A stretch of 64,000 bases of DNA from the NCBI RefSeq assembly GCF_000204055.1, contig NW_006768824.1, positions 2,366 to 66,365 on the forward strand, given 5' to 3'. Below the pieces are notes generated by a model. The model worked only from the letters and a program-made list of their open reading frames with translations. It had not been told where the DNA came from and did not search any database. Source of the DNA: Melampsora larici-populina 98AG31. Taxonomy: Eukaryota; Basidiomycota; Pucciniomycetes; Pucciniales; Melampsoraceae. Position numbers and translations under genes: made by a program. Each line of letters opens with the position of its first letter. The stretch's first letter is position 1. Below are positions 1 to 64,000 of the stretch, piece after piece.

Positions 1-932
1 TAAAGGATAACGGAGTCCCCAGGACGGCAGTCAGCGCGAAATAATAGCGGCCTGGAGCCTTAGTGAGATTGACGTCAAGAATTATATCCCTCGCCTTGGC
101 CCCGATATTACCGTTTCCTTCAACAATTGCTGCAACATCATTCACAGTAGGACGGTTGTATCGTCGGTGGTCGTGTCCTGGGGCCGAGAGAGTCTTGATT
201 CGGAGAGTGCGAGTGTCGCGAGCATGGCACAATTGAGCAGCTGAGCGGAAAACCTGGGCATAGGGATTGTGCAAATTCATAAATTGCTGAAAGAGGTATA
301 GGATATTGGGGTCTAGATCGTTTTGACTGCGATGGATCCAATATAAAGTCTCGTCCGGTCCTCCACCACCGTAGATGAATATCTGGGCAAAACCGGGTAT
401 GTCTTCAGGTGTTGGCATGAGGGAACCAATGTTGTGGGAAAGTTGGCCTGAGATCCTGAATGTGTAAGTGCCCAGCTGTCCTGCCACAGATTTGTCAACA
501 TTTGCCCCAAGAGAGGTGAACAATAAAGCATTGTTATATTTTTGAATCTTGGATCTAAACAAAACGGAGGCTGAAATCAAAGTCAGATAGGTCATACTGA
601 GTGAGAAACAAATCATCCTTACTATCGTCTGTACCAGTCAGGAGAGCGCGATAGAAATCGGGTACTGGCTGTCCTACATCTTGGGCAAAGTACTTGAGCG
701 GTAACTCAATCGAGCCTTGCTGGCAACAGTTTGAGTACTTTGCACGTATCAACTTGGCGTCCTTGACACTCCGTTCCAATCTCCATCGGTACGCTCCACA
801 GCCATTGCACTGGTCGTCCGGTCGTCCAATGCTATGCGGAATCTCATTGCATAGTCTGTTGAGGAGGCTTTCTTCAGAAGCAAACGCTTGACTTCTAACA
901 GCAGGACCCTTTGGATGCCGCCTTTCAACCAT
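1..932 (-). CDS. Helitron RepHel transposase, N-terminal part (runs off left edge)
   Basis: This matches the Helitron-like N-terminal region of rolling-circle Rep/helicase transposases. The Cys motifs CNGCGA and YSNCCQQG come first. The family block YNNALLFTSLGANV follows, then YTFRISGQLSHNIGSL, FAQIFIYG and NPYAQVFRSAAQLC. I read two exons, 932..598 and 554..1, joined across a 43-nt GT-AG intron (597..555) that contains CTGAC; splicing gives LFLTQ-SKIQKYNNALLF in one frame. Without the intron the same place reads as a frameshift. The Rep HUH motif and the helicase would lie beyond base 1, so activity cannot be judged. The start at 932 is the first Met of the frame and may not be the true one. 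Family assignment is firm; integrity is unknown. Confidence 0.8.
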
Positions 933-2606
933 CTCAATGCAATCGATACCAGTTTTTGATAATGAATCAAGGTAAAATGTATGAATATTAGACGGTGTAT
1001 AAGTGGGGATAAGGTTATGATGGATAAGAGGTGTAACAAATGATTAAGAAGTGAGCAATATGAATATTTGATAAAGAATCAAGTGTCAGCGATAGTACTC
1101 AGTATCATTCATCAGACTGGATGACTTCAAAGACAAAAGAATCTATTTATCATAGTAACTCACGTATCATTATGAACTCGCAAAACAAATACAAACTTCA
1201 AGCTTGATAATATGATCGCGCACTGTTGCTTGTATATGAAGATTCGAATAAACAGTTGACTTAGTGGGTGACTGACATTGGCAACGGAAGCCGGAGGCAT
1301 ATTCACGCCATGGAGTTGAAGTAAAATATTGATACACTTGAGAAGTCGAGATATCAAAAATAGTTTGAGTGTAATGACCGTTGGTTTGACATTCTTATCA
1401 GGCAAGCAGAACCCCTTCACAGACGGTGGAGGAGTGATCCTGAGGTGAGATATGACACGGACTATTGAAGTATTGACGTAGACATTGGTATGAAAGCTGA
1501 TGCAAATGAATAAGTGAAATTTGAAAGGCGGTCCTAATTCAAACTCGGGCATTGAGGTTTGACTGATGTGTCGAGATACTCTGATAACGGATAAGAGCTG
1601 CTGGAGACAGCTTAGAATATACGTGTCGTGCTTATGAAATGACATCCTTGAAGTGACGTGACTCTTAGGTGACAGGTTTTCAGATGTCGAAATGACTATT
1701 GCCAGACAGGACAGACGTGATGGTTGATCCTGTTTGCCATTAGCTGGTCGTTAATCCCACAAAAGACTTCGAGGATAGTGTGGTGCGTGTGGGAGTGTAA
1801 AATCGAGCATGTGGTACTCGCTTTTGGAAGGCAAGGAGTGTAGTGCTACGATTTGTATGCATTGAGGATATATTACTGTGATACAGCAATATGCGTTGGG
1901 GTAGTGAGTCACCGGTATCTGTTCAAAGTTATGGGTATTGCTTATCCGGTCAGCGGTATATGGCTTTATACACAATTGGATACTTTTTCGTTGCATTACT
2001 GTTATGAAATGTCACCAGCCACAATGTGGTCAAAGGCCTTTCACAGTATTTGACATGCCCTGCAATCGATAAGGGCATGTGTATTCATTGGTCCATCTTG
2101 TCACACAATAGGATTAATTATAATTTGATAATTTGATCCCATTTTGGTCTACTGGAATGTGAGGTTCTTGGAACTCACTTATTGTAAAGTAGAGGACTGT
2201 TTATTTAATCATGTTGTATTTGTCTGTTCTTCGATTACACTTATTCTCGATTGGACGTGTGTCTGACCCATATGAGTTTTCGGCACGTTCCACAGTAACC
2301 AAGCACCGTGTGAAGCACTCCATACTGAAACTGAGTGGAAGGCTGGTGTGAGAAGAAGAGGTGGAGGACCGTTGATCAATTATCGGCAGTGAAATGACAG
2401 TTAAGATTGTTTTGCAGCCTACGTAAGCCTATATGTACATTCAGTGGCGCATGACAGAGCATAGTGAAATATTGTGGTATGTAGACATTTATTTTGTGAT
2501 AGCAGATGGAGCAGAGGCTCTTGTAAGGGAATAAAATGAAATGAGTAATAGTTCGGTAGTACTTAAACATTTAGGCTATTAAACATGGATACATGTATCA
2601 AATACA
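933..2606. other. Intergenic, no supported gene
   Basis: Open frames here are short, AT-rich and lack family motifs. If the Helitron is complete, its upstream region falls here, but I could not place a Helitron 5' TC end or 3' CTRR hairpin. Confidence 0.4.
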
Positions 2607-4881
2607 TTAATCATTGGATATGTCTAGGGTTTTGCCCCTTGTGGCACGCTTCTTGGGAGTAGCCCGGGCACGCTTCTTAGGGGGAGAAGTTGTGGCTGCT
2701 TTGGAAGCGGGCAGATAAGAGGACGAATTGAAATCAGAAGGAGGGAAAGGGAGGCTGGACATGCAGTTCGACCCTGGATACGATTCCATTATTGGTGTTT
2801 TGAAAGCAGATTTGAGCCCTTGATTGAGAACGTAGTTTCCTGATGATGAAAAGCTTGTATTGACCTCTGAGGGGGAATTGGGATTGTACCTAAATGCATC
2901 AGGAACATTAATGATGGAACAAAATGGATACTGATATCAAACACGTACTTTGGGGGCTTGGTTTGTCCGTTGGAACTACCTGACGTAGAAGCGTTATCGA
3001 TGTAATGATGGGAGATGCCCTTGTCATCTTTGTCAGAGTCAGGAACAACATTTTCGTTTCTCTTGCTGAATGTGTTACTGGTGAGTCCTTTTGGAACTGA
3101 GTAACGTGGCTTGAACGGTTCCTTTCCCTGCTGTGAGCCATTCGTCAATGATATCTTGTTGACCTACATGCAAAGGATGTGAGAATGACATATATGATTG
3201 GTAACATAAGTGAGGTTTTGAACTTACAATAACTACCCAGTTCAATGAAGTCTTGTTGAAGTCGTGAATGAAACCATGAAATATCACTTCACGACCTGCC
3301 TTTAGGATCTTCCGTATGCCGGCAAAATGTGGGAAAGGGCGGATGCGATATTCAAAGCGGAAAGCTGTAGCTTTCTCCTTTGGAAGCAATGGGTATGTGA
3401 GGTATCAGCACAAATCTGTACATAGATGAATGAACACGTACAACAGGTGTTAAGATAATATCTTATCAGGAAGCTTAAGTTAAGATATTATCTTGGTAGG
3501 TAGCCAAAGATCATTTCCGCTTTTGGAAATTTGAATACATCTTAGAAGGTTGTATGGTTTGGGTAAGAAGAAATGGTGTGCTGTGCAGTATTAGTGTAGG
3601 AAGTTGACCAGAGGGGTTAAGCGCTGAATTAGGAAGTGTACCAAGGGGCTGAACTGTAAACGGATTCAAGGGATGGAAAATTTTCTTTCTGGGTTACCTT
3701 CTCACTCTCTGAAAAGTTGTTCTTCCCCCTCTTCTGATTCTTTTCTCGTCGAAAAGAATCAGTAAGTCCTTTCTCCTAAATATCTATCAAAGTGTTTTTC
3801 AGTTACAATTCTTTCTTTTACTAACATCGTATCATCTCTCTCAGATTGTTTAATTCATTTTTATCTTATTAACTTTCTTACGCGTGCTTCACGATATCTT
3901 TTGAGCTCGCAGGTAGTTAAAAGTTTCTCTTAATTTTTATCTTTGATCTTTGTTAATTTCTCTTTCATACTTTTCTATCGTGCGTTTTATGACTGTCTAG
4001 GTTAGTGTCTTGTATCTCTTAGACCTGCTGTCCGCCGTAGTCTTACGAAGATACCTGTGCCCTCAGGTAAGCTCGTCGAAAAGAATCAATTGTTTAATTC
4101 ATTTTTATCTTATTAACTTTCTTACACGTGCTTCACGATATCTTTCAAGCTCGCAGGTTAGTGTCTTGTATCTCTTAGACCTGCTGTCCGCCGTAGTCTT
4201 ACAAAGATACCTGTGCCCTCAGGTTATCACTCTTTTACTACAGGCGAAGATAGTAGCAGATAAACTTGACTCACTTTCCTTGAGAGTCACAAGACCACTT
4301 TCTCACTGAGAAATTATAACAGGGTGATAGTCTCCATGCTGAAGGGTAATGATGGATGTGATCTTGTCCTCGTCCGTGGCCTTTGGCTTCAAGTTTTGCA
4401 TGCATTCTTCTTTGATGTTATCAACTCCAACAATTACACCGCATGCACTTACAGCAACAGTATCTTCAAGTGGGAATTGCATATCAGAAGCTAACATGAC
4501 CGGGGCTTGATGAGTAGCTTCAAAATAAAATAGGTCTGATGTGGTGTACTTGGTATTGGATGGAAAAAAACTACCACGCAAAAAGTAGATTTTACCTTCA
4601 TCTAGGATGAAGTCGGATGAACTGAATCCTGTAGCTCGGATTTCATACAGCCTCTTTTTGTCGCGGTCGGCTCCTGAGCAGCTGATTGATACAACATATG
4701 TTCGGGCTTTGGAATCCCATTGTTGCTCTAGGGATATCTAAATGTTATTAGGGGTGAGATTGATGAATAATTAACACTATTAACTTTGGTATAGAGTAAT
4801 TGAAATACCTTTTCTTCTATTTCAAAGTTACCCGTCATGTAGATGCCATGACCTGTGGGTACGTCGGTTTCGCCTGATTTC
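2607..4881 (-). pseudogene. OB-fold-like nuclear protein gene, interrupted by a solo LTR
   Basis: Exons that join in frame on the minus strand are 4881..4809, 4737..~4319, 3377..3228, 3163..2949 and 2889..2607; any upstream exon was not found. The protein reads like a tandem OB-fold protein, with blocks such as YFLRGSFFPSNTKYTTSDLF and GREVIFHGFIHDF followed by LNWVVIVNKISLTNG. It ends in a basic tail (PPKKRARATPKKRATRGK) typical of a nuclear signal. An 871-bp solo LTR sits at the end of the second listed exon, separating HGDYHPV from its GTACGT splice donor. Translation now runs into the LTR and stops after VIISQ. I do not recognise the family by name. The OB-fold call is an inference from pattern, not from a domain search. 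A rescue by splicing inside the LTR cannot be excluded. Confidence 0.5.
3448..4318. mobile_element. Solo LTR (candidate), 5-bp duplication ACAGG
   Basis: The segment starts TGTTAAGATAATATC and is flanked by ACAGG at 3443..3447 and again at 4319..4323. Near its start is an inverted repeat (AAGATAATATCTTA / TAAGATATTATCTT). It carries an internal direct duplication: TTTTTATCTTATTAACTTTC recurs about 241 bp later, and GTTAGTGTCTTGTATCTC recurs 157 bp later. No gag-pol lies next to it, so it is read as a solo LTR. The right end reads AATTATA rather than the canonical CA, which lowers confidence in the exact boundary. Confidence 0.5.
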
Positions 4882-4990
4882 CTACACAGTTGTGATAGAG
4901 ATATTCATATGATTCATATGATTTCATATGAAAGGCATCAGTACACAGTAATTGACTACCTTGTAAGATGACATTGTGAGAAAGACAAAC

Positions 4991-6059
4991 ATTTAGTCGA
5001 TATGTAATTCAAACAAAGACAATGCTTCAACGCTTCAAGATTTGATTGGTGAGCTGAAATGGAGCCAGCGGAAGGGATGGTGTGAAGACTACTGCCCTGT
5101 TCTTGGTGCGTGAAGTGCCTGTATTTATATGTCGCCAGTGGGTAGATCGAGTGTGGTTGGAGGATAGTTTGTGAGAGGCTAATCCCATGGTTCGCGTTGC
5201 TGTGGTCATCCTCCGTTCATGGATGGGGCAAGACCTACGGAGTGTAGCGGAATTGGTTTGATATTGACATCTGTTGACAATTGCTGAGGTCGGTTGATTG
5301 GGGTGGCTTTGATTCTTGTAGAGTCCTAAATGACGCAGGTCATGATGCAAGGGTAGGTCAGAGTTCAGTCAGTCATGCTTTTGATTAGAGACAAACAGAG
5401 TACCCATCTTGTTGGCGGTATTCAGTGTTCGGATTCGCATTGACATGTCAAAGTATGACAGGTGTCACCGCGTGCAACAGATGACATGAGGCTGATGAAT
5501 TTGATTCCAGCCGGTTTAAGGTCTACAACGGGGATTGAGATGGGGCTTGATGTCGTATTGATGGCGACTATAGACTGTCAAGTGAAGATAAGGGAGACTT
5601 GCTCGCAAGTATGTACGGACTTTGGGTAGGACGGCGTGTTTGAAGGGGTTTTGTGTTATACACGGTACGTCTTATTGGTTACGTAGTTTTTGATGACAGT
5701 CTGAAGTTTCCTTTGTCGATCATTGACATCCATATGGGACACGGTATCCTACCACAATAGCAATTCGAGTGGTGAGTAGGAGTCATTTGGTAGCAATTTG
5801 ACAATGGTGGGTACTGCTGGAAGTGCTGTCGTGAGTGAAACGGATTTTTATGCCATCAGGTATTGGCACCTTGACGGGATTAAGCGAGGAAGCCTTCCTT
5901 CCTTTAACTTGAATGATTTTCTTTCAATTCATCTTATACTGTTATGCTGAAGGTATAAAATCAGCAAGATTCCACTGTTACAGATGACAAGTACAATGTA
6001 TTTGCTTCAATGCCTTCTCCTGACAATGGTGTTAGTCATGAGATGGAGGGCTGCATGTC
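4991..6059. other. Intergenic, no supported gene
   Basis: There are only short frames without recognisable motifs. The frame near 5027..5350 on the minus strand has biased composition and no partner exons. Confidence 0.4.
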
Positions 6060-6365
6060 TGGGAAGTTCCCGTTGATTGGTGGCTTGCTGCGTTCATGGT
6101 GGAAGGTAAGTTTCCCTTTCATTCTCTTTACCAATACTATGATTTCTCACTACTTTGTGTGATTTAGGACAACTCAGGTGCCTTTCCTGCTCTTGCAGAG
6201 ATGGCTCAGGATTTCCTGTGCTGTTCTGCAACCACTTGTTTGTGTGAGAGGATATTTTCCGGAGCAGCCAATGTCTGCAGGTCTGATCAAATGGCATTGT
6301 AAAGGGCAACCATTGAACAACTCAATTCATTTTGTGAATGGATAAAGGCCGGTTTCAATGTTTCC
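6060..6365 (+). pseudogene. hAT transposase C-terminal relic
   Basis: Translated with one intron removed (donor GTAAGTTT near 6106, acceptor TTTAG near 6169), the plus strand reads WWKDNSGAFPALAEMAQDFL and then CCSATTCLCERIFSGAANV. This matches the dimerisation block at the C terminus of hAT transposases. A TAA at 6300..6302 breaks it before RATIEQLNSFCEW. No upstream catalytic region was found. It is a dead fragment. Confidence 0.65.
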
Positions 6366-7203
6366 TGAGAGTTTTCTGAGGCCTTGTGTTGGATGTGTAT
6401 ATGCAAAAAATGAAGTAATCCTTAATTGTCAATATTTCTGCATCTTTTTTGTTTGTTATCTCCCTATGCACTTGTTCCTCATTCAACTTATCTTATTCTT
6501 CAGGTTCACAGCTTTCTTTAATACAAATCTTGTCTATCTTATCTTATTATTTCCCATCTCACTCCTTTCCCCTTGCTTCCCAACTCTCTTTAAAACTTGG
6601 TTCATTTTCAATCTCTCTGCTTTTTCCTGACCAGCTCAAGTAATCCATAAACCAAGATGAATAGTTCTTTGTACATATTTTCTAGGTAGTTCACTACACG
6701 CCTTTTGATATATTTCTTTTTTCACATTCAAAAAACATGTGCACTATTATAGTGCTAGTGATACAATATCACAGTGAGTGTTAGTGACTAACACACACCA
6801 CTACATATGATCCATAGTGGGTTTCTGCAGATGGTGGTGTGTATTGGTTCTTCAAAATAGTGGTACACCACACCACTACTGAGGACCTGTCATATAGCTG
6901 TGCATAGTGAAGTGATTTCAACCTTGATTTGATCAAGAGCAACATTTGATGTGATGTTGATATGAGGACATCATAAGAGCACAGAGCTTTCTTGACCATC
7001 TCTTCATTGTGAATCAATGACACATGTAGCATATGTCTTGTTACAATTTATAAAGCATACAGACTTGATATTGTACTATTCTCCTTGTTATCTGAACTGA
7101 AACTTGTCTACAGTTTTTTCTCAGAGTTTTTCCTTTGATAATCATCAGCTTCATTAGCTTTTGAGCCTGCCAATCATCCTCAAATCAAGATGTCTTAAAG
7201 GTA
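6366..7203. other. Intergenic, pyrimidine-rich stretch then repeat-like DNA
   Basis: About 6420-6640 is markedly C/T-rich on the plus strand. 6770-6900 contains several short CACTAC/GTGGTG words. No gene is supported. Confidence 0.4.
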
Positions 7204-7671
7204 CACCACGGGGTAATCGTCCTTGGCCTCGTCTGGTGCCGGGGACGTTTCTAGATGAGACGATTCCGACAACAAAGTCAGAATGGTCTCAGTCACGGAA
7301 CATACGTTAACCGTGGGACAATCAATTTTGTTCGCCTCTTTTTCTGGGTTTGAAAAGGTTGAAAACCCTGGTCAAAGAGGGTATGAAGGGTGAGGAAGAC
7401 CTGGCTGAGATCATATCTTGAGCCAAGTGCAAGCATCCTATCAGGATGCAATCCGTTTATCCTCCTCAATCTTTGCCTGGCTGAGCTTTGATTGATAGGT
7501 TGGATACAGTCTGATACAGCCTGATGTCCGGTGACTGTTATCATTCCGGGAGCGATTTTTGTCTGGTCGCATCTAGAAACGTCTCACTCACCGTTCTTTT
7601 GAATTGAAAACAAGATGTGTTGAAAACCGTTCTCAACCCGGCTTTTGGCACGTCCCACTTACCCCGTGGTG
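7204..7671. mobile_element. TA-flanked MITE (mariner/Stowaway-like size and target)
   Basis: Perfect 13-bp terminal inverted repeats CACCACGGGGTAA / TTACCCCGTGGTG delimit 468 bp and are flanked on both sides by TA (7202..7203 and 7672..7673). A second inverted pair (ACGTTTCTAGA / TCTAGAAACGT) lies inside near both ends. There is no transposase frame, so it is non-autonomous. A TA target is typical of Tc1/mariner relatives; the superfamily is inferred from that alone. Confidence 0.75.
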
Positions 7672-7673
7672 TA

Positions 7674-8196
7674 GATAATCTTGTGGTGACCAAATATTAA
7701 ACCCTTGACCTCAAAAGCAATGAGACCGTCCTCATTTGGCACATTGGATCCGATCTAGTTGCCAAACAACACAGTGATTGATAATTAACGAGTGTTCAAA
7801 GTTTGTTTCACAAAGCAGTTCTAGAATGTAATAGATACAAAAGGTGTCTACAAGCTGTAAAAGCTTGAGGTCTTAAAATGCAAGGTAGATAAAGTGAATG
7901 AAATAATCAACGAAAAAACAATTTCAAGAACTTGAAAGAAGCCAAGAAAAGCATTGGACACAATCATGTGTAGTCTAAATATCTGCACTTTTATATAGAC
8001 CTATTGCAATGGAAAAAGATGGCTAAAAAGATAACATCTGTATAGAGATAAATACATTCTCAATACACTTATGATAACATAAACACAATCAATTTCAAAT
8101 AAAAGAAAAGTTATAAATGGACAAGTATCAAGTTGAATGAAGTTCGAAATATGTGGTCTGAAGTCACGTTGAAGCCTTCTGCTAGGCCACTAATCG
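7674..8196. other. AT-rich 3' flank of the 8.2-10.2 kb gene
   Basis: AT-rich sequence without supported genes. It probably contains the 3' untranslated region of the minus-strand gene to the right. Confidence 0.35.
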
Positions 8197-10182
8197 CTAT
8201 GAATTTGAGGATTCTGGAAAGGAGAAGTGATAACCATGCTGGACAGCAATCTGTACATCTAGAGTAGACACGCTTTCCAACTGATGCTGCCGTATTGTTT
8301 TTGGTGTCATCTTCTTTAACTTCTTAGGGGCAGATTGAACCTTGCGAGTCCAGAATGATAACGTATTCTTCAAAGGAGATTTCTCCGGTGCAGCTTCTAA
8401 CTTCATAATATCTGGCTGAAGCATATTCATGTGAAATCCTGCACCGAGTACTGATTGAAGATTCTTTCTTCGTCGGATTTGTTGATCCTCTAACCCAAGT
8501 CCGATTCTAAAATTGTGAGGTTCCTGCTGGGTGTATCCTAGCACTTGATCCCCAATTGTGCCTTTGTGCGGGCCTGAAGGGATCCGAGGAGACTCAACTA
8601 AATCGGACTGCAAAGTCGGAGTTGCTCTGATTATCTTTGTCCCGCATATTCCGCGATACGTTGAGCCGTCTGAGACCTTAGGTGTAGTAGAAGTTGACAT
8701 TCCCTTATTGAAAATTGTTGGGTCGTCCGGTCTCAAAGTTTCACCTTCCGTGAATTCGATATGACTCGCAGCTGATACCCACGAACAATCAGAGGACAAG
8801 TCCAAGGTATTTTGACTTTCAGTAGCCCGTAGATTGGTAGACCAGAATGATGCATCGTTCATTGGTAGAGTTGAGCCGATTGAGCCTTTTACACTGTGAA
8901 AGCTTTGGGCGTAGTCCACCACAGGGCTCAAGCTCGCCGAGGGAAGAATACCACTGAAACAAACAGTTCCGTCATCTGAGCTAGGTTGAATGTGTAAGCC
9001 ACTATCAGGAAAAGCGATTGATTGCCGAACTGCGGGATCTTTTTCAACGCTAGATGGCAATAAAGAGAGACGTAAAAACGAAGTAACGGCATCTGTATAT
9101 AATCCTTCTGAATCTTCTCTGCTGTCTGTGTCGACAGATTTTTTCCTGTCTTTCAAAGGAGATGTGTCATCGGAGACGTGCTCAATAGCTCGGGGATATG
9201 ATTGTGCAAGTTGGTTTCCAAACACCAGATAAGGGTCGCAATCTTCTGCTTCTGCATGGGCGGCTCTGACTGGAGTGCGGAGTTCCGGAGAGGAAGAAGT
9301 TCTTGAACACAGCTGTCGCAGGACGATCAACTTTACATCTGGTATACGAAGAGTAGATCAGTGTTTGCTTACTGATTGAAGAGAACCCGAAGGTACATCT
9401 TGAGTGAGTAACTCGGACCCTTGTGTCATAGGCTGAAGCAAGATTCTCCTGGGAGGTAGCGGGAAAGAAAGCGAAGGATTGTGGGAGGTATCGAGACCGA
9501 GCTTTGTTGATCGCCACAGATCAGCTCCAAGATCTGCACAAGGCCAAGAGGTATCATCGCTTGAGCCCTCTGTGGGCAATTCCGAATCCGCTGAAGAAAG
9601 GCCTAAGAACCAATGAGCAGGAAGGCGTCAGTTTCTGATTCCTTGATGTTGATTTTGATTTACATTACCTAGTGGGTGTATCGCATCAAAGCTCCAAGCT
9701 CAAACTGGACTTACCATTGGTCAAAATCTGAGAACCTCTAAGCGTACTCTGGAGTCGAACTCGAGAGTTATTGCGGGAGTAAGAAAGCCTACAGTCGTAT
9801 CAGGGAAATCAGAATGACGGTACAAATCTGGCAAGCATCCAAGTCCCAGCACAAAGGAGAAAATCAGAAATAGACAAAAATGTGAAAGTATCTCGCACCT
9901 CCTTGTCTTAGGGTCAAAATGGATCGGTAAGCTGGAATGACGTTTAGGACAGGCGACCATAGGGGACCCCTTGGAGCGGGGTTCGGAAGAATCAACCACG
10001 TGCTCCGAAAGAGACAAGAGAAGATCGAGCTCCTTGAAATTGAGATTCTCGCTGCACCATGCGCGCGTCTCCCGTTTCATTTGACTCTGAGTGGTCAAAG
10101 ATTGGAGTGGCCAGGAAGAATGATAGTTGAGGTTCTTGATGAGAGATAAAGTGTGAATGGGAACGGCATTCTTATTGTTCAT
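8197..10182 (-). CDS. Hypothetical protein, 573 aa, four exons
   Basis: I do not recognise this protein. Exons 10182..9899, 9788..9715, 9602..9373 and 9330..8197 join with GT-AG introns into a single frame of 574 codons including the stop. The last intron is only 42 nt. The protein is Ser/Thr/Pro-rich and looks largely disordered. It has no signal peptide or membrane segment. Its C-terminal ~100 residues are basic and more ordered in look (FWTRKVQSAPKKLKKMTPKT), ending HGYHFSFPESSNS. That could be a short nuclear-targeting or binding region. The Met at 10182 is the first in frame. Intact splice junctions and phase agreement argue for a real gene rather than a relic. Confidence 0.6.
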
Positions 10183-11348
10183 CTTGCGTTATGGGGTCGT
10201 GAGGAAGGAGATATCAGGCCACAATTACTTCTATGTAGGATATAATCTTGGAGGTATTATATGAGTACGTCAGAATGTTCTCGATGAGATGATGAGGTAT
10301 GAGTTTGTCAAATGAGAAAATTGGAAGCATGAGATGGAAATTCTTTCATCATATATGTAGACTAAGCTTAACTATGTAGACACATACTGATGCATGGATA
10401 CCCATTCTCACGTCCAAGTTAGCAGAAGAACGAACGGATCTGAACGGACGATATTGTGTAAAGAGGACAATATTTACCCAGCTTGTATAATTATGGATCA
10501 TTGCAGAGAGCTTATTAAAGCTTATCAAAGCTTTCAAAGCCCAATTCTTGGTTGATCACACCAGATTACACCCCCCCAGGTCAGAGAATTTCTACGCACT
10601 GACACTCAACTATGCACCCGGTCTCTTCGCACATGTTGCTGTGCGAATCTTGATGTCCTCTCAGTAAAATGGTTGAAAAATGTTCGCCAAAAATGTGTGT
10701 AGTTAAGTCTAATTAAAGCTTGGGAACTTCCATTCTTGCTCATTGTTGCGGGGGTCTTATGACTTACATATGCGTATGTAGATGTCCTTGAGAAGGCGCT
10801 TGATTTTATAGAAACAAGACACAGGCTTTGAAACCAAGAGGTATGGTAAAACTGCCCCGAAATTGGTTAAAGTGAAGCACAAAAGAGAATGACGTTGCGA
10901 AACGCCGCGACGAAACAGGCTTCGTTAAGCTGACATTTGGATGGAGTGAGGTTGTTTTGTCACCAGCAGAGAAAACATCCAGTCACCCTCTTGCCAAAGC
11001 GCATGAGGCTTGGTTAAGCTTATCATGATTGTGAGAGAATCATAACATCATGATCTACTTCTGAACTTTGTCAGTTTCTTCATCTCACTTCGCACAGCCT
11101 GCAAATCATTGCCCGCCTTCCCTCTTGCCTTCTCCTGCAATGGTAGTTTTGAATCCCTTTGATCTCCAAAAGATGCCCAATTTGCAACTATGTAATCCAG
11201 CCACTGTTCCAGTTTTAGAGCAGCCACATGAGGTCACATGTCTCACATTGAAAAGTTTATCTTGAGACTTGGGGGTGTGCATGATGATCAAATTGTGAAT
11301 ACATACTGGGGACTCTATTTCAAGAGGCAGTGGAAAATTCTTAGCAAC
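10183..11348. other. Intergenic, no supported gene
   Basis: Upstream region of the minus-strand gene at 8.2-10.2 kb. Short frames such as that near 11068..11265 show no family resemblance. Confidence 0.4.
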
Positions 11349-11356
11349 ATTCTGGC

Positions 11357-13358
11357 AACACCCCCGTCGCTGCGCTCCGCTCCGCTATAATCGCCAAAAT
11401 TGCAAGCGGAGCGATTTGACGCTATGATAAAGCGCCCAATCGCTCCGCTAACTTTTAGGAGTCGCTATGGGATCTCAGAGCGGTGCGCAAGATCCAAGCG
11501 CTCCGCTCCGCTATGTGCGATTTTGACAGGACATAGCGCTTAAAAGCGCGTTTTGAGACTTTTTAACAAAAGAGAAAAGAGATACAAACTCAAGAAGCCA
11601 AAAATCGAAATTTGAATGAATCACTATCAACAGATGAAATTGCATATCTATAAAGCTAAGAACTAATGAAGAAAGCCAAGAGAATAGTAGAGCATAAAAA
11701 CAAATGATGTCAATAGTCAGTAAAAGATCAAAAGAAGAGAGAATGGAAAGAATAGAAAACTTTCATTCAGAAATCGAAGTTGAATCATTAGAAGATCGAA
11801 TCAAACGAAATAAAATTAATTGATCAATCCAAACAAAAGAAGCAGTGAAATGAATTGAACAATTTAGAAACAAGCAGATAAAGAAAGATAAATAAAAATT
11901 ACTTAAGTACATGAAGAATCAGAATCTAAAACAGACGGGTATAAGTGAAAAGAAGTAAACGATCAAAATCAATTAATCTATATCATAAAAGAACAAAAGT
12001 ATACATGATGAAAGCCAAGTTAGTTAGAATAAGAAGAACATTGACATGAGAAAAGAATAAACAAGTAAAATGAAACTTACATCATGAAATCAGATTGATC
12101 AAGTTTGAAGAAGATCGATAGAAGTTTCTTTTGTGATTGAAGGTACCCTAAAAAACAAAATGAAAGAAAGTGAATAGCAAATGTCATACGATGTCATTAG
12201 TTTGAAAGATAAGGAAAGAAGAAGAACTTACATAACAAACACTCAAAATCGAAATCTAATCAGGAAAGTCAAGAAGAAGTGGAGAAGAATTTATTCGAGT
12301 AGAGAGATTAGTTGAAGAGTTTTGTAGTGAGCTGGTGAAATGAACATTGAGATCAGAATCAGTTGGATGAAGATTTTAAACAAATGAACCATTGATTGTC
12401 ACTGAAATCGATATCAATCTAAGATTAATTAATGAAAAGATTGAAGAAGATGAATCAATCTATGTACAAAGAAAGAAAGAAAATGGATCAGTAGAAGAAC
12501 AAACAATCAATCAATGAAATGATACTTACTTACATAAAAGATTAAGATCAAAAATTGAATAAGAGATAGTGGAGAAAGAACTCACCCTGAATGAAAACCA
12601 AAGTCCGATTGGAATCAGAAGGAGGAGACGATCTTGAAACTGAGGGAGGGAATCATCTTTCAATCATCTAAGAATTGATTGTTGAATCGTGTCTGTTTGG
12701 GGGGGTGAAGTGTGGGTCTTTTCTTTTTTGTGATCCATCGAACGGATCATTGTGTTTTTTGTGTTTTTTGTGTATAAGTGGTGATCTAAGAGTGTTCTAA
12801 GTGTCTTGAACTTTTTTTTGAAAGTGTCCTAGTGGTCGTATCTGAGTTTTCGTGTTCAAGTGTTTGAGGGTCTGCTATCAGTTAGATTGAGATTAGTTTC
12901 TTCGTTTGAAGCGATCTATCAAAGCGTTAAACAAAGAAAGAAGCACATATTAGTTGTCATTCAAAGTGTTTTCGTGTGTCTGATTGAAATCAAGGTTGCT
13001 AGGATTTTTTTATTGGAAGAAAGAAAAGAAAGATATATAAAGAGAACATACCTCCATTGTTGATTGGTTTATTGTTCCATCAGAAGGATGATAAGGAGCC
13101 AATGGATCCCGCTATGAGGTGCTACAGGGCGCTTGATGGTGCCCTGTCGCTAAGCGCTCGGGGTCGCTATGGCGGGTGATAGCACAGCGGAAAAACACTA
13201 TGCCAGGCGGATCTCAATACCGCTATAAATCGTCCGGTTTCACCATAGCTATAGCAATGCGTGAAACCCGCTATATAGAAAAGGGGCTAGCGCGGGCGGG
13301 ACGCGCGCTTCGCTACCGCTCCGCTCGCGCTATCTCGGGCGGAGCGCCGGCGGTGTTG
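11357..13358. mobile_element. Non-autonomous hAT-like element, 8-bp target duplication ATTCTGGC
   Basis: ATTCTGGC stands at 11349..11356 and again at 13359..13366. Between them the ends are AACACCCCCG...CGGCGGTGTTG, a short imperfect terminal inverted repeat. Both ~230-bp subterminal zones are GC-rich and packed with copies of CGCTCCGCT, AGCGGAGCG and CGCTAT in both orientations. The ~1.5-kb interior is AT-rich and very purine-biased on the plus strand (about 11550-12640). No transposase is visible. An 8-bp duplication, short TIRs and repeated subterminal words fit the hAT superfamily, whose transposase relics also occur in this window. Confidence 0.7.
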
Positions 13359-14108
13359 ATTCTGGCAGAAGAAAGGAAACATCAGGTGTCGAGAAATTCT
13401 GAGTCATGATGCAGTCATTTGTTGTGATCATGGAAATATCAAGTCAAATCTTGTCTGCAGAAAAAAACAGAACTTTGGACAAAAGGATAAAACTCCTCCG
13501 ACTCTCATTCTGGTCCCATGAGATCAAAATTTCTCTGAGAATGTCTCAGTGGCATTGTAGGTATGTGCAATATCTTATTCCTCATTGAGTCTCCATCCAG
13601 TGACTTGAAGTAGGTCATGACCCGATTAAACTTAGCAAAGTCCCACGCTTGCGCATCCTCGCGAGGCGTCGAGCGAGGGACTTACGCCAGATGTGTACGC
13701 TCCATAAGCTCAGAGATTTGGCTTTTGCAGGGAGCTTGCTTCAAACCCTTATAGCTTATTCCACACCAAGGATTTGCATATGGTCCAAAGGAAGAACTTG
13801 GCGCCTGACTCTGGCGCATGAGGTACATATTTTTTTCCCGAGGAATGTGCTGCCCTCTTGCCTAAAATGCACATCAAACATTGGCTCTTAACAGAGGATT
13901 ACACATTTTTTTTTTTTTTTTGCATTTCTTATAGTGTTTTTGGAGCCGTTAGGCTATCAAACACTCATTTATATGTCCAGCACCGGTAAAACCCCTCTGG
14001 CTGTGTCAGGGGAAAGGTTGCTGTTGGCTGTTTCATCTAAATTTACATGTTTTATATGGTTTTTTGGAAAAGCGGCGATGAAGTATGGAGGGAAAAAGAA
14101 ACGAAAAG

Positions 14109-17100
14109 TTACTCTTGTGGTTGCAGGCGGTTAGTTGGTTGGGATTCGTCTGTGGCTTGGGCCCAGATCCATCTGTTGGCAAATCTCCACGTGGAGTTGC
14201 AGTATGTGGCAATTAGCTTGAAGCATTTCGGTGTTGATAAGATTCTTTTATCCATTTTCGTAACATGTTCTTGTAGTTCGTGTTCAAGTTTTGTGCGGTG
14301 CTGTTCGTGTAGTTGGCAAATGAAAAGGAAGTGATCAACATTTTCTATACCTTCCTGACACTCACATACTGGGTCAATAGGCTGCTTGAATCGGTTGAGG
14401 TACGCGTTTAGGGGGGCGTGTCCTGATCGTAGTTGCGTCAGCGTAGCCACCTCGTGTTTGAGGAGCTCTGACAATCCATCTAGGTGTTTCTTCGGCTGAG
14501 GCGCGTGGCCCAGTCGTTTCAGGTCTTTGTCGTCGAGGAGTTGTGTTTGTTCAACTTTCCACTCTTTGATCGCCACAAGAAAGGCGGCGGTGCTTGGGGT
14601 GTTGGTGAATGTGCTGGGCAATGATCGTTTTGCTAGTGAGTTGGCGATTTTGTCGGCTTCCTCGTTGCCCGGGATTCCTTTGTGTCCTGGGCACCATTGG
14701 ATGGTGACTCGCATATTCGGGAAAGCTTGGTGAATACATTGGAGTAATTTGAAAGTTTGTTGTCGGTTGTCTAATGAAGAGATCGACGAAGAGTTAGATT
14801 GGAGGTCTTTGATCACACCTTGATTGTCAAGGACAATCGTGGTGCGATGGGTGGCAAAAGTCGCCATTTCTAGGGCTATCTTGAGCCCTAGCTGGACGCC
14901 TGTATACTCTGCTTGGTATATACCATGGGATCGGGCTGGCCCGAGATGAGTTGATTTTGACGACCTTGAGTTAGCGCACCAGGCTGCAGCTGCAGTGGTC
15001 TTCTTCGGTATGCGTGAACCATCTGAGAAGATGAGTAAGTGATGCGGAGTAGGTTTCAAACGGAGTGTGTCAGCTTTGGCGACTTCTTTGTTCTCCTGGA
15101 GGATCGTAGAGTAGTTGATGGGGCGTATCAGCGTAGAGGCAGGGTCAACGGGTAGTTGTATGACAAATTCTTCGAAGTGTTTGTGGAGGCTGTGCTGGAA
15201 GAATTGGTGAAACGGGTTCTTGTGACTTTTTGGTGAAGTATGCTGTGCTTGTTGAATTAACTGGAAAAAAGGGTGTGATTTCGACTTAGCTAGGGATCGT
15301 GCCATAAAGCTTAATACTTTACTCTGCAGTCGAGCTTTTGGGGGTGTCATGTTGAGGTCGTGACGAAGGAAGACTGTGGGTGTGGTGCGTAGTGCGCCCA
15401 GAGCTGCTCTCGCACAGGTATTGTCAATTCCTGCTAGCTGGTCCGTGACAAACATAGATGATTCGGTCGGGAGCCACGCCATTGCCGCGTAGTCTGTGGC
15501 TGCGTGGATAGTAGTTGTTATCAGTATTCTCATGAGCTTGGGAGGAATGCCCCAGCCCGTTTTGGATAAGTTGGCTAGAAACCCTGCCCTTTGATGGCCT
15601 TTTGCTATTACGTCCAGCCTGTGTTGTTTAAAGTTGAGCTTATTATCGACCTTCACACCGAGCCATTTGGCGAAATCTGCCGGCTTGATGTCTCTTCGGT
15701 CCGCAAAGTTAATTGTCGGGATGACGTTAGGCGTGTGGAGGGTAAACAGAACCCAGAATGTCTTCTTGACATCGAAGATGGCACCGTGGTCGCGTGCCCA
15801 CTGTTGTTGACGGAAGGATAAGGTTTGCATTTGGGATTTCAGCTGGTGTGTGTCGTTTGCGGTCGAGAGGAGCACAACATCATCTATGAATCCGAGCGCT
15901 GTGGACGTAGGAATGTTGTCAGTTATTTCGAGAAGGGACGAGTTGTAAAGAAGGTATAGAAGAGGGGATAGTGGTGATCCTTGAGGTAGCCCGTGGTCGA
16001 GTACAAAGGGTTGTGATTCGAAACCGTTGAAGCTTAGGACGGTGGAGCGTTCTGTTAGGAAGTTGTCGATGAGGTTGAGGGTTTGTGTGTTGAACCCCTT
16101 CTTTTCGAGGGTGTCCAACAGTCTGGGGTGGTGAACTGATGGGAAAGCAGATTTGACATCAGCGAAGAGCGCGCCTACTACTTTCCCTTTCGCCCATTCT
16201 TTTTTGATCCACGACACCAAGTGCACAAGTGCTTCTTGGCTGGATCTGTCGGGTCGGCCACCGTAGTGTCCGTCGTGTATCATTTTGAGCTTCTCTGCGT
16301 GTCCAGAGAGATGGATGGTGAGGAGTTTTTCGAACAATTTGCTGAGTGTGAGCAGAAGCGCTATTGGGCGGTAGGCTGATGCTTGAGTATAGTCTGGCTT
16401 TCCGGGTTTCGGTATCATGATCGTGACCGCTGTTTTCCAAGCGCGTGGTATGAGACCTGTGATTGAGATGCATTGGAACAAAAATTTGACGTGAGACTTT
16501 ACTTTACCCCAGGCCATCTTCCAGACCCAGTTCTGTATGCCATCCGCGCCTGGTGCCTTTTTTGGTGGGCTTTCGTTGACTATTGTCGACAGAGTCTCAT
16601 GGGTTATCATGGCGAGGAAGGGTGGTGTCAACTCCGTGGATGGGCGGGGAGTTTCGTCGAGGGGGAATTCTAGGTGATTCGTGGTGTCCAACCTGCAGGG
16701 CGCTGTGGCCACACAGGTAGCCGAGAAGAGCGCTTCCGCCTTCTTGTGGTTCGTAGAGCAGGTCCTGCCTTCATCAGTGATGATGGTGCTGACAAGGGAG
16801 GATGGCTTACGTCCAGAAGCTATGCGCTTCGCTTGGAAAAGGTTCGTATGGTCGACGCTAGATAAGAACTGTCTCCATGAGCTTTCTTTAGCTTTGTCAA
16901 TGGCTTTGTTGAAGGTGTTCCTTGCTTTTTTGTAAGATCTGAAGGACTCCTCGTCGCGGTTCTTCTTGGCTAGGCGCCTCAGTCTTGCCGCCTCTTTACG
17001 AAGGGGGTCCAAGATTGCTGGTCGCCACCAGGCTTTGTGCTTGCCGGCCTTCGCTTTGTTTGGTGAGTGTTTGTTAAGCGCGTCGGTGATTGCCGTGCGG

Positions 17101-18008
17101 AGGGCTTCGTCGAATGCCTCGATTGCGGCCCGAGTTGTGAGCGGTTGAAGTGCTGGTAAAGTTGTGGCCAGCTCTTGTTTGAAAAGCGCTCGGTCTACCT
17201 TATTCCAGTTTTTTAACTTGATGCCTTGAGACTGGGCGGTGTCTGCGTCTCCTGTCTTCGTGGAGAAGCACATGACAAGAGCTTGATGGTCGGACTGATG
17301 GTTGAGGATGTCCTCTTCATCTATGAAACACTGGTGAGTTACGTCATCGAAGTTTTCATTAACCCATACCTGGTCAATGGACGTGCCATCTGTGTTGTGT
17401 GTCCTGACGCCAAAGGTCGGGATCCCCTTTGGGGAGCGCAGGGTAAGTCCCCATTCCGAAAGCATGTCAATTAGCTTTTCGGCCTCGACGTCGTTTGACT
17501 TGCTGTGTGTCGGGTTCCAGAGTGGTGAGTGAAGATTCGAGTCTGTGGTGCAGATGGTGGGTAAGAGTTGGGTTTTTAGCGGGGCCATTNNNNNNNNNNN
17601 NNNNNNNNNNNNNNNNNNNNNNNNNNNNNNNNNNNNNNNNNNNNNNNNNNNNNNNNNNNNNNNNNNNNNNNNNNNNNNNNNNNNNNNNNNNNNNNNNNNN
17701 NNNNNNNNNNNNNNNNNNNNNNNNNNNNNNNNNNNNNNNNNNNGTCTGATATATAGACAGGCTCGTGGTCTGTCCTTCTCCTCACGTGATGGAGGATTAG
17801 GGCAGACTAGGGACCAATTTTGTAAATTGAGTGGTAAGTTGTCTATAGGATTAATGTAAGGTTCTTGAACGGCGAGAATTGAAAAGAGGCCAGTAAGTTC
17901 TGAATTAAATAGGGAATGGGTAACATATTTGGAATGCCGGCAATTCAGCTGGAGGATTGCAGCAGTGTGGTCAAATTTGAGTATGCTTCTTATCTGGTTC
18001 TCTAACAT
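14109..18008 (-). CDS. LINE ORF2: endonuclease, reverse transcriptase, RNase H
   Basis: This 1299-codon frame makes the enzyme that copies the element's RNA at the target site. Residues ~10-250 are the exonuclease/endonuclease/phosphatase-type endonuclease (TDSNLHSPLW, SIDQVWV, SDHQALV). Reverse transcriptase follows with SAYRPIALL, DVKSAFPSV, LPQGSPLSPLLY and the catalytic FIDD at 707-710 (many relatives have FADD or FVDD). RNase H lies at ~990-1130 with FSDGS, the QAEYTG Glu, LDNQG and GHKGIPGNEEAD, so all acidic residues are present. A C-terminal Cys/His cluster (CECQEGIENVDHFLFIC) ends the protein. Residues 89-140 are unknown because of the N run. Its ATG overlaps the ORF1 stop as ATGTTAG, suggesting translation by re-initiation. 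Confidence 0.92.
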   Translation of the reverse strand: MLENQIRSILKFDHTAAILQLNCRHSKYVTHSLFNSELTGLFSILAVQEPYINPIDNLPLNLQNWSLVCPNPPSREEKDRPRACLYIRXXXXXXXXXXXXXXXXXXXXXXXXXXXXXXXXXXXXXXXXXXXXXXXXXXXXMAPLKTQLLPTICTTDSNLHSPLWNPTHSKSNDVEAEKLIDMLSEWGLTLRSPKGIPTFGVRTHNTDGTSIDQVWVNENFDDVTHQCFIDEEDILNHQSDHQALVMCFSTKTGDADTAQSQGIKLKNWNKVDRALFKQELATTLPALQPLTTRAAIEAFDEALRTAITDALNKHSPNKAKAGKHKAWWRPAILDPLRKEAARLRRLAKKNRDEESFRSYKKARNTFNKAIDKAKESSWRQFLSSVDHTNLFQAKRIASGRKPSSLVSTIITDEGRTCSTNHKKAEALFSATCVATAPCRLDTTNHLEFPLDETPRPSTELTPPFLAMITHETLSTIVNESPPKKAPGADGIQNWVWKMAWGKVKSHVKFLFQCISITGLIPRAWKTAVTIMIPKPGKPDYTQASAYRPIALLLTLSKLFEKLLTIHLSGHAEKLKMIHDGHYGGRPDRSSQEALVHLVSWIKKEWAKGKVVGALFADVKSAFPSVHHPRLLDTLEKKGFNTQTLNLIDNFLTERSTVLSFNGFESQPFVLDHGLPQGSPLSPLLYLLYNSSLLEITDNIPTSTALGFIDDVVLLSTANDTHQLKSQMQTLSFRQQQWARDHGAIFDVKKTFWVLFTLHTPNVIPTINFADRRDIKPADFAKWLGVKVDNKLNFKQHRLDVIAKGHQRAGFLANLSKTGWGIPPKLMRILITTTIHAATDYAAMAWLPTESSMFVTDQLAGIDNTCARAALGALRTTPTVFLRHDLNMTPPKARLQSKVLSFMARSLAKSKSHPFFQLIQQAQHTSPKSHKNPFHQFFQHSLHKHFEEFVIQLPVDPASTLIRPINYSTILQENKEVAKADTLRLKPTPHHLLIFSDGSRIPKKTTAAAAWCANSRSSKSTHLGPARSHGIYQAEYTGVQLGLKIALEMATFATHRTTIVLDNQGVIKDLQSNSSSISSLDNRQQTFKLLQCIHQAFPNMRVTIQWCPGHKGIPGNEEADKIANSLAKRSLPSTFTNTPSTAAFLVAIKEWKVEQTQLLDDKDLKRLGHAPQPKKHLDGLSELLKHEVATLTQLRSGHAPLNAYLNRFKQPIDPVCECQEGIENVDHFLFICQLHEQHRTKLEHELQEHVTKMDKRILSTPKCFKLIATYCNSTWRFANRWIWAQATDESQPTNRLQPQE
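17590..17743. other. Assembly gap (154 N)
   Basis: A run of N inside the endonuclease part of LINE ORF2. The flanking frames are in register across it if the gap length is exact, which may be coincidence or scaffolding estimate. Confidence 1.
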
Positions 18009-19720
18009 TGAGGATTAGATAAGTTTTCCTGATCCATCACCACGATATAAGGTGAAGAGCTTGGATTGTGAGGCGGCCGTTGACTCGCAATTCTCACGGG
18101 GCACAGGGGTGAGAAAGGGTGGTGCAGGAAATCTGCGTGGTTTTCTTTGAAAAGCCTGGCTAGGTTCGTACTAGGATCAGCTTTCAATTTGCCTCTGGCG
18201 CACGCTATGCATTTCAAAGCTGTAGAGCCTTTGATGGGGCAGTTATGTGCATGGTGTGGTCCAGAACAAGAAGGACACATAGTTTCTAGTTTACATGCAG
18301 CGGCAGTATGACCCACACCTTGGCAGTTAAAGCGCCGCGTTGGTGGTGGTCCACACAATTCCGTACGGTGACGGCCTCTCCCATGCCACACTTTAGTGCA
18401 GGCTGCGATGGTCGCTTGATTCAGCGTTTTAAACCCGATCAGCAGGGAGGAATGGCGTTTCGCCGAGTCTTCGGTCGTATCTTTCTTTAACCACCTCACG
18501 AAGAGGGTGTCATTAAGGAGATCGCCATTACATATCTTCAAGAGATCTAAGTCTTCTTGTCTGGTGGGGTTGAAGGTGGTGGGAATGCCATGTATGATGA
18601 CAGAGTGGATGTCCTCTTTGAGTGAGAGATTGGGGGAGATTTTAGGAAGCCAGCATGCAGCCTGTCCTCGAAGCGCCTGGGCTTGTTTTTGGGACTCTAG
18701 GTAGATTACCAAGTCACCTGATGGATGGCGGTGGATATTCCTGACCTCCACGTGGGATACGTCGTCCATGGTGACTTTGATGTTGTTGTTTTTCAGGACT
18801 AGGTTGAACTCCTTGATGAGTTCTGGAATCGGTCGTCCGCCTCCAGCGATATTTGCTGGGTCCCTTTGGTTAAGCGTGAGCGAATGCTCCATCTTAGGGC
18901 GGGGGCGTTGTGTTTGGTTAGCTTTGAAGCTCGTTGGGTTTGGTCTTTGGGGTTGACTTGCTCCCGGCGCGTGTTTCGAGGCGGCCAGAGCGTATGAACT
19001 GCCTGTTGGTTGTTTCTGCTGGCCTGGCTGTTTGTCAGGTGTGACTACAGACACGAGCTTGGCCATTTGTTCGGCTAGCTCTGTGACCTTGTCTGCAAGA
19101 GAGTTGTTTCGGAATTCAAATTGGGAGTTTGACGCGATCGATGACGTGGTGGGGATCAGGACAGCTTGTCGTCCTGGTTCGAAAACCACCCGTCTTGCTT
19201 CAGAGACCAAAGCTTGTTCTTTGATCAACTCGGCGAGCATAAGGATATCAGCTGCCGAGTCGATATCGACTTTGACCGATTTGGCCTGCTTTGACTTTGG
19301 GATCAAAGTGGCCCTTGATACATTGATAAGTTTATCAATGAGCGCTCCAAGAGGTTTGGACAATGCACCAGAGGCACCGAAAAGCTTCGTGATCCGAACT
19401 GATCGAGGAGTTCCGGTGATCTCCTCGATCCCTTCCAGGGGGCTCGGTGAGGGAGCGCGCTGACGAAGGCGTTTTCGCGTGCTCTCCAGCGAAGCTGGAG
19501 TGCTCGCGACCGAGTTAGAAGTGATGAAGGGGGGGATGATGGCCTTATTGGTGGCGTTTGAGGTGGAAGGACGTGTTTTGGGGGTAGACGGAGTCGTTTT
19601 GCCCGTCAGGTCAGACTCTATCAACGCGTCCATCGCGTCCATCGCGTCCTTGTGCGTCGATGCGTCATCCCGAATTGTCAAGGAATCTCGCAAATCGGGG
19701 TCCGGTGGTCCAACGTCCAT
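18002..19720 (-). CDS. LINE ORF1: Gag-like RNA-binding protein with zinc knuckles
   Basis: 572 residues. The N-terminal half is Ser/Thr/Pro-rich, and a coiled-coil-prone stretch (NSLADKVTELAEQMAKLVSV) lies mid-protein. The C-terminal part has zinc-knuckle motifs: RRFNCQGVGHTAAAC followed by CPSCSGPHHAHNC and a third Cys pair. Such proteins bind the element RNA to form the transposition particle. In the first knuckle the expected leading Cys (C-x2-C-x4-H-x4-C) is Arg (codon CGC, one change from TGC). This may be a lineage variant or early decay. The stop TAG overlaps the ORF2 start. Confidence 0.88.
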   Translation of the reverse strand: MDVGPPDPDLRDSLTIRDDASTHKDAMDAMDALIESDLTGKTTPSTPKTRPSTSNATNKAIIPPFITSNSVASTPASLESTRKRLRQRAPSPSPLEGIEEITGTPRSVRITKLFGASGALSKPLGALIDKLINVSRATLIPKSKQAKSVKVDIDSAADILMLAELIKEQALVSEARRVVFEPGRQAVLIPTTSSIASNSQFEFRNNSLADKVTELAEQMAKLVSVVTPDKQPGQQKQPTGSSYALAASKHAPGASQPQRPNPTSFKANQTQRPRPKMEHSLTLNQRDPANIAGGGRPIPELIKEFNLVLKNNNIKVTMDDVSHVEVRNIHRHPSGDLVIYLESQKQAQALRGQAACWLPKISPNLSLKEDIHSVIIHGIPTTFNPTRQEDLDLLKICNGDLLNDTLFVRWLKKDTTEDSAKRHSSLLIGFKTLNQATIAACTKVWHGRGRHRTELCGPPPTRRFNCQGVGHTAAACKLETMCPSCSGPHHAHNCPIKGSTALKCIACARGKLKADPSTNLARLFKENHADFLHHPFSPLCPVRIASQRPPHNPSSSPYIVVMDQENLSNPQC

Positions 19721-20397
19721 TAGGATACGCGACCGAAGAGAGAAAGTGATGAGAAGGTAGAGAAAAAGGTGAAAAGAGAAGACGGATGGGGTGGAAAACG
19801 GTTAGGATAATAGAGTGGATGACTACTTGCGCAGTCACGGAGGGGGTCACGTGACAAATTACAAAAATTTGGTACGAGACGAGTTCCTCCAAGGATTACA
19901 CATGTAACCTCTCTCTTGAGTCCAAATTTGCTGCTAAGACCAATCTTTGAAGCACATTTTTGGCAAGAAGGGATTAACTCCCTCGGGGAAAAAAAATTGT
20001 AGTCTCAGCGCAAGATATCAGTGCACAAGTCCTCTAGTTGGACTATATCCAAATCCTCGGCGTGGAAAAAGGTATAAGGACTTGAAGCAAGCTCCCTGCC
20101 AAACCCAAATCTCTGAGGTTATGGAGCGTACACATTTGGCGTAAGTCCCTTGCTCGACGCCTCGCGAGGATGCGCGAGTGTGGGACTTTGTTAAGTTTAT
20201 GACCCAATTGTTGCAATCGCCAACCGCCTGATTTCCAAGAACAAATTCTTACCTTGCGTGTCAAGATTTTGAACAAAGTGAAGCAGATAGTTGAGCGGGA
20301 GCCAACAGTGACTGGGCTAAGCTAACTTAGCGCTTAGAGACACCCTAACTTAGTGATTTTTGCACACTATATTAGCGCCTGAACTGTGATGATAATA

Positions 20398-20818
20398 GGG
20401 ACTGGGCAAAGCCCTGCAAAATTGCAATTCAACCGTAGTTGAAAGCAAGTTGCAAACAGTTAAGCCACTGTTCAATCAATATGAATTTTCCTTATTTTTG
20501 TTAGTAAGCTTTATGGCACTAAAAAAAATAGGGTGGCACACAGCCATGACCCGCCCTAAGACAAGCTGTCTATTCAAATTTGCCCCCCCACCTCAGGCAA
20601 AAGCCTATGGCAGAACACTTCTGGATAGCCCAATATACCTTTCACAGGTTGCTCTGGCTTTGGTTTTGATGAAATCATCAAACGGTTGGGGCTCTTGGGC
20701 TTGCAGGAGAAATTGTGACACCCCCTGTTTGTATAAATGACTTCGGTCAACGTCCAGGCAATTCATGCGCTTATTGAGGTGGCTAAATCCTCTGTCCGTC
20801 AAAACCTTGCCCAGTCCC
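20398..20818. mobile_element. MITE with GGGACTGGGCAA ends, TAATA duplication
   Basis: Ends GGGACTGGGCAA and TTGCCCAGTCCC (with a mismatch further in) delimit 421 bp. Both sides carry TAATA (20393..20397 and 20819..20823). There is no coding capacity. The superfamily is unclear; a TAA core target would fit PIF/Harbinger, but the 5-bp match may partly be chance in AT-rich DNA. Confidence 0.55.
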
Positions 20819-20823
20819 TAATA

Positions 20824-23450
20824 TATATCAACATACATCATACATACATACTCAAATATTAAAGTTGAAAAAAATGTTGTGTTGAAAGTGGGTTGTACAA
20901 CACTACATGGACCTTGGCAGTCCCCTGCTCAGTGCTAAGCTAAGGCTGTTCCGAATTTCCCTTGACAAGTCAAGCTTGACAAAGTCATGATTTTGCAGGA
21001 GCAATTCTTGTGATGTATGTAGCCAAGTCCCTATTGAAGATTACAAAAAACACCTTTTTTTCTCCAGGAAGTTCAATGCCTCTTGCATCAAAAGAAAGAG
21101 TGATTCTCTGAGTCAAATTTGTGCTTGAGAAGGACATCACATGTGTAATTGACAGTCATATCAAGATCTTTGAGACAGTTTTTAGGCAAGATTGTGGGGT
21201 CAACTTCATTGGGACAAAAATAGTGTACTCCAAGTGCAAGAGGAGTGTGCACATCTTTGATCTTTCAACCATATAGGAATCATTGGTAGGGAGATAGGTA
21301 GAAGGATTGCAAGGAAGCTCCTGAAAAAAATCTTACAGTGACCAATGAGTTTGTGCAAGTTTGGCATAAGTCCCTCACTGGCTTCGCTTCACCCTTGCAA
21401 GGCAAGCATGGCACTTTGTTAAGTTTATTGATGGGTCTGTGCTAAGAGCACCCACTATGGTTGCAGTAAAGAGGTGATTTAATGTAACTTTACCACTAAA
21501 TTACACACAGGTACACTATGGGCTTGTTTTACACCTGCGGTCCCTACAACTGCGTCTAATTTTGAATCACACTTGTTCAAATCTACAAAAGCTTAAAACT
21601 TGATTTATCGTAAGATGTGACACTTCCAATTGGTCAACTGCCATCCAATGATCCATCTGCATCCATCCAAGCTTGTTAAGAGTAGCTGTTTACTCTGAAC
21701 TTGCTAAAGAAGCATTTTTTTTGAAAAAAAAAGTGCTCTTGCACGATTGATTTCACCAAGATCACACAAGAGGCAAGAAAGCTTGTTGGCTCAGTTCTCA
21801 TTGTCACCAACTGAATACTTCATTTTGGTTCTTCCTGGTCACCAAAGTGATCATCAGCATAGAAGTGAGCTGGGTGAGGTGTGGTAAGATACTATAAGTC
21901 AACTCATGGTTTTGCCATAGTGTGTAGAGTGTCTTAAGAATGCATTATTGTAGCTGAATCCTATGTTACATCATCCCATAGTGGATTTCATGTGGTTAAC
22001 AACTTAGCTATAACACACATGATCAATTTTTGCACTCAGGAACACAAAATTTTTGATGAATCACCCTCATGATAGTGGGTCACCTAAGCTTCTTAGCTTT
22101 AGCACAGCTATGCACATAATGAGAGTTCCAAAAGCCTGTAAAAGTACACCCCAGTGCCATACACATGTAGGTTGCTAAGGATGTGAGGTGTCAAAAAGAC
22201 TCAGAGGGTGACAGCTCAAATTTGAGTAGAGTGGGTGGTACAAACAGAAGGAATCTTTTTCCTTCTGTATTCATACTACCACACCATCTCACCCCACATT
22301 CTCCTCTCTCAGCACCCTTCTCCATCTTTTCACCCTCATAGGACTTTTTTAACCTTAACAAAGTCCCACACTGTTGCTTGCAACCCAAGCCCTAGCAAGC
22401 AACTTACACCAAACTTACACATAGACCAAGGTCAGGAATGAGGGTTTGACTGTGGATGTCCTCACAAGCTTTCTGTACCTTTTGTTTACCAAGCAGTCCT
22501 GCTAGACCCATAATGAACATTGTGTGTGGAGGTCTTGCACACAATGTACACTATTCTTCTCCCAAGGAAGTTGATTTCTGCTTGCAAAAAAATCCTTCAA
22601 AGATTGGGTCTCAAAAACTCATCTAGGGTTCAAGAGAAAGATTACATGTGCTATCTGTGGTTGAGATGTCCTTGTGTTCTTTCTTATGCTTATTGGCTGG
22701 TTACTGAACTTTAGCATGTTTGTCCTCCGACTCTTTGGGAAAGTTGACCACCAAGGGTGTTCTTTACTTGAAAGACAATCTCTAAGACTGATGTGGACAT
22801 ACATACCATGGTAGTTGGTAATGCAAGTGTGTATTTATGTGATTCTGTGTACTTACTTTATGATTGTTGGAATCTTTCAGAGCTACCACTTGTTTTTGTT
22901 TTTCAAATTCATCCTTGGATTTAGTTTCTGCTTGACAACACTTAAAATCCTTTTGGTTCCTGAGTGCCTGGATTTTGAACTGGTACTTGTATTTTCTTGA
23001 AACAGCCTTTTGAGAATCAGTGGGAGGTATGATCATTGAATACTGACAGCTGAGTGGGTTTGGGGACTTTGACAAGGATTTGGGGGTATTGGCTTGGGGC
23101 AAGAACTTGGAGCCTGAGGGGTAACAAAAACAAAAACTAGAAGAAAGAGAAAGATGGTGTCAAGTACTGTCGGTGCTTGAAGAAAAGGCTTCATAGGATC
23201 AAAGTTAAATTCACCATACTATAGTTATCAAAGCTATCCAACCATACTCTGGCTCATTCAGGAAGGTAGGGGAGGATCTGGTTGTTCCATGTGTTTGCTG
23301 GTCACATTTCATACAAAAAATGACAGTTGTCAGAAGAGTAGGTGTGTCAGAGGAGTGAGAAATGATTATAAAGGATACAAAAGGATGCTATAGAATGGGA
23401 TTGAGTGCAGATAACATCACTGTGCCAAGACAAAGGCACTTAGACCTGAT
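20824..23450. repeat. Transposon-derived DNA with degraded fold-back arms
   Basis: About 21100..21434 resembles the right arm of the fold-back family, ending GGCACTTTGTTAAGTTTA. About 22350..22440 resembles a left arm (TTAACAAAGTCCCACACTG). Their partner arms are degraded or absent. No gene is supported elsewhere in this stretch. Confidence 0.45.
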
Positions 23451-24445
23451 GTTGGAGTTCAATTGATACTTGCACAATACTCAATACTACATGGGGCCCA
23501 TGATGGTATTGTACTTGGGCCCCAACTGTCAGCCCTGGGTACATATGTATGTACCCAAAGACTAACTTGTAACATAGATAACCACCTTTAAGACAACTAA
23601 TTGCATGTACATAGGCCTTACAAAACATATGTAACTTGTAATAAATCATACATACATCCTAATTACATATACATATACATTTAAAAACAATATGTAATAT
23701 GTAATAAAACACTAATGACACCTCATAACTCAGTGTCAAGAGTTAAAATGCTTATACTAAATAAATTACATAACACGTATATGTAATTATGTAGTATTAA
23801 TAATAATCATAACTAACAGTAATAATTAAGCCCTAAACCACTGTAGTGATACAAACAAATATCACTACAGTTAGGTTTGGAGAGGAGAGTATATAAGCTC
23901 CTCCTCTCTCAGCCTTCAGAGATTCCACCCCAAGATTTTTATTACACACTACTTTTAAGAACAATTAAAGTTCTACTGAAGAAACATCAAGAGTCTTATA
24001 AATATAAGACTAGTGATATCTTCATTTCTTTAATCAGTTCCTTGATTAAAAGTAAGGAATTCCTTCACCCCCCTGGATCCTCTACTTTCCCCAAGTAGAA
24101 ACTATTTTAGGTTGGTGACCTTCCAACAACCCAAGGCTAGTGACCTACATACAAGTACTTTCAGGCTGGTGACTTTAAGAACAACCAGAGTAGTGACCTT
24201 CATCTCACTCTTTAATCTGTTATATAAAGATTAAAGGAAGGTCTTGGATCCAACCTTCAATAATTATAACTTTTACATATTATAATTATAAACCTCCTTT
24301 TAAGGAGTCAACTAACTGTAGTCTGTCTGGATTCATCCAAACAGACCAGTCTTCTTTTCCCCTCTTCTTCTTTTTCTATATTTCTAGTTGTACTTACATT
24401 ATATTTGAAATATAATTAATCAATTACAAACTATAAATCCCTACA
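23451..24445 (+). repeat. LTR-like sequence (tentative)
   Basis: The stretch could begin TGTTGGAGTTCAATTG and end AAATCCCTACA. It has a TATA-like GTATATAAGCTCC near 23889 and, at 24100-24200, three or four diverged copies of a GGCTGGTGAC-containing unit. These features resemble an LTR with promoter and transcribed repeat region. No target duplication or primer-binding site was found, so boundaries are a guess. Confidence 0.3.
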
Positions 24446-25560
24446 TTGCCCAATTTAGTGAGCCTTGAGTACTCATCAGAGCACCCAACCCTCACACCAA
24501 CACAATACCTGGTAAAGTACCTGCTTAGACATCAACATACATGTGGATCAGATACTGATACTGAGGCTACAGCACCCACTGAAAACTATGATACAGGTAC
24601 AATACCAATACTGGTAGTGTATTTGTGGCAGCATTGATCCCAATTAGCTTCCCAAAGAGGCTTATCATAGTGACTCAGAAGAAGCACATGATAATAATTT
24701 GGATGAAAATGAAAATACACAAAGGATTTGCATATCTTTTGCTGCAACAATTAGGGATTTGGCTCCCAGAAAGAACACAATAGCCACTCTGTACAGTCCC
24801 CTCTATTACTAAGTGATTTATGTAGTCATTCAAGTTCTGCAGTTGTGGGGCTAGGGTTTGTCCCTGACCCAATGATTACAATTCCTGGGTGTGGGGGCGT
24901 GTACAAGAATGTAAGTTATTTGGTTCTTCTTGTTTATCATATACATACATTGTTAATATTTTTGTTCAACTTCAAAAGTGTCTTACTGTGTGTTAACTTG
25001 TAGCATGACCCAAAGTGCATCTTGGATAAATTGATTGTCAGACCTGAGTATTCTATATATTTGGATTCTCTCAAAAAACAGAAGACTATGGTAGACAAGG
25101 ACAAACTCCCATCTCCTATGACCACAGAATTGGTTGTCTGGATGTTACAGTATTGGACTGAAGCATTTAAGTGCAAGAGTCTCACTATTGCTACTAGTAC
25201 CAACTTAAACCCACTTCTTTGACACTGCTTCTTTGAAAAAACATTTGGTCCTCAAGATCACAATACGGTGGAGACCCTTACAGCGTTTACCAAGGCGTAT
25301 GAATCTTACAAGACCAAGCATTCCAAGCTTGATTCCAAATGATGGTATCAATTTCAAGCAGTAAGGTGCCATCTGTATGTCAACTCTTCAGCCATGAACC
25401 TCATACTGAGTGTACAGAGGAGCTGAAGGGGTGTCTGGATTGAAACTGTTCTTCAACAAGGAGAGGATAATCAGGCTATTGATCCAGAATGTGTATTGCA
25501 ATAGTGGAAAGTAAGTCATTGTATATCTAACTCATTGTAGGACCCCAAACATCATTATCC
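24446..25560. other. Relic-rich DNA, no intact gene
   Basis: Fragmentary frames on the plus strand (about 25020-25220 and 25260-25350) probably belong to the hAT relic that follows, but no clear catalytic motif was seen. Confidence 0.3.
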
Positions 25561-25760
25561 AGTCCTTGTCTGAATGGCACATGACTACTTAGCAATCCCA
25601 GCTTTGTCAACTGCTGTGGAGAGGTCCTGTTCAGCGGCTGCTGATGTTTTCTCAGCAAATTGAGGTCAGTTTGCACCACAGACCATTGAGCAAAACACTG
25701 GTTGCCTCTAGTGGCTTTATGAAAAAGTGGAAATGACCGGTGATTGGATTATTGTGGCTA
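25561..25760 (+). pseudogene. hAT transposase C-terminal relic, with stops
   Basis: The plus strand reads DYLAIPALSTAVERSCSAAA followed by DVFSAN, a stop, then GQFAPQTIEQNTGCL, another stop and WLYEKVEM. This is the hAT dimerisation block with in-frame stops. It differs from the copy at 6.1 kb, so two hAT lineages left relics here. Words such as TTAGCTTAGCGG and GCTAAACTAAG just downstream (25940-26060) could be its subterminal repeats. Confidence 0.65.
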
Positions 25761-27227
25761 GTGTGCTAGCTGAGAATGCGGCAAAGGGAATTATACAATG
25801 AAGATATAAAATGAAGAGCTTTGTAGTACCAGTAATTTGCAGACTGTTTATGATGGACTGATAGAAATTGAAATTTTGATTGTTGATGCAGAAAAGTGCT
25901 GCTGCCGCTTCTAGTGGTTTTGTGTATTTTTTTGCAAGCTAATTGACTTAGCTTAGCGGGTTACACATTTGAGAGCTAAGCATTTCTCTTAGTGTTAGTG
26001 GGGCGCGCTAAAAATTAGTGTTAGCAGCTTTTGTTTTAGTGGAGCCTGGCTAAACTAAGGTAAGGTCAAAAACATTTCTCAGCTTAAAGCAATTGAGAGT
26101 CATGGAATGATGTCTCGTTAGAATGCAGGACACGTATTACTGTTTGTGCATAACACTTGAGGTTTCTCTTATTTCTTTCTAACATCATGACATCATAATG
26201 TGTTTGGTTGATTCATATAGATACAACAGTACTCTTCTTACTTTGTTGTTCTTTTTCTCATCAAACTCATCATCAGATTTTCACAATCTTTGTTTACTTT
26301 AGATTGTGATTTCTTTTTGATCATATCAGTCTCTTGCGTAGACTGACATTAGATCATCAATCTTCTCAGATTAAGAAATCTCTACCTGTAGATCTCATTA
26401 AAGCCTTAGCAAGCCACCACTGGTTGAGCTTGCAAGAAATTTATGTCCTTCTGCTGCTGCAATATTGAAGAATTCATCAATCAAAATTGCACCAATTTCC
26501 CCAAATGATAAAGGATTGGTGGGAGGAAGGTGAATATTGATGCAAAATAGGCAATAATGATTGACTTATCATCTTTTTAATCCACAGCATCACACTGGAC
26601 AGGCATCAGTCAAGAATCACAAGTCTCAAGAGACTCTTGTAGATTATTATCCATTGCAAATTGTGCAAACCTTTTGAAGGTTGCGTACTTCAAGAATAAG
26701 CGTAGTAATATCCGGATCTCTCATATGGAATTATATTCATCTTGCAACTTCATCGGAAAACTTACTGTCACCTGCTTGACCAATTTTGCCTGCAAAACTC
26801 GAGCCAATTGGTGGGGAATTTGCAACAAGCTTTTCTGAATTGACTGTAGAAGAACACATTGGATATCAATAGGTCAAAATATCTAGTAGCTGGCTTCCCT
26901 GAGCCAGACCCCTAGGTTGAGTCAAGGTGAAAAAAGGTCTGCTCTACGGCTGATGGGAAGTAAATCACAGTGGATGGGTGTTCAACAGGATGTCTTTGCA
27001 TATGAATTTTCCTTCATAAGTTTACTCCATGCCAGATCAAGGGCGTATTCCATACCATTTAGCTTCTCTCGACTGTGAGTCTTGACCATTGGTGGGCTAG
27101 CCATGCAAGAATTGTGTTGGGTGTCTAGACGGGCATGCACTCGTGCGGGATAGTGCAGACTGCGGGCTCGAGATATGTGTATGACAAGAAATGTTTTTTG
27201 TGGGAGTTTTTTCATCGATACCTTGAG
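25761..27227. other. Intergenic, upstream of tRNase Z
   Basis: The first ~300 bases look like a transposon end. The rest shows no supported gene. Confidence 0.35.
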
Positions 27228-29426
27228 ATGACTAGTCTCGTTCTTCTTAATCAAGCCTTTTCTCAACTCAAGCCTAAAGCTCGACCCAATCGCTTCCTCT
27301 CGCGGCCACTTGATCGTTACAAACTAAGCCCTACGCAAGTTGACTATCTTAATCGACATCGATATCTACCTCGAACTGAGAAACGACCAAGACCTGCCAA
27401 CATGAGTCGCGCTAACAGTCCACCTGACCAGCTCGAGGTCAATTTTCTTGGTACATCTGCTGGTACGCCTACTCTTACGGCCTGTGATGAAGACCGCAGT
27501 ATTTAAAGGCTCAGATTAGCGTCGCGTTCTTTGTCGCAGGAAAGCCAACGACGTTCAGGAACCCTTCTTCTTTGGCTGTGCGCATGGATGGTGACATGTG
27601 ATTTTTCAACTTCAACTTCCGAACACACGTGGAGTAAAAGACAAGTCGCGTTATTGATCGCCCCATCATCCTTACAGTTGGATGTTCGATTGTGGAGAGG
27701 CCACGACACACCAGATGATGCGTACAACTCTCAAGGCTAGCAACGTCAAAAAAATATTTATTACACACCTCCACGGTTCGCATTTCGCTTCAGTATCAAT
27801 GATGTGCACCAGTGATTGTGCTGATCTTGACTACGGCTCGCTTTCTTGCGTAACTCTCGCCAAATACCTCAACAGGTGATCATGTTTTAGGGTTGATCAG
27901 CTTTTTGGCTCATATTAGTGATCGAATTGATGCAGACCTGATGAGCGAAAACCAGCATCCTTTTTCAGTGAGGTGTTGTGGCCCTTCCTTTTTCTCATTC
28001 TCCACTAGCCCATTACCAACACTTACAAGAGACCTGCTTCGCCAAGCTGCATTTAAGTGCATTGTCCCCCTTTTTTGCACACACAGCTAACAAGTCTTTA
28101 TCTGTGTATGCCTTGCACAGAACCCGAGTGCATCAATCGAGATTTTTGGCCCTTCTGGTATCCGTGAATTCGTTCGCACCAATCTCCGTCTTACACAAAC
28201 TCATGCCGCTCTCAAAGTAAAAATCAACGAGCTTCTACGTCCATCGCGAGATCGTGTTTATGGTCCCTCTCAGAGCAAGCCCGACGGTCGACTGTGGCAC
28301 ACTGAAATTCTCGGAGAAGATATCTGGGCTGATGAGGACGGGGTTTGGAGAGATATTGTGGGAATGGATGAAGCAGGAGTGAGCGTGGGTGCAGCACCAA
28401 TCGCACACCGGAGTGCGTCCACCAATACATCCATACTGACAACTTTTCCATGGCATCATGAAGCGCCAGAAAATGTGTCCTGATCGATTTTTTCTTGCTT
28501 CTGTTTTATATTAGTTGATTGTGTAGGGTATATGCTGGTCGAAGCCAATCGAAGAGAAAAATTCGATATGTCAAAGTTGAACCCGATTATTCGGGAGCAT
28601 GCTGATGAAATCAAGCAGATGGGCTTCAAAGGCAAGCCATTTCATTGATTGCCTGACCAACTATCGAAACCGCTACACGATAGAGTCTGATAACAATCTG
28701 GAACATGATTTATCTATAGCTCCCCAAGCGATCTTGAGCAAGCTTGAGCAAGATCGTAAGCCCATTACATTCTCCAGCGGTGTAACTCTTGATCCTCCTA
28801 AGCTTTCCATTCAGGGCCGCAAGGTGGTGATCCTGGGTGATACTTCGGATCCCACCCCAATACTCGCTCTCACGTCCAAAGATCCTGATCAAAAGATTGA
28901 TCTCCTGGTTCACGAATCTACCGGCACCTCTGTGGTTGATCTTAACCCAAGTATCATCTCAGCTTCAGATACAAATGAGGCTAGTGTGGCACAAAAGATG
29001 AGGGATAGAGGACATTCGACTTCCTTCATGGCCGGTCAGTTTGCCCGTCAGATCAATGCCAAACGGATGGTGATGAACCATGTTGGCGGCAAGTTTCCCA
29101 GTCCTTTGGGATGTGTTTGCCCCAGCCCGGAACTCGCTAAGATTTCGGAATTTCCTCGGGTTGATCGGGGTGAAAGAGAGTCATTGACAATATACGATAC
29201 TTGCTTAAAATCAACGGCTTCGGGTCTTTGGAAGACATATGAAGAGATGGATGACGAACGTCAGGGCAAAGTATTCCAGGAGGTCAAGTGGATTGAATCG
29301 GTGGCAGCGGATGCCGTGAATGGGTGGAAAGCAGGATGTGGGAAGGAAAAAGATGAAGTAGACCTTGAAGTGGTGGTTGCACATGATTTCTTGCAGGTGA
29401 AAGTACCTAGGTCTGATCTGATCTGA
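27228..29426 (+). CDS. tRNase Z (tRNA 3'-end processing endonuclease)
   Basis: This enzyme cuts the 3' trailer from precursor tRNAs. Seven exons (27228..27498, 27540..27597, 27678..27775, 27876..27967, 28121..28412, 28527..28631, 28684..29426) give 552 aa in one frame. Motifs in order: [30 protein letters not shown], the metal site HLHGDH (formed only after splicing at 27775/27876), [37 protein letters not shown] and [11 protein letters not shown]. Length and single metallo-beta-lactamase unit fit the short or fungal single-domain form. Intron 28632..28683 is GC-AG. The start at 27228 gives an Arg-rich, acid-poor leader like a mitochondrial presequence; ATG at 27402 ([10 protein letters not shown]) would give a form lacking it. 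Dual targeting is an inference. Confidence 0.85.
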
Positions 29427-29926
29427 ATCAATTTGAATACCTTACATTTTGATTTCCTCCTTGTTGAGTTCATTTGTGGCATATGTAATAAATAATGCGC
29501 TTCAAGAGAAACAGACTTGCAACATCGATGCTTATCCTTTGTCTGTTGGTGAGACTTGAGGTAAATCTTGACGATCATGACCTTCAAATAAATTTTTGAA
29601 TCGAGTAAGAACGCGGCAATCTTCAAGACTCCCCTCAATTTTTTTTGCTACAGACAAAAAATAAACTTTGTTATCCGGTCTTGAGCCTGTATCTCTTGAA
29701 GTTGATCATTTATTGTGTATATGGCATATTCATAAAAATGATCAACCTCATATCCAGACTTGAAACTGAATCAACTTTCAAAGATTCCTTATGCTAAGAC
29801 TATCGATCAGAAGATATGTACAGGCAGAAATAATCAATGTGCAATTCCAAACATATCAAAAGAAAAGGATATCAAAGCTCATAAACAACCAGACCCATAA
29901 GCAACTAAAGATACAATACACTAAAA
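29427..29926. other. Convergent intergenic region
   Basis: A short region between the 3' ends of tRNase Z (+) and the acyltransferase (-). AT-rich, no gene seen. Confidence 0.5.
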
Positions 29927-31533
29927 CTACCTAAATTTCATCATTCCAAGAGGTACCAAAAATGAAACATAATTCCATTCAGCTAGAGGAGGATAAACAT
30001 CATCAAGTAACCTGTTTTGACTAAAATATTGATTTTTAAAAGGAGTTGCAGTAATTAGGGTGAACACATATACCCAAATGATAGGATTTGGAATGTATTT
30101 TAATATCATTGACTCTATAATCATACCAACAGGTTGTAACATGAAATATAATAATGAACCAGGAAATCCTGAGCTGTTAAAGAAATAGTGAGGGTTTGAA
30201 TGAGGTGATCTAGCCACAAAATGAATAGCTAGCAAAAAAAATGCAATCAATATTGGTTTTTTATTGAGTTGTTCTGAGTCCTGAAAGTCTTTATGAGAAA
30301 TGAATTTGACTTACCAAGTTCATGCATAATTCCAGAAACCAAAAAACAACCAAGAAGTCCAGCAATTTTTTGAAGTTGCTTATTAAATCCCAGAAATTTA
30401 AATAATTTTGAAAACTGAATTCCACCTATAAAAATAAAACTTCTTCTAAATAATTGATGCCAATGTAAACTCCATAAATCATTTAAAGAATTAGTTAAAT
30501 GAGGTGAATTATAAAGAGGTAAAAATAATTTTAAATTATAAGAAGTTTTGATCCAATTTGGTAATGATTGATTAAAAGATGAAATCAAATAAGCCAAAAG
30601 TGTATAATAATTATATGATATATCTGTTATTGAAACTATATAAAGTCCAAAGGCGAATGTAGAAATCGAGTCTGTAAGAATTCTAAATACTAAATGATTT
30701 GGTAATCCGATAGAGTCTAGAACTTTGCTGATTGAACCGATATCTCTGATATATACCGAGTACGCTACTACAGCGACATGAACAATGTGAACTTTCACCA
30801 AGCGCTTGAAGACTTCCATGGCGCTACGTGTGTTGGGTTGAACATGGCTACCCCAACCGTATTGGAATCCCCGAGCGCTATATCAGAATGCAAGGAAAGA
30901 TAGTATCATGGTATCAGAGCCCACCCATCCGCATTCGATATATATACGGACCACGGTAGGGAACAAAGTATAGAAATTTGAATGAGACTAGAAGATGATG
31001 ATGAGAAAAATGACGAACGAGAGAAATTGATCAACTGTCCAGATATACCAACTTTCTAAAGTGAGTTGATCAGAAGATTTCTTATCATTTTCAATCGATT
31101 CATCAGCATCATCATTCTTTTTCAATTTTTTAGAATCATCATCATCTAAATCAAATTCATGACGGATTTGATGAATTTTTTTAAGTTGATGATCATCTGC
31201 TAAACCCCATTCTAAACTTTTAAGTGATAAATGAATTCCAAAACAACTAAAGAAAAAATTAAAAATTCCACTCTGATCCAATGGTTTAAAACAATAATCT
31301 ATTGAAATTTTTAAAGATGACCAGAAATTGATAGGAGTAAGAATTAATCTTATTAAACGTAAGTTTTGATTAAATGCAAGTTGAGGATGTAATAATGAAC
31401 ATTGAAAAAAGAGTAAGAGTAAAATGGGTATGATCGAAAGTGATGGAGTTTGACAAGTGATAGGTTGTTGAGGATTTAAGAATGTTTGAAAGACTGAGTC
31501 ATTCATGATAGCTGATTTTAAGCGTTCTATCAT
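29927..31533 (-). CDS. MBOAT-family wax-synthase-like acyltransferase
   Basis: A membrane-bound O-acyltransferase of the wax-synthase type, expected to transfer acyl groups from acyl-CoA to a lipid alcohol in the ER membrane. The substrate cannot be told from sequence. Three exons (31533..30989, 30877..30315, 30273..29927) give 484 aa in frame. There are many hydrophobic segments. The core signature is DLWSLHWHQLFRRSF, then LGCFLVSGIMHELE with the conserved catalytic-type His, and FMLQPVGMIIE. The upstream RGFQYGWGSHVQP matches the family's RGxGW region. An acidic, Asp/Lys-rich loop interrupts the N-terminal part. The second intron is only 41 nt (30314..30274). It converges with the tRNase Z gene. 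Confidence 0.8.
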
Positions 31534-33700
31534 CTCGATGCCTAAGGAAAGATAGAAAAGATGAAGAAGTTTGATAGCTGTGTTTGAGCTTTCTATGGCG
31601 TGTTCGAAGTGATCACAACTTCACAAAAGATTGGATCCAGTTAAAATGCTGGATGTTGATTGTCTATCAAATTGCAATCAAGGGAAGCTATATCAACCTT
31701 TGAGATTCAAAACATGGCCAAGGACGAAAGAGGAGGGATACTCCTGTTTGATTTCTTCAAAGTGATCTTATCATCTTGAATAATCTAGACTAACCCTGTT
31801 TGTGGATGTGATTGTCGATTGATATCTTCATTGTTCGCCAATCTTTATTTCTTCAATGATCAAGGAGAGTCGAGTCACAAATTTTAAAAAAGGGGTGAAC
31901 ATCTTGAAATCAAAATACGATCTCTCCTGGCCGATCCTTGCCTATGAGGAAATGCTTTCAAGTTCCGGGTGGGAACCAGGATGAGATGCATGTCAACTTG
32001 CATAAAGCATTCATTTCTGATTTTCCAATGGTTGTACATCAATCACCAGAAGATGAACACCAAAGCTGCTTTCTCAAGTGATTGGTCAGATCAGAGTATG
32101 TACATCAAAGTGTTTGTGGCCATCAGTCATCACCTCAGCGATCACCTTTTATTAATCATCATTTCGACTAACATAAAAATCGACCAGCGTAAAACAACTT
32201 GTGTGTATGAAAGCATATGCTTGGAGCATCCACAGCGGTCACCCGATTATGCGAGCTCTGAAACAGACCCCGATCCTAATTTTTCGATGTAGAGTGAAAA
32301 AACACCTCACACAGCGGTGTACCTAAAGTAGGGGGGCGAAACTCGATTGAGTGATATGAGAATGATTATGGATTCCATGATTATACCCAATCATTCCTTG
32401 AAACTTCTCCGGTCAGCCCAGAGGAAACAAAAGACATTTGAATTCAACACATCATGGATCCTAACTAGCTCATTGCTTTTCTTCACAAAAAGAAAACAAT
32501 CGGTTTTAGGATGAATAGATGAATAATTTGAGATTTTCTCAAGTTGTGAAAGATTCCAATGAAATTCATCCATTTTACAATACGAATAAGAATAAAAACC
32601 AATCTTAAAAGTATACAATCTGTGCATAGATATTCAGGAAGAATGATCAAAAGATTGGGTGAAAGGTTTGAAGAGAGTTAAATCAGATCGATTTAGTGAT
32701 AAAAATATATATCATAATTGAAAGTTTGTTCAATGTTTTGATTTTTTTGTTGAATATTTGATAAGTTTTATAATATTTTGTCTGTGAATTTCAAATCTTA
32801 TATATCAAGTTTGAAGAAATCTTTACAAGAATAGATGTGTAAAAGTATAGAACCAGAGGTGATTTACATAAATGTTTATAGGAATGATATGATTTTTGAT
32901 TGGGAGGTATCAAATCTTGGGTAGATTAAATATGACTATCTCTTCAAAAGGAAATCATGACCAAGTCCAGAAGTCTTGAAATGTACATATTGAAAGCAAA
33001 TGGGTTTAAGAAGATCAGATTTGCAAGAACAGATTCGATAAGTGCGATGCCTATCTAGTGTTTAGCATATCATCTCAAGGGGGGATGGTCCTACTTCAAC
33101 AACACTAAAGTGACGTTTTCCTAGGTTTGAGCCAAAAAGGCGCGATAAGCTCATTTATTTCCAGGTAAATGGTAGGTCAATTTCAAGGTCCATTCATTCT
33201 TTGACATCTCATCTCAATAGACAACATTTCATATAAAAAGACACTAATCAATAAACCAAACCCAATCCGTTTGGAAGATGTTTTTTTTCTTGGTCAAATC
33301 AAAGAATCAAAAATATTTATTCGCAAGTATCAAAGAGTTATATGAGCTCTAAAGGAAAAGGCTTTGAAAATGAGCCACAAAAGGAATGTATCAAAAATGC
33401 ATCTCTGAAATATTTAGATCTTTTTTGTACTTTTTGAATGTCCTTCTACAAACAGATTTCATCTACATCTTAACTTCCTTCGATAGGGGTTACAATTGAC
33501 GCTTCAATCGCTGTTCGAATGGAAGAAGAGTCAGTAAGACGAAATGTTCAGAAGATCAATTATAGATTGACTTACTTTTTCTTGTTAATCAACATCGATC
33601 CACATTTATACCTCCAAGTAAATCATCAAAACCCAAAGAAACACCCCAAAAATAAAGTCTTATTTGAACTTTTCAAAAACACAAGCAGACTACTCACCAG
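31534..33700. other. Intergenic, no supported gene
   Basis: AT-rich, with only short frames lacking motifs. It contains the upstream region of the acyltransferase gene. Confidence 0.4.
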
Positions 33701-34435
33701 CTACGCCTCAACTCCAGATTTAGTACCCAGATCAACGTCTTCATCAGAATGAAAAGCACTCAAGTCCCATTCGGAACTTTCATCAGCAAGGGCCAGCTCT
33801 TGATCTCTAAATTTTAGTAAAGCTTGAGCGATTTGAGAAGCAGAGAAATCAGAGTCTTTGGGTTGAGAACTTGGAGTGTTTTGAATGAAATGTTGATGAT
33901 GAGTAGGAATGTAACCGTTCTCAAAGATCACCGCATTACGTCTTCGTCGAGTGGGAGATGTACCACGAACAACTGAAGGAAGTCCGTCTTCCACAAAGAT
34001 AGCATTGCGATTCCCAATCAAGGCCTCATTACGTCTTCTTTTAGCAGGAGATGAAGCAGAAGGAACGGAAGGAACGGAAGGAGAGGAAGGAACGGAAGGA
34101 GCAGAAGGAACTGAAGGAACGGAAGGAGCAGAAGGAACGGAAGGAGCAGAAGGAATAGAAGGAGCAGAAGGAAGACCATGTTCTAATAAGACGGCATTGC
34201 GTTTTCGAGAACGTCGAATGAAAATTTGGTCAAATTCTAGAGGAGGATGTTCAGGAGAGATAGGAGTGCTCTGAAGAACATTGTTATAGTTGAGGTCTCC
34301 AGGAGCAGAAGCGGAAGGAATTTGAACATAATCAATATAGAGAGAATTGGAGGATACCTCTGAAATCGGAGAGAGAGGTATTTGAGACGAAGGATCAACA
34401 CGACGAGAGCGACTAGGGAGATTAGGATGAGTCAT
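33701..34435 (-). CDS. Hypothetical Pro-Ser repeat protein, 244 aa
   Basis: I do not recognise the protein. It is one open frame. Residues ~90-130 are a tripeptide array of Ser-Ala/Val-Pro type (SAPSVPSVPSAPS), made by repeats of GGAACGGAAGGAGCAGAA-like DNA on the plus strand. Around it, one motif occurs three times: KRNAVLLEHGLPS, RNAIFVEDGLPS and RRNAVIFENGYIP, each preceded by a basic cluster. There is no signal peptide. The C terminus is acidic (SEWDLSAFHSDEDVDLG). The basic clusters suggest a nuclear protein. It could be a coding gene or a long repeat-driven frame; the triplicated motif favours coding. Confidence 0.5.
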   Translation of the reverse strand: MTHPNLPSRSRRVDPSSQIPLSPISEVSSNSLYIDYVQIPSASAPGDLNYNNVLQSTPISPEHPPLEFDQIFIRRSRKRNAVLLEHGLPSAPSIPSAPSVPSAPSVPSVPSAPSVPSSPSVPSVPSASSPAKRRRNEALIGNRNAIFVEDGLPSVVRGTSPTRRRRNAVIFENGYIPTHHQHFIQNTPSSQPKDSDFSASQIAQALLKFRDQELALADESSEWDLSAFHSDEDVDLGTKSGVEA

Positions 34436-34671
34436 ACTGAGGTTGATGGAAAAGTGGGATAGAAAGGGATTTGAAGGTCGGATTGGAGAAGTATGGAAAT
34501 GGGTTGTTTTCGAGTATGATGAAGGATATGGTTTGAGTGGAAAAGGATGATCACTTTTGGGTTCAGGAGTGAACCAACCTCATGTCTTTGTACAGTCATA
34601 TGATCAGCATCTTGGAAAAAATATGCTAATGAAGAATATGATACATTTTGATTCGCTTTTTTGAAAATGCG

Positions 34672-35160
34672 CGACCAAATACAATACACGAGAAAAAATT
34701 TCGAGTTTCTTCTGTTGAGTATTTTCTTAAAGATGCCGCGGGCAGTTTGAATTTTTCTCTCCGTACTGGTTTTTTTTGTTCTGCTTTGATACATTCGCAA
34801 TGAAACGTAACCAGATACTTGAAATCTTTCCGACATTATCTCTCTACTGATCGCTGATACGCGCCAAGTCAACATATCTGGAATAGATTGATGTTCAGTA
34901 GCCTCATGAGCTCCTTGATACAATGCACAAGAAGAAAAGTTTAAATTTCTTCTATTGAGCATTTTTCTAATAAGATGCCGCGGGAAGTCTGTAATTTGCT
35001 CTCCGTACTGGGTTTGCTTATTTTGTTTTAATTCATTCGCGATGGAAAAATCAAACAAATACTTTAAATCTTTCAAATTTATTTCTTTAGTGATCGCCGA
35101 GACGCCCCAAGTCAACATATTTGGAGTAGATTAATGTTCAGCGGCTTCATGAGCTCTTTA
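34672..35160. repeat. Tandem duplication of a ~244-bp unit
   Basis: Units ~34672..34916 and ~34917..35160 share words such as CCAAGTCAACATAT, ATGCCGCGGG, CTCTCCGTACTGG and TTCATGAGCTC in the same order. The pair is diverged at many positions. The minus strand is open across both copies (34432..35118), but no known domain appears, so coding is uncertain. Confidence 0.65.
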
Positions 35161-38080
35161 GATTTTTCAATCAAACAGATTTGCTATACAAAACCACAAA
35201 TTGGTAAGTTCCTTCCATTACTTCAAACGACCTTTTTATGCCATACCACCCCCCGGAAGACGCGTCACTGTATGACCTATGTTGGCGCCTGAACACTTTT
35301 GTGCTTCATCCCGTCTTTCTAACAATGGCGATAAATGTTTTATCACAATCGCAACTTTGTGTTGAAGACTTGGTCTGGCATTGATCCCCATTATTGTCAT
35401 TTTCTCTACGGTTTTTGGTTGGAACGTACAACACATTGGGCCTATCCAGTATTCAGTCTACTTACCAGTGGTCTACTGAAGGAAATATTCTCTGCTATGG
35501 CACTGTCTAATGACAAAGTCTCTGGTCGATGCAAAGTGAATGTTTATTGCATATTTTTGTGGATTACGTACGGCCCCGGGCTCTACCTGAACATCTTTAA
35601 CAAGAATAGCTTTTCTTCAAGCTATCCAAATGGTGGGATTTTTTTCTTTTCATCATGTGCAAAAGGTTTGCAGCTTCCCCTCTTCACACCAAAGTGCTTC
35701 AATGGGATGGATAATTTATGGATTCTTGGCCTCTCACCTCCAATGTATCTGGAGAATATCAATCTTCGGTTCTTTTTTGGGTGTGGCCTCCTTCTGATCA
35801 TTCAAGTATAGCATGCATCCGCCAGCTGTGGTGGCTTCATAGAGATGAGAGCGCTGAGTAGCTTTGTCTGCGATGTTTAAAGATTGGACTCGATGGCACA
35901 TCACGACTGAATGACCCCAGTAACCTGCATCTCATCACACTATCACCTTCTGATAAAGCACACCGAGCTACTGGGACATAGTGAGGGTCGTGCCTTCAAG
36001 CTCCACGACTAAGTACTGCTGACGTTTTTTTTGTTATCGTAGATAGACGTGTTCATGATTTGTGAGATCCAAGTTCCTTATGACAACCATATTGTCTTTT
36101 GAAGATTCTCAATAACCTTGGAAATTCCCAACATCTTGACAAGCCAGAAGATAAAAGCAAACATTTGTACCTTTAATTTCCTGGTATGATGTTACATATC
36201 TCTTGTGAAATTGTACATTTCGATGTGAATTGTATGACCTCTCCGGATGCTCTTCTTGGTCATCCATTTATTTCAGTGCGGTAGTTGAAGCGCTCGATCG
36301 AGCAGTACGAAGTGACAGTTGTCATGTTGGTTGAAAAACCCTTTCATCCAGTGCTCTGGGAATTCCAGTGCAGGCCTCTTCGTTCAAGTGGACAAAATTT
36401 GGATCTCCACTTGTACCTCTGTGTGCAACAATCCCTTGCTCGACAACCCGCGAGGAGAGAGCGACTCTGTTGAGTTGAGCGGAATCCCGAGCCGATCCAG
36501 GCTAACGCGCAAACAATACATATCAGGAAATGGACGCGGATTCATGTGGGTAATTCATCCCAAGCTCATTGATCTGATAAGCAACGCTTGACATTAGCTC
36601 ATCTGTGGATGATGGATGCCGGTGAACTCCTGAGTCCTGGAGTAGTCAAACGGCTGAGAAGGGCATTCAGTCCTGGCAGCTGCAGGTTCAAGATCAAAAG
36701 AGCGTTCCGCGGGTCCGATGATAGCGATATAAAGGAGATTCTCGGTTTCGTCGTGTCTTATCAATCGCGTTGTACCACGAGGTGATCTTCGCGGTTTCTT
36801 TGATTGATTGGTTTCCTTATGCTCAGGGTCGAGGTGGTTTTAAAAAGTTGAAGGAAACCGAGGAAAACTTAAGTGAGCGAGGTAGGAAATCAAGAAATCA
36901 CCCGGGTCATCCTAGATCATCACTTTGGTCAACAGGGTGACTTAATTTTTGACGCAAAGATCAATCAACTCAATTGAAATCAAAACTGCTCAATAGTTCA
37001 TGCAAGACTACAATTGGAAATTCTACCTACATTTTTATCATTGAGATCCTTTATGTAAGCCCCTCTTCTAACATGGCCACATGTGCTTTCTTGAGGAGGA
37101 GCTTTTGACTAATACCCTGGCTTTGGATTGAGCACAGCAGAATTTCCAAGTACTTTGAATTGAAATCCAATATGAGGGCTCTACATAGACATCATCTAAC
37201 CTCACAAAAAAAATCAACAGAGATTCTTATAAATTACCTTGTACACATGCTTGTGCTGGTACCATTAACACCACTTTACTTGAGAAAACTGACACAGCCA
37301 AGCAGTTGTGTTTTGCAAAACCTGGCTCTTCTTCAATACAGGATCTACTGGCATGCTTGATCTGTTCAAAATCACTTGCTCTTGAAGTACAATTTACTTG
37401 CAATCCTCAATTGTTGACATGATCAAAGTGGTACAAGGAAACAAAGAAGCCCTTGAGCAAGCTCTTCTAGTGTATTTGTGAGGTTTCATGATGTTTGGAG
37501 CCCTCATACGACTGATTCAACCCGATGTACATGAAAATCTTACTGTGCTCAGGCCAAACCCAAGGTTTGAGTCATAAGCCCTTCCTCAAGAGATCAGACA
37601 TGACCACATCAGAAGAGGCAACTCAAACTTAATGAAACCAAGAGACATTCTTAATCAACTTGTGTATCCATAAAACCATCTTTTTCCAATTCCTCAATGA
37701 GGATTGAAAAAAATTGTATACTAAATTCATAGGAATGGAGAAAATCAATCGGGTTAAGGATTTTATCAAGACATTTTCAAGTCTTGAACTTTAAATTGGT
37801 ATAAAAGAGCCTCAACATTTCATAAATCTAATGACTTCTTTGAAAAAAAAAATCAAAAATCAAAATCCAATTCCATATAATCTAAATCCAATTCCAAAAT
37901 CCCTCTATCTCAACCACCACCACCACCACCACCACCACCACAAAAAAACTTTTCTTTTCTTTTTTCAATTACAGAAAGAAGAACAAAAAAACCACATCAA
38001 AAACCCAATGGGGAAAAAAAAACCGTCCGCCCGCCCGTCCGCTCGATTGATTTTTTCTTGCTTTCTTCTTTTGATTTTGT
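35161..38080. other. Intergenic, no supported gene
   Basis: Several plus-strand frames (for example 35335..35811) lack motifs. A stretch at about 36330-36480 distantly resembles a fold-back arm (CCCTTGCTCGACAACCCGCG). A short (ACC)n run lies at 37914-37940, just downstream of the GlyRS stop. Confidence 0.35.
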
Positions 38081-40804
38081 TTAATCAAGATCTTGAGTTC
38101 CACTATATTCTTTTAATCTTTCACAAGCTTCTTCCCATTGAATCTTACAAAAACATAAATCTTCTAAAACCTTTAAAACCTCATCAATCGAACCAATCAA
38201 TTGTTTAGTAGAATCTCTTTCTCTATTATAAACCAAAAAAAAACCCAAAATTCATCATCATCAAAAACTAACTCCATTTTTGTTTTGGAAAGAGAAAAGA
38301 TTTCTTTTTTTTGGTTCTCTTTCTCACTTACCTTAGAGTAACGGTTTGATTTTTAACTGAACCGAAATCAACAGTGATCCCAAAAGGTGTACCTAATTCA
38401 TCATTTCTTGCATACCGTTTACCAATCGATGCATTCGAATCATCTACCCGATTAGCCAATCCCACTTTCCTAAGTTTGTCAGCTTAAAAATTCCCCAAAG
38501 CCCCAGACCAAAAAATATCACATCAACTTAAACCAATGTGATTTTGTCTTTCAATCACTCAATTCAATTCATCCTGGCCACTTACAAATGATCTTTATGA
38601 TCGGTCTAAAGACTTCTGTACCACTTAATGGAACAATCAAAACTTTAATAGGTGAAATCGATGGTGGTAAAGAAAGCACCTATTGTTGGGTCAATCAAAT
38701 CAAACCAGACCAAAATCAGTTTTCCAAACCTAGAAACTCATCAATCCCACATCAACTGACTCCTCTATTAATATCTTCTTCTCTAGTCCAAAAGGTATGT
38801 TCTAGAAGTGAGTATAAGATCCTTCCGATCCCAAACGAAGGTTCAATCACATTTGGTGTAAATTCTCTTGCTATTCGAAACCGTTGATGAAAAAGAAAAT
38901 CATTAATTGAATCGGTTTTAAAACCAGAAAGAGACTCTGATTCACTTACTTGTTTCTTTGAATGTCCTTTTTTCAATCTTCAACACATCAGATGTTAATT
39001 CATATTCCTTTCCATTTGATACTTTGACTTTGGATGAACTAAATCCAAAATCCAGAACCAAACCAAACCCGTCAAATTAGTTTCTCAAGAAATCATCTCC
39101 TTTAAAAAATGAATCACCTACCCAGTCGAACTTAATTCATTTCCAATACATTCTAATCTTTCTTGATCCATTTCCATCATACTCTCTTCAATCGGTTTAG
39201 CATCCTTCTTAAACCTAGGTCCAAACAATTTCTTATCAAACACCGGTACGTTCTTTTCAAACTCAATGCCTTCTTTCAAAGGTTCTCTAACGACTAATTT
39301 CGTTCCGGTCCTAATCGAATGTACCGTTAGATCATAAGCCGATCGATCTGCACATCCAACACATTCTATCCATCCATACGAAGAAAGGATTTCAGCATCC
39401 CAACAATCGGTAGCATAATGTGCCATCTCATTATCCATATGTTGTCGAAACCTCAATCGAGAATCATCAATTCCAATCTTAATTAAAAATTCATAAATCC
39501 TAACTAAAAAATAACCAAGTGTTTGATTATCTATAATCTTTTGTTCGACTGCTTTACCCACTTGGATTTCTAAAATTTCAGATTGACCATTTGATTGAAT
39601 TCCTTTAGTTAATAATTTAAGTTTTGTGTTGGCAATCGATGAAAACTTTTCATGATCTTTTGATTTCGGATCTAAGAAATGTTCCACTTCGGCCATTGTA
39701 AATTCACGTACTCTTAATAAACCTTGTTTAGGTGAGATTTCATTTCGAAACGATCGTCCAATCTGAGCTGATGCAAATGGTAATTTTCCATTATTAAAAT
39801 CTAATAATCGATTGAAATTTAAAAAATGTCCTTGAGCTGTTTCAGGTCTTAGATATCCTTTTAATTGACCAGTCGGACCGATTTGAGATTCAAACATTAA
39901 ATTAAATTCAATAGGTGTTGAAAGCTTATTACCCGTCTCTGGTGAAGTGATCTGTTCTGACTCGATCAAGTGACCTAATTCAGGACCCGTAAAATTATCA
40001 AGTTGTGCTAAAAGTGAATGATATTTCTGTACGATCTCATCGGTTAATTTCACCGGTGCTAATGATTTTAACTTTTTCTTCTTGTTTAAGGTTTGTTCGG
40101 TTACATCGAGTTTCGAACCACGTGCTTGTAAATCAGAATCTAATCTAGACTTAATGACAGCTTCTATCAAATGATCAGCTCTAAAGATATCCCCTGTAAC
40201 AGTATCTCTGACCATCCAATCCGAAAACTTATCAACATGTCCTGATGTCTTGAGCACTTCTGCTGGAGTGATACACGTGGTATCTAATTCTAACATATCT
40301 TCTTCTATAATAAAATGACGTCGCCATTCATTTAAGATATTAGATTGTAAAGCTGAACCTGGTGGACCATAATCATAACTAGAATCAATCGATCAAAAGA
40401 TGTCAAGGTAAGTTGAATAGAGTTTTTGTTTGAGAAAAAAGCTTTGGTTTTGAAAAACTTACAAACCTGCTACACCTGTTTAAATGAAAAGACATCAGAT
40501 TGGTTAGCGAATTTGAATCTAGATGAATGAATGTGTAAGATGAAGAAGATTGACCTCCATAGTTTTCAAAAGCAGGAGCATAAAAGAAACGTTTGATGAG
40601 TAAACCTTCGATTTGAGTACGATCGAATGGATGAGCATCTTTTTTAATGATGTGTTGTTTTGATTGAGTTGTCATTTTGGACTTGAAATGGTTTCTTTTG
40701 ATGGTTAGTCTTGGTTGAGAATGAAGAGTGGATGGAATGGATTTGATGATCGAATTGAAATTTCGATTCATTGACTTGTTGACCGATTTGATTAAAAAAA
40801 TCAA
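38081..40804 (-). CDS. GRS1: Glycyl-tRNA synthetase, probable dual-targeted
   Basis: Class II synthetase that charges tRNA-Gly. Exons are 40804..40555, 40475..40463, 40378..39122, 39038..38950, 38870..38761, 38679..38586, 38482..38332 and 38222..38081. From ATG at 40675 ([19 protein letters not shown]) the product is 658 aa. Visible family blocks are [55 protein letters not shown] (motif 2 region), [19 protein letters not shown] (motif 3), [20 protein letters not shown] and [20 protein letters not shown] (anticodon-binding domain). An upstream in-frame ATG at 40804 adds 43 residues rich in Lys, Arg, Asn and Ser with no acidic residue, like a mitochondrial presequence. One gene serving both compartments is known from yeast. 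The second exon is only 13 nt. Confidence 0.95.
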
Positions 40805-40940
40805 AAATCAAATTACAAATCACTTTAACTAAAACACAGTTTGCAATCGAAAACTGTAGTTTGATCGAAATTCATCTCAATCCAACTTGACTGATGGTCG
40901 TGATGGTCAACAAAACCAACATCAACAACGACAATTCAAG
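40805..40940. promoter_or_regulatory. Short bidirectional promoter region, GlyRS / DHX35
   Basis: The two genes are head to head. Only 136 bp separate the upstream GlyRS ATG (40804) from the helicase ATG (40941); 265 bp if the inner GlyRS ATG (40675) is used. Both promoters and 5' leaders must fit here or overlap the neighbour's leader. No clear TATA box was seen. Confidence 0.6.
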
Positions 40941-43825
<2,885 letters not shown>

Positions 43826-44272
43826 AGATTTGTTTTGGGGGTTTAAAGAGTTTAAGATAAGTATTGATGTGTACATATATACCTCAAGCTCAAGTTATAT
43901 ATATATGGTTTGTATATGATTGGAATTAGTGTTAATATATATATATATATTTAGTTGGGTATAAGATTTGATCTTTTCAAAAAAATGAGATGGTATGGAG
44001 ATTTAATTAAAGAAATCAAAAAAAAAGAAATCAATCAGTTTTGGGTAAAGAAAAAATGGGAAATGAAGTTGAAGTTGAATATGATTTGTAGACTAGGAGA
44101 GAATTATGAAGATTTATGAAGGCTTGAAGGCTTGAAGAGGAACTAGAATTTTGGGATATGTGAGGTGATCTTGAGAAGGTGATTAACCATAGTTGGTCAT
44201 CAAGAGGATGGTTAAACTTGAAAGAAATTGAAACTTTCAAATCAGGTTAAGAATTTGATTTCAATGGCTTAA
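43826..44272. other. Intergenic, 3' of DHX35
   Basis: AT-rich, with TATATA runs (43900-43955). No gene seen. Confidence 0.5.
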
Positions 44273-44432
44273 GGGCACGTTCACTTAGGGCGCGTTCACT
44301 TAAGCAATTTCTGGTGAGAAATCACATTCTGCAAAATTTAAAGTGTCTATTTGGGGGTGTATGTTTCATTTTTGCATTAAAAATTTTACAGAATGTGATT
44401 TCTGGTCAGAAATTCCTTAAGTGAACGTGCCC
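44273..44432. mobile_element. Tourist/PIF-Harbinger-like MITE
   Basis: Ends GGGCACGTTCACTTA and TAAGTGAACGTGCCC face each other over 160 bp, flanked by TAA/TTA. Inside are inverted GAAATCACATTCTG / CAGAATGTGATTTC. The left end carries a second near-copy of the terminus (GGGCGCGTTCACTTAAG), so one copy seems inserted in or beside another. GGG ends and a TTA target fit PIF/Harbinger relatives. Confidence 0.7.
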
Positions 44433-44970
44433 TTAAGCAATTTCTGGGGAGAAATCATATTCTGCAAAATTTAAAGTGTGTACATATTTGGTGAAGCATG
44501 TTTCTTTTTTGGATTAAAAAATTCACAGAATGTGATTTCTGGAAGTGAACATGCCCTTAAAGTCAACCCATATATGTACAACATCAATTTACACTACCTG
44601 GAGGTAGCCTGCCTTGAAGCTTGCCAATGGTGGCTTGATGAATGTTTTAGGGAAAACCCTATTTAACTAGAGAAGATGATTGTAAAACATAAGCTACCTA
44701 TGATGTAAGGGTTCCAGTAGAGGTAGCTTTAAATCTATAACACTTTATAAAAGGCTATACCACACACAGACACTGTACTTGCTCAGTCCAGCCATAATGG
44801 AGATGAGGTTTAGGTCTCAGAGTGGGATTTTTGGTGAGACATGTTTTGATTGATTTCTGGTCAGAAATTGCATTCTGCAAATGTCTTGCAGTATGGTTCA
44901 TTTTTGCATTTTAAAATTTACAGAATGCATTTACTGTCCAGAAATTGTTTAAGTGAAGGTGCCCTTAATC
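44433..44970. repeat. Two further partial copies of the same MITE
   Basis: A second copy runs from ~44433 to ~44556, sharing its left boundary with the first element and ending AAGTGAACATGCCCTTA. A third, more diverged copy lies at ~44845..44968, ending TTTAAGTGAAGGTGCCCTTA. This makes a local cluster of one family. Confidence 0.6.
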
Positions 44971-45015
44971 TGTTGAATGATTTGATTCTTCCTAAATACA
45001 GAACATTTTATCCAT

Positions 45016-45225
45016 GGTCCTCAAACCTATGCAAAAATTTGTGCAAGTTTTGTACAAGACATCAATAGTTCTTGCACTGATCTTGCATGTTGGTCTCATA
45101 TGGTTTTTGTAAACACAATATGTAGTTGGGGTTGTCAAAAAATTCAATGCACAAGATTGGTGCATGAAATCTTGCACGGATCTTGCACATTGATTTTGCA
45201 TGGTTTTTGCACAGGTTTGAGGACC
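45016..45225. mobile_element. Small palindromic MITE, GGTCCTCAAACC ends
   Basis: GGTCCTCAAACCTATGCAAAAA-type sequence at the left mirrors TTTTTGCACAGGTTTGAGGACC-type sequence at the right over 210 bp. Internal TTGCAC/GTGCAA words also mirror. No clear target duplication was found. Confidence 0.6.
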
Positions 45226-45615
45226 TCAATTGAAACAGGTTAATGAACTTCAGGGCCTGATCAGTGTCAATCAACTCAATTGGCTGTATGAATGTGATAA
45301 AGATGATATGAGTAAAGACCATCTGGTATCATTAGATCAAGAGTGAAATGTTTGTAACATGAGGAATGAGTTTAATAAAGAATAAATTACAGATGATGAG
45401 ATGAAAGGAATTTTATACATGATTAATCAATCAAATACTACGTCATTGAGAAAGTATCTCCAATGAGTAGTAAGTAAATGATTATGAGATGGACAGATGA
45501 GTTTCATATCTAGACACAGGCAATGCAGGGATGTAATTGAGGACATAGGAAACAAGTAAAGGCATATGTGGTGTTCTCTTGATTCTTGTCTAGTATGTAG
45601 AACAATTGGCAATCT

Positions 45616-45616
45616 A

Positions 45617-45649
<33 letters not shown>

Positions 45650-45650
45650 C
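45616..45650. repeat. (ATG)n microsatellite
   Basis: About eleven ATG/GAT triplets in a row, downstream of the left mini-exon gene. Confidence 0.9.
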
Positions 45651-45793
45651 AAAAATTTATGTTAAGCAAGGCACCAATTTTCTGTGAGGTCTTCCCTTGT
45701 GATAAGTTGATACACAAGATGTTTGAAGAGATTGGAGTGATATAAAGAAAAAGTTGAGTAGAGTTTGATCAAAATCTTTTGAATTGGTCATTT

Positions 45794-47788
45794 CTATCTT
45801 AAGTTTTGATCCCACATCTTAAGCTGTTGAGCAACATTAACTTGTAGGTCTTTCATCTTTTCCTCGTGAACGTAATTTTTGACTATAGGTACATCAAGCT
45901 TGTTCTTCAAAGTAGCCAAGAAACGATCATAGCCCTCTCTGGTGGCTGTCTCCAATGGGTTATCAAGTGCTTCCCTAAGAGTTTTATAATTATGAAGATG
46001 ATCTATTCCAGATTTTCTTTTTTCAATATCATAAAGGATTTCCCAATGATTAGTAAATTTTTGTAAATGTTTTTTGACTTTTCCTGCCAATAAAAAATTC
46101 AACTTGAAAACTTTATTAAAGATTGTGTTCCAATTTTCTCCCCTTTGAATTAATTTCCAAGCAAGCTCAGTGATGGCTAATTGACTTTGATCTAAAGAAA
46201 CACCTGCATAGATGTATTGGATTTAAATCATTCTCAGATTTTCTTTGATGTTGGGAAGTTGAACTTGAATGTAGACCTAACATTCACATACCTATCGGTT
46301 CTGCCGAAGTTTGAGATGTTATTATTGATTCTTTTTTTGTGCGAATAGAAAAAATAAAGAGGAAACTTGTTGAGTATTAAAACATGATAGCGCCTTGGAG
46401 GGATAGCAAACATACCACGAAATGTTGGCCGAGGAACTTGCTCAAGAGTAGTGGATATAGGAGATCAAATTCAGTAACACCGCTCTAAAGGATAAAACTT
46501 GAGAAATGTTTAATGAGCTCACTTTCTACCTGAGATTGTAATTCAACAGGAGGATGGTAATCTGATGAATAAAGATGATCAATTCAATAAAATCATTTGT
46601 TGCACTTCAAGGATGTTTCTAGATTTCTCACCTTTTGATGAAGCTTGTACTCCTTTGAGCGAAAGGTTTTCTGATCAACGAATAAATCAGATTAGATTGA
46701 GGGCTTTCTGATGATAGGTCTTTGAAAAGTTATCCACAATCCAAAGGACCCACCTTTCAGCGCAGCTTGTGCCTTCGTAGGAACATGGTTTTCTGATCAA
46801 TGCACATCCAAGTTAGTTGGCCGCATAAAATTATTGCGCTTCGGTACGGTCTGTAGAGCCCTCACCTTTGAGCGAGGGTTGCGCTTCCTTAGTGAGAGAG
46901 GTCAGATGTTTAACTAGTGGATTGTCTTGAAAATCAATCAAAGCATCGTGATAGATTTCGTCATCCTCATTTGAATTGTGGTGCGGAATCTTTGTCGCCT
47001 GATTAGCCATCGATTCATCAAGATTGCTTGTCATCATATCAGGTATTGATCTATGAGTCGTTTTCGTCGCTTGATCGGCTGTCGATTCATTCCCTTGATC
47101 AGCTATTGATTTATCACTGGGTGAAATACCATTTGAGCTCGAAGACTTTGACACACCAGTATGCGATCTGCTTTGAACAATATTACGAAAGCTTCTTATG
47201 GTCTATTAGACATGGCATATGAGTTTCACCTCAGCGGTCGTCGCATGGTTATTTCATGGATCAAAGAGAATTACTAACAGATTTTTGGAGCGAAGAGAAG
47301 CCTTTCATTATTCTCTTCCACCAAGATTTCAAACTCGTACATAAGTGAATTGACCACCATGAAGTCTTCACTTTATCTAATTCTTTTCCTTTTCCACCAA
47401 TTGGGGTGGTAGTTGACGCGCCAAACCTTTCTAGCTGCTCATCGCCTAGTGGAACCTCACGATTCAATCCTGACACGAAGTCTCCCTCTGAAGGTGTGAT
47501 TTTCTTTCTCCCAAGTTCATCAGATAATGAACCTTTAACTTGCAATGGTGAAGTACTTGGAGATGAGTGAGACTTGAGCGTAGTCCGTAAAGATCCAACA
47601 GAAGCCATTTCCTTGGATTCAGGTATTGATGATTCTAGTGCCAAGTGTGTGACAGCAAGAGCTCGTCTCCCAAATTGGGCGCTGGTATTGTACTTCGCAT
47701 CTTCTGTAGGTATACATAATGAGCTGGCGAAATATAGGTTCCAGAAAATGAGAAAAGTTCTCAGATGCAGATGTCTTCGATGATGCAT
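45794..47788 (-). CDS. Predicted secreted protein with mini-exons, short paralogue (477 aa)
   Basis: Family not recognised. Exons: 47788..47279, 47202..46866, 46792..46754, 46670..46632, 46561..46523, 46436..46416, 46330..46292, 46203..45794. The start at 47788 (MHHRRHLHLRTFLIFWNLYF) gives a basic n-region and hydrophobic core like a signal peptide, and matches the paralogue. Exon 2 ends HLTSLTKEAQPSLK. Mini-exons encode ENHVPTKAQAALK, ENLSLKGVQASSK and DYHPPVELQSQVE, all phase 1. The exon at 46436..46416 is a shrunken remnant of the paralogue's 252-nt exon. A longer acceptor upstream gives a stop in the needed frame, so it uses an inner acceptor or is skipped. The C-terminal exon carries the shared domain (SQLAITELAWKLIQRGENWN, SKTLREALD-like YKTLREALDNP, WDQNLR). 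A secreted candidate effector is plausible. Confidence 0.65.
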
Positions 47789-48335
47789 TGCTGATGATGG
47801 GAACTGGATGACCACCCGCGAGCTTGGTATGTATATTTCGTAAAGGCAAATAGATAAAAGCAACTAAAGAGTGAACTTTGACAAAAACTTATCCCATCCT
47901 GAGTCCGAGAATCCGTATGGCAGTTTTGCGGAGGAGATCATGCATGTATCCCAAGGCTTTTCACGCAGTCCCAATCCTCAACGCAGGGAAGACAAAAGTG
48001 ATTCCAGCGTAAGTTGAGCACATGTATATAGGAATTCAATCACCTCGATGAAGCTCAGTAGGTGTTGTATATACACTGCGTTGACATCTTTAACAATGCA
48101 CCATGAAACGTTTGGACCGGTGATACCCACATCCATCGAGATTCCCGTTCAGATTTCGCGCTTGCGTGTATTATACCATATGAATGCTCACTACCACTAT
48201 GACAGCCATCGGCTTGCGTATCCGCCCGCAATGAATAATCGTCCCATCGTCAGGTGATCAAACGAGATGAGGACTGTGTTCTTGACTGGAGATCTCAGGC
48301 ATGATGATTTCTGCGTGAACTAAATCATGAGTACA

Positions 48336-49012
48336 GTCACGCAGACAAGGAGGATATATTACAGGTGATGAAGATTTTGAGGAGTGAAGTGTACAAAATG
48401 AATTTGTGAAAAGCGAATGAGATCAAGATTTGACTTTAAATGTAGAGCAGAGAGATTCAACAGACGATTCTCACGAGGGCCATTGCCGTCCTAAAACCTA
48501 AAACCAATCATTGACAAAGAAATGGCTGGCCCTCAACAATGTCTGGAACTTGATGCCAAGGGCGGTCAGCAATATATCCAGATATGCCATCAATTGCACA
48601 GCGTTGGGACAGACTGTGAGGAAGCCTTGATATGTCTTTTACAATTCAAGGCTTATAAAACTGTTTATTTTTGATGTATGCCTTGCAGTCAAATACAGGG
48701 AGCGATATGGAATAACTTTTATGGTTTGTTTTGGGTATCTTCCAGGCCTATGAGCCAATAAGTCCCAGGCTGATATTTCTAGTCAGGCATCTTTTGATTG
48801 TCTGTCTGTAATCATTTAAAAATTGTGAGTTTTTTGAATATCTGATAGCTCCTAGCTATGTACACCATATGCTTTAAAATATGTGGAAGATCTCATCAGG
48901 TCAATCAGCTACAACATATGATAAAGCCGATCTGGCCAAATACAATCTGAATTCTACTGGAATAAATATGAAATATAGTAACGACAGTTTTGGGTTCCAT
49001 AAGAGAATTCTA
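48336..49012. other. Spacer between the duplicated blocks
   Basis: No gene is supported and no homology to either block was noticed. Confidence 0.4.
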
Positions 49013-49402
49013 TACATGATCAATCAAACAACTGCTAGGTCATCGACAAAACTTTACCAATGAGTAGAAAGGGAATGATTATGGGATAAGAGACTAATGA
49101 GTGTGCTATCATAACACAGCAGATGCTATCAATGAGTATATAGAAACCGAGCAAAGGGACATATATTTTCTGTTCTCTCGATTAGTATTCAGTAGAACAA
49201 TGGAAGATGTGATGCTGAGATTGCAAAACTACCGAATGACAGTCCTTCAAAGATAGCATGTTTTATTGGATAAAGGTACAATTTTTCGGTCTTCAGGCGT
49301 AGTTTTCGTGAGGGTTTTTCTTAGTTTGTGTGATACACTAGATTTCGCATGAGATTGGAGTGATTTAGACTTGAAGTTGAGCGGGGTTTCTTCAAGTTTT
49401 TT

Positions 49403-52400
49403 CTATATTTTACTTTTGTCCCAGTCCTGAAGCTGTTTGGCGATGTTTTTCTGAAGCTTTGTCATCTTGTCCGCTGTTGTGATGGTTTTGACGAAAGTTT
49501 CATCCATCTTACCCTGCAAGGTAGCTATGAATATATCGTATCCTTTACGGGTTGCCGCGTCCGAAGGTTTATCAAGAGCTTCCCTGAGAGTTTTAGAATT
49601 TTTAAGATGGTCCACCCCAGATGTTCTTTTCGCAATTTCATATTGAAGCTCCCAGAGGTCCGTGTACTTTTGCAAGTGCTTCGACCCCCTTCCCGCCAAT
49701 CCCAATGTCCAACCAGGATATAGTTTTTCAAACACAGTGTCCCATTGCTCTCCTCTTCGCATCAGTTCCCAAGAAATCTCAGCGATTGCTAATTGACTCT
49801 GTTTTACAAGATAAGCTGTATGGGCATTGACGTTGAGTCATCGTTAGATTTTCTCAAATGATGGTAAGATCAACTTCAATTTGGATACACCTATCACATA
49901 CCTTTTGGTTTTGCCAAACTTTTAGCTGTCAATTCTGTGTCTTTGTGGGCAAAGAGAAGAAAACGTGAAGATATGAGTGCTAACATAACACAGAGCGTTG
50001 GAGAGATAGGAAACATACCACGAAACGTAGGCCTAAACACGTTATCAACAGCAGTCGATATGGGCGGGGTGCGAGTTGATGTTTTGGTGGCAGCTGATGA
50101 TGGGTTGGATGCGCGGACATTCGAAAATGGCTCGGCTGTAGATGGCAATGGCTTGGCGGAGATGGCATGCAATGATGCTTCGGGGGTATCCGAGATTGAT
50201 TTGGAGACGGGGGCAGCCAAAACTGGTGCAAGGCTAGCTGGTGATGCGTCGGGATTTGGGGAATGGGTTCCTGATCAAGCAAGATATCATAATCAGTAAA
50301 ACCATTCCCACCAGAAGAACCAGGAAAACCTTCCAATGACTCACCTTCTAGCGGAACTTGTGGTACAGTGGGAGGATGGTTCTCTGATCAATAAAAAATG
50401 ACATTTAGTTAAATGATTCTTCGCTCATGGAAGCTGTTTGCAGGTCTCTCACCTTTTGGAGATGCTTGTGCTTCTTTGGGCGAGAAGTTTTCTAATCAAG
50501 AAATATAAATCAGCTCGGCTGGAAGGGATTCAGATTCGTGCATTTGGAAATGAAGTTTCAGAGTAGCCACCTTTTAGCGCAGCTTGTGCTTGGGCAGGAT
50601 TCTGGGTTGCTGATGAATGAGCCAATCAAATCCAGTTAGGTCAGTCGAATTGATTGCGCTTAAAAAAGTTCTCGAGCCCTCACCTTCAAGTGAAGCTTGT
50701 TCTTTCGTGGAAAGGACTTCTGATCGATAGAAGGATCAAAATCCGTCAGATGGCTTCAGATTCTTGTGCTTGAAAAGGTCCTCAGATCACTCACCTTTTG
50801 AAGCAGCTTGTTCTTGGACAGGGCGGGTGTCTGATGAATCATCAATAAATGGATTCGATTCAGTATGATCATTGAAAGGGTACGCAACAAAAATTCATTC
50901 TAAGGCCCTCACCTTTCGGAAGGACTTGCGCTTTTTCAGGGGAAAGTTTTTCTAAATAACGAAGAAATGAAATTTGATCGAGAAGGATTCAATTTCCTGC
51001 AATTGAAATTGGAGATTTGAAGTGTCCACCTTTTAGCACAGCTTGTGCTTCGGTAGGTATGTGGTTTTCTGAAAAATAAGCAAATCAAAATTAGTTAAAT
51101 CAGTCGAAATGATCGCGCTTGAAAAAAGGCTCTTGAGCCCTCACCTTCAAGTGAAGTGTGTTCTTTTGTGGAGAGGTTCTCTACGCAATGCATAGATCAA
51201 ATTCCGTCAGAGTTCCAGTTTAGTATGCTTGAAAAAAAATCTTCAGATCACCCACCTTTTGAGGCAGCTTGTTTTTCGGCAGGGAGGGTTTCTGATCAAT
51301 CATCGAGAAATGAAGACAATTCAGTATGATAATTCAAAGTGTATGCAATTCAAAATCGATTATGGAGACCTTACCTTCGGGAACAACTTGTGCGTCTTCA
51401 GGGGAAAATTTTTCTGAACAACGAAGAAATCGAATTGAATGGAAAGTGGTTCAAATTCCTGCATTTAGAAATGGACTTTCAAAGTGCTCACCTTTCAGCG
51501 CAGCTTGTGCTTTGGTAGGGACATGGTTTTCTAATTGATAAGCACATCAAACTTAGTTGAGTCAGTCGAAAGGATCGCGCTTCATCATAAAGGGTTCTCG
51601 AGCCCTTACCGTCAAGTAGAGCTTGCTCTTCTGTGAAAAGGTTTCCTAATCAGTAGATATATCAAATTCCGTCAGAGGGTTTCCGATTGTTGTGGTTCAA
51701 AGGTATATTGAAATCACTGACCTTTTGAGGCAGCTTGTGCTTCGGCAGGTAGGGTTTCTGATGAATCATCAAGAGATGGATAGAATTCAGTATGATCATT
51801 CAAAGTGAACGCAGTCGCCAAATGCTTCTGAAGCCCTCACCTTTCGGAAGAACTTGTGCTTTCTCAGGGGATTTTTTTTCTAGACAGCGAAGAAATCAAA
51901 TTCGATCGAAAAAGATTTAATTTTCTGCAACTGAAATTGTAGTTTTAAAGTGCCCACCTTTTAGCGAAGATTGTGCTTGGGCGGGTGCATGGTCTTCTGA
52001 TCCGCAAGCAAATCAAATTTAGTTAGGTCACTCGAAATCATCGCGCTTGAAAAAAGGGTTCTTGAGCCCTCACCTTCAAGTAAAGATTGTTTTTCTGTGA
52101 CGAGGTTTTCCAATAAGTAGATACATCAAATTCTGTTAGAGGGTCACATATTCTTGTACTTGTGAAATGTATTCAAATCACCCACCTTTTGGGGCAGCTT
52201 GTTCTTCAGCAGGGAGAGTTGCTGATCAGTCATGAAGAAATGAATACAATTCAGTATGAATGTTCAAAGTGTACACAATTAGAAATTCCCTATAGAGCGC
52301 TCACCTTTCGGAAGACCTTGTGCTTTTTCAGGGGAAAGTTTTTCTAAAAAACGAAGAAATAATATTCAATCGAGAATGGTTCAGGTTCCTGCACTTGAAA

Positions 52401-54043
52401 ATGAAAATAAAAATTGATCTGTAAGAGCGCACCTTTTAGGGCAGCTTCTGCTCCGGCGGGTACATGGTTTTCTTATCAATAAGCAAATCAAATTCAGTTG
52501 AATCAGTCGAAATGATCACTCTCGATAAAATTTTTTGAGCCCTAACCTTTGAGATGAGGTTGCGGTTCCGTACTAAGAAAGGTCTCATGTTCATCCGGTA
52601 TATTATCTTGGAATTCACTCAAAGCATCGTGGAATATTTCGTCATCCTCATGTGAATGATCATGCGGAATTTTTGTCTCCTGTTTAGCTATTGATTCATC
52701 GTGGCTTCTTGTCGCTTGGTCAATTGTGGGTTCGTGAGCAGTGGTTGTCCCTTGATCAGCTATGGTGTCGAGAGGAGCTTTTGTTCCTTCTTCAACTGCG
52801 GATTCATGAGGAATTTGTGTCGCCTGATTAGCTATCGATCCATCATGGCTTCTTGTCGCTTGCTCGATTGTGAGTTCGGGAGGAGTGGTTTTCCCTTGAT
52901 CAGCTATGGTGTCGAGAGGAGTTTTTGTCGCTTTTTCAACCGCGGATTCATGAGGAGTTGTTATCGCCTGATTTGCTATCGATTCATCATGATTTTTTGT
53001 CACTTGTTCAACTATGGGTTCATGGGGAGCTGCTGTCCCTTGATCAGCGATGGTGTCAAGAGGAGTTTTTGTCGCTCCTTGAACTGCGGATTCATGAGGA
53101 GGAGTTGTCGCCTGATTTGGTATTGATTCATCATGATTTCTTGTCACTTGTTCAACTGTGGGTTCATGAGGAGTTGTTGTTGTTTGATCAGCTATGGCGT
53201 CGAAAGGAATCTTTGTCGCTTGTTCAACTGTGGATTCATGAGGAGTCTTTTTACCTTCATCAACTGTGGAGTCATGAGGGGTTCTTGTAGCTGGATCATC
53301 GATAGATCCATGAGGAATTTTTGTCACGTCATTCGCTATTGTGCCATCGAGAACTTTCGTTCCTTCATCGATTGTTGATCTATCACTGGGTGAGATCACA
53401 TGTGAGCTGGGAGACTTCGATAAAACAGTATATGGTCTGCTTGGTATAATTTTACCAAAGCCTCTTTTGATCTATCAGACCAGGGGATGCGAGGTTCACG
53501 TTAGCGGCTGAACATGAATATTCCTTAGAACAAATGCAAATTACTAACCGATTTTTGAAACGAGCTGAGATGATTTATCACTGTCTTCCACCAAGATTTG
53601 AGAATTCTGGGTAATTGATTTTTCCACCACGAAGAGTTCAATTTATCTAATTCCTTTCCTTTTCCACCAATTGAGGTGGTTGACGCGGACTTTTCCAGCT
53701 GTTCTTCGCTTCGTAAGCCCCAAGGATTTAATAGTGGGACCGAATCTCCTTCCAAGAGTGTGATCTTGTTTCTCCCGAGTGAACTGGATGATAGAGCACT
53801 GTTCCTCAGTGATGAAGTAGTTGGCAATGACTGAGACTTGAGCATAGTCGGTAACAAAGAGACCGCTTCTTTGGAATCAGATGATGATTCGATTGCCAAG
53901 TGTGTGGCAGAAATTCCTCGTCTGCCGAATTGAGTGCTGGTACTGTGTTTGCCATTGTCTGTTGGTATAACTAATGAGCTGGTAAAATATATGTTCCAGA
54001 AGATGAGAAAGTTTCTCAGATGTAAATGTCTTCGATGATTCAT
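49403..54043 (-). CDS. Predicted secreted protein encoded by a 24-exon mini-exon gene
   Basis: Family not recognised. Exon 1 54043..53549 starts MNHRRHLHLRNFLIFWNIYF (signal-peptide-like). Exon 2 53471..52547 holds 12-residue repeats. Then come nineteen mini-exons of 36 or 39 nt between 52471 and 50345, then exons 50270..50019 (252 nt), 49940..49902 (39 nt) and 49815..49403. From exon 2 on, every junction is phase 1, and every internal exon after it is a multiple of 3. The sum is 2841 nt, 946 aa. The terminal domain (SQLAIAEISWELMRRGEQWD, SKTLREALDKPSDAATRKGY, ending WDKSKI) is shared with the paralogue and looks helical. Mini-exon products are short Ala/Gln/Glu/Lys peptides with Pro. A role as a secreted, splicing-diversified effector is inferred. 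One mini-exon has lost its acceptor. Confidence 0.72.
50345..52471 (-). repeat. Mini-exon array: four ~463-bp modules of four exons
   Basis: Mini-exons in transcript order: 52471..52433 B, 52343..52305 D, 52221..52186 A, 52109..52074 C; 51996..51958 B, 51879..51841 D, 51757..51722 A, 51645..51610 C; 51530..51492 B, 51413..51375 D, 51291..51256 A, 51180..51145 C; 51068..51030 B, 50951..50913 D, 50830..50795 A, 50719..50684 C; 50609..50571 B, 50491..50453 D-like, 50383..50345 B-like. Typical peptides: B ENHVPTKAQAALK, D EKLSPEKAQVLPK, A ETLPAEEQAASK, C ENLSTKEQASLE. Same-type exons recur every 459-475 bp, and introns are repeated with them, so the DNA unit is the whole four-exon module. B and D are 39 nt; A and C are 36 nt. 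Confidence 0.85.
52660..53390 (-). repeat. Exonic higher-order repeat, 144 bp = four 12-residue units
   Basis: Inside exon 2 of the right gene, units like DESIANQATTTP, HESAVEKATKTP, LDTIADQGTTAP and HEPTVEQVTRNH follow each other as 48-residue modules. GATCAGCTATGGTGTCGAGA-type DNA recurs at about 52754, 52898, 53042 and 53189, roughly every 144-147 bp. The left paralogue has only a few such units. Confidence 0.85.
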
Positions 54044-54605
54044 TGATATTATTGCAAAGGATTGAGTCTATGAAAGAGCGTAAAGTCGGTGCGGGTCACT
54101 GGATGTGTAAGATTGAATATTTTGAAAGATCAGAGAAAAGGAACTAAAGAGGTAACTTGGACAAAAACTTATCCCATCGTAAGTCAAACAAGTCTTGTGA
54201 TATTGTGGAGTATGTCATGTTGTATTCGAAGCTTCTTGACGCGTCCCAATCCTCAACCCGGGGAAGACAAATGTGATTCCAGACTATTCGGGACGTATGT
54301 AGGAATCCAGTCTGGATGAAACTGATGAAACTCGGCAGGTGTTGTATTGACACCGCGTTGGTATCGTCAGCAATGTGCACCATGAAACGTGGCGACCGGT
54401 GCTACCCACATCCAGATGTCCATCCATCCAGTTCCAGTGTATAAGATATAAGACCGCTCACCGCCACAGTCGTCGCGCACCCGCCCACACTACATGATTT
54501 TCGCATCGCTTGGTGATCGAACGATTACGAAACGAGTACAGAATTCTCGAGGATTCCCAGAAGTGATCAGGAATAATGATTTCTACGTGAACTATCCAAG
54601 GAGGA

Positions 54606-55485
54606 CCAGCTTTGAGGAGTTTCCTGGAGTTTCACAACCGTAGTGTCATATCCTGTTCAGGCACTTGGTGGTTTGTGGTAAGTCGGCGAGATAGATGCGG
54701 GATTTTACGTCCCACCGTTGGAGTCTAGACGTCACAAATTTTGGGATAATCGCGAATGATACTGGAAGTTGTTGTGAGGATTTTATAGCTTTCGACACTT
54801 TGAATGCACCGGTTTGTCTGTCAGATTTTGTTGTATTATCCATCTTGTATTCCAAAGCTGACATACCTCCGTTTGGCGCGCATGGTCCTCTTGGTCTCAA
54901 GCAGGTCTTCCCCATGTATTTACAACTGAGGGGAAATGGAACAGATCATGCTTGGTTCTTGTTCACCTGATCAATTGGAACAGCTTGAGGTGGCCTTGAA
55001 GTTGCGCTTTGCACTTAAGATGTAGAGGTTTATGCGTGGTTTAATATGAAGGGCTTATGAATGTTTGTGTAATTTTATTGATAATTACTGCAAGTAGATC
55101 TCAGTGTTTCCCATGAAATCACAATTCAAAGTCTTTTCCTGAAGAAATAGATTCAATAGAAAACTGGCTGTCAATGAACTAGTAGAACAGTGTGATTTCC
55201 TTCAATCACTTCCAAAGCAAGTAAAATCATGATTAGGAAGCCTAATGCTCAAAGGCAACTACACCAGGTGTTGTTGGCGAATTTGCTACACACTAATTTC
55301 ATGTTTTTCAAAAACTTCTATTTAATATATCACTTGAATACATTCAAGATAAGGTGTATCTTGTTTTCCTGCCCGCTGATAAGGAATGGGGATAGTAGTA
55401 TGATTGGGGTAGTAGATCAGTATAACTTGCTTTTGATGTTATAGACCATAGATGTGATCAGATTGAGGAAACCAAAACCGATTCT
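54606..55485. other. Intergenic, no supported gene
   Basis: Frames on both strands at 54646..54970 overlap each other and show no known family. Neither is supported. Confidence 0.35.
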
Positions 55486-57942
55486 CTAAGGATCTTCAAC
55501 AATATCTGATTTTTTAGGCTTTGGCTCTTCCTTGTTAGTAACCCCGGACTCAGACTTAGATCTTGCATCACGAGACTTTGACTGTAGCTTCAAGTTTTTG
55601 TGTCCATCATGTCGTAGTTTCTGACCTTCTGAAACAATCGCATTCGAACTTGAATCTTCGTCTACTACAATCCCTAAGCCTTCCTCAGCGGCTAGAGATA
55701 CAACATGCTCGAGAGGTACGAATCCATCGTGATCGACATCGAGTTTATCGATGAGGACTTCGATCGCTTCATCCGATGGTCTGTTTTAAACACATCAGTT
55801 ACTTTTTCTGCTGATGCGAGAGGCTGGGTACCACTTACCGATGTTTGATTACACCAAGTCCTTTCCGTAGATCATCGACACTGATGTTTCCGTCTTTCCC
55901 GATATTGATCTGATGCATCCTGTTTCCAACTTGAGTGTCGTACTCTTCTAGTTGAGTGTCAATTTCGTGAATCATTTTCTGGATACTCTTGACCAGTCCT
56001 GCGGATGCGGTGTTCTCGGGCTATAATGGATAGTTGCAAAATCAAACGTATGAAGACGACAACAGTCTGCTCAATTTCAAAGATCAAACTTACATCCTGT
56101 GCTGCCTCTTGATTCTCTTCAACCAATTTCTTCAGTTCAGTTTTCTCATGTAAGACACTCGATTTCGCACTCAAGATTGATAGAGCTTCTCCAAGCTCAT
56201 GAAGCTGTTCAGATGTCATTCTGACGTTGTCAGGATCGACTGCTTCGGCTTCTGATTTACTTTCAGGTATCTTATCTAAAGCAACCTCGACCACTTTTTC
56301 CATCTTCTCCAATTCTTCAGCCTCTGCCTTTTGACTTCTTTCAAGTTCACGTTGAGCCTTTCGTGCCTCTTCTTCTCTTAACTCTTGTTCGCTTTCATCT
56401 GCAATAAGTTCTTCCTGTTCTTCCAAGACCGCGAGACGTTGCTTGTTGGTCACCGTGTCATGCGAAACTTCCAGTTCAGCTTCGTTAAGCTAGATAAAGT
56501 CAAATGATTAGCCTCCGGTTAGTTTCGCGCGGTGACACATTTGACTCAAATGACGAAGATAGCTAGAGCACCCACCAAAGTGTCTGGAAGACTACTCAAG
56601 GCATCCTTGAGGCTCTCAAGAGTACTATCACCCTTTTCACTATCACCGCCTCGGTTGAAAGCAAAGGCTCGACCAAGGATCAAAAGAGTTGCACTAAGTC
56701 CACGGTGAAGATGTAAATCGATCCACTGTTCTAATTCCTTTCGAAGTTCAGCTTCATCTACGCCCATTGATCTTATGCCACGGGATTGACATGCATGTCG
56801 CAGCTCAGTTCCCGAGAGCGATTCGATTCCTTCGGCATCGATCAAGGCGTCATCTGCTGCTAAATGTCGCATTCGGTTACGGATCGTATAACGTAGGAAA
56901 TTATCAGTTCCGAAAGCATTGATGTTCATATACCTAATTCCAAAGCAAAGAGTGATTCGAAAGATTCGGGTTTAGCTTAGATGACCGTGAAGATGAACCG
57001 AGCGAGTGGAATGACATGAGATTTGAAACAATCGACTCACCTGCACATACTAACGAGTTGAGGACGCGAAAGATTATCAAGGGTGAGATCGTCCTCAAAC
57101 AATCGAGCCACTTTAACCACATCATCCATACTGGGTTTTTCTCCTGTACTACGAACTTTTCTAAAGAATTCTTTAAATTCTTCAGTTTCTTTGACTCTTT
57201 TACTCATTCCACTCTCTCGTAAAGTTTCTTGTAAGAACTTGGCCATCTCGAGTCTGACTTTTAACAACTTGCGCTTCTTCTCTAGTTCTTTAGATTCATC
57301 TCGGAATGTTGACGGTAGCATGTTGGGGAACAGTTTGAGTGCAACTGGTAGTAAAAGTTCCATGAAAGGAACGATGAGGAAGACAGAGAACGGGATCAGC
57401 CGTAATAAGTCGGTTGTAGTCCGTTTAAGCTGTTCGAAGGGGCATAGACGATATAATCAGTGATCTGCTGAGCTGCTGACTCAGGTTTGGAAGCCTGATG
57501 AAAAAATACACACTTGTCGTTTCTCTCTACGTGTCAATTTTTTGCCTCTTAATAATTTCATTTGATATTTTGCACTCAGTCGGATTTCCTTTCCTAAAAG
57601 CTTCGTACCATGCCAATAATGTGAAGCTTCTGTTTTAACTTTCACCCATATCTTTTGCATTCGAGTTTGATCGGAGGCAGAAGGACGAGAGACAGCTTTC
57701 TGAGATGAACTTTCATCTTTCTCTTGATTCGCCGGTGAAGAATTGAAACGAGATGGAAAGACGAATGAGTCGATTTTTTGAAATCGATGTTGAAGAAGGG
57801 GGGAATGAGAGGAGGCGAAAAGGAGAGATCGAGACGAAATGGGGGATTGGGTGTGAACCCAGTTTCGTGGTTGAAAGGTTGAAAGTGACTGATCTAAGAT
57901 GAGAAGTTCATTGCTTGTGAGTATCAGGTCAACAGACTTCAT
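55486..57942 (-). CDS. LETM1: LETM1/Mdm38 family inner mitochondrial membrane protein
   Basis: Family members sit in the inner mitochondrial membrane and support K+/H+ (or Ca2+/H+) exchange and ribosome binding. Six exons: 57942..57514, 57429..57041, 56933..56576, 56489..56094, 56020..55839, 55780..55486; 682 aa in frame. The N terminus is Ser/Arg/Phe-rich and acid-poor up to ~residue 70, as in an import presequence. The membrane segment LIPFSVFLIVPFMELLLPVA carries the family's Pro-x-x-x-x-Pro pattern, followed by LKLFPNMLPSTF. The ribosome-binding-like LETM1 domain follows (GTDNFLRYTIRNRMRHLAAD, ELRHACQSRGIRSMGVDEAE). Then come a charged coiled coil and two EF-hand-like loops (NIGKDGNISVDDL, and DVDHDGFVPLEHV with good calcium ligands). 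Length and order match LETM1, which in animals also ends with an EF-hand. Confidence 0.94.
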
Positions 57943-58820
57943 CGCCAGGCCAATCTCACTTACGCCGATTTAGCAAGAGACTTCCATTACGATGGATTGC
58001 GAGAGGTGGTAGCCGTCGACAGTAGATCGCACTCATGTTGGTACGAATGAGGTGAGTTGTACAGTCACAGTCAGAAGAATGTCTGATGTTATCGAAAAAG
58101 TTTTGGCCTGAGAAGCCCTACATGCAGCCTGTAGGGTGCAGTTTCTGACTCGGATCGCTTATATCGCCAACCTCAATTTGCAATCCTGCAGGATTGCACC
58201 ACAATTTGAGCAGCATTCAAAACTGCGATCGATATTGCAAGCTGTTCAGTTTGACAAAAAAATGCTGCGGCCACAGACTTTTCTCGATCACAAGCAAGCC
58301 TTCGTGGTTCCCGGCATCAGGCATAATTTTAGAATTGCGGATTATAGCCTTGCAACCCTTGCTCACAGCTTTCAACTTGAACCTCCATAAAGTCCCAAAG
58401 GTTTGCTGTTGATTCTTGCTATCAGGCAAGGAAAGAGTCAAGACTTCCGTAGTGCAATGAACACATCTCAGTGTACTGGGGCCCAAATTGCCTTGGTCCT
58501 ACAGCTGAATACTCAATGGAGTCCATCAATCATATTTGACCACTCACTCCATCCAGGGCATATTCACCATTCTCTAAACATCCGATCAATTCACCTGACC
58601 ACCAATCGTGACAGGAAACATGATTGCAACTTGACTACCTAAAATAAAAGTGTGAGCCAGATCCTTGAATGATAATCCTTGTGACCACAAACACACTCCC
58701 CTAGATAGCTAGATGATAGAGAGAGTGGACACCTCAACTTATGGAAGTTGAAAGCATATGCGATGCGTCTCACGGGCCAGTGGCGCTGACCCTGTTTTAG
58801 CGTTGCGCTACTCTCTTTGT
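57943..58820. other. Intergenic, upstream of LETM1
   Basis: No gene supported. 58386 (CATAAAGTCCCAAAGG) recalls a fold-back end but lacks a partner. Confidence 0.4.
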
Positions 58821-59352
58821 TAAACTTATCAAAGTCCCCCCCGCCCAAGTAGTCAACGGCTAATGTCCTACTTTTCAACGCACAACAGCAGAATTTTTGT
58901 TCATTTTTTGTTTTTGCCCATTATGAGGGTCACAGACCTCATCAAATCTTGCTTCCAGCCGCAAGGGTCTTCATTTGCACCTTGTACATGTCCTCATGTG
59001 TTTTTAGCATCCATTGTATTGATTGAGCTCACTCATAAGAGTTTTGAAAAGTTGTAGCGGGACCACCAAATTTCATACAGGACCCCTAAAGCGTGCTGAT
59101 GTCTCCAAAAACCCGGTGTCCAATAACCTCAATAGCAGCAAGTCTATGCACAATGAAGATCTGAAACCGGAACCAGAAGATGAGATTTCAAGGAAGCTGT
59201 GCGCTGCAGGAGGTAAGATCTTATGCGGTGTGGGATCCTCAAAATGGGCCACAACAAAAAGTGAAAATATTGCTGTTGTGAGTTGAAAACCATGACATTA
59301 GCCGTAAGTCCCTCCCTTGACTACTTGGGTGGGGGGGACTTTGATAAGTTTA
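58821..59352. mobile_element. Fold-back (MULE-like) element with perfect 9-bp duplication
   Basis: Starts TAAACTTATCAAAGTCCCCC and ends with its inverse. TCTCTTTGT is present at 58812..58820 and 59353..59361. Arms remain inverted for about 65 bp or more (including GCCCAAGTAGTCAA and ACGGCTAATGTC). Same family as the element at 13627..20199. Non-coding, 532 bp. Confidence 0.85.
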
Positions 59353-59361
59353 TCTCTTTGT

Positions 59362-60553
59362 GCACCTATGTGAAACCGCTCCAGCCAAAGGCTGGGCCCA
59401 TGAGACATTTGCATTGGGAGTCACCCCTTGGGGAGGACCAACAACAAATGAAAGGGAAAAACAAAGCAAAAAGCAGGAATAGAAACAATGTCTTTTGTGG
59501 ACATCACTTGAAAACCACATGGAACCAAACAGACAAATTGAGAGGGAGAGGGAGGATACTCATAACATGCTGGAGAAAATTATGGGCTTATCATAAAAAA
59601 TATTGAAGAGAATTTGAATAAGAGATTGTTTTTTCATTATCATTCTGTGTAAAGGGATTTTTTTAAGAGACTTGGAGATAGATGAAGCATAGAGAACTAG
59701 AAATTGAAGATGGAACAGAACAACTGGCTACATGCCTTCTTTTAGGGTTTTGTGAAATTACGTAGGTATGTGGGTGGGTCGGTTTTTGACAAATCTACAC
59801 CTGGAGAGATGTAACAAGGTGGAGGGTTTTACTTGCAAGGAAAAAACTGCCAATGATTCAATGCCTGAAGGATGAAACAAAAGGCAACACAAGTGAGAGG
59901 TTTGTCTGCTTAGCAGTGGTAGGACCACAAAGTTAGACAGGGACTTACGGCTAACCTCAAAATTCACATGTGAGATCTTTTGGGCAGATAGCCCAAAACA
60001 CTCTTGTATTATGAAGCCCATTTTCCTTATTAGAAACTCCCTTCTCCCTTAGTCCAATGGTACTCACACAGGTGACTTATAATTTATCTTGTACCACTTA
60101 AAACAACAGTTTGAATGTTTGCAAGGGAGAGGGACAGGTTAAGTTCGTAGGATCATGCTGGGTGGACAACCAATACCTTTCAAGCCCCCAAACCTAACTC
60201 GTACACAACCTGTGGTTGTCCAGTTTCAAGTTTGGTTTTTTTGTGTAATTTTTATAAATTTGGACAAGTTGTTTGTAAAAAAAATCTTTGTAAAACCAAC
60301 ATATTGTTAATTTGGGACACCTAAATAGTAAAAACCTTCAACTTGAAACCCCCTAATCTAAGAGGGAGGCAATATTAGCATATCCTTCTAGCATTGCATA
60401 ATCAAGAGCGCGCCTGTGACACCCTTCTTGCCATATCCCACTTGATTAATGACACCCATCACAATTACATATTTCCAACAGATAGAGGCATTTTTGTGTC
60501 AAAAAGAACTCTTGAGCTCTTTTGTTTTTTTGAGTTGATCAATTCATTATATC
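59362..60553. other. Intergenic, no supported gene
   Basis: A small inverted pair GGACAACCA / TGGTTGTCC lies near 60160-60220. Nothing else supported. Confidence 0.4.
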
Positions 60554-60760
60554 AGGGGGTTTAAACTTGAAAATCCTTACATATTTTCACTCTACAACAA
60601 CTTGCCTGTTGTGGTAAAATATGTGTAAATTGTTCAAAGCAGGACACCTTTTTAGGTGTCCTGAATTGAAAATACATCTGTTTGACAAAGATAATCTTTA
60701 TGAACAACTTGTTGGAATTTTTAAAAAATATGCAAAACAAATCCAAACTTGAAACCCCCT
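60554..60760. mobile_element. Small MITE-like palindrome, AGGGGGTTT ends
   Basis: AGGGGGTTTAAACTTG at the left mirrors CAAACTTGAAACCCCCT at the right over 207 bp. An internal hairpin (AGGACACC...GGTGTCCT) is present. A lone end of the same kind (CAACTTGAAACCCCCT) lies at 60338-60354. Target duplication not clear. Confidence 0.45.
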
Positions 60761-61040
60761 ATTGGCTTAGAAGTTAGAGCCAAATGGTCTGGGTGACACA
60801 TTTGAGACATGCTTTAACTAATCTTCCAATTAATTTGTGAAATGATTTCACTTCATCTGTGTGTTGGATCCAGGCACTTGAAACCACCCCTGTATCAAAC
60901 TGACACATGTAGTAAGCTGCAAGATTATGCATCTCAGCCTCTACACCAGGCTTTTTTGATACTCAAATAACACAAGGTGCATTCACTTCCATATATATTG
61001 GCCAGAGTCTCATCTGTTTCTGATAAGAAACACTTTCAAC

Positions 61041-63956
61041 TTGAGTGCACCAACTGGACTACCAACCATCACCCTTCCAAAGATGACTAAGCCTTGGTTT
61101 CTTACTCTATTGTTGAAAGTGTTTCCATTGAGCTCTGCTTTCCAGGCTGGGCCCACAAGATCAATCATCACACATGGAGTTGAAGACAGAAGTAAGGCAT
61201 TGACCTTTGAAATACCACCAGGGGACAATATTTTTCATGATGGTGAAGTTTTGAACTTTGATGAAGGGAAAAAAATTCAATACCTTCCTCACCCTAGTCC
61301 AGGTTTTTTGGAAGGAAATGGCATCAAATTTCTTCAAGGGAACCAGTACTGGGATACAAACATCATGGCAAACCTTGGATCAGCTACAATTCCACCAATC
61401 CAGCCCCATTTGGGAGACCAGTTTGATTTGTTTGGTGGAAAAGAACTTCCTATGGGGGACAACCCAGATTTCTTTTCTGAAATTGAACATGATGTTCTTT
61501 TGCATGGTAATGGACAAAGTAGGGGAATTCATCAAGATGAGCTTATTGAGACAGCACAAAATCCATCTCTTCCCAACCTTATTCAGCCTACATTCCAAGA
61601 TCACTGCCAAACCAAATCTCATTCTTCAGAGCAGTTCAATCTGGTTAGTGGAATTGAGATTCCAACATGGAATTGGTATCACCCACAAGTATTTCCTGAA
61701 ACAGAAGATGGAAGCTGTTTGAATGGCAGTGGGAAACTTATAGGAGTCCATCAAGATGATCCAATTGAAATAAGAAAAGATCTGATTATTCTTCACCATG
61801 ATCAGCCTACTCCTCATGATCACTCAATCTCAACCCGAGAGTTTGAAAATTTCATCAGAAATCATGATCACTCAATCTCAACCCCACAGTTTGAAAATTT
61901 CATCAGAAATGATCATCACACATCATTGGGTCAAAAAACCCATCTACCACTACTGGGAGCAACACCTGCATCAGTAGAAAACTTTTATCCAATTATTGAC
62001 TCTAACCCCTTTTTTAAAAAAGAAAGAATCCTTGAAACATCATCACCAGCTATGCACCACAGTCACACACACAGTTTAGACACACTGGATAATGCTTTGG
62101 TTACTGCTCCAGCTAATTGCATCCAACCCACTAAAGACCTGATGGACAACAATACCCAAGGGGATGAATATGACTGGATGAATCTGGAAGATCCCCAGAC
62201 AGATCAATCGATATCACACCATATACATAACTGTGGTTTGCCTAAAGAGAATCAATCCCCCCTCCAAGCACAATATAATACTGATAAGAATGACAATATT
62301 TTGAATGGGGCCTCTGGCTTGGGTGACCATGCATATATAGGTAAAAACCATCAATATGAACCTGTTGGCTTCCATGAAAGGCAATTGTCTTCTAGAAAGA
62401 GAAAGTTGTTGGATATGCAGATTAATCCCCATGATATACACAGTGGAGTTCAGGTGAATTCAGCCGTCAACACTCAAATCAAAACTTCAGCACTAAATCC
62501 AAGGAATATATACCAATTCAAGATCTCAGACCCATTGCCAGAATTCAAAAGCCCTTTGAAAAAAGACAGAAAGGGAGTTTTAACAAGATTACCCATCAAT
62601 CACAGTAAATTAGGTACCAAAAGATATTTCAAATCAAATATCTCATTCAAGAAGCTGGGAATGAATGCAATCCACCTTTTCCAGAAGATGGGTAGTTTCA
62701 AAGTAGATAATGATCCAATTCTGTGTTATGAAATCCCTTTTTGGTTTCAAAATCTGAGTGAAAATCTGAAGAAAAACCTTCCTGGAGATCATATTTTGAA
62801 TGTGAAAATTGCTCAGGCATTGAGAAGTGGTCAATCAAATGTTACAATGAGTTTCTTGGGGCTGCTGATGAGTTATGTTCGCCATGGTGTAGACATTGCT
62901 GTCCAGAGAGATATACTGAGATATGGATGGGAGTTCATAAAGTGGTTGTTTTCCAAGTGGGAAAAAATACATCTAAAAGAAATCAGCTTTCAAGGAAAGA
63001 TCAAGGATGACAAAGCATTTGATTGTCTCAAACCTCAGTTGTTATTTGAATACTTGGCATCCAGCTCTTCACTTGGAAGTATCAAGCTCCAATTGTTTAC
63101 CTCTTTGGTCAAAGAATGGAACAGTAATCGCCCTACATTGAAGCTTCCAAGTACAGATATAGGCTACATGAATCAATGGGCTCTGGGTGTTTATGATCCA
63201 GATCTTATCATGCAGGGTGGATTTTATTCAAGAGCTGGGATAGGAAACCTTGCCTGGGAGGAATTGCAATTTCCACCTCAAGAACAAATATACAAGGAAA
63301 CATTCCAAGAAATATCTTGGCATTCAAAGTTTCTCTCACCTGCAGGATTTCAGCTGTGTCAAGATGTCCATATATTCTTTAGCCCCTTGCTTCGAAGACT
63401 ATTAGAAATTTATGATACAGTTTACCACATTCAGCTTGATACATGTGGAAGTATAAGGGAAGAAGTTCTCAAGTCTAGAAAGCAACCTGACCTGCATCAA
63501 TCAAACATGTTAAAGATTGCCAAGGCTGTGAGTATGGCAGAGTATAGAGTGACTGTGGGAGTTATAGGGATAGTCAGATTACTGTACAAAGATGTTGAAT
63601 CAGAAGATGAGCTCAAGACCATCACTTCTAGTGCATGGAGTTTTTTGCAGCAAGAATTCAGTAAGTGGAGACAGCTGGACTTTGGCAGCCAGAACCTTGG
63701 GAAGTTATTTGCAGACCCAACACCATCATTGAAATGTGGAAAGTATTGGTCAGATATGGAATTAACTTTCAAGCAACTCTGGTCATGGCCAAAGTATTCT
63801 AACGACCCTATTCCTCTCCAATATGTAAGATACCTTCTACAATCCTGGACTGCTATGTTGAAATATAAGTCAGCCATAAGTCCCAGTGGAGTAACTTTCT
63901 CATTGAAAGAAATAACTGATAGAGGATTTTCAGAGTTGATCAAGGTGATTACATAA
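61041..63956 (+). CDS. Large predicted secreted protein, single exon (~957-971 aa)
   Basis: Family not recognised. An uninterrupted frame ends with TAA. Starting at the second Met (61083), the N terminus MTKPWFLTLLLKVFPLSSAF is a good signal peptide with likely cleavage near AFQAGP; the Met at 61041 would add 14 residues in front. The first half (to ~residue 520) is His/Asn/Pro-rich and looks unstructured, with a local duplication HDHSISTREFENFIRN / HDHSISTPQFENFIRN. The second half contains two related helical units: IAQALRSGQSNVTMSFLG with GWEFIKWLFSKWEKI, and IAKAVSMAEYRVTVGVIG with AWSFLQQEFSKWRQL. Intronless structure contrasts with its intron-rich neighbours. A lineage-specific secreted protein, possibly an effector, is inferred. 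Confidence 0.65.
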   Translation: MSAPTGLPTITLPKMTKPWFLTLLLKVFPLSSAFQAGPTRSIITHGVEDRSKALTFEIPPGDNIFHDGEVLNFDEGKKIQYLPHPSPGFLEGNGIKFLQGNQYWDTNIMANLGSATIPPIQPHLGDQFDLFGGKELPMGDNPDFFSEIEHDVLLHGNGQSRGIHQDELIETAQNPSLPNLIQPTFQDHCQTKSHSSEQFNLVSGIEIPTWNWYHPQVFPETEDGSCLNGSGKLIGVHQDDPIEIRKDLIILHHDQPTPHDHSISTREFENFIRNHDHSISTPQFENFIRNDHHTSLGQKTHLPLLGATPASVENFYPIIDSNPFFKKERILETSSPAMHHSHTHSLDTLDNALVTAPANCIQPTKDLMDNNTQGDEYDWMNLEDPQTDQSISHHIHNCGLPKENQSPLQAQYNTDKNDNILNGASGLGDHAYIGKNHQYEPVGFHERQLSSRKRKLLDMQINPHDIHSGVQVNSAVNTQIKTSALNPRNIYQFKISDPLPEFKSPLKKDRKGVLTRLPINHSKLGTKRYFKSNISFKKLGMNAIHLFQKMGSFKVDNDPILCYEIPFWFQNLSENLKKNLPGDHILNVKIAQALRSGQSNVTMSFLGLLMSYVRHGVDIAVQRDILRYGWEFIKWLFSKWEKIHLKEISFQGKIKDDKAFDCLKPQLLFEYLASSSSLGSIKLQLFTSLVKEWNSNRPTLKLPSTDIGYMNQWALGVYDPDLIMQGGFYSRAGIGNLAWEELQFPPQEQIYKETFQEISWHSKFLSPAGFQLCQDVHIFFSPLLRRLLEIYDTVYHIQLDTCGSIREEVLKSRKQPDLHQSNMLKIAKAVSMAEYRVTVGVIGIVRLLYKDVESEDELKTITSSAWSFLQQEFSKWRQLDFGSQNLGKLFADPTPSLKCGKYWSDMELTFKQLWSWPKYSNDPIPLQYVRYLLQSWTAMLKYKSAISPSGVTFSLKEITDRGFSELIKVIT

Positions 63957-64000
63957 GGCACACTCAATTTGTGTGCACTGACCTGTCATCCTACAATCCT

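What the first reader, a model, noticed from the sequence alone, without database searches (positions are those of the whole stretch)
49403..54043. Fungal micro-exon gene: 19 tandem mini-exons of 36/39 nt in a predicted secreted protein
Seen directly: between a signal-peptide exon plus repeat exon and a conserved C-terminal exon lie nineteen mini-exons with good junctions, all phase 1 and all multiples of 3, closing into one 946-codon frame. Any subset can be skipped without frame loss, so one locus could yield very many secreted variants. The closest known analogy is the micro-exon genes of schistosomes, which also encode secreted variable proteins. I know of no described fungal counterpart, but could not search.
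Basis: partly seen in the sequence, partly recalled or inferred. Interest (0 to 1): 0.93.

Follow-up and report, generated by a model that had tools for sequence, protein, structure and literature searches.

The report
Rust gene with 19 mini-exons
A poplar-rust gene predicted to make a secreted protein contains 19 tiny repeated predicted exons that all keep the same reading frame, so the middle of the protein can likely grow or shrink by whole units during evolution; whether the fungus also mixes these exons to make many versions of the protein is untested.

Summary
On the minus strand at 49403-54043 a 24-exon model closes into one 946-codon frame with 19 tandem mini-exons of 36/39 nt, all phase 1. 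One correction: 18 of 19 mini-exon acceptors are AG; that of 52074-52109 is GG. The deposited Melampsora larici-populina protein MELLADRAFT_93689 is the same sequence apart from four in-frame deletions at internal AGs. The array is (A-B-C-D)x4 + A-B'-L, a ~464-bp unit in tandem. Other relatives: two M. americana proteins (3 and 10 blocks, by eye) and an unnamed contig protein with 11 blocks joined as (A-B-C-D)x2 + A-B'-L, probably spliced RNA. Splice sites and frame are kept beyond the intron rate, and a detached four-exon copy has decayed, but the mini-exon residues change almost freely. Evolution by unit duplication is well supported; programmed splice diversity is possible and unshown. It resembles schistosome micro-exon genes but does not meet their definition.

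The parts
53549..54043 (-). Gene A exon 1: 165 codons, N-terminal hydrophobic segment (predicted signal peptide)
   Evidence: 58% identical to paralog exon 1
52547..53471 (-). Gene A exon 2: 12-aa coding repeats (36-nt period; 144-nt higher-order unit x4.1)
52433..52471 (-). mini-exon 1, class A, 39 nt, ENHVPAGAEAALK
52305..52343 (-). mini-exon 2, class B, 39 nt, EKLSPEKAQGLPK
52186..52221 (-). mini-exon 3, class C, 36 nt, ATLPAEEQAAPK
52074..52109 (-). mini-exon 4, class D, 36 nt; acceptor is GG, deposited protein fits entry at an internal in-frame AG (21 nt, EKQSLLE)
51958..51996 (-). mini-exon 5, class A, 39 nt
51841..51879 (-). mini-exon 6, class B, 39 nt (deposited protein fits use of the last 12 nt, VLPK)
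51722..51757 (-). mini-exon 7, class C, 36 nt
51610..51645 (-). mini-exon 8, class D, 36 nt
51492..51530 (-). mini-exon 9, class A, 39 nt; same 13 aa as the paralog's first mini-exon
51375..51413 (-). mini-exon 10, class B, 39 nt (deposited protein fits use of the last 12 nt, VVPE)
51256..51291 (-). mini-exon 11, class C, 36 nt
51145..51180 (-). mini-exon 12, class D, 36 nt
51030..51068 (-). mini-exon 13, class A, 39 nt
50913..50951 (-). mini-exon 14, class B, 39 nt
50795..50830 (-). mini-exon 15, class C, 36 nt
50684..50719 (-). mini-exon 16, class D, 36 nt; CAG-AAG double acceptor, deposited protein fits the second
50571..50609 (-). mini-exon 17, terminal class A, 39 nt
50453..50491 (-). mini-exon 18, class B', 39 nt
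   Evidence: 31 of 39 identical to paralog mini-exon 2
50345..50383 (-). mini-exon 19, class L (last), 39 nt
   Evidence: 26 of 39 identical to paralog mini-exon 3
50527..52549 (-). tandem array of a ~464-bp unit holding four mini-exons and their introns, 4.3-4.4 copies
50019..50270 (-). Gene A exon 22, 252 nt, phase 1 in and out
49902..49940 (-). Gene A exon 23, 39 nt, phase 1 in and out (26 of 39 bases identical in the paralog)
49403..49815 (-). Gene A exon 24: C-terminal domain (low-confidence all-helical model), stop
47279..47788 (-). Gene B (paralog) exon 1
46866..47202 (-). Gene B exon 2, short repeat region
46754..46792 (-). Gene B mini-exon 1 (class A), 39 nt
46632..46670 (-). Gene B mini-exon 2 (class B'), 39 nt
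46523..46561 (-). Gene B mini-exon 3 (class L), 39 nt; ends in A, unlike the 19 of gene A
46416..46436 (-). Gene B 21-nt exon (IPRPTFR; absent from deposited P0001, similar residues present in P0002)
46292..46330 (-). Gene B 39-nt exon matching gene A exon 23 (absent from deposited P0001)
45794..46203 (-). Gene B C-terminal exon, 54% identical to gene A at the protein level

Best explanation
This is a Melampsora gene predicted to encode a secreted protein, in which the repeat region between the N-terminal and C-terminal parts is cut into 19 same-phase predicted mini-exons that most likely arose by repeated tandem duplication of a four-exon, ~464-bp unit. Shown by the sequence: the unit period, the shared phase, lengths divisible by three, each of the 19 ending in G, and a sister gene with the same layout but three mini-exons. 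Because each exon-plus-intron is a frame-neutral cassette, any gain or loss of units, and any splicing choice that skips an exon or takes an in-frame internal AG, would leave the N- and C-terminal parts in frame. Inferred: the mini-exons are spliced and translated; the array changes length by unequal exchange; the protein works as a length-adjustable, Cys-free, Ala/Glu/Lys/Pro-rich spacer joining an N-terminal region to a predicted helical C-terminal domain at the host interface. Splice isoforms would be expected from slack choice of acceptor, but a programmed isoform repertoire is not the leading reading.
For: Gene model, frame and phase. Unit period 464 bp, 4.3 copies. Deposited protein P0004 (MELLADRAFT_93689) has no substitution against my model and differs only by four in-frame deletions at internal AGs. 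Paralog B with matching exons, three mini-exons and GT and AG at 7 of 7 introns. Two gene copies found in the 98.3-Mb assembly (the tool scores only its best candidates). P0005, an uninterrupted 732-aa protein from contigs of at most 3,242 nt, joins 11 mini-exon blocks in the order (ABCD)x2+A-B'-L; with average introns the gene would need about 3,380 nt. M. americana P0002 has 3 blocks and P0003 has 10 (read by eye). Constraint: 1 of 64 splice bases changed vs 9.4 expected; no stops or indels in the 16 unit exons; exons 64 of 600 and intron interiors 160 of 1084 sites off consensus; dN/dS 0.63 within classes. A detached four-exon copy on contig C24, about 11% diverged, has an in-frame stop, a 2-nt deletion in an exon, a lost acceptor and a GC donor.
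Against: No RNA was available: splicing rests on comparison, on an annotation of unknown support and on one protein whose source code ('lgn') the tool does not explain. Introns between units are nearly as alike as exons (exon identity 0.75-0.84, intron 0.71-0.80), and class D exons are less alike than their introns, so selection on the peptide is weak. In the A/B comparison the mini-exons with exon 23 and the tail of exon 22 show dN/dS 0.94 over 59 codons, i.e. no sign of purifying selection on the residues there. P0005 could fit in 3,242 nt if all 15 introns were as short as 69 nt (3,234 nt). The third protein search, with the array itself, found nothing. Secretion and function are predictions; the C-terminal model is poor (mean pLDDT 55) and has no fold match at E<=0.001. 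The confidence given is for spliced, frame-neutral cassettes that change by unit duplication; the spacer role alone is nearer 0.5, and rivals 1 and 3 share the anatomy, so the confidences overlap.
Confidence: 0.8

Rival explanations
1. A micro-exon-gene-like diversity generator: regulated or stochastic skipping of mini-exons yields many protein variants from one locus during infection.
For: All 19 mini-exons are frame-neutral and end in G, so every subset joins without a junction stop. Internal AGs in the mini-exons keep frame in 39 of 44 cases against 57% in a synonymous null. The deposited protein fits four such internal AGs; P0005 has two class-D blocks of 8 and 7 aa, the latter the size given by the internal AG of mini-exon 4.
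Against: No isoform set was seen. The AG bias is partly a codon preference inherited by all copies, which are not independent. Constitutive splicing would give the same anatomy.
Confidence: 0.25
2. Annotation artefact: a degenerate intronic minisatellite that gene finders cut into tiny exons; the real mRNA skips the region.
For: Period-464 tandem repeat; exon and intron identity between units is similar; one acceptor is GG; the deposited models of this family disagree with each other in small exons.
Against: Mini-exons of the same classes stand in the paralog with intact splice sites, and as joined blocks in P0002, P0003 and P0005, of which P0002 and P0003 are deposited gene predictions; splice sites and frame are conserved beyond the intron rate; the detached copy has decayed.
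Confidence: 0.05
3. A drifting repeat protein: the array is spliced and translated but is a neutral by-product of unequal crossing-over, with no role for its length.
For: Mini-exons A vs B dN/dS 0.94 (59 codons, with exon 23 and the tail of exon 22), while the C-terminal domain is constrained (dN/dS 0.24); block number differs between relatives (3, 3, 10, 11, 19).
Against: Splice sites and frame are kept and the class order is the same in M. larici-populina and P0005 (by eye); both could reflect only the need to keep the C-terminal part in frame.
Confidence: 0.35

Closest known systems
Schistosome micro-exon genes (MEGs)
   Same: Predicted secreted products; runs of small exons divisible by three and symmetric; potential for frame-neutral skipping (PMC4350168 and PMC10526429, passages read).
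   Different: Here mini-exons are about a quarter of the coding length, introns are 69-89 nt rather than 100 to almost 5000 bp, the gene has a large C-terminal exon, no isoforms are shown and no sequence relation was found.
Aphid bicycle genes
   Same: Candidate plant-gall effectors made of many small internal exons that almost all start at codon position 2, the same phase as here (PMC9168663, passages read).
   Different: No Cys or Tyr in the 239-aa array; arrays here are similar tandem units; named relatives found only in Melampsora.
SP7-like effectors of arbuscular mycorrhizal fungi
   Same: Fungal; signal peptide; 6-11 imperfect hydrophilic repeats; SP7 is reported with five versions of its mRNA by differential splicing (PMC11333574 section 6 and passages; PMC4617103 table note, passages).
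   Different: The text I read reports one conserved intron before the first repeat; I saw nothing there on one exon per repeat. The family is Glomeromycotina-specific and no relative appeared in my searches.
Repeat-containing secreted proteins of Melampsora larici-populina (Saunders et al. 2012)
   Same: Same species; 493 of 1549 predicted secreted proteins contain repeats (as cited in PMC4617103, passage).
   Different: Its main text has 0 occurrences of exon, intron and splic (PMC3253089; passages only); whether protein 93689 is listed was not checked (supplements not readable).

Membership tests
Schistosome micro-exon genes | Most of the coding region consists of very small symmetrical exons | tested here: not met
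   Mini-exons sum to 717 of 2841 nt, 756 with exon 23
Schistosome micro-exon genes | Small exons are symmetric and divisible by three | tested here: met
   19 of 19 mini-exons, phase 1-1
Schistosome micro-exon genes | Long introns (100 to almost 5000 bp) | tested here: not met
   23 introns of 69-89 nt
Schistosome micro-exon genes | Signal peptide, secreted product | tested here: inconclusive
   Hydrophobic N-terminal segment and cut-off UniRef label 'Secreted pr'; no signal-peptide program available
Schistosome micro-exon genes | Alternatively spliced isoforms | not testable with these tools
   No transcript data
Schistosome micro-exon genes | Sequence relation to trematode MEGs | tested here: inconclusive
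   Only Melampsora among named hits, but only the ~8,000 candidates sharing most words were scored in each search; no MEG was aligned
Bicycle genes | Internal exons small and almost all starting at codon position 2 | tested here: met
   21 of 22 internal exons start at codon position 2, 20 of them 36 or 39 nt
Bicycle genes | Paired C-Y-C motifs (recalled) | tested here: not met
   Mini-exon peptide composition holds no C or Y
SP7-like effectors | Hydrophilic imperfect repeats after a signal peptide | tested here: inconclusive
   Repeats in exon 2 and array; signal peptide only predicted
SP7-like effectors | Glomeromycotina membership | tested here: not met
   The gene is from Melampsora; the family's sequence signature was not aligned

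The most novel reading that the evidence does not exclude
A fungus has independently evolved a micro-exon-gene system: a secreted host-interface protein whose frame-neutral 36/39-nt exon cassettes are both duplicated in the genome and variably spliced, with frame-breaking AGs purged from the cassettes, so that one locus issues a large family of length and sequence variants.
Probability: 0.25. Interest if true: 0.85.

Novelty: new variant of a known kind. Interest (0 to 1): 0.62.

Why it matters
As far as I recall, repeat-containing secreted proteins of plant pathogens mostly grow by repeats inside one exon. Here each repeat block has its own exon and a ~78-nt intron, so the duplication unit is a splicing unit. 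That makes a question testable in one locus: do such arrays diversify proteins by changing the genome, by changing the splicing, or by both? A sister gene with three mini-exons, a decayed detached copy, and relatives with 3, 10 and 11 blocks give a ready series for dating and comparing arrays. It also parallels small-exon genes of schistosomes and aphids, two other lineages that live on hosts.

Tried and rejected
Common origin of the exon-2 12-aa repeats and the 12-aa mini-exons (classes C and D, 8 exons): profile comparison in all 12 registers gave no signal (P 0.56). C-terminal fold: a five-sequence alignment gave mean pLDDT 55; Foldseek on the PDB gave 0 matches at E<=0.001 of 44 listed; sequence search of solved structures, best E 0.17. 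Pfam on genes A and B: nothing reached a curated cut-off; on five C-terminal domains the best was E 0.016 in one of five members, cut-offs not shown there. Plasmid tblastn with the gene B C-terminal exon: no match, an ill-chosen control. A weak third C-terminal match in the genome at C58 (E 0.175, one stop inside) was not pursued. The AG-phase result looked striking (Fisher P 5e-6 and 0.002) but the exon copies are related, so I use it only as a hint.

Papers: searches (micro-exon, rust fungi, secreted; species and protein number; species, alternative splicing, exon, secreted protein) gave 0, 0 and 11 papers; 30 (microexon, fungi, effector, secreted, tandem; 25 of 2,683 listed) and 48 (7 listed) showed no fungal mini-exon array in the listings. 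Two fungal genome papers that hold the word microexon once each (PMC4014442, PMC5913888) and a powdery-mildew effector made by alternative splicing (PMC9605236) were seen in the listing only. 'Not described' rests on titles and abstract starts of these searches. DeMarco 2010 is not held.
Full report
WHAT IS THERE. The gene is on the minus strand and fills 49403-54043 exactly. I looked for mini-exons by their AC...CT flanks on the plus strand (mini-exon 4, lacking its CT, was read from the sequence), then built and translated the model. It has 24 exons, 2841 coding bases including stop, 946 aa and no internal stop. The 19 mini-exons are 11 of 39 nt and 8 of 36 nt, all entered and left in phase 1, and all end in G. 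Exon 22 (252 nt) and exon 23 (39 nt) have the same phase, so 21 consecutive internal exons are frame-neutral. Introns are 69-89 nt (23 introns, mean 78). Donors are GT in 23 of 23; acceptors are AG in 22 of 23.

WHAT IT COMES FROM. A protein search with the paralog and with gene A returned MELLADRAFT_111955 (P0001) and MELLADRAFT_93689 (P0004) of Melampsora larici-populina 98AG31. P0004 has 922 aa and no substitution against my 946; the difference is four in-frame deletions (5, 9, 9 and 1 residues). Each falls on an AG inside a mini-exon (exons 6, 8, 12 and 18 of the gene), so the deposited protein fits late entry into these exons: 21, 12, 12 and 33 nt used. I saw the deposited protein, not its exon table, and do not know whether transcripts support it. 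Residues of all 19 mini-exons were therefore already in the public annotation; I found no paper that discusses them (listings).

THE SISTER GENE. The C-terminal exon finds one other place in the 98.3-Mb assembly at E<=0.01, 3.6 kb away, and exon 1 of gene B finds only itself and gene A at E<=0.1; the tool scores only its best candidates. Gene B (45794-47788, minus) has the same order of parts: exon 1, a short exon-2 repeat region, mini-exons of 39, 39 and 39 nt, a 21-nt exon, a 39-nt exon and the C-terminal exon, 477 aa, with GT and AG at 7 of 7 introns. Its three mini-exons match the class-A exon (first or last) and the last two exons of gene A's array (29, 31 and 26 of 39 bases identical; shuffled copies 43-50%). 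Introns at matching places are 60-73% identical, exons 65-79%, so the paralog comparison alone does not set exons far apart from introns. The deposited P0001 lacks the 21-nt and 39-nt exons; the M. americana relative P0002 has similar residues there.

THE ARRAY. Tandem Repeats Finder gives a 464-bp period with 4.3 copies. Each unit holds four mini-exons, A (39), B (39), C (36) and D (36), so the array reads (A-B-C-D)x4 then A-B'-L. Gene B has only A-B'-L. The simplest history (inference) is that A-B'-L is the older core and the four-exon unit was duplicated in gene A.

RELATIVES. Five proteins were returned over two searches, all from Melampsora where named: P0001 and P0004 (M. larici-populina), P0002 and P0003 (M. 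americana) and P0005 (no name, source code 'lgn', 7 contigs, longest 3,242 nt). In each search only the roughly 8,000 candidates sharing most words were scored; the search with gene B did not list P0005, so more distant relatives could be missed. Reading the sequences by eye: P0002 has 3 mini-exon blocks; P0003 has 10, in the order A-B-A-B-C-A-B-C-A-L, plus a 25-residue insert that looks like a translated intron; P0005 has 11, in the order (A-B-C-D)x2+A-B'-L, with both D blocks short (8 and 7 residues). That the 11 blocks are contiguous in P0005 was checked. P0005 is uninterrupted; on contigs of at most 3,242 nt, a gene with 15 average introns would need about 3,380 nt, though 3,234 nt if all introns were 69 nt. 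I take it as probable spliced RNA of a related rust ('lgn' read as assemblies of public reads is my recollection, not stated by the tool). Whether that locus holds further mini-exons is unknown. A third search with the array alone returned nothing at E<=0.001, not even P0001, so that search was not sensitive.

IS IT CONSTRAINED? Between the four units exons are 0.75-0.84 identical and introns 0.71-0.80; class D exons are less alike than their introns. Exons have no indels in any of 24 within-class pairs; the introns hold 8 distinct gap events. Using intron interiors as a clock (160 of 1084 sites off consensus; exons 64 of 600), 9.4 of 64 splice-site bases should have changed and 1 did (P 0.0004); in a neutral simulation of the 16 unit exons, 0.0005 of 20,000 runs have neither stop nor indel. 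Copies were treated as independent, so these are approximate. dN/dS within classes is 0.63 (24 pairs, junction codon dropped). Between genes A and B it is 0.47 for exon 1, 0.24 for the C-terminal exon and 0.94 for mini-exons 17-19 with exon 23 and the tail of exon 22 (59 codons). So splicing and frame are kept, the C-terminal domain is kept, and the mini-exon residues themselves change nearly freely.

A NATURAL CONTROL. A DNA search with one unit found a detached copy on contig C24. It is 0.89 identical to 51722-52140 over 412 bases and carries the D-A-B-C exons. D has an in-frame stop and TG for AG (its closest copy, mini-exon 4, also lacks AG, so that loss may be older); A has a 2-nt deletion and a GC donor; B has lost its acceptor; C ends at the break. 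In the 13.5 kb fetched no exon 1 or C-terminal exon matched at the thresholds used. So three of four exons are broken at about 11% divergence, while units inside the gene differ by 20-23% over the same span (3 comparisons) and are intact but for one acceptor.

INTERNAL AGs. In the 19 mini-exons, 39 of 44 internal AGs keep frame if used as acceptors; with codons redrawn from the rest of the two genes the fraction is 0.57. Lys, Glu and Gln codons end in G in 3 of 70 cases against 58 of 203 elsewhere. The copies share ancestry, so this is a hint only.

HOW IT PROBABLY WORKS. Shown: frame-neutral cassettes in a tandem unit, a short sister gene, relatives with other counts. Likely: spliced and translated. 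Inferred: the array is a length-adjustable spacer, Ala/Glu/Lys/Pro/Leu/Gln-rich with no Cys (239 aa), between an N-terminal region and a helical C-terminal domain (low-confidence model). Secretion is predicted from a hydrophobic N-terminus and a cut-off UniRef label. Splice diversity is possible in 2^19 skip combinations by arithmetic, and unobserved.

COMPARISON. Schistosome MEGs share symmetric small exons and secretion, but their small exons make up most of the coding region and their introns are long (passages of PMC4350168, and PMC10526429). Aphid bicycle genes share small internal exons starting at codon position 2 (passages of PMC9168663). SP7-like effectors share repeats and, for SP7, five splice versions (PMC4617103 passages; PMC11333574 passages and section 6). 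Further passages read: PMC10252856 and PMC3253089. I file the gene under none of these: it is a two-gene family known here only from Melampsora, built in a similar way.

Noticed in passing
45794-47788 (-): Full paralog of the gene with three mini-exons; not mentioned in the finding.
   Followed up: yes
L019 4839-5257 (G000 C24:543338-543756): Detached, decayed copy of four mini-exons and their introns on another contig, about 11% diverged; how it moved is unknown.
   Followed up: partly
52660-53325: Exon 2 also has a four-part higher-order repeat: 36-nt units in a 144-nt unit x4.1, parallel to four mini-exons per 464-bp unit x4.3, with no sequence relation found.
   Followed up: partly
14109-19720 (-): Non-LTR retrotransposon-like pair: 1299-aa ORF with endonuclease, reverse transcriptase and RNase H domains and an adjoining 572-aa ORF without Pfam match.
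   Followed up: no
61041-63956 (+): 971-aa open frame (TTG start) with no Pfam match.
   Followed up: no
39118-40296 (-) and 30247-30819 (-): Open frames with a class II tRNA synthetase core match (PF00587) and a membrane-bound O-acyltransferase match (PF13813): ordinary genes nearby.
   Followed up: no
P0003 (M. americana DFH28DRAFT_925519): Deposited protein holds a 25-residue stretch between the first two mini-exon blocks that reads like a translated intron, and an N-terminus unlike its relatives; probably a gene-model error.
   Followed up: partly
45616-45638: ATG/CAT trinucleotide microsatellite just downstream of gene B.
   Followed up: no
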